From IMG/VR virus record IMGVR_UViG_3300028558_000083, positions 1 to 30,376 of that record: a stretch of DNA of 30,376 nt. One strand, given 5' to 3'. The position numbers and the translations under genes were made by a program. The notes beneath the pieces were generated by a model, which was given only the letters and a program-made list of their open reading frames with translations, ran no database searches and was not told the origin of the DNA. This DNA is from a virus. Below, piece by piece: positions 1 to 30,376 of this stretch (position 1 is its first letter; each line of letters opens with the position of its first letter).

Positions 1-206
1 CCGGGTACGGGTACGGGGACGGGTCCGGGTACGGGCACGGGTCCGGGTCCGGGTACGGGTACGGGGACGGGTCCGGGTACGGGCACGGGTCCGGGTACGG
101 GGACGGGTACGGGCACGGGTCCGGGTCCGGGTACGGGGACGGGTACGGGCACGGGTCCGGGTACGGGCACGGGGACGGGTACGGGTCCGGGTACGGGGAC
201 GGGTCT
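1..206. repeat. 34-unit hexamer tandem array (GGGNNC-type)
   Basis: A perfect 6-bp periodicity runs from the first base to about 206. Each unit is GGG followed by TAC, GAC, TCC or CAC (last unit GGGTCT). In frame 3 every unit encodes Gly plus Tyr, Asp, Ser or His. The glycine codon is GGG in every unit, which suggests expansion of the DNA repeat itself rather than convergent protein selection. The array reaches the window edge, so its true length is unknown and assembly may have collapsed or broken here. Confidence 0.95.
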
Positions 207-218
207 TCCGATCCGTAG
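3..218 (+). CDS. Gly-X repeat protein, C-terminal part (5' end outside window)
   Basis: Frame 3 stays open from the window edge to a TAG at 216-218. It encodes 34 Gly-X dipeptides (X is Tyr, Asp, Ser or His) and ends Ser-Ser-Asp-Pro. Frame 3 is preferred for two reasons: its stop lies six bases before a strong terminator, and the Gly-Tyr-Gly-Asp-Gly-Ser style of tail is familiar from small phage proteins. The other two plus frames would give Arg-Val or Pro-Gly/Thr-Gly repeats and run through the terminator. The repeat is hydrophilic and probably disordered. Function is unknown, and the N-terminal domain that might name it is missing. Confidence 0.6.
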   Translation, partial: GYGYGDGSGYGHGSGSGYGYGDGSGYGHGSGYGDGYGHGSGSGYGDGYGHGSGYGHGDGYGSGYGDGSSDP

Positions 219-223
219 CCAGG

Positions 224-253
224 AAAAGCGCCTCAGAACCGGGGCGCTTTTTT
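224..253 (+). terminator. Rho-independent terminator
   Basis: Arms AAAAGCGCC (224-232) and GGCGCTTTT (243-251) form a 9-bp stem with a 10-nt loop and end in a run of T. It starts six bases after the TAG of the Gly-X repeat protein and separates that gene from the small-gene cassette downstream. Confidence 0.85.
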
Positions 254-275
254 CTTATAATATCTCGGTTTTTAT

Positions 276-304
276 CTTTCCCTGCCCCATCATTGTGATA
301 TGAT
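276..304 (+). promoter_or_regulatory. Possible extended -10 promoter
   Basis: TG-A-TATGAT (296-304) fits an extended -10 box and lies just after the terminator and 28 bases before the first small gene at 332. No good -35 is seen at the right distance (276-281 reads CTTTCC), so this rests on the extended -10 and on position. Confidence 0.35.
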
Positions 305-331
305 CATCACGCCAAACGAATGGAGGACAAC

Positions 332-610
332 ATGGATACGGAAAAGTTGGTTAATGATCTTCGCACCCATACCATCGTCGGAGAGTTTGCAGGAAATTCA
401 GAACTTTCAGAGGAGATGATCGGACTACGGGTTCAGGCTGCGTATACCATCGAACATCAGTCCGCGACCATCAAGGCGCTGACGGATGCGCTGGAAAGTG
501 CGCTGTACTGGGCGAATATGGCGAATGGAGCGTATGTCATCGGCCAGAGCGCTAGGGACAACGACTTGAGCGCGGCTTATGACGTGCTGCAAAAGTCTAA
601 GGAGGAGTAG
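332..610 (+). CDS. Small hypothetical phage protein (92 aa)
   Basis: The start at 332 is chosen because GGAGG lies five bases upstream. An in-frame ATG at 320 has no ribosome site and actually overlaps that Shine-Dalgarno. The protein is soluble and mostly helical by composition, with no motif I recognise. It is the first of three closely spaced genes (332-918) bounded by terminators on both sides, and its stop abuts the next start. Small early or accessory phage proteins look like this. No function is assigned. Confidence 0.7.
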   Translation: MDTEKLVNDLRTHTIVGEFAGNSELSEEMIGLRVQAAYTIEHQSATIKALTDALESALYWANMANGAYVIGQSARDNDLSAAYDVLQKSKEE

Positions 611-751
611 ATGAATAAATTTGAGAAGGCCATTGAATATCTTGTGAGTAGGCAGAAAAAGACTAGGGAAGAGGCCGAAGAACTTGTGCGAAAATTTTCA
701 ATGTCAGTAGATATGTGGGCAGAACAATATGACTGGCATTATAGGAGGTAA
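611..751 (+). CDS. Small hypothetical protein (46 aa)
   Basis: The ATG immediately follows the TAG of the preceding gene, with a strong AAGGAGGAG ribosome site inside that gene's 3' end. The 46 residues are charged and helical (KKTREEAEELVRKFSM) and end in an aromatic stretch. It ends in AGGAGGTAA, so its own stop region supplies the ribosome site of the next gene. This interlocking supports real translation despite the short length. Function unknown. Confidence 0.65.
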   Translation: MNKFEKAIEYLVSRQKKTREEAEELVRKFSMSVDMWAEQYDWHYRR

Positions 752-756
752 CCAAA

Positions 757-918
757 ATGACCGACACCCCAATCGGCATCCCCAGCGGGTGGGAGGAGAT
801 TGCGGCATTTGAAGCAATCAATCCATTCCCCAATTACAATGCATTTCATTATCGCAGGAACGAAACGAGCGCAGATGATTTCAGCCGGTATACTCACGAC
901 TGGCGCGTCCTCGAATAA
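757..918 (+). CDS. Small hypothetical protein (53 aa)
   Basis: The ATG lies seven bases after an excellent AGGAGGT site that overlaps the end of the previous gene. The protein starts MTDTPIGIPSGWEEIAAFEA and is rich in aromatic and acidic residues, with no membrane helix. The frame opposite it on the minus strand is also open (739-921), but it lacks a ribosome site and lies inside a plus-strand set. This is the last gene of the small cassette, followed by a promoter-like stretch and a terminator. Confidence 0.65.
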   Translation: MTDTPIGIPSGWEEIAAFEAINPFPNYNAFHYRRNETSADDFSRYTHDWRVLE

Positions 919-927
919 CAATCATCC

Positions 928-956
928 TTGACGCAACAAGCTAAATCCCGTACTTT
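928..956 (+). promoter_or_regulatory. Weak sigma70-like promoter candidate
   Basis: TTGACG (928-933), a 17-bp spacer and TACTTT (951-956). The -35 is good and the -10 is weak. It lies in the only sizeable gap before the tail genes, but a terminator hairpin follows 40 bases later, so it would need readthrough or attenuation to serve them. Confidence 0.3.
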
Positions 957-995
957 CTACATAATGGCTTCAATGCTATAGATCGACAGGGGCAT

Positions 996-1030
996 AACCC
1001 GAACCATTGCCGTGGTCCGGGTTTCTTTTT
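996..1030 (+). terminator. Rho-independent terminator before tail genes
   Basis: AACCCG-a-ACCA (996-1006) pairs with TGGT-c-CGGGTT (1013-1023) around a TTGCCG loop, then TCTTTTT follows. It closes the small-gene cassette. The next gene's likely TTG start is only 13 bases further on. Confidence 0.8.
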
Positions 1031-1042
1031 GTGGGGTGCGCT

Positions 1043-1528
1043 TTGACAATCACAGTCAAGACTGCCTCAGACCTCAACGCCGCCTTACAGCGCATCATCG
1101 CGGAAAGGGTTGATCGTGGCGTCGCTGCTGCAACCCGAGAAGTTGCAGTTTACGCATTTACCGAGTGGACTGGCGGAAAGTTCACTTGGTCGAAATACAA
1201 TCCGAATGATGTGTGGTCCGGCCAATCGCGCCAATCCGTGAATATCGGCATCGGTTCACCCGATCCGAGTTTTGCGCCGGATAACCCCGGTTCATGGCCG
1301 ATGCACGAAAGCCCGTATCCGCCGCGTGATCCGTTCGAGGCCCGGTTTAAGCTAGAGGGGCTTCCGGCTTACGTTCCGGTCTATATCTCGGACAATGCGC
1401 CGAATATGGCGAAGGTCGAGGCCCATACTCAAGTTGCCCACATGGCCGCAGCGTTCACGCAGGCCCATTTCAAGCCCGGTTTCAACTGGAAGCCGGTTAT
1501 ATCTATGTCGTCTTCTGTTCCGTTCTGA
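1043..1528 (+). CDS. Putative tail completion protein (HK97 gp10-like)
   Basis: 161 aa from a TTG start (sequence MTITVKTASDLNAALQRIIA). The 36 codons open upstream of it run back through the terminator, so the TTG at 1043 is preferred; GTGGGG lies about seven bases before it. Size, position directly before the tail terminator gene, an N-terminal helix followed by a Trp-rich beta region and a C-terminal helix all suit the HK97 gp10 / neck family, which joins head and tail. No diagnostic motif is present, so the family call rests mainly on gene order. Confidence 0.55.
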   Translation: MTITVKTASDLNAALQRIIAERVDRGVAAATREVAVYAFTEWTGGKFTWSKYNPNDVWSGQSRQSVNIGIGSPDPSFAPDNPGSWPMHESPYPPRDPFEARFKLEGLPAYVPVYISDNAPNMAKVEAHTQVAHMAAAFTQAHFKPGFNWKPVISMSSSVPF

Positions 1529-1536
1529 GGTAGTTC

Positions 1537-1959
1537 ATGGCCGCCACCCTTGACCAAATCGAGGCGGCGTTGCTGGCCCCGTTCATTAGCGTTGCGGACG
1601 GCGGAACGGGGGCGTGGACTGCGACGAGCTACGTCGCTTATGAGAACGTCGATTTCAACGCTCACAGCATTTCTGACCCGTTTATCTCAGTCGTGACGAA
1701 CGGCGGAGCGTCCACCCGCGTCGGCGTGTCAAATGTCGAATTCGGAAATCCGGTAGTGACAATTTCCGCATTCACGCCCCTGGGCACGGGCAAGGCTTCG
1801 GCCCGCGTGCTTCTGGATACTGCCGCAGCGATTTACCGCGACGTGCATTTCGAGGCTGGGACGAGCAACATCTTGGCCTATTCGTTTTCCGCCCCGGTCG
1901 AACTGCCCCATGAAGGCTGGTATCGACTGAGCCAGCAAATCAGCTTCAAGCTTTTCTAA
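1537..1959 (+). CDS. Putative tail terminator protein (DUF4128-like)
   Basis: 140 aa with GAGG six bases before the ATG. It starts with an amphipathic helix (AATLDQIEAALLAPF), continues with beta strands and ends in an aromatic strand (SQQISFKLF). That is the layout of small tail terminator proteins, which cap the tail tube and stop polymerisation. It sits between the gp10-like gene and the tail tube gene region, the usual place, although a glycosyltransferase and a broken endonuclease gene now separate it from the tube gene. Confidence 0.6.
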   Translation: MAATLDQIEAALLAPFISVADGGTGAWTATSYVAYENVDFNAHSISDPFISVVTNGGASTRVGVSNVEFGNPVVTISAFTPLGTGKASARVLLDTAAAIYRDVHFEAGTSNILAYSFSAPVELPHEGWYRLSQQISFKLF

Positions 1960-1985
1960 CCGATCCTCCCGACAAGGATTGCAAT

Positions 1986-3371
1986 ATGTGGGTACTGCCG
2001 TCTTATGGCAGGCCGGTGCAGTGTGCATCAGCCGTTGCCGCGATGATCGAGCATGGGTCAACCGCCCATGGCGCTATTTACGTTTGCTCAGATGACCCGT
2101 CTTGGCCCGAATATGTGGGCATGACGCTTCCGCCTCAATGGCAGGTCGTGACGATGCCCGAAGGCATGGGATGGCAACCGGACAAGCTCAATAATGCGCT
2201 GCGACGATTCCCAGATGAGCCGTGGTATGGTTGGATTGCTGACGATATCTTTGCTCAAACGCATGGATTTGAGGATGCCCTAGTCCGCGCCGCTGGCTCT
2301 TGGGGTATCGCAAGCGGCAATGACCTGTGGCAGGCAAAAGCTGATATCCGCAAGGGCCGTATGCACGGCGCTACGGTGTTCGGTGGAGATTTCCTCCGGG
2401 CCTGGGGGCAGTGGGTGCCGCCGGGCTTTAAGCACTGGTATATCGAAGACGTGTGGGAGAGCCTGGGGCGCGAGCTAGGAAACTGGCGCACGCTTATGGA
2501 TGTGGTGACGGAGCATCGGCACCCGTTCAAGGATGGTGCTGAGGGCGATGAGACGCACTCTCGGGCTAATGAGGATGGGGTTCGGCGGCTAGGAGAAATG
2601 GCCTATCATGAATGGCGCTCATCGTCATTCGCCTCCGATGTGTTCCGCTTACGTCAGTCTATGTGGGCCGCTCGCGGGTTGAACCTTAATATGCTTCATG
2701 GCCGGTCCGTCATGTTCGGACTGCCCTGTTATGATAAGGTGGACCCGAAGCGCGAGGAAGCGCTTATGAATGCGGTCTATCTCTTGGCGCAATTTGGCGT
2801 CAGGGTAGGACATCTCCATGTTACCGGGCAAACTATCCACATCGCCCGCAACGCTATTGCTGACGCCTTCATGCGGTCGGATTTCACAGACCTGTTCTTC
2901 ATTGACGCCGACATGAGCTTTTCGGCATGGGATGTGGTCAAGTTCATCGCCGCGCCGCATCCGCTGTTGGCTGGGGTGGGCCGCAAGCGAGCGGAAATGT
3001 CTCTCACCGACCCGGCTACTTGGTGTTTCCATTTAGACCCTAAATTAAAAGGCGTTATGCCTAAAGACGAATACGGCATGTGCGAGGTCGCCCAAGTCGG
3101 AACCGGGCTTATGCGCATTCGGCGCGAGGTTTTCGAGGCAATTTTGGCTAACGATAACAGTCTGTTGCGTGCCAAGGATCGGGAACGTAAAAACTTTTAC
3201 GCTAAGTATTTCGCATGGACCGACGACGGCGAAGACGAGATTTCCGAGGATATCACTTTCTGCCGCCGATATACTGATGCGGGAGGGAAGATTTGGATTG
3301 ATCCGCACGTCGGGCTTTACCACTATGGGCAACATGGTTGGTATGGATGTGTGCGCGATATCATGGAATAG
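1986..3371 (+). CDS. Tandem-domain glycosyltransferase-like protein (two GT-A modules)
   Basis: 461 aa. The N-terminal half starts with a GT-A-like strand (VLPSYGRP) and has W83-IADD, a DxD-type metal site, followed by a long acceptor-type loop. The second half restarts as another nucleotide-sugar fold (FGLPCYDKVDPKREEALMNA) and has FIDADM at 305-310, a clear DxD motif after a hydrophobic strand, with R+N residues (HIARNAIADAF) before it as in family 2 transferases. It probably transfers sugar to a virion protein or host glycan. It lies inside the tail module, in the same direction, between tail terminator and tail tube genes. AAGGATT precedes the ATG. Donor and acceptor cannot be told. Confidence 0.75.
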   Translation: MWVLPSYGRPVQCASAVAAMIEHGSTAHGAIYVCSDDPSWPEYVGMTLPPQWQVVTMPEGMGWQPDKLNNALRRFPDEPWYGWIADDIFAQTHGFEDALVRAAGSWGIASGNDLWQAKADIRKGRMHGATVFGGDFLRAWGQWVPPGFKHWYIEDVWESLGRELGNWRTLMDVVTEHRHPFKDGAEGDETHSRANEDGVRRLGEMAYHEWRSSSFASDVFRLRQSMWAARGLNLNMLHGRSVMFGLPCYDKVDPKREEALMNAVYLLAQFGVRVGHLHVTGQTIHIARNAIADAFMRSDFTDLFFIDADMSFSAWDVVKFIAAPHPLLAGVGRKRAEMSLTDPATWCFHLDPKLKGVMPKDEYGMCEVAQVGTGLMRIRREVFEAILANDNSLLRAKDRERKNFYAKYFAWTDDGEDEISEDITFCRRYTDAGGKIWIDPHVGLYHYGQHGWYGCVRDIME

Positions 3372-3394
3372 GTAGAGGAAGCCTGATACAATTC

Positions 3395-3428
3395 GGGCCG
3401 GTGCAGCGTTGACGCGCTAGACCGGCCC
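3395..3428 (+). other. Strong hairpin after the glycosyltransferase gene
   Basis: GGGCCGGT (3395-3402) and ACCGGCCC (3421-3428) pair perfectly over 8 bp, with partial further pairing inside (AGCG with CGCT). No T run follows, so it may be an RNA processing or stability element or a mobile-insert boundary rather than a simple terminator. Confidence 0.5.
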
Positions 3429-3457
3429 TGATCATTAACCGCTAAGGAACAGCGACT

Positions 3458-3914
3458 ATGACTGAGACGAAGATAGCGCATTCGCGCAAACCTCGCAACG
3501 ATTTGACTGCTGAATATGTCAGGTCAATCCTTGAATATGACCCCAATACCGGCATTTTCAGATGGAAATGGCGCGAAGGGGTTCGGCCGGAAATAAACAC
3601 AAAATTTGCCGGATATGACTGGAGAATATCCAGAACGCGAGATAGACCACATTGATGGGAATCCATCAAACAATAGATTTTCGAATCTAAGGGCCTGCGC
3701 CCCCTCGGAAAACATGGCGAACCGTCGGGTGAGTTCAAGATCAAAGACTGGTTTGAAGGGAGTTTCTTACTTTCCATTTCGTAGAAAATGGAGGGCAAGA
3801 GCGCAGAAAAACGGAAAGTCAATATATCTCGGTCTTTTCGATACAAAAGAAGAGGCCTATGCAGCATATTGTGAGGCTGCGCCAAAAATACATGGCGATT
3901 TCGCTCACACATAA
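3458..3914 (+). pseudogene. Decayed HNH endonuclease with AP2 DNA-binding domain
   Basis: Two frames carry two parts of one known architecture. Frame 2 (3458-3655) gives the N-terminal part typical of phage HNH proteins (EYVRSILEYDPNTGIFRWKW). Frame 3 resumes at about 3612 with TGEYPEREIDHIDGNPSNNR, the HNH core, and an AP2-type DNA-binding domain (TGLKGVSYFPFRRKW to the end). The stretch normally between them (Gly-Tyr-rich strands and the AHRLAW-like segment) is missing, so the lesion is an out-of-frame internal deletion of perhaps 60-75 bp near 3608-3614, not a simple 1-base error. These are free-standing homing-type nucleases. Here it probably no longer cuts. Confidence 0.8.
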
Positions 3915-3919
3915 TAGTC

Positions 3920-4009
3920 GGCTCCGTCCGACTTAAGCCCTAATCATGGCCTTGGGCAAGCCTTGACCGCAATGCCGTGATGGCATCGCTTTCCACCTAG
4001 AACGGAGCC
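3920..4009 (+). promoter_or_regulatory. Structured leader before the tail tube gene
   Basis: GGCTCCGT (3920-3927) is exactly complementary to ACGGAGCC (4002-4009), which contains the GGAG ribosome site of the tail tube gene at 4017. Between them is a small local hairpin, ATGCC-gtgat-GGCAT. The long-range pairing could hide the ribosome site or protect the mRNA. A chance origin cannot be excluded. Confidence 0.35.
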
Positions 4010-4016
4010 TATAATC

Positions 4017-4502
4017 ATGGCCAGTTACACACCCGCCTCCTCAACCGCCACCCTAGTTGGTGTTGCCAAAACCAAAGTCTATCTCGGGACGTCCACGACC
4101 ACTGCGGATAACGATGCTTTCGTTGAAATCGGCGGTGTGATGGAGATTCCAGAATTCGGGGCTTCTGACACTGAAATCAAGACCCAGCTTGTCGGGCAAG
4201 ACCTTGAGCAGACTGATAAGGGAGTCACGACGCTGGGCGGCGGTAATCTTGTTTGCGCCCGTGACTATTCTGATACCGGTCAGACCAATATGAGCGCCGC
4301 ACAAGCCGATAAGTCAGGCGTCAATTACAATCTTCGAATTGTGTTCCCAAATAAGATTACTTCCACGGGAACTGGAACGATGTATGACCTTAAGGTAAAG
4401 GTTCTTGGTGACCGTATCGTTACTGGCGGCCCGAATAACATTACAAAGGTAAACTACGCTCTCGGCTTCAACAGCCGTCCGACGAAGACCCCCGCGACCT
4501 AA
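4017..4502 (+). CDS. Major tail tube protein (putative)
   Basis: 161 aa, Thr/Ser/Gly-rich, almost all beta, low in cysteine. It has the pattern of siphophage tube subunits: a short N-terminal arm, then KVYLGTSTT and EIGGVMEIPEFG, a lead-in to the tube beta-sandwich. It lies between the tail terminator and the chaperone pair that precedes the tape measure gene, the canonical position. GGAG lies 9 bases before the ATG. It would polymerise as rings around the tape measure protein to form the non-contractile tail. Confidence 0.75.
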   Translation: MASYTPASSTATLVGVAKTKVYLGTSTTTADNDAFVEIGGVMEIPEFGASDTEIKTQLVGQDLEQTDKGVTTLGGGNLVCARDYSDTGQTNMSAAQADKSGVNYNLRIVFPNKITSTGTGTMYDLKVKVLGDRIVTGGPNNITKVNYALGFNSRPTKTPAT

Positions 4503-4587
4503 TCCGGGGCAACCCGGTAGGGTGGGGCGCTGTTGTCGGGACGGCGCTCCATCCGCTCTTATTCCATCCCGATATGAGGCACCCGAC

Positions 4588-4779
4588 ATGCCAAGAACAC
4601 TAGACTACTGTGGCGTTCGATCGCTCTGCGGAAAGCAGATTGCGAATGAACTCTTTGGCCGCACTATCCCGGATGGTTTCGACATGGATCACCCAGGAGA
4701 CGAAGAGGCAATTTCGGCAATCGTTCGTGAATTTGAACCTTGTGCAAATTGCTCATACGAAGACCACTGCGAACCTTAA
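4588..4779 (+). CDS. Small cysteine-containing protein (63 aa)
   Basis: The ATG at 4588 has GAGG eight bases upstream. An upstream in-frame ATG at 4522 lacks one and adds an unlikely N-terminus. Five cysteines occur as C8 and C14 near the N-terminus and CANCSYEDHC at the C-terminus, which suggests metal binding, but the set is not a standard zinc finger I can name. It lies between the tail tube and chaperone genes, an unusual spot for such a protein. Confidence 0.55.
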   Translation: MPRTLDYCGVRSLCGKQIANELFGRTIPDGFDMDHPGDEEAISAIVREFEPCANCSYEDHCEP

Positions 4780-4800
4780 CCCGACGAAAGAAATCCCGAC

Positions 4801-5265
4801 ATGACCAAGAACATCATTGACCTCGACGCCATGGCCTACCGCGATACCGGCGTGTGCGAAATTAAGCACCCCGTATCGAAGGCGATCATTGGCCGCATCG
4901 AATGCCATTCTCCCCGATCCCCTGTCGTCATCGCGTTTGACGATGCCCAGGCGATGAAGGACGCGGCAGAGGACCGCGAACACGCTAAGGCCCGTATTGA
5001 CGCGGCCATTGCCAGCGCCCCGGAGCCAACTAGCCCCAAAGACGCCCGCACTCCCGCCGAGTGGCGCGAACGTGCATTCCGTCGCCTTGCCGTCCACGTC
5101 ATTAAGGGCGACTTCGAAATCAAGATCGACGGCAAATCCCAACCCTTCACTTCCGAAACTGCACTTGCAGTTTTCAATTCCCCCCGCAATGACTGGTTGA
5201 CGGCGCAGTTTGCCGATTACGTAGGAAAGACGGAAAATTTTACTCCGAACTCTGCGGACGCCTGA
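4801..5265 (+). CDS. Tail assembly chaperone, short form (gpG-like)
   Basis: 154 aa between the tail tube and tape measure genes, the place of lambda gpG. It is mixed helix/strand and acidic, with an Ala/Pro-rich linker around residues 68-85. In lambda-type phages the short chaperone coats the tape measure protein during tail assembly and is made in excess over its frameshifted extension. The ribosome site before 4801 is weak (AAAGAAAT). Its 3' end overlaps the -1 frame that carries the extension. Confidence 0.7.
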   Translation: MTKNIIDLDAMAYRDTGVCEIKHPVSKAIIGRIECHSPRSPVVIAFDDAQAMKDAAEDREHAKARIDAAIASAPEPTSPKDARTPAEWRERAFRRLAVHVIKGDFEIKIDGKSQPFTSETALAVFNSPRNDWLTAQFADYVGKTENFTPNSADA

Positions 5266-5705
5266 TCCGGTTCGCAGAGTACCAGTTCCGACTAGGGAAG
5301 ACCCTAAAGGACAAAGACGGAAAATCGGTAGGGACAAATCGGGACTGGCTTAATCGGTATCTGAAAGACAATTCAGGATACTCCGCCGCTCAGATACGGA
5401 AGGCTCTTAACGGGCCTTCCTGCCCCCGTTTGATGGCGCATTTGTGGGGATGGTTCCTCGAACTGTCCAACATGCGCGATTGGGGAGAGGGTGGCCCTCG
5501 GGCCATTAAACCGACCGACATCTCCGCATGGTCTGGTCTAGTCGGAGTTTCTCTACTTCCCCATGAAATACGCATCCTTTTAGACATGGATGTCCGCTTC
5601 CGAAATATCCATGCGGAAGACGAAACGCCTGAAAATCTCAGCGCAGACGAACGCAACATGATTGCTTGGGTTGATGCCGCTCGGATGGCGGCTTCTTACG
5701 GATAG
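4801..5705 (+). CDS. Tail assembly chaperone, long form by -1 frameshift (gpGT-like)
   Basis: The -1 frame is open from before 5223 to the TAG at 5703-5705 and has no convincing own start. Its protein is clearly real: RFAEYQFRLGKTLKDKDGKS, later WSGLVGVSLLPHEIR and LLDMDVRF, resembling gpT-type extensions that bring the chaperone to the tail. A slip at A-AAT-TTT (5235-5241) joins 147 residues of the short form to 154 new ones, about 301 aa. A separate start inside the second frame (TTG 5430 or ATG 5433) would cut off conserved-looking sequence and lacks a ribosome site. Confidence 0.75.
5235..5241 (+). promoter_or_regulatory. Programmed -1 slippery heptamer
   Basis: In the zero frame the codons read gAA-AAT-TTT-ACT. 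A-AAT-TTT fits X XXY YYZ with X=A, Y=T, Z=T, so both tRNAs can re-pair as AAA-TTT. It lies 24 bases before the zero-frame stop (5263-5265), the usual arrangement for siphophage chaperone frameshifts. No obvious long stem follows. Confidence 0.65.
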
Positions 5706-5715
5706 GAATTGATCT

Positions 5716-8709
5716 ATGTCGAGCGATATTTCCATATCTATCGGTTTGGACCTATCCGAAGCCGTCAAGGGGCGCGACCAGCTTCTTGCGCTGAATACGT
5801 CTATTTCATCTAGCCTAGATGGTCTGGTTAATAAGGCGAAAGCGTCGTCACAAGGTCTTGGTGGTGCTTTCACCTCATCTATGGCGACCGGCAAGAAAGC
5901 CCTAGACGATTATGACAAGGCTTCCGCCGCCGTTATGGCCGGTGAAGTCCGTCGGTCGCAACAAATGGCGAAGGCAGCTCAGGATCAGGAAAACGCAGCA
6001 AAGCGCCTACTTTCTTCCTACGCCCCCCTTGCTGCCGAAAGCGAACGTTTAGCCCGCGATCAAGAGACGCTGAACAATCTCATTGCTCAAGGCGGCCCCA
6101 AGACACAGCAATACCAGACGGCCCTTGCCAATCTCCAGCAGCGTCAAGCCTTCGTCGCAACAGAAAGCGACCGCATGGCGAAGGGCGCGGCACTTTCGTC
6201 AAATCAGATGCGAAATCTTTCGTATCAGATCAATGATGTGGTTTCCGGTCTGTTGATGGGGCAATCCCCCTGGCAGATTTTCACTCAGCAGGCGGGGCAG
6301 TTCGTCCAGATTGCCCAAGACGCCAATATGAAGATGACCCCGCTTAGGTGGGGTATCCTTGGAATCGGCGTTACTGGTGCCGCAGTATTTGGAACGATTG
6401 GGCTTCATCTCTATCAACTTTCCAACCAGTTAAAGACGCTTACCGGACAAGCAACAGCTTTTAATGCGTCAATGACTGGTGGGGAGGCGCGCGGTCAGGC
6501 TTTCGGAATTGCGTCCGGTAGCATGGCAACGCGCAGCGATATGGTGTCAGCCATGTCGGAGTTGATGAAATATCGCACGTTGTCCGCAGATGTCGCGGCG
6601 CAAATTGCGAAAACATCTGCCCCAATGGCCCAAGTCACGGGGCAATCACCCGCTGATGTCGTCAAGCAATTGGCTGACGCCGCAAGCTCTGGCTATGACG
6701 GGCTGATGAAACTCCAGAATGCATATGGCGCACTCAGTGCCCCGCAAATGGAGTATGTCCGCCGCCTAGCTGAGCAGGGCAAGCACTCTCAGGCTTCCGC
6801 CATTATGATGGAAGCACTCCGCGCTCAGATGAATAAAGCTGCGCAAGAGTTGCGTGGCCCGGTTTCGGACGCTTGGATTGACTGGTCGAAGCGCGCTTCT
6901 GATGGTCTTGATGATGTATCGGACAAGGTAAAATATCTATGGAATCTGCTATCCCGCCCTCCGTCTAATGGACCGACAGAAGCAGATAAGCCTGCGATTG
7001 AGGCATTTGAAAAGTTCAGGAAAGAACGCAAAGAACTTGGTCTTACGTCTGAGGGAGAGGCGCTAGGATATCAGTTGAAGCCGAAAGGCGTCACGACCAA
7101 AGAGCAATTCGGCCCTGCTACAGAATACACGGCGATTCAGAACGCCATAAAATCCGATACCATTGCCGCCCAAGATTTGGCTTCTAGCTATCAAAAGCAG
7201 ATTGCGGCAATCCGCATGCTTGATGCTTCCGCCCGCATGGCGGCAGAAGTTAAGCAGGCTGCGGAAGAAAAATATAAGAATGTTCCGAATAGCGAGGCCG
7301 CAAAGGCTCAATTCATTTCCGGTGAAATGGGACGTCGCCAAGCCGAAGCTGCCCGCGAGATTGCCATTATCCAGTTCTCCGTTGACGCGGCGCAGCGGCA
7401 GGCAACTGCGTTACAGACTTTGGGCAAAGTCGAAGCATTAAAAAGAGCGGCACAGGATCAGGCTCGCACTGAAAGCTTCAGTCGCCCGACTGATGTGGCA
7501 TCACGACAGAAGCAAATCCTTTCCGGCCAAGAAGCCCAAGCCCGTGGCGCGCTCGCGGGGCAGACAATTGATTACGGAATTCAGGTTGCGGGCCTGGAGA
7601 AAATCACCGCTGCCCAGACTGCCGGAACGCGGGCGCAGCAAGAGGCCGAACGACAGGTCAAGGTTCTAGCGGCGACAGAGGCTTACATCAATGCCGCCCG
7701 CGCCGCTAATGCCCCGGTCAATGACAACCTAATTAAGCAATATGAAAGCATCTCTAGGGCTGAACTAGAAGCCAAACAATCCGCCGACGCATGGAACGCA
7801 ACCATGCAGGGATCGGCATCAGTCAACTACCGCGTCCAAATCCAGAACCTAAAGGACATGGAAGCCCAAATGAGGGCTTTCGGCGCGACTGAGGAAGAGA
7901 TCGCGCAACTTTATATTGATGCTGAATTGCGCAAGCTTGAGGCGTCTCGTGATTGGGCGGATGGCGCTGAAGCGGCGCTAAAACGATATGCGAGAGACGC
8001 GACCAATTATGGCGCACAAGCAAATAGATTTGTAACTAGCAGCATTGATAGTGCGTCGAATGCATTCGCTAATTTTGCCATGGGCACTAAGACGGCTGGG
8101 CAGGCTTTCCGGGATTTCGCGCTCGGTGTTGTTCAAGATTTGATAAAGATGCAAACACAGGCCGCGCTTTCTCAGGCGGTTAGCTCTGCCGGTGGGTTTG
8201 GCGGAATTCTTGGGGCAATTGGTGGCGCATTCGGTTTTGGCGGAAGTTCAGGAGCATATCAATCTTCCGGGAATGCTGCTGCAATATCTTCTGGAGACTA
8301 TACGTCATCGGCGAGTACATTTTCGGGCGCGTTTGCTTCTGGTACTGACTACGCCCCGCCCGGCATGGCCCTCGTCGGTGAAAACGGCCCCGAACTGATG
8401 CAGATGCGCGGCGGCGAACGCATCTATCCGAATGATCAGACGAAGGCCATCCTCTCCCCCAAGGCGACAAATGATAATGCCGGAAGCGGTAGCGGCTCTA
8501 TCAACTTTGCCGTAAGCGTAGATGCTCGCGGTTCAACTGACCCCGCTGCGGTTGAAAATGCGGCCCGCAGAGCCTCAGAAGAGGTCTTCGCTAAACATGC
8601 CCCGTCCTTGATCGAACGGGCCTCTAACCGCGCCCTATCGAAGAATGGCGAGCTAATGATGCGCGGTGGCCGCTACGCCCGTGCCGTGCGCGGAGGAAAT
8701 GCCTCGTGA
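5716..8709 (+). CDS. Tail tape measure protein
   Basis: 997 aa, the longest tail-core gene. It sets tail length by its own length and may help DNA cross the host envelope. Long helical Ala/Gln-rich stretches fill residues 30-160 and 400-780. Around 165-200 is the conserved lambda-gpH-type motif (NQMRNLSYQINDVVSGLLMG, then QSPWQIFTQQAGQF). A hydrophobic segment at about 212-233 may be a membrane helix. The C-terminus has the FAMGTKTAGQAFRDF region, a Gly/Ser stretch and PPGMALVGENGPELMQMRGG, typical of tape measure ends. TAGGAATT precedes the ATG. Its stop overlaps the next start as GTGA. Confidence 0.92.
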   Translation: MSSDISISIGLDLSEAVKGRDQLLALNTSISSSLDGLVNKAKASSQGLGGAFTSSMATGKKALDDYDKASAAVMAGEVRRSQQMAKAAQDQENAAKRLLSSYAPLAAESERLARDQETLNNLIAQGGPKTQQYQTALANLQQRQAFVATESDRMAKGAALSSNQMRNLSYQINDVVSGLLMGQSPWQIFTQQAGQFVQIAQDANMKMTPLRWGILGIGVTGAAVFGTIGLHLYQLSNQLKTLTGQATAFNASMTGGEARGQAFGIASGSMATRSDMVSAMSELMKYRTLSADVAAQIAKTSAPMAQVTGQSPADVVKQLADAASSGYDGLMKLQNAYGALSAPQMEYVRRLAEQGKHSQASAIMMEALRAQMNKAAQELRGPVSDAWIDWSKRASDGLDDVSDKVKYLWNLLSRPPSNGPTEADKPAIEAFEKFRKERKELGLTSEGEALGYQLKPKGVTTKEQFGPATEYTAIQNAIKSDTIAAQDLASSYQKQIAAIRMLDASARMAAEVKQAAEEKYKNVPNSEAAKAQFISGEMGRRQAEAAREIAIIQFSVDAAQRQATALQTLGKVEALKRAAQDQARTESFSRPTDVASRQKQILSGQEAQARGALAGQTIDYGIQVAGLEKITAAQTAGTRAQQEAERQVKVLAATEAYINAARAANAPVNDNLIKQYESISRAELEAKQSADAWNATMQGSASVNYRVQIQNLKDMEAQMRAFGATEEEIAQLYIDAELRKLEASRDWADGAEAALKRYARDATNYGAQANRFVTSSIDSASNAFANFAMGTKTAGQAFRDFALGVVQDLIKMQTQAALSQAVSSAGGFGGILGAIGGAFGFGGSSGAYQSSGNAAAISSGDYTSSASTFSGAFASGTDYAPPGMALVGENGPELMQMRGGERIYPNDQTKAILSPKATNDNAGSGSGSINFAVSVDARGSTDPAAVENAARRASEEVFAKHAPSLIERASNRALSKNGELMMRGGRYARAVRGGNAS

Positions 8710-9332
8710 CGATTACCTATCCCCTTTCATTCCCCGCCAGTCTTTATCCCACAAGCATGATGCTAACCCCGTCCGATGCTGTAGCGCGGGCGGCATCTCC
8801 ATTCACATATCAGGAACAGGTCCAGCGGCACCAGGGCCAGCAATGGCTATTGACGCTTGAATATTCCAATGTGAATGCCGTTTTGCTGGATAATTTTGCC
8901 GCATTTCTGATGCGCCTGAAGGGTCCATATGGGACATTTCTATTTAACGATCCGACTAAAACGTCTCCTCGCGGTATTGGGACTGGTGCGCCCCTCGTTG
9001 ACGGATCGGCGCAATCTGGCGACTACCTCAATACTAAAGGGTGGACACCCGGCACAACTGGCATCATGAAGGCGGGCGACTATATCCAGCTTGGGAGCTC
9101 TGGAACGGCGCGGCTGTATCGGTTAACGGCGGACGCGAATTCAGATAGCTCAGGAAAAGCCTCCCTCGAAATCTGGCCGCAGATTAGACAATATCCCGCC
9201 GCTCCGTCCGACAATGACGCGATTGTAGTGTCATCTCCTTCTGGTCGATTCCGCCTAGACAAATCAACGGGGTGGAAGATCAAGCCGCCTGTCCTTGGTA
9301 GCATTCAAATCACCGCACATGAGGCGCTATAA
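8706..9332 (+). CDS. Distal tail protein-like
   Basis: 208 aa from a GTG overlapping the tape measure stop by four bases. It resembles a phage family whose hallmark is a Trp-containing strand, then FAAFLMRLKGPYGTFLFNDP and a Pro-Arg-Gly segment. It is beta-rich and ends WKIKPPVLGSIQITAHEAL. Position directly after the tape measure gene fits a distal tail (Dit/gpM-analogue) ring protein that connects tube and hub. The specific Dit assignment is inferred from order. Confidence 0.65.
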   Translation: MTITYPLSFPASLYPTSMMLTPSDAVARAASPFTYQEQVQRHQGQQWLLTLEYSNVNAVLLDNFAAFLMRLKGPYGTFLFNDPTKTSPRGIGTGAPLVDGSAQSGDYLNTKGWTPGTTGIMKAGDYIQLGSSGTARLYRLTADANSDSSGKASLEIWPQIRQYPAAPSDNDAIVVSSPSGRFRLDKSTGWKIKPPVLGSIQITAHEAL

Positions 9333-9886
9333 TGTCTAGGACAATCAGCGCCGATATGATCGCGGAAAGCAAGAAGAGTGAACTTGCTCCAATTCTTCTT
9401 GCTCAGGTCGGATTTTCTAGCGGTATCGTTTACGCCTGGACCGGATATGGTGATCTTGTCTGGAATGGTCACACCTACCTTGGCGTCGGAACTATGGGCA
9501 GCGTCGAGGCCGTCACTGATACTTCTGACCTCTCCGCTCAGGGAATGGCGTTCACGCTGGAGGGAATTTCAACTTCCTCATTATCCCTAGCTATTGGCGA
9601 TGCGGCCCAAGGTCTTCCCGCAAAATTATGGCTTGGAGCGCTTACTTCGGCAGGCGTCCTTATCCCGTCTCCCGTCTTAATCTTCTCAGGATTAACGGAT
9701 GTCCCCAAGATCACGGAATCGGGGGAAACTGCCGCAGTGACAATCATGTGTGAAAATAAGCTCGCGCGCCTCGCAACGGCGGCGTCTCGACGCTTTACCC
9801 CCGACGATCAAGCGATTGATTATCCCGGTGACCGGGGGTTTGATTACGTTGCCGCCCTTCAAGATATGCAAATCAAGTTTGGATAA
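9332..9886 (+). CDS. Minor tail / hub adaptor protein
   Basis: 184 aa. The ATG overlaps the previous stop as TAATG. It is beta-rich with YAWTGYGDLVWNGHTYLGVG near residue 40 and ends with RRFTPDDQAIDYPGDRGFDY and ALQDMQIKFG, a C-terminal signature shared by many phage minor tail proteins next to hub genes. It fills the slot of lambda gpL or the DUF2163 proteins of gene-transfer-agent-like tails. Unlike gpL it has only one cysteine, so an iron-sulphur cluster is unlikely. Confidence 0.6.
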   Translation: MSRTISADMIAESKKSELAPILLAQVGFSSGIVYAWTGYGDLVWNGHTYLGVGTMGSVEAVTDTSDLSAQGMAFTLEGISTSSLSLAIGDAAQGLPAKLWLGALTSAGVLIPSPVLIFSGLTDVPKITESGETAAVTIMCENKLARLATAASRRFTPDDQAIDYPGDRGFDYVAALQDMQIKFG

Positions 9887-9890
9887 TAAA

Positions 9891-10331
9891 ATGGCTCTCT
9901 CCCGACGAGAAGACTGGTCTCAGCGCCTTGATGCCGCGATTAATGCCGCACGCACGGTTCCGTTTGGCTACGCTCCCGGCGAGAACCACTGCTGTCTGTT
10001 CATGGGAGATTGCGTGATTGCCATGACCGACACTGACGTAATGCATTGGTTCCGTGGCAAATATAATAGCGAGCGTGGGGCTTATGTTGCGGTCAAGCGG
10101 CATGCAGGCGGCGGCCTAGTCCAAACATTTGAGAAGATTGCAGAAGAGTTTGGCATTGAAGAAATTCCGGTTCAATACGCATCACCCGGTGATGTTGTGA
10201 TGCACATTGCTGGCGATGACGGGTCTGAGGGCTGTGGTATTAGCCTCGGAAGCCGCTTTGTGACGGTTTGTAAGCCTGCGGGAGTAAAGTTTGAGCCAAT
10301 GACAACGGCAATTCGGGCTTGGAGGATTTAG
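9891..10331 (+). CDS. DUF6950-like tail tip protein
   Basis: 146 aa. Visible family features: RREDWSQRLDAAINAAR start, then VPFGYAPGENHCCLF (the Phe-x-Tyr/Trp-Gly...Asp/His-Cys-Cys segment), WFRGKY, a central GDVVMHIAG strand, and a C-terminal AIRAWRI. This family sits where NlpC/P60 peptidases occur in related tails and may descend from them. The Cys is kept but a full Cys-His-His triad is not evident, so enzymatic activity is uncertain. It lies between the minor tail and J-like genes, 4 bases after the stop of the former. Confidence 0.7.
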   Translation: MALSRREDWSQRLDAAINAARTVPFGYAPGENHCCLFMGDCVIAMTDTDVMHWFRGKYNSERGAYVAVKRHAGGGLVQTFEKIAEEFGIEEIPVQYASPGDVVMHIAGDDGSEGCGISLGSRFVTVCKPAGVKFEPMTTAIRAWRI

Positions 10332-10334
10332 GGT

Positions 10335-13300
10335 ATGCCCGCAATCGCCGTTGCCGCTGTCGCGGCCGCCATGTCCGGTGCTATGGCTGCTGCATCTGGC
10401 GCTGTTATTCTTGGGCTTACGGGAACAATGCTTGGTGTTGCCGTTGGTGCTCTTTCATTTGCTATGTCCGTTGTCATGCAAGTTCTTGCCCCCACTCCGG
10501 GAAAGGGGCCTCAAGGAACGGCAGCACCCCCATTAGCTGCGCAAGACAGACAGGCAAATATCAGACAGCCGATCATGCATTGGCAGCAAATATACGGCCA
10601 AGCCCGCGTCGGTGGCGCAATCACATTTCAGCACACAACTAATAACAACAAGACCCTTCACTATCTTCTTACTATCGCCGGACACTCAGTCGATGAAATT
10701 GGGGCGCTATACCTAAATGAACACATTGTAAACCTTGACAGCAATGGCAACGCTATTTCTCCGACCGACCCAGACCCATCAATTCCAAACTGGTCTGGGA
10801 AACTAACCGTCTGGAGGGGTCTGGGAACGGATGACGGAGATGCCAATCTATGGGATGCTATGAGGTCAAATTGTTCTGACAAATGGACAGACGAGCATAA
10901 GCAGCGGGGTAGGGCTAAGGTATATTTAAAGTTCGAATACGATAGTAATCTATTTGCTGGAGGCTTTCCGAAGATCACTGTAGTTGTTCGTGGCAAGAAA
11001 GTTTACGATCCTCGCGGAACGTCTATATCTATTACGTCTTCGTCAGTTGGATCGCCGGGGCTTTTTTCTACATCATCTCCGCATAACCTTTCTGTTGGCG
11101 ATGAGGTATATATCGCAAATCATTCAGACGCTATTGGTGGCCGTGATATAGGCCCGATTGATGGAGCATATATTGTTGATACTGCTCCAACTGCATCTAC
11201 ATTTACGCTGCGCGATTCCTCTTATGCCGTGAACATCACAGTCGCGGGCACTGGAGGAATTGTATCAAAGATGGCGTGGTCCGCCAATCCAGTCCTTTGC
11301 ACTCGAGACTATATGGCCGACAAATATGTTGGCCCGTCTATTCTCTCTACTGAAATTGATGATTCTGGCTCTGGAATTGCCGGGTCTAATATTTGTGAGC
11401 AATACGTGCAGCTTGCAAGCAACTCGGAAACATTTACCGCAAATTCCACAACGAATATCATTACTCTTTCTAGTGACGTATCTTGGCCTACGGGAACTCA
11501 GGTTTATATTTCATCGACTGGCAGCTTGCCAAGTGGCCTGCCTAATTCAGGCCCTTATTATGTGGTGAATACCAATCCAGGTGGAAGTGGGAGCACATCA
11601 GAATATAAACTATCAAATACAAGCAGGAATGCTCTATCTTTTGATGTAATTTCTCTTGGATCATCTGGCTCTGGAACTCTTACCATATTCAGGGGCGTAT
11701 CATTTACAGCAAGCGTATCCCCATATAAGTCATGGGATGATCGTGCATATCTGTCTCTATACCCAGATGTTGCCGGTGAAATTCTTGGGGGCACGGGCGG
11801 AGGATGGTGGGGAAACGGCTCTGTTGGAAATTTCATACCCGTTACATCTGGGGCTCAACGCGGTGAGGACCACTATATCAATGTTGGGCAAGCGGAGGGG
11901 CGGCAGTCATTCTATACTGATGGAAACGGTTATCTGTTAACATCAGCATATACTAGTATTTCATCGACAATTTCCGGCATATCATCGACAACATATACAA
12001 CTAGCTCAATCCCATATAGGACGGGAGACAAAGTAAAAGTATTTTCAACTGGTTCACTGCCGTCTGGCCTATCATCTTCAGAAACTTACTATTGGATATC
12101 AAACGATACTCAGAACGGACATATTGCGTCATCTCTTATTAATGCCATTAGCGGAATCCCTGTAGAGTTTTCAGATTCTGGGACCGGAACACATATTGTC
12201 TACTCCACCCATGAACAGCGTTATACCTGTAATGGTGTTCTGGACACGACAAAAGTTCCAAGCTCAATCATTCAAGACCTCATGTCTTCGATGTCTGGAA
12301 AGGTGGCGTGGACTGGCGGGCAGTTCGTCATGCTTCCTGGATACTATCGCGCCCCATCTGTGACAATTGATGAAAACGATGTAATCGGTCCAATCCAGGT
12401 TCAAAGCCGCATTTCTCGGCGAGACCTGTATAACCGCGTCAAGGGCACATTCATTGACCCAACGTCTTCATGGCAGCCTAACGATTTTCCGGCAGTAATT
12501 AGCTCATCCTATACGCAGGAAGACCAAGGCGTACCTCTATGGGCCAACTTTGATCTTGGCTTCACGGATTCGCCCTCAACTGCTCAGCGTCTCGCCGCCA
12601 TCGCCATGGAGAGCGTGCGCCGACAGATGACCGTAACGATGTCTTGTAAACTAACTCTCCTTGAGACGAGAGTTGGTGATGTTGTGATGGTCAATAACAC
12701 ACGCTTTGGATGGTCAAATAAGACTTTCGAGATTGTTGATTGGACATTCGCCAGCATCATGGTTGATGGCGGAGGCGATACTCAGGTTCCATATCTCGGC
12801 ATCAACCTTATGCTCCGAGAAACTGATGCGGATGTGTATGCATGGTCATCCTCTCAGCAGGTTGTTACTCTTCCCGCCCCAAGAACAAATCTACCGACAC
12901 CATGGCTCGTTTCCCCTCCGTCAAATATTGTTACATCTGAATCTGTATATACCACTGATGGTGGCTCAGCGCTGCTATCATCTCTAAGTGTATCCTGGGA
13001 TATTTCTCTAGATGAATCTGTGCAATATTACTATGTATCCTACAAACCATCGGGCCAGACTATATGGTCTCCCGCAATCCCAACAACACCAGATTCAACT
13101 AACACTAAAATACTCGGGTTATCGCCGGGACAATATGACATTCGCGTTCAGGCAATAAATTCACTTGGGGCATCTAGTGAATATTCCACCGTAGACAACG
13201 TAAATATCCTTGGGATTTCACTACTTCCATCACTGAATGCACCTCAAATAACATCTATTTCTGAATCTCTTGTTGAAGTAAATGGTGGACAGGGCGTAAA

Positions 13301-14645
13301 CAGTCAAGCTACTGTTTCTTTTTCGTCACCACCAAATACAGAATGGGACTCGTCTGGAGTATCCATCATATATTATCAGGTTGAATATAGAAGAGTTGGA
13401 GATGCTTTTTGGGTCATTCTAGGAACGCCAGATTCATCGCCCCAGGTTGCGCTTGGAGCGGTCGGAAGTTTCGAATGGAGGGTTAAGGCGACAATGAGCA
13501 TTGGCGTGGATACGCCATATTCAGACATTTTTTCATATGAACTTCGGGGACTCACTGATCCGCCTTCCGACATCACTGGGTTTTCGGTGCAATCCGTCAA
13601 TGGCCTCGCTTATGTCCAGTGGGATGCATCTCAAGACCTTGACGTTAAGATCGGAGGATTTATTCGCGTCAAATATACCCCCCTCACGTCTGGAGCGGTC
13701 TGGAATGACGGAACTGATATCGGACCGCAATTCCCCGGAACATCAACGCACGGGGTTCTTCCGCTGCTTACCGGAACATATATGATAAAAGCCGTCGATT
13801 CCTCGGAGAATTACAGCGCAAATGAATCATCAATGTCAGTGACTGCCCCAGTTATCCAGCGCTTCAGTGGGATTATCGATATTGATGAACATCCATCATT
13901 CTCTGGACCGAAAACCAATATGGTCGTATCGGGCTCTGACCTCCAACTCGGGACCGGGGCGCTCTTCGATGATCTTGGGTTAATCGATAGTCTAGGCCTG
14001 ATTGATTATGCCGGTGGAATCGTCTCTGCCGGATCATATGAATTCGCTAATATTGCCGATCTAGGCGGAGTATATACGGTCAGGGTTACATCAAATGTAA
14101 ACTCAGTGGCATTCAATACTGGTGACCTGATTGATTCGAGGACATCATATATTGATGCATGGGGAAGCTTTGACGGAACAGTTATAAATTCAATATCATT
14201 GCAACTTCATATATCAACCACAAATGACAACCCATCCGGAGTGCCAACATGGTCTCCATGGAAGCCGTTTTATATTGGAGATTACTCTGCGCGAGCAATG
14301 AGGTTCAGGGTTATCGTTACAAATAGTGATTCAACATCAAATATCAGCATCTCTGAGTTGGCGGTAAATATAGCCATACCTCACGTAACACTTGATATTT
14401 GCACGTCAACATCAATATCTGCTTCGGGGCAATCATTCACATATTCTTCTATATCAGGCGGCCATTCATTCTATTCTCCCCCAACAATAAATATAACCCC
14501 ATCAAATATGGCAACTGGTGATTATTATCTAATTTCATCTGCAACAAGGTCTGGATTCACGATACAGTTCTTCAACTCTTCTGGAGTTGGCATATCGAGA
14601 ACAGTAGATATTAGCGTATCTGGGTTTGGACAACAAACAGCATAG
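10335..14645 (+). CDS. J-like central tail hub / host specificity protein
   Basis: 1436 aa with GGAGG nine bases before the ATG. Residues 1-50 are hydrophobic Ala/Gly-rich helices typical of TipJ-type proteins, then QANIRQPIMHWQQIYGQARV and YLLTIAGHSVDEIGALYLNE, the hub start. Residues about 228-310 are an inserted E1-FCCH-like beta domain (SPHNLSVGDEVYIANHSD). Two related beta segments carry STGSLPSGL (about 394 and 571). Between them is a YPDVA...HYINVGQAEGR motif (470-523). The hub core resumes (YNRVKGTFIDP, then MTVTMSCKLTLLETRVGDVV). About three fibronectin-III-like domains follow (860-1165), then a beta-rich C-terminus. It attaches the tail to the host surface. Codon use is more A+T-rich than in upstream tail genes. 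Confidence 0.85.
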   Translation: MPAIAVAAVAAAMSGAMAAASGAVILGLTGTMLGVAVGALSFAMSVVMQVLAPTPGKGPQGTAAPPLAAQDRQANIRQPIMHWQQIYGQARVGGAITFQHTTNNNKTLHYLLTIAGHSVDEIGALYLNEHIVNLDSNGNAISPTDPDPSIPNWSGKLTVWRGLGTDDGDANLWDAMRSNCSDKWTDEHKQRGRAKVYLKFEYDSNLFAGGFPKITVVVRGKKVYDPRGTSISITSSSVGSPGLFSTSSPHNLSVGDEVYIANHSDAIGGRDIGPIDGAYIVDTAPTASTFTLRDSSYAVNITVAGTGGIVSKMAWSANPVLCTRDYMADKYVGPSILSTEIDDSGSGIAGSNICEQYVQLASNSETFTANSTTNIITLSSDVSWPTGTQVYISSTGSLPSGLPNSGPYYVVNTNPGGSGSTSEYKLSNTSRNALSFDVISLGSSGSGTLTIFRGVSFTASVSPYKSWDDRAYLSLYPDVAGEILGGTGGGWWGNGSVGNFIPVTSGAQRGEDHYINVGQAEGRQSFYTDGNGYLLTSAYTSISSTISGISSTTYTTSSIPYRTGDKVKVFSTGSLPSGLSSSETYYWISNDTQNGHIASSLINAISGIPVEFSDSGTGTHIVYSTHEQRYTCNGVLDTTKVPSSIIQDLMSSMSGKVAWTGGQFVMLPGYYRAPSVTIDENDVIGPIQVQSRISRRDLYNRVKGTFIDPTSSWQPNDFPAVISSSYTQEDQGVPLWANFDLGFTDSPSTAQRLAAIAMESVRRQMTVTMSCKLTLLETRVGDVVMVNNTRFGWSNKTFEIVDWTFASIMVDGGGDTQVPYLGINLMLRETDADVYAWSSSQQVVTLPAPRTNLPTPWLVSPPSNIVTSESVYTTDGGSALLSSLSVSWDISLDESVQYYYVSYKPSGQTIWSPAIPTTPDSTNTKILGLSPGQYDIRVQAINSLGASSEYSTVDNVNILGISLLPSLNAPQITSISESLVEVNGGQGVNSQATVSFSSPPNTEWDSSGVSIIYYQVEYRRVGDAFWVILGTPDSSPQVALGAVGSFEWRVKATMSIGVDTPYSDIFSYELRGLTDPPSDITGFSVQSVNGLAYVQWDASQDLDVKIGGFIRVKYTPLTSGAVWNDGTDIGPQFPGTSTHGVLPLLTGTYMIKAVDSSENYSANESSMSVTAPVIQRFSGIIDIDEHPSFSGPKTNMVVSGSDLQLGTGALFDDLGLIDSLGLIDYAGGIVSAGSYEFANIADLGGVYTVRVTSNVNSVAFNTGDLIDSRTSYIDAWGSFDGTVINSISLQLHISTTNDNPSGVPTWSPWKPFYIGDYSARAMRFRVIVTNSDSTSNISISELAVNIAIPHVTLDICTSTSISASGQSFTYSSISGGHSFYSPPTINITPSNMATGDYYLISSATRSGFTIQFFNSSGVGISRTVDISVSGFGQQTA

Positions 14646-14652
14646 GTGACCG

Positions 14653-14952
14653 ATGAAAGCTGTTATTGATGGCGATGGCGTTCTAATCGATTTTTCCGAT
14701 TCAGACGACACCAATGGAATTGATGTTCCAGATGATTGCGACCTTGATATCGGAAAGTATGTTTGGGATGGAACGTCCTTCAATCCAATCATGTCAAAGT
14801 TCAATGAAAACGGGCCTGCCCCTGATTTTTTTAAGGCTGTCCTAAAATCACTTGTCGTAATACGGGACAGTGGATGTATAAAATTTCCAAATGATGTTCT
14901 CGCTTGGATGTATTCAGAAGAAAAAACTCTTAAATCTTTAGGGAAGTGGTAG
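14653..14952 (+). CDS. Small tail-associated hypothetical protein (99 aa)
   Basis: It starts MKAVIDGDGVLIDFSDSDDT, strongly acidic, and ends in a basic helix. AGGTGA is very close to the ATG. It lies between the J-like gene and a fibre gene, where phages often carry small fibre chaperones or virion decorations. No family is recognised. The upper-half acidic loops could bind metal, but that is only a compositional impression. Confidence 0.6.
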   Translation: MKAVIDGDGVLIDFSDSDDTNGIDVPDDCDLDIGKYVWDGTSFNPIMSKFNENGPAPDFFKAVLKSLVVIRDSGCIKFPNDVLAWMYSEEKTLKSLGKW

Positions 14953-14954
14953 AA

Positions 14955-15560
14955 ATGACACAATCAACATTCCCATATTCTATTGCTAATGAATCTGGAG
15001 CCGCATTCAGGGCGGATGTTAACCTGGGATACACTGCGATTGCCTCACTTAATGCCGGAACAACAGCCCCCTCTCCGACTTTTGCCCAAATGTTTTGGGC
15101 AGATACGGCAAATGGCCTCCTAAAGCAACGCAATCAGGCAAACTCTGCTTGGGTGACGAAGGGTAATCTTGATGACGCTTATTGGGGCCTGCTCCCCAAT
15201 ACATTGAACAGTGCCCGAGTTTTTGTTGGTAATGCTTCAAATGTTGCAACAGGGGTTGCCATTTCGGGAGACGCATCAATTGATAACGCTGGGGCGGTTA
15301 CTATCTCAAAAATTGGTGGTAAATCTGTTTCCCTTTCAGGTAGCTTAACTGGAGCTGGAGCATATTCCCTTTCCTACACTCTATCCGGGAATACTTCAAT
15401 CATATTTCCCACATCGGGAACACTGGCGACTCAGTCTGGCGCCGAAGTCCTTACAAACAAAACAACAACATCACTGATTGATAATGGTGATTATTCAGGA
15501 ACTCGGTACGGCATCAACCCAGGTCAAATCCGCCCCGTGTGGGCTGAACTTAAGAGTTAA
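14955..15560 (+). CDS. Tail fibre protein
   Basis: 201 aa from the ATG at 14955 (an in-frame GTG at 14946 overlaps the upstream gene). The N-terminal segment AAFRADVNLGYTAIASLNAG followed by FWADTANGLLKQRNQANSAW is a recurrent tail-fibre N-terminal motif that binds the baseplate. The rest is Ser/Thr/Gly-rich beta repeat sequence (SLSGSLTGAGAYSLSYTLSG). It probably forms a trimeric rod carrying or adjoining the adhesin encoded next. Confidence 0.7.
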   Translation: MTQSTFPYSIANESGAAFRADVNLGYTAIASLNAGTTAPSPTFAQMFWADTANGLLKQRNQANSAWVTKGNLDDAYWGLLPNTLNSARVFVGNASNVATGVAISGDASIDNAGAVTISKIGGKSVSLSGSLTGAGAYSLSYTLSGNTSIIFPTSGTLATQSGAEVLTNKTTTSLIDNGDYSGTRYGINPGQIRPVWAELKS

Positions 15561-15569
15561 GAGGTTAAT

Positions 15570-16802
15570 ATGAGCATTATTTTTCCAACATTGAATTATG
15601 TTGCAAAAGACTATCTTAATGATTCCAATGGAAAGCCATTAAGTCTCACATTTACCCGCGCCACTTCTGCATATCGCAGCAACTCCATTGGCCTTCTGGA
15701 AAGTGTTTCATCTGGTATCCTTAGGCATGACTATGATTCGGTTACTGGGGAATATAAGGGGTGGATTGCCGAGGAATCAAGAACAAATGAACTTCTATAT
15801 TCTGAATCTGCAAATAATGCATCAACCATTGGCAATATAACAATATCATCTAATAGCACAAAATCACCAGGTGGAACCAACACTGCGGACACGATGACTG
15901 ATAGTATTGATGCATCGCCTTCATATCACTATATCAGTCACGGATATTCACAATCTGGAGGAACTACAACTCGATGTTTCTCATCTTTTGTTAAGGCTGG
16001 ACCTCATGACAAAATCCGCCTTACTGTAGGTGGAAATTCTTCTGGTCAATATCATCTAGACGTAAATTTGACATCTGCTACCGTCGCGGCAACTTCAAGT
16101 GGCGGCGGGGCTGTTGTAGCATCTGGTATTTATCCGGTTGGTGATGGCTGGTATCGCGCATGGATAGCAGGAACACTCACTGCTGGAGATACTGCTGCTG
16201 AGGCCCGCGTTGTTATCACCAATACAGCAGGCAATACAACTTACCAAGGTGCCGGAGCACTTTCCGTCTATATTTGGGGAAGAGTATATGAGACTGGGAC
16301 ATTCCCAACATCATATATTCAAACAACTACATCCAGTGTTACTCGCAACACTGATGTTCTATCGATATCTACATCTAGTTTCGGATTCAATCCACTAGAG
16401 GGTACGCTGTTGTTTATCGGAGATATTCCTGATGCGTCAAACAGAACAATACTTGCACTTGGTACTACCGCTACTACAGAAACAATTGAAATGAATATAG
16501 GCGGTGGCATTATCCAGATGTCAGTAAAGGTTTCGAACGTAAGTCAGGCATCAATTTCAAGCGGATCGTCTCCAAGTATCAATACTAAATTTTCAGCGGC
16601 TATTGCATATAAGGTAAATGATTTTGCGATATGTGTAAACGGCGGATCAGTATCCATTGATTCAAGCGGAAACGTTCCCATAGTTGATACGCTCTATATC
16701 GGAGCAAATTACATCTATCAGCCTAACGGAGGGCATATACGACATATTGCCTATTTCCCACGTCGCTTGTCTAATTCAGATCTTCAATCAATTACAACAT
16801 AG
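15570..16802 (+). CDS. Receptor-binding / tail spike-like protein
   Basis: 410 aa with AGAGG eight bases before the ATG. It has the architecture of phage adhesins that start with an RATSAYR...GLLESVSSGILRHDYDS motif, then GWIAEESRTNELLYS, followed by beta-sandwich carbohydrate-binding-like domains (YPVGDGWYRAWIAGTLTAGD; AGALSVYIWGRVYETGTFPT). The C-terminal third (about 270-410) resembles a LamG/concanavalin-like fold by strand pattern. It probably recognises host surface polysaccharide. A+T-rich codon use suggests exchange between phages. Confidence 0.7.
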   Translation: MSIIFPTLNYVAKDYLNDSNGKPLSLTFTRATSAYRSNSIGLLESVSSGILRHDYDSVTGEYKGWIAEESRTNELLYSESANNASTIGNITISSNSTKSPGGTNTADTMTDSIDASPSYHYISHGYSQSGGTTTRCFSSFVKAGPHDKIRLTVGGNSSGQYHLDVNLTSATVAATSSGGGAVVASGIYPVGDGWYRAWIAGTLTAGDTAAEARVVITNTAGNTTYQGAGALSVYIWGRVYETGTFPTSYIQTTTSSVTRNTDVLSISTSSFGFNPLEGTLLFIGDIPDASNRTILALGTTATTETIEMNIGGGIIQMSVKVSNVSQASISSGSSPSINTKFSAAIAYKVNDFAICVNGGSVSIDSSGNVPIVDTLYIGANYIYQPNGGHIRHIAYFPRRLSNSDLQSITT

Positions 16803-16811
16803 GATAACAAC

Positions 16812-17105
16812 ATGATTGATATATATCTTAGGGCTGCAACAGAGGAAATCATGAAATCAGATCTTCCTTGGGCCATTAATGATGAGGGAGAATGGATCAG
16901 TGCCACACATGAATGGGCGCTTGATCCAATCGGAAATCTAATCAAGACGCCGGCAATTCTTGATGAAAACTTCAATATCGTAGCTGATGCCATATTCTAT
17001 GATGGATATCATGTTAATATACGCTTAATTGATGAATTAATTGCGGATAAAATCCCGGAATCAATCAAAATTTCCGTTACAACCCCGAAAAGGGTTTGGG
17101 CTTGA
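16812..17105 (+). CDS. Small adhesin-associated hypothetical protein (97 aa)
   Basis: MIDIYLRAATEEIMKSDLPW starts a protein of a type often seen directly after fibre genes in alphaproteobacterial phages. A central YDGYHVNIRL segment and a C-terminal TTPKRVWA are typical. AGGA lies eight bases upstream. Function is unproven: a fibre chaperone or virion component is possible. It is the last gene before the lysis block. Confidence 0.6.
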   Translation: MIDIYLRAATEEIMKSDLPWAINDEGEWISATHEWALDPIGNLIKTPAILDENFNIVADAIFYDGYHVNIRLIDELIADKIPESIKISVTTPKRVWA

Positions 17106-17129
17106 TCTGTATGAGCGGGGCATATTGTT

Positions 17130-17549
17130 ATGAGTGAATTTGAGATTGACACTCTGGCCCGAACCTTATGGGGTGAGGCTCGCGGCGAGGGAGAATTGGG
17201 TATTGAGGCAGTGGCCTGCGTTATTGCCAATCGCGTTGCTATCGCGGAGAAAGGGCGAGGCCCCAGAATGTTCGGGACAGGCACATTCGAAAGCGCGTGC
17301 CGGTTCCCATATCAGTTTTCTTGCTGGCTTCCGAGCGATCCGAATTTGGAAAAACTGAAATCCGTGACGGAGGATGACCGCGCTTTCCGAGTTTGCATGG
17401 GCATCGCTGAAATCGCGGTTTCCGGCAACCTGGAGGACATCACGGTCTCCGCGACCCACTATCACACGAAACAGATTAAGCCCGCCTGGGCGGCCGGAAA
17501 AGCGCCGTGCGCGACTATCGGAAACCACTTGTTCTATAGGGGGGTTTAA
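17130..17549 (+). CDS. SleB-like cell wall hydrolase (endolysin)
   Basis: 139 aa covering just the Hydrolase_2 / SleB domain. ARTLWGEARGEGELGIEAVA holds the candidate catalytic Glu (E16), followed by VIANRV, CRFPYQFSCWL (the Cys-Arg-x-Pro-x-Gln-Phe-Ser-Cys-Trp signature), SATHYHT and IGNHLFYRG. Such enzymes cleave the glycan strand of peptidoglycan. There is no signal peptide, so release would need the holin encoded 4 bases downstream. GCGGGG precedes the ATG. Confidence 0.9.
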   Translation: MSEFEIDTLARTLWGEARGEGELGIEAVACVIANRVAIAEKGRGPRMFGTGTFESACRFPYQFSCWLPSDPNLEKLKSVTEDDRAFRVCMGIAEIAVSGNLEDITVSATHYHTKQIKPAWAAGKAPCATIGNHLFYRGV

Positions 17550-17553
17550 CAGC

Positions 17554-18120
17554 ATGCTGCCTTTGATTGGTCTCGCTGCACAGTTTCTGCCATCAATTGT
17601 GGGCTGGGCTTTTGGCGATAGTGCGGAGAAAGTGACGACTAGTGTCGTCGGCGCTGCACAGGAAATATTCGGCACCGATGATGTTGACCAAATCAACAAA
17701 GCCATCGCCGCCGATCCGAACCTAGCCCTACAATTCAAGAGCAAGCTTCTCGATATTCAGGCACAGGCGCAGCACGATGCGCACGAACTGAGCATGAAGG
17801 AGATTGAGGACAAGCAGAGCGCCCGTTCGTCTTTCGCGTCCAACCGTGGCGTTCTTATTCTCGGTATGGTTCAGGTAATTGGCTATATCGTCGTGGTTGG
17901 GGCCGTCGTCTGGGGGGCTTTTTCCATGTTGTCTGGATCGTCGTCTCTTGCAGGAAAAGACCCCGGCACCGTCGCCGTGGTTGCAAGTATTGTTTCCGCC
18001 GCTGTGACCCAACTTGGTAACATGGCGATGCAACCTAATAGCTTCTTTTATGGATCGTCAAAAGAAGCCATTGACGGCGTGAAGCAATTCGCTTCATCTA
18101 TTGGGAAAATCAGCAAATAG
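17554..18120 (+). CDS. Putative holin (three-helix membrane protein)
   Basis: 188 aa from the ATG at 17554, ten bases after a GGGGGG run; the longer frame upstream overlaps the hydrolase gene and is rejected. It has a short hydrophobic N-terminus (LPLIGLAAQFLPSIVGWAFG), a charged helical middle (about 60-105) and two strong hydrophobic helices near 108-135 and 140-162. That agrees with the 3TM phage holin group seen beside endolysins in gene-transfer-agent-like and rhizobial phages. It would make holes in the inner membrane to release the hydrolase. Confidence 0.65.
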   Translation: MLPLIGLAAQFLPSIVGWAFGDSAEKVTTSVVGAAQEIFGTDDVDQINKAIAADPNLALQFKSKLLDIQAQAQHDAHELSMKEIEDKQSARSSFASNRGVLILGMVQVIGYIVVVGAVVWGAFSMLSGSSSLAGKDPGTVAVVASIVSAAVTQLGNMAMQPNSFFYGSSKEAIDGVKQFASSIGKISK

Positions 18121-18131
18121 GAGCGGGGCCA

Positions 18132-18218
18132 ATGAACTATCTATACTGCGGTTACGCCGCATGGATGACGTGGATTAAGATGTACGCTCGCGCCATGAAT
18201 ATTCGCTCCAAAAATTAA
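18132..18218 (+). CDS. Possible 28-aa peptide after the holin
   Basis: MNYLYCGYAAWMTWIKMYAR continues for eight more residues to TAA. GCGGGG lies about 5 bases before the ATG, and it starts 11 bases after the holin stop and ends just before a strong terminator. It is aromatic with a basic C-terminus, so it could touch the membrane. The length is too short for certainty. Confidence 0.35.
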   Translation: MNYLYCGYAAWMTWIKMYARAMNIRSKN

Positions 18219-18219
18219 T

Positions 18220-18240
18220 GGGAGGGGAATACCCCCTCCC
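18220..18240. terminator. Bidirectional hairpin between converging operons
   Basis: GGGAGGGG (18220-18227) pairs with CCCCTCCC (18233-18240) around a short A/T/C loop. It lies between the end of the plus-strand late block and the end of the minus-strand lipoprotein gene (18251). The flanks are A+T-rich rather than a clean T run on the plus side. Confidence 0.65.
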
Positions 18241-18250
18241 ATATATATGT

Positions 18251-18502
18251 CTACGGCCTGTCTGGTGCACACGTGGGCTCTACCCATCCGCCAGATAGCC
18301 ACCGAGCGCGTCGACCATCTGGGCAAATCCACGGCTTACCAGTAACATCCCCCTGATAATGGTCATACGATTTTTCTAGCCATCCACCGGGAGGGGCAAT
18401 CTCCCGCCCATTGAGTGGAGATGCATCGAATGTACCGGGGTCAAAGCTGGCGCAGGCCGAAATAGATGCCGCCATCGCCACGCAAATGATAATCTTCCTC
18501 AT
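18251..18502 (-). CDS. Small lipoprotein (83 aa)
   Basis: MRKIIICVAMAASISACASF is a lipoprotein signal with lipobox I-S-A-C and the lipidated Cys at 17. The mature part is Pro/Gly/Trp-rich with two further cysteines (about 59 and 78). GAGG is ten bases before the ATG. It is the last gene of the minus-strand run and converges on the lysis genes. An outer-membrane spanin role is thinkable but unsupported because it is on the opposite strand from the endolysin. A superinfection-exclusion lipoprotein is another option. Confidence 0.65.
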   Translation of the reverse strand: MRKIIICVAMAASISACASFDPGTFDASPLNGREIAPPGGWLEKSYDHYQGDVTGKPWICPDGRRARWLSGGWVEPTCAPDRP

Positions 18503-18534
18503 TTTATGTTACCTCATGGTTTCTTTACAGATTT

Positions 18535-18550
18535 AGATAACGCCTTATCT
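18535..18550. promoter_or_regulatory. Perfect inverted repeat AGATAA-CGCC-TTATCT
   Basis: A 6-bp perfect dyad with a 4-bp centre sits between the XRE regulator stop (18584) and the lipoprotein start (18502) on the minus strand. It could be an operator for the XRE protein or a weak hairpin ending the regulator transcript. A weak promoter for the lipoprotein gene (TTTACA, 16 bp, GATAAG on the minus strand) overlaps it. Confidence 0.4.
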
Positions 18551-18583
18551 TCCAAGAATGCAATATGTAAATTGGTATGCTCG

Positions 18584-18784
18584 CTATTTAATTTTCACCA
18601 TCTCCACCTCATATCCGAGAGCATTCAAAATACGATCAAGCGTTCTTGTTCGGCAGTCGCACCGTTCATTTTCCAATCGATTGATAGTATTGATATGCAC
18701 CTTTGATATCTCGGAAAGTTGAAGCTGAGAAAGTCCAACCTCTTCCCGCATTCCCCGCAAATATTGGACTGTGTATTTCATCAT
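18584..18784 (-). CDS. XRE-family helix-turn-helix regulator
   Basis: 66 aa, a bare HTH domain: YLRGMREEVGLSQLQLSEIS is helices 1-2, KVHINTINRLENER the recognition helix, then TLDRILNALGYEV. There is no partner domain. The ATG overlaps the stop of the upstream gene (ATGA), so it is translated with the minus-strand micro-genes and lies at their distal end. It also resembles antitoxin-type HTH proteins, but no toxin-like partner is recognised among its neighbours. Confidence 0.85.
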   Translation of the reverse strand: MMKYTVQYLRGMREEVGLSQLQLSEISKVHINTINRLENERCDCRTRTLDRILNALGYEVEMVKIK

Positions 18785-18954
18785 TCTTCATACACTCCGG
18801 TACAAATGGCCGTAATGCGCTTTTCTTCCTGTCGCGCTTCGGCAATAACCTGTCGCTTCATCGAAATGCAATCATCAAGCGTGGGTCGCTCCAACTGCAC
18901 CCACATGCATTCCGATCCCATGCACGTCATGAACGTGAGAAGATATAGCATCAT
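18781..18954 (-). CDS. Small exported Cys-containing protein (57 aa)
   Basis: The ATG at 18954 forms a four-base overlap (ATGA) with the upstream stop, which fixes the start over the longer frame beginning at 18972. It begins MMLYLLTFMTCMGSECMWVQ, a hydrophobic export-like N-terminus, and holds four cysteines (11, 16, 29 and about 51), a pattern suited to disulphides outside the cytoplasm. PTLDDCISMKR in the middle recalls a class of tiny phage and plasmid proteins of unknown role. Confidence 0.6.
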   Translation of the reverse strand: MMLYLLTFMTCMGSECMWVQLERPTLDDCISMKRQVIAEARQEEKRITAICTGVYEE

Positions 18955-19094
18955 CTTGCAAGCGCCTCGCACGATGTTTTGGCGATATCATATTGCTGTT
19001 GCGCCGCTGCCCCAAAAAAGAGAAACAGAAGGCACAACAAAGCGGCCAAACAGAAGGCCATTAATGCTGAGCAAGCATCTCTGATATTTTTCAT
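18951..19094 (-). CDS. Single-helix membrane micro-protein (47 aa)
   Basis: It starts at 19094 with GGGG about eight bases upstream and a four-base ATGA overlap with the preceding gene. The longer frame reading back to 19310 is rejected because two other genes occupy that stretch with proper overlaps. It has a short charged N-terminus, a strong hydrophobic helix at about 9-30 (ALMAFCLAALLCLLFLFFGA), then AAAQQQYDIAKTSCEALAR. Probably an inner membrane protein; function unknown. Confidence 0.65.
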   Translation of the reverse strand: MKNIRDACSALMAFCLAALLCLLFLFFGAAAQQQYDIAKTSCEALAR

Positions 19095-19240
19095 CGAAAT
19101 CCCCGGCTGTATGCATATCCGATAATAGCTCCCCACGACGCCACCGCGCATAGGATGATGAAAATCCACACCTTGACCGGGGACGGGCACTTTCCTTCGC
19201 TCAATCGGTTCGGGCCGCGGGGCATTCCGACGCGGGTCAT
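19091..19240 (-). CDS. Single-helix membrane micro-protein (49 aa)
   Basis: ATG at 19240, stop at 19091. It overlaps the upstream stop and downstream start by four bases each (ATGA at both ends), which is strong evidence for translation. The basic N-terminal 22 residues (MTRVGMPRGPNRLSEGK) lead to a hydrophobic helix (VWIFIILCAVASWGAIIGYA) and a basic tail. Function unknown. It is translationally linked to another single-helix protein downstream. Confidence 0.65.
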   Translation of the reverse strand: MTRVGMPRGPNRLSEGKCPSPVKVWIFIILCAVASWGAIIGYAYSRGFR

Positions 19241-19551
19241 TTTGCATCATCCTTCTTGGCGAAGGGGGAAGTGCGAAGGATGTCGATCCATGCGGCGAGA
19301 GCATACGCAAGAGCCTGCGAGCCTCCGTTGTCTCGGATTGTCGAACGAGTGTGATCCGACATCACTTCATGGAGCGTCACCAGCCCGGCGCGTTCGTCGG
19401 CTTCTCGGATGGAGCGGGCAAATGGCAAATAATTTTCCCATCGCTTGTCAATATAATTTTCAGTCGCCACTTGTTCAAAATGATTAAGGTGATATTCGGC
19501 ACACATAGCCCGCGCCCTCATCTCGTCCAGTTCTTCAATCGTCGAAACCAT
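19237..19551 (-). CDS. Hypothetical protein (104 aa)
   Basis: GGGAGGTAGAG lies just before the ATG at 19551, two bases after the ATPase stop. It is mostly helical, with MRARAMCAEYHLNHFEQVAT early and a C-terminal SQALAYALAAWIDILRTSPF helix. No motif is recognised. It is co-transcribed directly behind the Sak4-like ATPase gene. Confidence 0.65.
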   Translation of the reverse strand: MVSTIEELDEMRARAMCAEYHLNHFEQVATENYIDKRWENYLPFARSIREADERAGLVTLHEVMSDHTRSTIRDNGGSQALAYALAAWIDILRTSPFAKKDDAK

Positions 19552-19553
19552 CT

Positions 19554-20495
19554 CTACCTCCCATCATCCAACACACTGCCATCACTCGCATTTTCCGCCT
19601 CTCTAGCGGCTTCATCCGCTGCAATGGCAATACCCTTAAGCTCGGCATCCATAAGGGGCTTTAGCGCGGCTTGCTGGGGCTTTGTGATGCCAGACCAGAA
19701 TGCCTTAAGCCGTTCCATGCCTTCGGACGCCGCTTCGCGGGCATCGCGCTCGATTGCGACCATATCAAAGTCAATCACCTTTCCGCCCCGCACCCATTCG
19801 GCAATCTTCTCGCCAGTCTCGACGCTGAGTTTCTGATCCTTGCGAATGACGCTGGCCAGCGGTTCCGGTACCTTGATTGCCGGAATGAGCGGGTTGCACT
19901 TGATAAGCTCGCTTCCGTCCTGAAACTGCGGCATGTGGTTCGGTCCGAGCAGCACGGAAACCGTCATATCATAGATGAAAGAGAAGTCCTTGCCGCATAC
20001 GGGCTGCGCCCCGATGTTAGTGACTTCCTTTCCGAGTTGCTTAATGCCATCCTTGGCGCGAAGCAGGAAAATGACATGAACATTAGACCGCAACAGCCGG
20101 TCAGTCATTTTTCGATAGTTGATCTTCGGAGCCTTCCAGGCTTGCAGTCCATTGCCCTGCATCCCCTGATCGACAATACCCCCTTCCCCCGCCCAGACAT
20201 GGGAAATCGTGTCAAACACGACACATGCCGCCCGGCCCTTTAGCGCAACCTCGAAAGCCTCAATGTATCGCTGCGTGGTAAACGGTGGCTGTAGGTCGAT
20301 ATGGTACCAGCCGCCGATCATGCCGTCATAGTATTCGGCGCGACGGTTCTCCGTATCAACCACGACGACTATTCCATCAGGACCAGCCAGCCCACGGGCC
20401 ACCAGCAGCGACGAATACGTCTTGCCGCTATTGCTCGGACCCCACAGGGCCACAAGGGCGGGCATGTTCTTGCGTTCAGCTTTCTTCATTTCCAT
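19554..20495 (-). CDS. RecA-fold ATPase, Sak4-like recombination protein
   Basis: 313 aa from the ATG at 20495 with GGAGG seven bases upstream; the 24 bases open beyond it are rejected. Walker A is GPSNSGKT at 19-26. A Walker-B-like strand CVVFDT is near residue 95, and VHVIFLLRAKD follows as a sensor strand. A helical Ala/Glu-rich tail (about 230-313) closes it. Phage Sak4-type proteins are single-strand annealing or recombination ATPases that work with SSB. Here a RecE-like nuclease gene lies upstream and SSB is encoded in the divergent operon. Confidence 0.8.
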   Translation of the reverse strand: MEMKKAERKNMPALVALWGPSNSGKTYSSLLVARGLAGPDGIVVVVDTENRRAEYYDGMIGGWYHIDLQPPFTTQRYIEAFEVALKGRAACVVFDTISHVWAGEGGIVDQGMQGNGLQAWKAPKINYRKMTDRLLRSNVHVIFLLRAKDGIKQLGKEVTNIGAQPVCGKDFSFIYDMTVSVLLGPNHMPQFQDGSELIKCNPLIPAIKVPEPLASVIRKDQKLSVETGEKIAEWVRGGKVIDFDMVAIERDAREAASEGMERLKAFWSGITKPQQAALKPLMDAELKGIAIAADEAAREAENASDGSVLDDGR

Positions 20496-20719
20496 GAGAA
20501 ATCCTCCAGTGCAGACCAAAGGCTAAAATCAATATCCCCGCCGTGATGGTCCATTGCAGACTTATGGGTATTGATTGCCCGTTCCAGCGTATCAATCCGA
20601 TCCAGCAACGCGAGAACGTCTTTAGGTCGTGTCGCCCCAAAATATTCAGCCTGAACTCCGCGCCCCGTATCTTCTGATGCCAGCACCGCCAGCCGTCGCA
20701 GTTCCTCCACATCAACCAT
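20486..20719 (-). CDS. Small hypothetical phage protein (77 aa)
   Basis: The ATG at 20719 is chosen because GAGGAGG lies five bases before it and it begins 11 bases after the nuclease stop. The longer frame to 20761 lies inside the nuclease gene. It carries VDVEELRRLAVLASED near the start and ATRPKDVLALLDRIDTLERA, a helical segment common to small early phage proteins. Its 3' end overlaps the ATPase start by 10 bases. Confidence 0.7.
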   Translation of the reverse strand: MVDVEELRRLAVLASEDTGRGVQAEYFGATRPKDVLALLDRIDTLERAINTHKSAMDHHGGDIDFSLWSALEDFSWK

Positions 20720-20729
20720 TCCATCCTCC

Positions 20730-21788
20730 TCAATCATGAATCCAAATCGGCAATTCTTCATCCGTGAAATCCGTCATCGGCCCGAAATCATGCCATGGAA
20801 CATCCGGCCCGAAGCGTTCCATGCAATCACGGTATAGCTCGACGCCATGCCGGAACATCCGATAGCCAGACTGCCAAGCCATCATTTCTCCCCTATTTTT
20901 ATCACGACGCAGGAACCGACGCACGCGAATATTCGGCACTTTGCCCGTTTGCATGAACAAAAAAATGAAGGCGTGCTCGGGCGACGATGCGAAAGCATCA
21001 AGCCATTCCTGCGGCGGGGCATCACCGAAAACAGCACCGGCCTTAACCAGCGGCTTGGCCTGTTCAATGCCGGTCATGTAGGTAGCGGCCTGGATGTTGT
21101 ACTTCCTCGCAGCCATGGCGCGGGCGATGGCCTCGTCCACCGGAAACTTCGCCGGGTTGCCAAACGTCTTCAGGTCAATCGCAGCCTTAGCCTTGAGATA
21201 GTCAACCTTGACCTTCATGCGCACGCCGGTTTCTTCATCAATCCAGAAGATTGCTACCTCGGGATATCCGCCGGTCAGGCACTTGCGGGCGTCGGGATGC
21301 CAATCAAGCGCCTTGGCCGTCCGTTCCATTTCCTTGAACGCGGCTCGGGACAGCATTTCCTTTCCTTCGTTCGCCGCCTTGTGGTTTTCCACCATGACCG
21401 GCCACAGTTCAGCGCACGGATCAGCCTCATGGATGCGCTCGCACATGGCCGCAATCGTGCCACCCGCCGAAACTCCAAGGCGTTTGCATTCCGCCCGCAA
21501 CTCATCACCACCGGAAAGCGCATTCGGGAAATCAGCCTTATCCAGCGCAACAGCATAAGCCGCGTTGAATGCGTCAATCCCCTCTCCAAAAAAGCAATGG
21601 AAAGCGCGGCCCTTGATGAAATGGTCTTCCTCTTCCTCCGGTTCAGCCTCGGGATTTAGCGGGCTTTCCATCCAGTAATCGAGCGGAGATACCAATAGGT
21701 TTTTGATACCCGTCACGCTTAACGCAGGATCGGCATGGTATTCCTCATTCGACATCCCGAAATATACGCCGGGCGCATTGTTAGTCAT
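20730..21788 (-). CDS. RecE-like PD-(D/E)xK exonuclease (DUF3799-type)
   Basis: 352 aa from the ATG at 21788 with AGAGG eight bases before it. The 53 codons beyond it overlap another gene and are rejected. The N-terminus GVYFGMSNEEYHADPALSVT followed by KNLLVSPLDYW is typical of phage RecE-type nucleases. The active site is in VRMKVKVDYLKAKAAIDLKT (D...D-x-K). A Gln-containing helix, YNIQAATY, follows as in lambda-exonuclease-fold proteins. It would resect double-stranded ends for annealing, with the ATPase encoded just downstream. Confidence 0.85.
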   Translation of the reverse strand: MTNNAPGVYFGMSNEEYHADPALSVTGIKNLLVSPLDYWMESPLNPEAEPEEEEDHFIKGRAFHCFFGEGIDAFNAAYAVALDKADFPNALSGGDELRAECKRLGVSAGGTIAAMCERIHEADPCAELWPVMVENHKAANEGKEMLSRAAFKEMERTAKALDWHPDARKCLTGGYPEVAIFWIDEETGVRMKVKVDYLKAKAAIDLKTFGNPAKFPVDEAIARAMAARKYNIQAATYMTGIEQAKPLVKAGAVFGDAPPQEWLDAFASSPEHAFIFLFMQTGKVPNIRVRRFLRRDKNRGEMMAWQSGYRMFRHGVELYRDCMERFGPDVPWHDFGPMTDFTDEELPIWIHD

Positions 21789-21957
21789 GGGAAAGCCTCT
21801 TGTCAGGAACATTAATTCCGTGCCCCTTGAGGAACCTACGGGTTTCCTCTTCGGCTTCGAAAAACTCTTCCAAATCTGCATTGACCAGAATTTGGAGAAG
21901 CGCGCACGCACGTTGGAATTTGCGCTTCTCGGCTTCCAACGGGTCAATGTTGCTCAT
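21781..21957 (-). CDS. Small helical hypothetical protein (58 aa)
   Basis: The ATG at 21957 has AAGGA nine bases upstream and a four-base overlap with the micro-gene before it. It reads MSNIDPLEAEKRKFQRACAL, then an acidic helix (LEEFFEAEEETRRFL) and ends GHGINVPDKRLSHD. It overlaps the nuclease start by eight bases, so translation of the two is probably coupled. It looks soluble; no family recognised. Confidence 0.65.
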   Translation of the reverse strand: MSNIDPLEAEKRKFQRACALLQILVNADLEEFFEAEEETRRFLKGHGINVPDKRLSHD

Positions 21958-22091
21958 TTCGTCTTTTCCTTCGCACATGTAGACAGACCGAGAGAATAGC
22001 CTTCCGTCCATGTCATCATATGATTAAAATTGAATAACATCATTGCCAACACAAATCCGCCAGCAAAGCTTGCGATCAGTACCCAGCGCAT
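21954..22091 (-). CDS. Single-helix membrane micro-protein (45 aa)
   Basis: MRWVLIASFAGGFVLAMMLF is a membrane helix right at the N-terminus, followed by a short His/Met/Trp stretch and a Lys-rich end (CAKEKTK). GGAG lies about eight bases upstream. It overlaps the upstream stop by one base (TGATG) and the downstream start by four (ATGA). This continuous coupling supports it despite its length. Function unknown. Confidence 0.65.
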   Translation of the reverse strand: MRWVLIASFAGGFVLAMMLFNFNHMMTWTEGYSLGLSTCAKEKTK

Positions 22092-22258
22092 CACCTGTTC
22101 TCCCTAAAACAATCCGGCCTATTCACAAACAAGCTCAACGGAAGACCCATCTTATCCGCCGCAATCTGTACAGCGATAGTCTCTGCCCGTCCGCAGTTTT
22201 TCCCATCCCTGAACTTTTCCCAGAACGGGCAAAAGGTCATGTCTCGATAGCAGAGCAT
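22091..22258 (-). CDS. Small Cys-rich protein (55 aa)
   Basis: MLCYRDMTFCPFWEKFRDGK then NCGRAE and a C-terminal RPDCFRENR. Four cysteines (3, 10, 22, 50) and the CYRDMTFC start are familiar from small proteins of rhizobial phages and suggest metal binding or disulphides. It is followed by a one-base TGATG overlap with the next gene. Ribosome site is weak, which suits coupling to the upstream micro-peptide four bases away. Confidence 0.65.
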   Translation of the reverse strand: MLCYRDMTFCPFWEKFRDGKNCGRAETIAVQIAADKMGLPLSLFVNRPDCFRENR

Positions 22259-22262
22259 TTTA

Positions 22263-22328
22263 TCACCAGACGATGGAGGTTGCGAGAATTGATGCGAAGG
22301 AGATGAATTTCAGGATGTGGTCAGTCAT
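22263..22328 (-). CDS. 21-aa membrane micro-peptide
   Basis: MTDHILKFISFASILATSIV ends with Trp and TGA. An AGGGGAC ribosome site lies five bases before the ATG, and the ATG overlaps the preceding stop by four bases (ATGA). The next gene begins four bases after its stop. Almost the whole peptide is one hydrophobic helix with a charged head, like tiny membrane regulators. It could also be a leader peptide that couples translation. Confidence 0.5.
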   Translation of the reverse strand: MTDHILKFISFASILATSIVW

Positions 22329-22474
22329 CGTCCGTCCCCTATATTATGGTCGTCGTGTCCCATAGCCAATGGCAAAAGACATATGGAGATACCAAAGGAT
22401 AATGTTAACAACATCACAATGAACCCAATGGGATCGGATAGACTGTGAAGCCACTCCATATAATCTTGCCACAT
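22325..22474 (-). CDS. Single-helix membrane micro-protein (49 aa)
   Basis: MWQDYMEWLHSLSDPIGFIV leads into a hydrophobic helix up to about residue 38, followed by a His/Asp-rich end (MGHDDHNIGDGR). The start shares one base with the upstream stop (TGATG) and the end overlaps the next ATG by four. A different minus frame over the same bases (22344-22535) lacks such links and is treated as a shadow. Confidence 0.6.
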   Translation of the reverse strand: MWQDYMEWLHSLSDPIGFIVMLLTLSFGISICLLPLAMGHDDHNIGDGR

Positions 22475-23091
22475 CACTTCGTCTCGTCCTTGACCGGCTC
22501 GTCCGTCTCCACAAGAGCAGCCAGAGCAGCGCCATTAGCGTCGAGGTATTCTGCGATGGGCTGCTCGCCCCGTGCCGCTGCTATGGCGGTGGCGTGATGG
22601 TCTTCTGTCTGCATGAGCGCGTAATCCCATGCATCAACCGGACTGTGCCCATCATCAAAGCCGTGCGCATCTACAGGTGATCCGCAGCAGCACGTCCCGA
22701 TATTGTCGGTGTGCTGGCACAAGTCCATGAATGCCAGCAGCGCCTCCCGCGCAACGGCGATGTCGGCTTCAATCTTTTCTGCTTTTCCCACCCTAACAAC
22801 CATTGCTGACCACAGTTCAGTCGCTTCGCTCATGGCTCTTTCAACACCATGTTCTTTTCTGTATTGCCCACCATCTCCGAGCAACAGGTCGAGAATATTT
22901 GCAAGATGTACTTCGGCCCTCTCGGCGCGATCAAACACGGCGGCAACAGCAGCCCTAAGTCCCCGGTCTTCCGCCTCCAACTCCGCAATGCGCTCGGCCT
23001 GGGCTTTGATAACATCTGATGCCTCGCCACACATCGGATTGCTATAAGAATATTCGCGGAGCCGCTCTGCTAAAATGATATAATCGATCAT
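22474..23091 (-). CDS. Coiled-coil hypothetical protein (205 aa)
   Basis: The ATG overlaps the upstream stop by four bases. Residues 25-120 are helical with coiled-coil character (AERIAELEAEDRGLRAAVAA). A middle CCCGSPVDAHGFDDGHSPVD segment with Cys, His and Asp could bind metal and resembles a motif of Ead/Ea22-like early phage proteins. The C-terminus is Ala/Glu-rich. Function is not known. Confidence 0.7.
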   Translation of the reverse strand: MIDYIILAERLREYSYSNPMCGEASDVIKAQAERIAELEAEDRGLRAAVAAVFDRAERAEVHLANILDLLLGDGGQYRKEHGVERAMSEATELWSAMVVRVGKAEKIEADIAVAREALLAFMDLCQHTDNIGTCCCGSPVDAHGFDDGHSPVDAWDYALMQTEDHHATAIAAARGEQPIAEYLDANGAALAALVETDEPVKDETK

Positions 23092-23294
23092 TTCCCATCC
23101 CCCCTATCCATCACCACATCCCGCTCCCGATCCATCAACGCAATCATCATCTCAGCCGCATGAAACATGACGCTATCGCCATATTCCTCGGCCTCAGTTC
23201 CGATCATACCATGGTCGATTGCGGCACGAACGGCGCTTTCACGGATGCCGATGAGCGATAGTCCAAGGATACGGTCAGGCATTTTCTCCCCCAT
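23088..23294 (-). CDS. Small hypothetical protein (68 aa)
   Basis: Start at 23294 is chosen for the AAGGTGA site ten bases upstream. An ATG at 23282 (GGGGGAG very close) is a realistic alternative, and one at 23303 is unlikely. It is helical with PDRILGLSLIGIRESAVRAA and a Met-rich HAAEMMIALMDRERD stretch. It overlaps both neighbours. No family recognised. Confidence 0.6.
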   Translation of the reverse strand: MGEKMPDRILGLSLIGIRESAVRAAIDHGMIGTEAEEYGDSVMFHAAEMMIALMDRERDVVMDRGDGK

Positions 23295-23403
23295 GAGTTT
23301 CAATCACCTTCCGAGCAAGTTCACGCTGGCTTTCGGTGCTGTTCGGGTTGTTAATGATGACACGGGCTTCGGACAGAAGCTTTTCGATCCATTGTGCGAA
23401 CAT
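23275..23403 (-). CDS. Small hypothetical protein (42 aa)
   Basis: MFAQWIEKLLSEARVIINNP, then STESQRELARKVIETHGGENA. TGGAG lies eight bases before the ATG. It overlaps the next gene's start region. It is amphipathic helical and soluble. Spacing and the ribosome site support it; function unknown. Confidence 0.6.
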   Translation of the reverse strand: MFAQWIEKLLSEARVIINNPNSTESQRELARKVIETHGGENA

Positions 23404-23442
23404 GATGATACTCCATAATCTCATGAAAGCGTGGCATCACAG

Positions 23443-23703
23443 CTACGCATGTTCGCCACGCAAAAGTCCTAAATCGTCGTGGCAGGCTCCGCCATCGCCT
23501 CCGTCAAAGCGTCCGTCGAGACTGGCGACAATTAGGTATCCTCCGTTCCCGTCGTCATACCGGAGGTCGCCGGAATTTCCACCGAAGATGATCATGCCCA
23601 TGGCGTTGGCATCGCGCGCGGCGCGGGAAATACGGCGGGAGATGGATTCCACCTTCTTGGGGTCCAAGCCGGCGGCCTCACACTCGTTCACATTGGCGTA
23701 CAT
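23443..23703 (-). CDS. Conserved-looking small phage protein (86 aa)
   Basis: The ATG at 23703 is five bases after GGGG; the ATG at 23706 is too close to it. MYANVNECEAAGLDPKKVES, then RRISRAARDANAMGMIIFGG and a Gly/Asp-rich C-terminus (SLDGRFDGGDGG). This pattern of a short helical half and a glycine-rich beta half is familiar from alphaproteobacterial phages. Function unknown. Confidence 0.7.
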   Translation of the reverse strand: MYANVNECEAAGLDPKKVESISRRISRAARDANAMGMIIFGGNSGDLRYDDGNGGYLIVASLDGRFDGGDGGACHDDLGLLRGEHA

Positions 23704-23729
23704 CATTACCCCATTGTTGGCGGAAAGCT

Positions 23730-23879
23730 TCAGTTATCGCTCACAATGCGCGTCTTAACAGCGCGAAAATTCTCGACATACTTCTTGTGAAGCGACCACT
23801 CGAAGCGATCTTCCGAGGCGCACCATTCTTCGAAGCTCATGCCCGATCTGGGCGGGTTGGTGCCGTAAGTGTAGTGCAT
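23730..23879 (-). CDS. Small hypothetical protein (49 aa)
   Basis: MHYTYGTNPPRSGMSFEEWC followed by ASEDRFEWSLHKKYVENFRA. The start shares a base with the preceding stop (TAATG) and AAGGATG lies about nine bases upstream. Aromatic and charged, soluble. No family recognised. Confidence 0.6.
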   Translation of the reverse strand: MHYTYGTNPPRSGMSFEEWCASEDRFEWSLHKKYVENFRAVKTRIVSDN

Positions 23880-24019
23880 TATTCCGCATCCTTCTTTTCG
23901 GCGTCACGCTGGGCGGCGCGCAGAAGACGACACTTCTCGTCAAGTTCGCGCACCAGTTCACGCGGGATTGCGCCGTCATACATGCGCTCAAGAGCGTCCA
24001 TTTCCTCAAAGTAGCTCAT
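23879..24019 (-). CDS. First gene of the minus-strand early operon (46 aa)
   Basis: The ATG at 24019 follows GGAGG by six bases. The frame beyond it to 24085 lies in the control region and lacks a ribosome site. MSYFEEMDALERMYDGAIPR, then ELVRELDEKCRLLRAAQRDA, an acidic and basic helix pair. It opens the long minus-strand transcript next to the divergent control region. Confidence 0.65.
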   Translation of the reverse strand: MSYFEEMDALERMYDGAIPRELVRELDEKCRLLRAAQRDAEKKDAE

Positions 24020-24085
24020 TTTGTCCTCCGTCAATCGCGTTGTGCTTGAGGAAATGATGCCCGCACATGGCCCATCCCGCAACAC

Positions 24086-24116
24086 ATTTTTTCATGGTTT
24101 GTGATAATTTTTTCAT
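24086..24116. promoter_or_regulatory. 10-bp direct repeat, operator candidate
   Basis: ATTTTTTCAT occurs at 24086-24095 and again at 24107-24116. The start-to-start distance is 21 bp, two helical turns, so both copies face the same side of the DNA. They flank an extended -10 box in the only real gap between the two divergent operons. Confidence 0.55.
24100..24108 (+). promoter_or_regulatory. Extended -10 promoter for the plus-strand early operon
   Basis: TG-T-GATAAT (TG at 24100-24101, GATAAT 24103-24108) is a good extended -10. No convincing -35 is seen. The gene at 24174 would have a leader of about 60 bases. It lies between and overlaps the direct-repeat copies, so a bound protein would block it. 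Confidence 0.45.
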
Positions 24117-24173
24117 TGCCAATGGGGCGGGTGGGGGGATAGGGTTTTGCTGCATTTCAACAGGAGGATTGCA

Positions 24174-24629
24174 TTGTCCAGCGAACAACAACGACAGGCG
24201 CGAGAGGGTCGAGAAATCGTCTTTGAAGCCCTCAAGCAAGCCGCATATGACCGCCAGCCGTGCCCGCGCTATGACCAACTCGGCGATATGATCGGACGCG
24301 GAGACAAGTCAGGCATGAACCATGTGCGGGTACTTCATAAGGAAGGCCGCATCATTATCCACCAGATGGCATATTATCGTATCGTCGTCGAAGTTGATGG
24401 ACGATTGAGCCGCGCATCTATTTTGCGACGAGAGGCAGAAATTAATTCATCATTCTATGACGACTGTGATATTGTTGTGGATGAGAGAAAGAGTTTCGGC
24501 GCTTTCCTTGCGAAGTTCAATTTGCGTGGATTGCGCTTCGAAGACAGCCCGGCGGCATGTCGCCCCGAAGTGAAATGGAATAGGCGACCGGAGCCGCGTC
24601 ATTCTTCCGGCGTTGCACAATACGGTTAA
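24174..24629 (+). CDS. Phage regulator with winged-helix-like domain (151 aa)
   Basis: The TTG at 24174 is chosen because GGAGG lies six bases upstream; there is no ATG before a helix-rich start. REIVFEALKQAAYDRQPCPR then YDQLGDMIGRGDKSGMNHVR and VLHKEGRIIIHQMAYYRIVV match the helix-turn-helix plus beta wing of LexA-like N-terminal domains seen in phage proteins. The C-terminal half has no catalytic Ser-Lys pair. As the first gene beside the divergent repeats it may bind them. Confidence 0.6.
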   Translation: MSSEQQRQAREGREIVFEALKQAAYDRQPCPRYDQLGDMIGRGDKSGMNHVRVLHKEGRIIIHQMAYYRIVVEVDGRLSRASILRREAEINSSFYDDCDIVVDERKSFGAFLAKFNLRGLRFEDSPAACRPEVKWNRRPEPRHSSGVAQYG

Positions 24630-24637
24630 GGTGGAAA

Positions 24638-24934
24638 ATGGACCCCAGGACAAAAGAACGACTTATTTCGAAGGCCCGGCCTGATATCGCACCGTATTTG
24701 GTGGCGGTGCAGGATCGTGAGCTTGTGGAAAGCCATACCGTCTGGCAAAAGCGGTGGTTGACGGTAAAGAGTGGGTGGTACACCACGGCCCGCGATGATT
24801 ACGACGCCGGTATCGTTGATCTCGTGCAACAGCGCATCGGTGATTGCGAATATCTGCTTTATGCCATTCCGAGGAAGGAAAAGGCGGAAATTTTCGACAT
24901 TTTCAAGCTTGGATATGTAGAGGAGACTAAGTGA
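24638..24934 (+). CDS. Hypothetical early protein (98 aa)
   Basis: AAGGTGG lies a few bases before the ATG. MDPRTKERLISKARPDIAPY, then a Trp-rich middle (WQKRWLTVKSGWYTTARDDY) and a helical end. No motif is recognised. The stop shares one base with the next start (TGATG). Confidence 0.65.
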   Translation: MDPRTKERLISKARPDIAPYLVAVQDRELVESHTVWQKRWLTVKSGWYTTARDDYDAGIVDLVQQRIGDCEYLLYAIPRKEKAEIFDIFKLGYVEETK

Positions 24935-25155
24935 TGAGTGATTTTAAGATCGAGAAGGGAATTCCGGTAAAGGTAGCCGGTAGTTCTTCAAAATATCCAT
25001 TTAAGGACATGGATATTGGGGATAGTTTTATTATAAAGAATATTTCCAGTAGGGCGACGCTTTCCTCTTCAATCAGGTCTTTTTCTCTGAAAACCGGAAA
25101 GACTTTTATCACTAGGCGAGATGGTGATGGGATTAGGGTTTGGCGTATTTCTTAA
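24934..25155 (+). CDS. Small early protein (73 aa)
   Basis: Start at 24934 (TGATG overlap); a GTG one codon earlier is possible. MSDFKIEKGIPVKVAGSSSK, YPFKDMDIGDSFII, and an ending GDGIRVWRIS. This layout (KGIPxP...YPFxxMxxGDSF...VWRI) is seen in many small phage proteins of the DUF7303 kind. It is a single beta-rich domain; its role is unknown. Confidence 0.7.
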   Translation: MSDFKIEKGIPVKVAGSSSKYPFKDMDIGDSFIIKNISSRATLSSSIRSFSLKTGKTFITRRDGDGIRVWRIS

Positions 25156-25167
25156 GGAGAAGCTACA

Positions 25168-25431
25168 ATGTCGGAAATTGGTCATAACTCACAAATCGGC
25201 GGTATTGCCGCTGATGCGCTGCGGCAGTTCGTGAGCAGGATTGAAAACCTTGAAGCTGAAAAAAAGGCTTTGGGCGCCGACCTGAAGGATGTCTACGCGC
25301 AAGTCAAGTCTCAGGGTTTCGAAACAAAGATTGTGCGCAAAATCGTGGCGTTGCGAAAAATGGACCGGCAAGACCGCGAGGAGCAGGAACAGATTATGGA
25401 ACTCTACCTTGCCGCACTCGGTGAAGCATGA
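25168..25431 (+). CDS. GapR-like DNA-binding protein (DUF2312)
   Basis: 87 aa. GGIAADALRQFVSRIENLEA, then KKALGADLKDVYAQVKSQGF, KIVRKIVALRKMDR and EEQEQIMELYLAALG match DUF2312 along its whole length. In Caulobacter GapR encircles overtwisted, A+T-rich DNA ahead of forks and helps topoisomerases. The family is typical of Alphaproteobacteria and their phages. AGGAG is eight bases upstream. A phage copy may steer host topology during phage replication or transcription, which is inference. Confidence 0.88.
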   Translation: MSEIGHNSQIGGIAADALRQFVSRIENLEAEKKALGADLKDVYAQVKSQGFETKIVRKIVALRKMDRQDREEQEQIMELYLAALGEA

Positions 25432-25709
25432 TCGCCTCTTTGCGCGCCGTCTACATGCATAAGGACCTGATGAAAGTCCTGTGCGATGCCACGCGGGCCA
25501 TGAAGGAGAAGGATGGCAAGAAGGGTGATGCGTGGTTTGCGGAACGGCTCAACACCAGCCGGGAGACGTTCAATCGGTATCTCAACGGCAATGGCAACCC
25601 CGATGCGCCGTTTCTGTGCCGGTGGGCAGTTTTGGTTGGGGTGAATGTGAGGGCTGAAAACGTCACAAATGATCCGGGACCGGAACCTGTTGAACTGGCC
25701 GCAGAATGA
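25428..25709 (+). CDS. Small early protein with HTH-like segment (93 aa)
   Basis: ATGA overlap with the GapR-like stop. DLMKVLCDATRAMKEKDGKK then AWFAERLNTSRETFNRYLNG resembles a helix-turn-helix (WFAERLNTSRETFNRYL). PFLCRWAVLVGVNV follows. It may be a DNA-binding regulator; no closer family recognised. The stop overlaps the RusA start. Confidence 0.6.
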   Translation: MIASLRAVYMHKDLMKVLCDATRAMKEKDGKKGDAWFAERLNTSRETFNRYLNGNGNPDAPFLCRWAVLVGVNVRAENVTNDPGPEPVELAAE

Positions 25710-26146
25710 TGGTGGGTTCCGTCAGAATCGTCATTCCCGGCGAGCCAGTTGCTAAAGGCCGCCCCAGGTTTGGGGCTGGCCTGAGGCCATACACACCGGC
25801 CAAGACGCGACAAGCGGAAGGCATCGCGTCTAGCGCGGCGCGGGTGGCAATGGCTGGGCGTGATGTGTTCGCCGGTCCTATCCGAGTTCACATCCTGGCG
25901 GTGTTCCCTGTGGCGAAGTCATGGCCTAAATCGAGGCGTGAAGACGCCTTAAACGGCAAAATTCATGTGACGAAAAAGCCGGACATTGATAATGTGGCAA
26001 AGCTTGTAACCGATGCCATGAACGGTATCGTCTGGATTGATGACAGCCAGATTGTCGAGTTGGAAGCCGCAAAGGTTTATGGCGAAAATCCTCGGACGAT
26101 TGTATCTGTCAACCCGGTTGACGTTCTTCGATATGGAAGGGAATAG
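25706..26146 (+). CDS. rusA: RusA-family Holliday junction resolvase
   Basis: 146 aa. It starts [20 protein letters not shown], the usual RusA N-terminus, and has [20 protein letters not shown] then IDDSQIV. The acidic residues at 93, 95 and 112/113 match the D70, D72 and D91 metal-binding set of E. coli RusA, and a basic KK precedes them. It cleaves four-way junctions in phage DNA recombination and replication. It lies just before SSB. A second ATG one codon on could be used. Confidence 0.9.
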
Positions 26147-26148
26147 AG

Positions 26149-26601
26149 ATGGCTGGAAGCGTAAATAAGGTAATTCTAATCGGAAATCTTGGGCGTGATC
26201 CCGAGGTTCGCGCCGCTCAGAATGGAGACAAGATTGTTAACCTGAGCATTGCGACTTCTGAGACATGGAGGGACAAAAACAGCGGCGAACGCAAGGAAAA
26301 GACCGAGTGGCATCGGGTGGTTATTTTCAACCCGAACCTTGCCGACGTGGCAGAACGATATCTTAAGAAGGGATCGACGGTCCATGTCGAGGGGGCGCTA
26401 CAAACGCGACGATGGACCGATCAATCCGGCCAGGAAAAGTATTCCACCGAGATTGTCATCGGGAAGTTCAAAGGTGAGTTGACGCTTCTTGGTGGGGGAG
26501 TTTCTGGCGATAGCTCCAACCGTGATAGCGGAGCATCTTCTGGCGGTAGCTCATGGTCCCCGCCTGCCGACGATTTTGACGATCAACCCATCCCGTTTTG
26601 A
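26149..26601 (+). CDS. ssb: Single-stranded DNA-binding protein
   Basis: 150 aa. OB fold at residues 1-112: [61 protein letters not shown] Gly/Ser-rich linker follows, then the acidic tip DFDDQPIPF that recruits partner proteins. Full-length bacterial-type SSB. It coats single-stranded phage DNA and probably serves both the Sak4-like ATPase and replication. Confidence 0.95.
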
Positions 26602-26611
26602 GTGACATAAA

Positions 26612-26953
26612 ATGCACATCGCAACCCGACAGGAAACCATCAACGGCCAGTCTGTGACAGTGAAAGTCCTCCCGCCCGGAATCGCGGCGGGGGGATGGAC
26701 TCCGGGACTGATGATTAAAAATGGCGTGGCTTTTAATGAGCCGGAACCGTCATTCCGCGACCATGGCAAGATGGCGCTATCGGCCATCAATGCCATCCGA
26801 GCAAAGGACATCCGCGAACGCTATCCGCAAATCCTTAAGCTTCATAAGGAAGGCATCAGCCGGGCGGAAATCCGGCTGCGGCTCAAGGTTGGCAAAGACA
26901 CAATCCGCCGCGCCATCGAGTGGGGCAAGGAAAATACGAGGTGGGAAAAATGA
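26612..26953 (+). CDS. HTH-containing hypothetical protein (113 aa)
   Basis: The first 50 residues are beta-rich (TINGQSVTVKVLPPGIAAGG). The second half has a clear helix-turn-helix: YPQILKLHKEGISRAEIRLR then LKVGKDTIRRAIEWG, as in resolvase-type or transposase-type HTHs. No catalytic domain is attached. It may regulate early genes. Weak ribosome site; stop overlaps the next start (ATGA). Confidence 0.65.
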   Translation: MHIATRQETINGQSVTVKVLPPGIAAGGWTPGLMIKNGVAFNEPEPSFRDHGKMALSAINAIRAKDIRERYPQILKLHKEGISRAEIRLRLKVGKDTIRRAIEWGKENTRWEK

Positions 26954-27156
26954 CCGAGGTCACATTTAAGGCTCCTACGAACCATCGGAGTAGTCAGTCT
27001 TGCGGCACATGCAAGAATTGGTCATGGGGATATGAGGGAGAAGGGAATTGTTTGAAATTCCCCTCTTATGTATCTGTGCCGGGCGGTGGTCCGAAAGAAA
27101 TATATCAAGCAGAAAACAGCACAATGCTTTGTGACGACTGGGAACTGACTAAATGA
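26950..27156 (+). CDS. Small CxxC protein, probable zinc binding (68 aa)
   Basis: The ATG at 26950 overlaps the previous stop by four bases; the longer frame from 26920 lies within that gene. SCGTCKNWSWGYEGEGNCLK and a C-terminal LCDDWE give four cysteines in the order CxxC...C...C, a zinc- or iron-sulphur-ribbon spacing that recurs in small phage proteins. Role unknown. Confidence 0.7.
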   Translation: MTEVTFKAPTNHRSSQSCGTCKNWSWGYEGEGNCLKFPSYVSVPGGGPKEIYQAENSTMLCDDWELTK

Positions 27157-27338
27157 CCGCCGCAATCTACCGTGAACGCGCCCGCCAGTGCATCGATCAT
27201 GCTGATAGGCACGACGCGCACGCAATGGATACAAGCCGGGGAATGTCGGAACGTCACCGCGAGGTGGCGCTTTCCTATCGAAAAACGGCAGAAGCATTAA
27301 CCAAACTTTCCATCACAATCGGGGACGATTTAGGATGA
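27153..27338 (+). CDS. Small helical hypothetical protein (61 aa)
   Basis: ATGA overlaps at both ends tie it to its neighbours. MTAAIYRERARQCIDHADRH, then SERHREVALSYRKTAEALTK, basic helices rich in His and Arg. It may bind nucleic acid, but no motif is recognised. Confidence 0.65.
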   Translation: MTAAIYRERARQCIDHADRHDAHAMDTSRGMSERHREVALSYRKTAEALTKLSITIGDDLG

Positions 27339-27454
27339 CACTCGGCGCTATGATTGGCATGATGTGGTTGTCGTTGGTCGTCATTATCCCGCTGGCGTGT
27401 TGGATGCTGAGGAAGGCGACTGATGATATTTGTCGAGATGATGGAGGGGATTGA
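27335..27454 (+). CDS. Single-helix membrane micro-protein (39 aa)
   Basis: MTLGAMIGMMWLSLVVIIPL, then ACWMLRK and an acidic tail. It overlaps the preceding stop by four bases (ATGA) and the methyltransferase start by one (TGATG). TAGGA lies only just before the ATG, so it may depend on coupling. It is a plus-strand counterpart of the membrane micro-genes of the minus-strand operon. Confidence 0.6.
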   Translation: MTLGAMIGMMWLSLVVIIPLACWMLRKATDDICRDDGGD

Positions 27455-28206
27455 TGCGCGTCGAGACAATTGGCGGCTGCACTTTGTATCTTGGTGATTG
27501 CTTGGAAATTATGAAATCGATAGATACCGTCGACCACATCATCAGCGATCCTCCGTATGAAGACGAATTGCATAAGGCAGTTGGTCGAATCCGTCGCAAT
27601 GATGGGAGGGAGATGGTTGACGATCTCGGATTTTCTGGAATCAACTCCCGTCGCGCAGACGTCTCTCTCGCGTGCGTAAAAATATCTAGTGGATGGACAA
27701 TCCTTTTTACGCTTGCTGAGGGAGTAAGGGCTTGGCGTGATGATTTGCAGGCTGCGGGGGCTAAATGGGATACGACGCTTGCATGGATAAAGCCCGATGC
27801 CTCTCCACGGTTTAACGGACAAGGAGCCGCCCGTGGTTTTGAATGCGCCATAACTTGCTGGTGCGGTACAGGATACCGTCGTTGGAATGGAGGAGGAAAG
27901 CGTGGGGTCTATACCCACTGCGTTAACTCGAATCGGCAGGGAGAGCATCCAACAGAAAAGCCTGTTCCATTAATGTGTGAAATTGTATCTGATTTTACAC
28001 AAGATGGAGAAACTATTTGCGATCCATTTATGGGCTCTGGGACAACTGGAGTTGCGTGCGTAAAACTTGGAAGACGATTTATTGGCATTGAGATGGAAGA
28101 GAGATTTTTTGATCTGTCCTGCCGACGCATTGAAGCTGCGCACAGACAGGCGGATCTATTTGTCCCGGCACTTAAGAAAAAAGACGCACAGGCATCTCTT
28201 CTGTGA
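27454..28206 (+). CDS. Orphan DNA adenine-type methyltransferase, beta class
   Basis: 250 aa. Motif IV DPPY is at 32-35 near the N-terminus and the AdoMet motif I DPFMGSGTTG is at about 190-199, after HPTEKPVPL (about 165). That order, catalytic motif first, defines the beta class (as in CcrM or MboII-type enzymes). D-P-P-Y suggests N6-adenine, though N4-cytosine cannot be excluded. No restriction enzyme gene is nearby, so it probably shields phage DNA from host restriction or mimics host methylation. The target sequence cannot be read. The ATG at 27454 is preferred over the TTG before it. Confidence 0.9.
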   Translation: MRVETIGGCTLYLGDCLEIMKSIDTVDHIISDPPYEDELHKAVGRIRRNDGREMVDDLGFSGINSRRADVSLACVKISSGWTILFTLAEGVRAWRDDLQAAGAKWDTTLAWIKPDASPRFNGQGAARGFECAITCWCGTGYRRWNGGGKRGVYTHCVNSNRQGEHPTEKPVPLMCEIVSDFTQDGETICDPFMGSGTTGVACVKLGRRFIGIEMEERFFDLSCRRIEAAHRQADLFVPALKKKDAQASLL

Positions 28207-28370
28207 CCCCCGCCGCCCAAAAAGCCTGGATCGCATGGCACGCTGAATGGCACGACTGCATCAGACGCGGGAAATGGTTTGATGCTGCCGCACGTCCTAT
28301 TTCGGACGATGAGGTTGACGCGCTGATGAAGGCGTGGCGTGACAGGAGATGCCTACCACCCCATCAATGA
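28203..28370 (+). CDS. Small Trp-rich protein (55 aa, GTG start)
   Basis: GTGA overlaps the methyltransferase stop. MTPAAQKAWIAWHAEWHDCI, RRGKWFDAAARPISDDEVDA, then LMKAWRDRRC. No Shine-Dalgarno is visible, so translation would be coupled. Its frame is well filled with codons typical of the neighbours. Ends at a hairpin before a new promoter. Confidence 0.55.
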   Translation: MTPAAQKAWIAWHAEWHDCIRRGKWFDAAARPISDDEVDALMKAWRDRRCLPPHQ

Positions 28371-28374
28371 TGGG
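28360..28374 (+). terminator. Small hairpin ending the first early operon
   Basis: CCCATC-aat-GATGGG is a perfect 6-bp stem overlapping the stop of the 55-aa gene. No direct T run follows, so termination may be partial. Confidence 0.3.
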
Positions 28375-28380
28375 CATTGC

Positions 28381-28409
28381 TTGCGTATAGTTTTATTTTG
28401 GGCTATAAA
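28381..28409 (+). promoter_or_regulatory. Sigma70-like promoter for the replication block
   Basis: TTGCGT (28381-28386), a 17-bp A+T-rich spacer and TATAAA (28404-28409). It is the best promoter match seen in the window and lies in a 104-bp gap before the DnaA-like gene, giving a leader of about 60 bases. Confidence 0.6.
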
Positions 28410-28417
28410 TGTCGATA

Positions 28418-28442
28418 GGCGCACCGCTGTAACGGATACGCC
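28418..28442 (+). promoter_or_regulatory. Imperfect dyad in the leader of the DnaA-like gene
   Basis: GGCG-ca-CCG...CGG-ata-CGCC forms an imperfect stem starting about nine bases after the -10 box. It could be an operator at the transcription start or a leader hairpin. Confidence 0.35.
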
Positions 28443-28474
28443 CATCTTAACAATATGCATGGAGATGCTGCATA

Positions 28475-28753
28475 ATGTCTAATCGAGACGCTAACGAAGA
28501 CTTCGAAGCCGATCAATGCGGAAATGGCTGTTCCGCAGATCAACCACGTCTTGCCCACATTCTCCGCGATGTTGCCGAGGAATTTGGGGCGACCATTGAA
28601 CAGCTTCGGGGTCCTCAGCGCCGGTTTGTCCCAGCGCGCAAAGAATTCTGCCGACGAGCATGGGAATTTGGACGATGGTCTAGCGCCCAGATCGGACGGG
28701 CTATCAACAAGGATCATTCTGTAGTCCTGCGCCACGTCAAGAGAGAGGCGTAA
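28475..28753 (+). CDS. DnaA domain IV-like DNA-binding protein (92 aa)
   Basis: RDVAEEFGATIEQLRGPQRR then FVPARKEFCRRAW and IGRAINKDHSVVLRHVKR correspond to the DnaA C-terminal domain that binds DnaA boxes, including the DHS signature core. The ATPase domain is absent: the first 30 residues (Cys/Asp-rich) are unrelated. It may bind DnaA-box-like sites at a phage origin, or compete with host DnaA. GGAG lies ten bases before the ATG. First gene after the new promoter. Confidence 0.8.
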   Translation: MSNRDANEDFEADQCGNGCSADQPRLAHILRDVAEEFGATIEQLRGPQRRFVPARKEFCRRAWEFGRWSSAQIGRAINKDHSVVLRHVKREA

Positions 28754-28756
28754 ATT

Positions 28757-29545
28757 ATGGCAACTAAATCACGTCGCAAATCAATATCTCAAAAAGTAAG
28801 GTTTGAGGTTTTCAAGCGTGATTCATTCTGCTGCCAATATTGTGGTCAGTCTGCTCCTGATGTGATTCTGGAGGTTGATCACATTAAGCCCGTTGCCGGT
28901 GGCGGTGACAATGAAATCACAAATCTGATTACATCCTGCCGAGACTGCAATAATGGAAAGGGAGCTAGGCCACTTGACGACAAGTCTGTGCTTGACAAGC
29001 AACGGAAGCAACTTGAGGAGTTGAACGAGCGCCGCAATCAGCTTGAAATGATGCTGGAATGGAGGGAGGGGCTTGCTGATATTTGCGCGATGCAAACCAA
29101 CGCTGTTGTGTCGGCCATTAATTCAAAGTCAAACTTTTGCCTAAATGAAAGTGGTCGAAGAACAGTTTCTGGATGGGCAAAGAAATACAATATACAAGAT
29201 TTGCTTGATGCGGTTGATTCAGTATTTTCGCAAAAGCTTGTCATTAATGAAGATGGATCGGCTACAGAAGAATCTTGGTATGAAGCATATAGGCTAATAC
29301 CAAAATATGCTACCGTAAATAAAAACAGTTCAGGGAAACCTTATCTAAAAGACCTATTCTATATTCGAGGAATTATCCGCAACCGCCTGCCTAGGTACGA
29401 TCAACATAAATGTCTGTCTCTTCTGGAGAGAGCGATTATCGCTGGAGCCTCAATAGAGGGATTGCGTGAATTTTCCAAAACAGTTCGGACATGGGGTGAT
29501 TTTATAGAAGAAATGGAAAATTTCCTTGAGACTCATGAGGTCTAA
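28757..29545 (+). CDS. HNH endonuclease with long C-terminal helical domain
   Basis: 262 aa. The HNH domain is at residues 10-70: FKRDSFCCQYCGQSAPD (C26xxC29), EVDHIKPVAGGG (D41-H42), N56, and SCRDCNNGKG (C61xxC64, N65). It is complete, with structural zinc cysteines. The rest has a helical linker (LDKQRKQLEELNERRNQLEM) and an unassigned domain of about 150 residues. Intact, unlike the HNH/AP2 remnant at 3458. It may be a homing-type nuclease or take part in replication; its place in a replication operon is common. GAGAGG precedes the ATG. Confidence 0.85.
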   Translation: MATKSRRKSISQKVRFEVFKRDSFCCQYCGQSAPDVILEVDHIKPVAGGGDNEITNLITSCRDCNNGKGARPLDDKSVLDKQRKQLEELNERRNQLEMMLEWREGLADICAMQTNAVVSAINSKSNFCLNESGRRTVSGWAKKYNIQDLLDAVDSVFSQKLVINEDGSATEESWYEAYRLIPKYATVNKNSSGKPYLKDLFYIRGIIRNRLPRYDQHKCLSLLERAIIAGASIEGLREFSKTVRTWGDFIEEMENFLETHEV

Positions 29546-30376
29546 TGATGAATAAGGATATTCGCATTATTGTTAGCCTACCCGACCACCACAAAACCAA
29601 TAAATTGATTAGAAGGGTCGGAGAGGGGGCATTCCGTTGCTTGATTCGTCTGTGGTGCTATGCCGCAGAAAATCGCCCTAATGGTATCCTGTCTGGTATG
29701 GATGCCATTGATATTGCCATCGCAAGCGGATGGGGCGGAAATGAACAAGAATGGATTGATGCCTTGGCCTCTACGGGGTGGATTGATATCGCAGAAGACG
29801 AAATTATCCTCCATGATTGGGAGGTTCACAATACTTACGCATTTCATGCTGAGGAGCGCTCTGAAAAGGCGAGGAATGCGGCAAAAGCCAAGTGGGCTCG
29901 GCGCAATGGCGCTACGGGCAATGCTACTAGCATAAACGAGGATAACCCTAAGCACGAAGGCAGCAATCCCCCCTTTCCCGATCCCATTCCCTCTCCCTCT
30001 CCTAATCCCACTCCGAATAGTGTTTCTTGTGGTCGCGAGCGGAAAGAAAATCTGGATGGCGGAGCGGCAGATCACTTCGAAACCTTTTGGAAGGCATACC
30101 CGTCTGGCCGGAAGCAGGGCAAGCCAAAATGTCTTGCAAAATACCTCCAGATCGTCAAATCTGGTCAGGCTACAACGCAGAAGTTGCTAGACGGCGCATT
30201 GCGCTACGCAGCGGCGGGGTATGATGGAAGCCGGTTTGTTAAGGGGCCGCTAGTTTGGCTGAATGGTGGGCATTGGACGGATGAGGACGTTCCGACGCCT
30301 GGAGACAAATTGCCGTATGGCGTCCAGCCGAGGACACCACATCAACCACAGCCCCACCCCAAATCAGCCAAGGCGG
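29545..30376 (+). CDS. Replication initiation protein (replisome organiser-like), 3' end cut
   Basis: Open from the ATG at 29545 (TAATG with the HNH stop; ATG 29548 is an alternative) to the window end, 277 codons without a stop. The N-terminal winged-helix-like part begins MNKDIRIIVSLPDHHKTNKL and has a Trp-rich helix. A Pro-rich linker follows (DPIPSPSPNPTPN), then a second domain: HFETFWKAYPSGRKQGKPKC, and GSRFVKGPLVWLNGGHW, typical of phage replication proteins (FWxAYPxR...KxPxxWLxxxxW). It would bind the origin and load the replicative helicase. The helicase loader or helicase gene probably lies beyond the edge. Confidence 0.8.
   Translation, partial: MMNKDIRIIVSLPDHHKTNKLIRRVGEGAFRCLIRLWCYAAENRPNGILSGMDAIDIAIASGWGGNEQEWIDALASTGWIDIAEDEIILHDWEVHNTYAFHAEERSEKARNAAKAKWARRNGATGNATSINEDNPKHEGSNPPFPDPIPSPSPNPTPNSVSCGRERKENLDGGAADHFETFWKAYPSGRKQGKPKCLAKYLQIVKSGQATTQKLLDGALRYAAAGYDGSRFVKGPLVWLNGGHWTDEDVPTPGDKLPYGVQPRTPHQPQPHPKSAKA

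Follow-up and report, generated by a model that had tools for sequence, protein, structure and literature searches.

The nearest described case for the locus reported here, judged by position and probable role, is the exo-xis region of phage lambda. The small ORFs of this region in lambda and lambdoid phages (orf60a, orf63, orf61, orf73 and ea22) are dispensable in the laboratory and influence the development of the phage subtly (PMC8614690, PMC6213356). The products of orf60a and orf61 are possible DNA binders, and that of orf63 is a helical dimer (PMC8614690, PMC6213356). Among phage-encoded envelope proteins, HK97 gp15 and Tuc2009 Sie2009 are inner-membrane exclusion factors (PMC10883804), and Cor of phi80 and N15 is a superinfection-exclusion lipoprotein of the outer membrane (PMC11436027). 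Achromobacter phage Mano has a 44-aa one-helix protein, annotated as a 'putative membrane protein', in an operon with an exonuclease and an ATPase.

We analysed a window of 30,376 bases, which is a complete IMG/VR virus record and a partial genome of an uncultured tailed phage. Its minus strand carries an operon that resembles the exo-xis region in having very small genes, in an operon of early-left type, beside a recombination exonuclease. The exo-xis ORFs form a conserved block, whereas conservation of the window microproteins was not detected, and the exo-xis ORFs that have been modelled are small soluble domains, whereas the window proteins are one-helix and hydrophobic. The Mano operon is of the same exonuclease-ATPase type. 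Its membrane protein lies between exonuclease VIII and the AAA ATPase, whereas those of the window lie upstream and downstream of both, and no sequence similarity between the Mano protein and the window microproteins was detected. The likeness to HK97 gp15, Sie2009 and Cor is that of phage-encoded, here predicted, envelope proteins. Those three are described as single-gene functions expressed from prophages, whereas the window genes are part of a coupled early-type operon, and their products have no domain-level sequence match to any of the three.

Layout of the window

The plus strand up to position 18120 carries tail genes, an endolysin (PF07486) and a holin-like gene, the last two at 17130-18120. 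Plus-strand positions from 24147 onwards, through the end of the window, form a replication-type operon. Divergent from it, a second operon covers minus-strand positions 24019 down to 18251 and is followed by a strong intrinsic terminator at 18218-18242 (minus strand; an 11-bp stem with 7 G-C pairs, and a T-run). No capsid or packaging gene was recognised among the predicted ORFs of the window, and megablast with window bases 1-25000 gave no DNA-level match to isolate phages or plasmids. In exact-peptide scans of IMG/VR, the sole match to the tail protein was a 13-kb near-identical record that ends before the minus-strand operon, and the ATPase peptide had zero matches.

The minus-strand operon contains an exonuclease VIII / DUF3799 PD-(D/E)XK nuclease of 352 aa at 20730-21788 (phrog_412, E 3.4e-50; PF12684, E 1.8e-12) and a RecA-like phage AAA ATPase of 313 aa at 19554-20495 (phrog_1366, E 2.4e-47; PF13479). 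Between them lies a conserved phage protein of unassigned function at 20486-20761 (91 or 83 aa; phrog_4029, E 1.7e-7). Other products, all on the minus strand, are a 104-aa soluble phage protein at 19237-19551, described by its operon position and with no family match, a Cro/C1-type HTH protein of 66 aa at 18584-18784 (PF13560, E 4.4e-8) and a soluble 58-aa ORF at 21781-21957, which has a 4-nt overlap and separates the one-helix gene 21954-22094 from the exonuclease. The recombination exonuclease, the RecA-like ATPase and the HTH regulator on a single strand, with the replication operon divergent, agree with an earlier note on this DNA that had called the operon early. The layout is like that of the lambda early-left (PL) operon, and from it we infer early expression. 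A custom codon-usage gene caller overlooked several transmembrane (TM) genes, and its output was kept for the positions of the exonuclease and ATPase only; its training set of large soluble and structural genes is the probable cause of the omissions.

One-helix micro-ORFs

The earlier note listed five coupled single-helix genes on the minus strand and one on the plus strand. We scored each by KD19, the mean Kyte-Doolittle value over the hydrophobic 19-mer. Four of the five minus-strand genes stand. The first, at 22325-22477, encodes a product of 50 aa (GTG start) or 49 aa (start at the adjacent ATG), with acidic tails and a KD19 of 2.53, and overlaps 22474-23091 by 4 nt. The other three have 4-nt overlaps on both sides. 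The product of 21954-22094 (46 aa, 45 from ATG; KD19 2.08) has a 23-aa C-tail with the motif GYSLG. That of 19091-19240 (49 aa; KD19 2.25) has a basic 21-aa N-tail and a short C-tail, and its orientation is likely N-in. The helix of 18951-19094 (47 aa from ATG; KD19 2.71) ends in GAAA/QQ and may be a cleaved signal peptide. In all four ORFs the start codon overlaps the stop codon of the gene before (ATGA or GTGA).

We counted coupled TM ORFs of 20-75 aa in the 5.9-kb region and found four on the minus strand and none antisense. Under the same criterion, 400 first-order Markov shuffles averaged 0.03 such ORFs, and none had more than 1. By this measure the four coupled TM ORFs are real genes. 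Plausible ribosome-binding sites lie upstream of most of the micro-ORFs. The fifth minus-strand candidate, 22263-22328, is doubtful as a TM protein because it has only 21 aa and a KD19 of 1.29. It overlaps 22325-22477 by 4 nt and occupies a stretch of about 66 nt that otherwise has no gene. The plus-strand gene, at 27335-27454 in the replication operon, was correctly described; it encodes a single-TM microprotein of 39 aa with a KD19 of 2.24 and is coupled to both neighbours by 4-nt overlaps.

Relatedness and occurrence in related operons

The microproteins had been described as a family. In 15 pairwise alignments compared with composition-preserving shuffles that retained the hydrophobic block, the lowest p was 0.047, unadjusted, and at the level of sequence the microproteins are mutually unrelated and do not form one protein family. 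They belong to a loose, non-homologous kind of protein, of 25-75 aa, with one helix, translationally coupled and encoded in a recombination or early operon. Searches of the small proteins against Pfam, PHROGs, NCBIfam and PADLOC returned nothing usable. Exact-peptide scans of IMG/VR found no relative of 22325-22477, of 19091-19240 or of the Cys-rich protein 18781-18954.

Related loci were collected by alignment-based scans, with 80 viral loci for the exonuclease and 80 bacterial and 80 viral loci for the ATPase; the set searched comprised about 255 loci (3.7 Mb). A first scan of genome contigs with the exonuclease alignment yielded no confirmed match. In the roughly 255 loci, whose marker genes are at most 47% identical to those of the window, tblastn found no relative of the one-helix proteins or of the Cys-rich protein, and as a positive comparison the ATPase was matched in 179 places in the same loci. 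One conserved system is not supported: by tblastn the set is not conserved among the relatives at hand. A young, lineage-specific, co-adapted set is nevertheless possible, because the collections searched hold no close relative, the nearest for both exonuclease and ATPase being 47% identical.

The kind of gene is common even where the sequences differ. A coupled one-helix micro-ORF by the same criterion is present within 6 kb in 87 of 143 non-redundant related phage loci (61%). At least three within 6 kb occur in 3 of the 143 and four in a single one, and four TM micro-ORFs in 6 kb place the window in the unusual upper tail. In 152 loci, the 900 nt upstream of the exonuclease contain 25 TM micro-ORFs on the coding strand and 0 antisense, and 21954-22094, about 165 nt upstream of its exonuclease, is inside this zone. 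Soluble coupled micro-ORFs also crowd upstream of the exonuclease. This general crowding of small genes, whatever their kind, accounts for most of the association of TM micro-ORFs with the exonuclease, and we set aside a specific link between the two. With a stricter filter, and with antisense soluble ORFs subtracted, 13 of about 47 micro-ORFs in this zone (28%) are TM. The window operon has 8 coupled genes of 25-75 aa, of which 4 are TM. At 28%, the binomial chance of at least 4 of 8 is about 0.16, which is not significant and is a rough value since the filters of the two counts differ slightly. It is the wealth of tiny genes in the operon that raises the TM count, rather than a clear over-representation of membrane genes, and one-helix microprotein genes are ordinary for this gene-dense type of phage operon. 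For scale, 15.3% of small-protein families in microbes are transmembrane or secreted (PMC11364881), and a passage of the same paper cites 30% for small families of the human microbiome.

Proposed role of the microproteins

We think it probable that the microproteins are separate, fast-turnover accessory factors, each with one helix that would sit in the inner membrane and act on a host protein of that membrane. Between about 24.0 and 18.2 kb, the minus strand would be a lambda-PL-like early operon of a siphophage, with a recombination core (the PD-(D/E)XK exonuclease and the RecA-like ATPase) set among many very small accessory genes. Of these, four or five would encode unrelated one-helix inner-membrane proteins, and the operon would also supply a lipoprotein and a four-Cys protein that is possibly exported. 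The ATGA/GTGA overlaps would couple translation from gene to gene and would thus provide small early amounts of every protein. We infer that each helix would insert into the membrane alone and, acting independently of the others, would bind or perturb one host inner-membrane protein in transport, division, DNA entry or envelope stress. The microproteins would then be host-takeover or exclusion factors, gained and swapped one by one; a role in superinfection exclusion or counter-defence is possible. The lack of mutual similarity and of counterparts in the related loci is as expected for fast-turnover accessory genes, and the same kind of gene returns in related operons under different sequences. 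Against separate factors stand the TM density, matched by one locus in 143, and the distance of the nearest relatives, which leaves room for a young co-adapted set.

Tiny uncharacterised genes abound in phage early operons, those for one-helix membrane proteins regularly among them. The locus is a dense example and shows that such genes recur in exonuclease-ATPase operons by position and not by sequence; it is a compact potential source of candidate host-membrane inhibitors, taken gene by gene.

The lipoprotein and alternative explanations

The last gene of the operon, at 18251-18502 on the minus strand, encodes an 83-aa lipoprotein. Residues 1-17, MRKIIICVAMAASISAC, comprise the basic n-region (MRK), the h-region and a lipobox of the bacterial form [LVI][ASTVI][GAS]C, here ISA/C with C17. 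The lipoprotein named in the earlier note is in this respect well founded, as are, on sequence features, the envelope-directed character of the lipobox and of the hydrophobic helices. An 81-nt gap separates the gene from the coupled run, and the terminator (18242-18218) lies beyond it. Among the isolate phages searched its matches were at chance level, and none was found in 289 genomes of one class, a search that had no positive control.

A coordinated envelope set, in which microproteins, Cys-rich exported protein and lipoprotein would together block superinfection or envelope-based defence, is unlikely. In its favour, exclusion factors are known among both the inner-membrane proteins and the outer-membrane lipoproteins of phages (PMC10883804, PMC11436027), TM genes are unusually dense here, and the lipoprotein matches Cor profiles weakly (phrog_1119, E 0.017; NF047972, E 0.21, 11.6 bits against a cut-off of 31). 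The Cor matches are, however, confined to the signal peptide region (residues 1-22) and fall far under the NCBIfam cut-off; we do not regard the protein as a Cor lipoprotein. PADLOC gave no match, the members are mutually unrelated, they are not conserved as a set in the related loci, and the lipoprotein stands apart from the coupled run. With unrelated members, and TM micro-ORFs common in related phage operons, the locus does not bear out the single undescribed system for which it had been proposed. The stronger version, in which the lipoprotein and the exported four-Cys protein would join the microproteins in a single envelope-spanning assembly, produced early through translational coupling, remodelling the host envelope against rival phages or envelope defence and too lineage-specific for the available relatives to reveal, we consider very unlikely. 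Growth-inhibiting membrane peptides like type I toxins, which would depolarise or stall the host during takeover, are improbable too. An early operon is a usual site of toxic takeover genes, and the size and one-helix form of the proteins fit hydrophobic toxins of the sort covered by PMC8309996, but no family matched in Pfam, PHROGs or NCBIfam, and several unrelated toxins in a row would be atypical.

The lipoprotein adjoins the endolysin gene and matches a spanin profile weakly (phrog_3198, E 0.03), which could suggest lysis accessory proteins (an antiholin, a small holin and an outer spanin) that belong with the endolysin and holin-like genes. We give this the smallest chance of all. The genes belong to the recombination operon, on the strand opposite to the lysis genes and convergent to them, with the terminator between. 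The spanin match spans residues 2-37 only, a good part of which is signal peptide, and no inner-spanin partner with a periplasmic coiled coil was seen; a spanin assignment was rejected on these grounds. There is likewise only a slim chance that the micro-ORFs are fortuitous or non-functional and act merely as translational links. All lack a homologue, and the 21-aa 22263-22328 is weakly hydrophobic, but the excess over shuffled and antisense sequence and the ribosome-binding sites speak for genes.

The four-Cys proteins

The protein described as Cys-rich and exported is encoded at 18781-18954 on the minus strand, with 4-nt overlaps on both sides. Its four Cys and its coupling stand (57 aa from ATG), but its export is only a possibility, with a weak signal (hydrophobicity 1.29) and no basic n-region from the ATG start. 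Translation from an alternative GTG at 18972 would lengthen it to 63 aa and improve the signal. Matches in the isolate phages searched were at chance level, no counterpart was found in 13 relatives' genomes, searched with no positive control, and a pattern search of the related loci gave no convincing recurrence of the four-Cys exported type.

A second four-Cys product, the 55-aa soluble protein of 22091-22258 (minus strand; C3, C10, C22 and C50), is probably metal-binding; it is not a membrane protein. It has a relative in Caudoviricetes sp. vir555, with 44% identity over the full length, all 4 Cys kept and an E value of 1e-8. The recorded host of vir555 is Methanomicrobiales.

Small genes in related loci

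Only one related locus, the phage locus L196, equals the window in its density of coupled one-helix micro-ORFs, with four of them lying on the plus strand in less than 6 kb (532-5504). Across the 152 exonuclease loci, the 1 kb upstream of the exonuclease VIII-like genes is crowded with small coupled genes, both soluble and one-helix. The loci with a crowded upstream zone belong to related phages and prophages and span several phyla.

A 55-residue protein with four cysteines and the N-terminus MLCYRDMTFCP is encoded on the minus strand of the window at 22091-22258, and was not matched in Pfam, PHROG or NCBIfam. Its relative at 4001-4183 of the viral record L259 shares 44% identity and retains all four cysteines; the recorded host of that virus is Methanomicrobiales.

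The window edge and the HNH protein

The only near-identical IMG/VR record, L002, differs from window positions 335-13484 at 2 of 13,150 bases, and the early operon lies beyond its end. A CGGGTA-like 6-nt repeat of approximately 34 copies occupies window positions 2-204, at the contig edge. In one frame it would encode a Gly-rich tail (GYGDGSG) that ends near position 218, ahead of a terminator-like hairpin. The repeat probably interrupts assemblies, since L002 begins at nearly the same place.

The HNH-containing protein encoded on the plus strand at 28757-29545 strongly matches phrog_16986 (E 5e-75), a PHROG of unknown function, and is common to phages of Pseudomonas, Komagataeibacter, Oenococcus and Escherichia at 40-44% identity.
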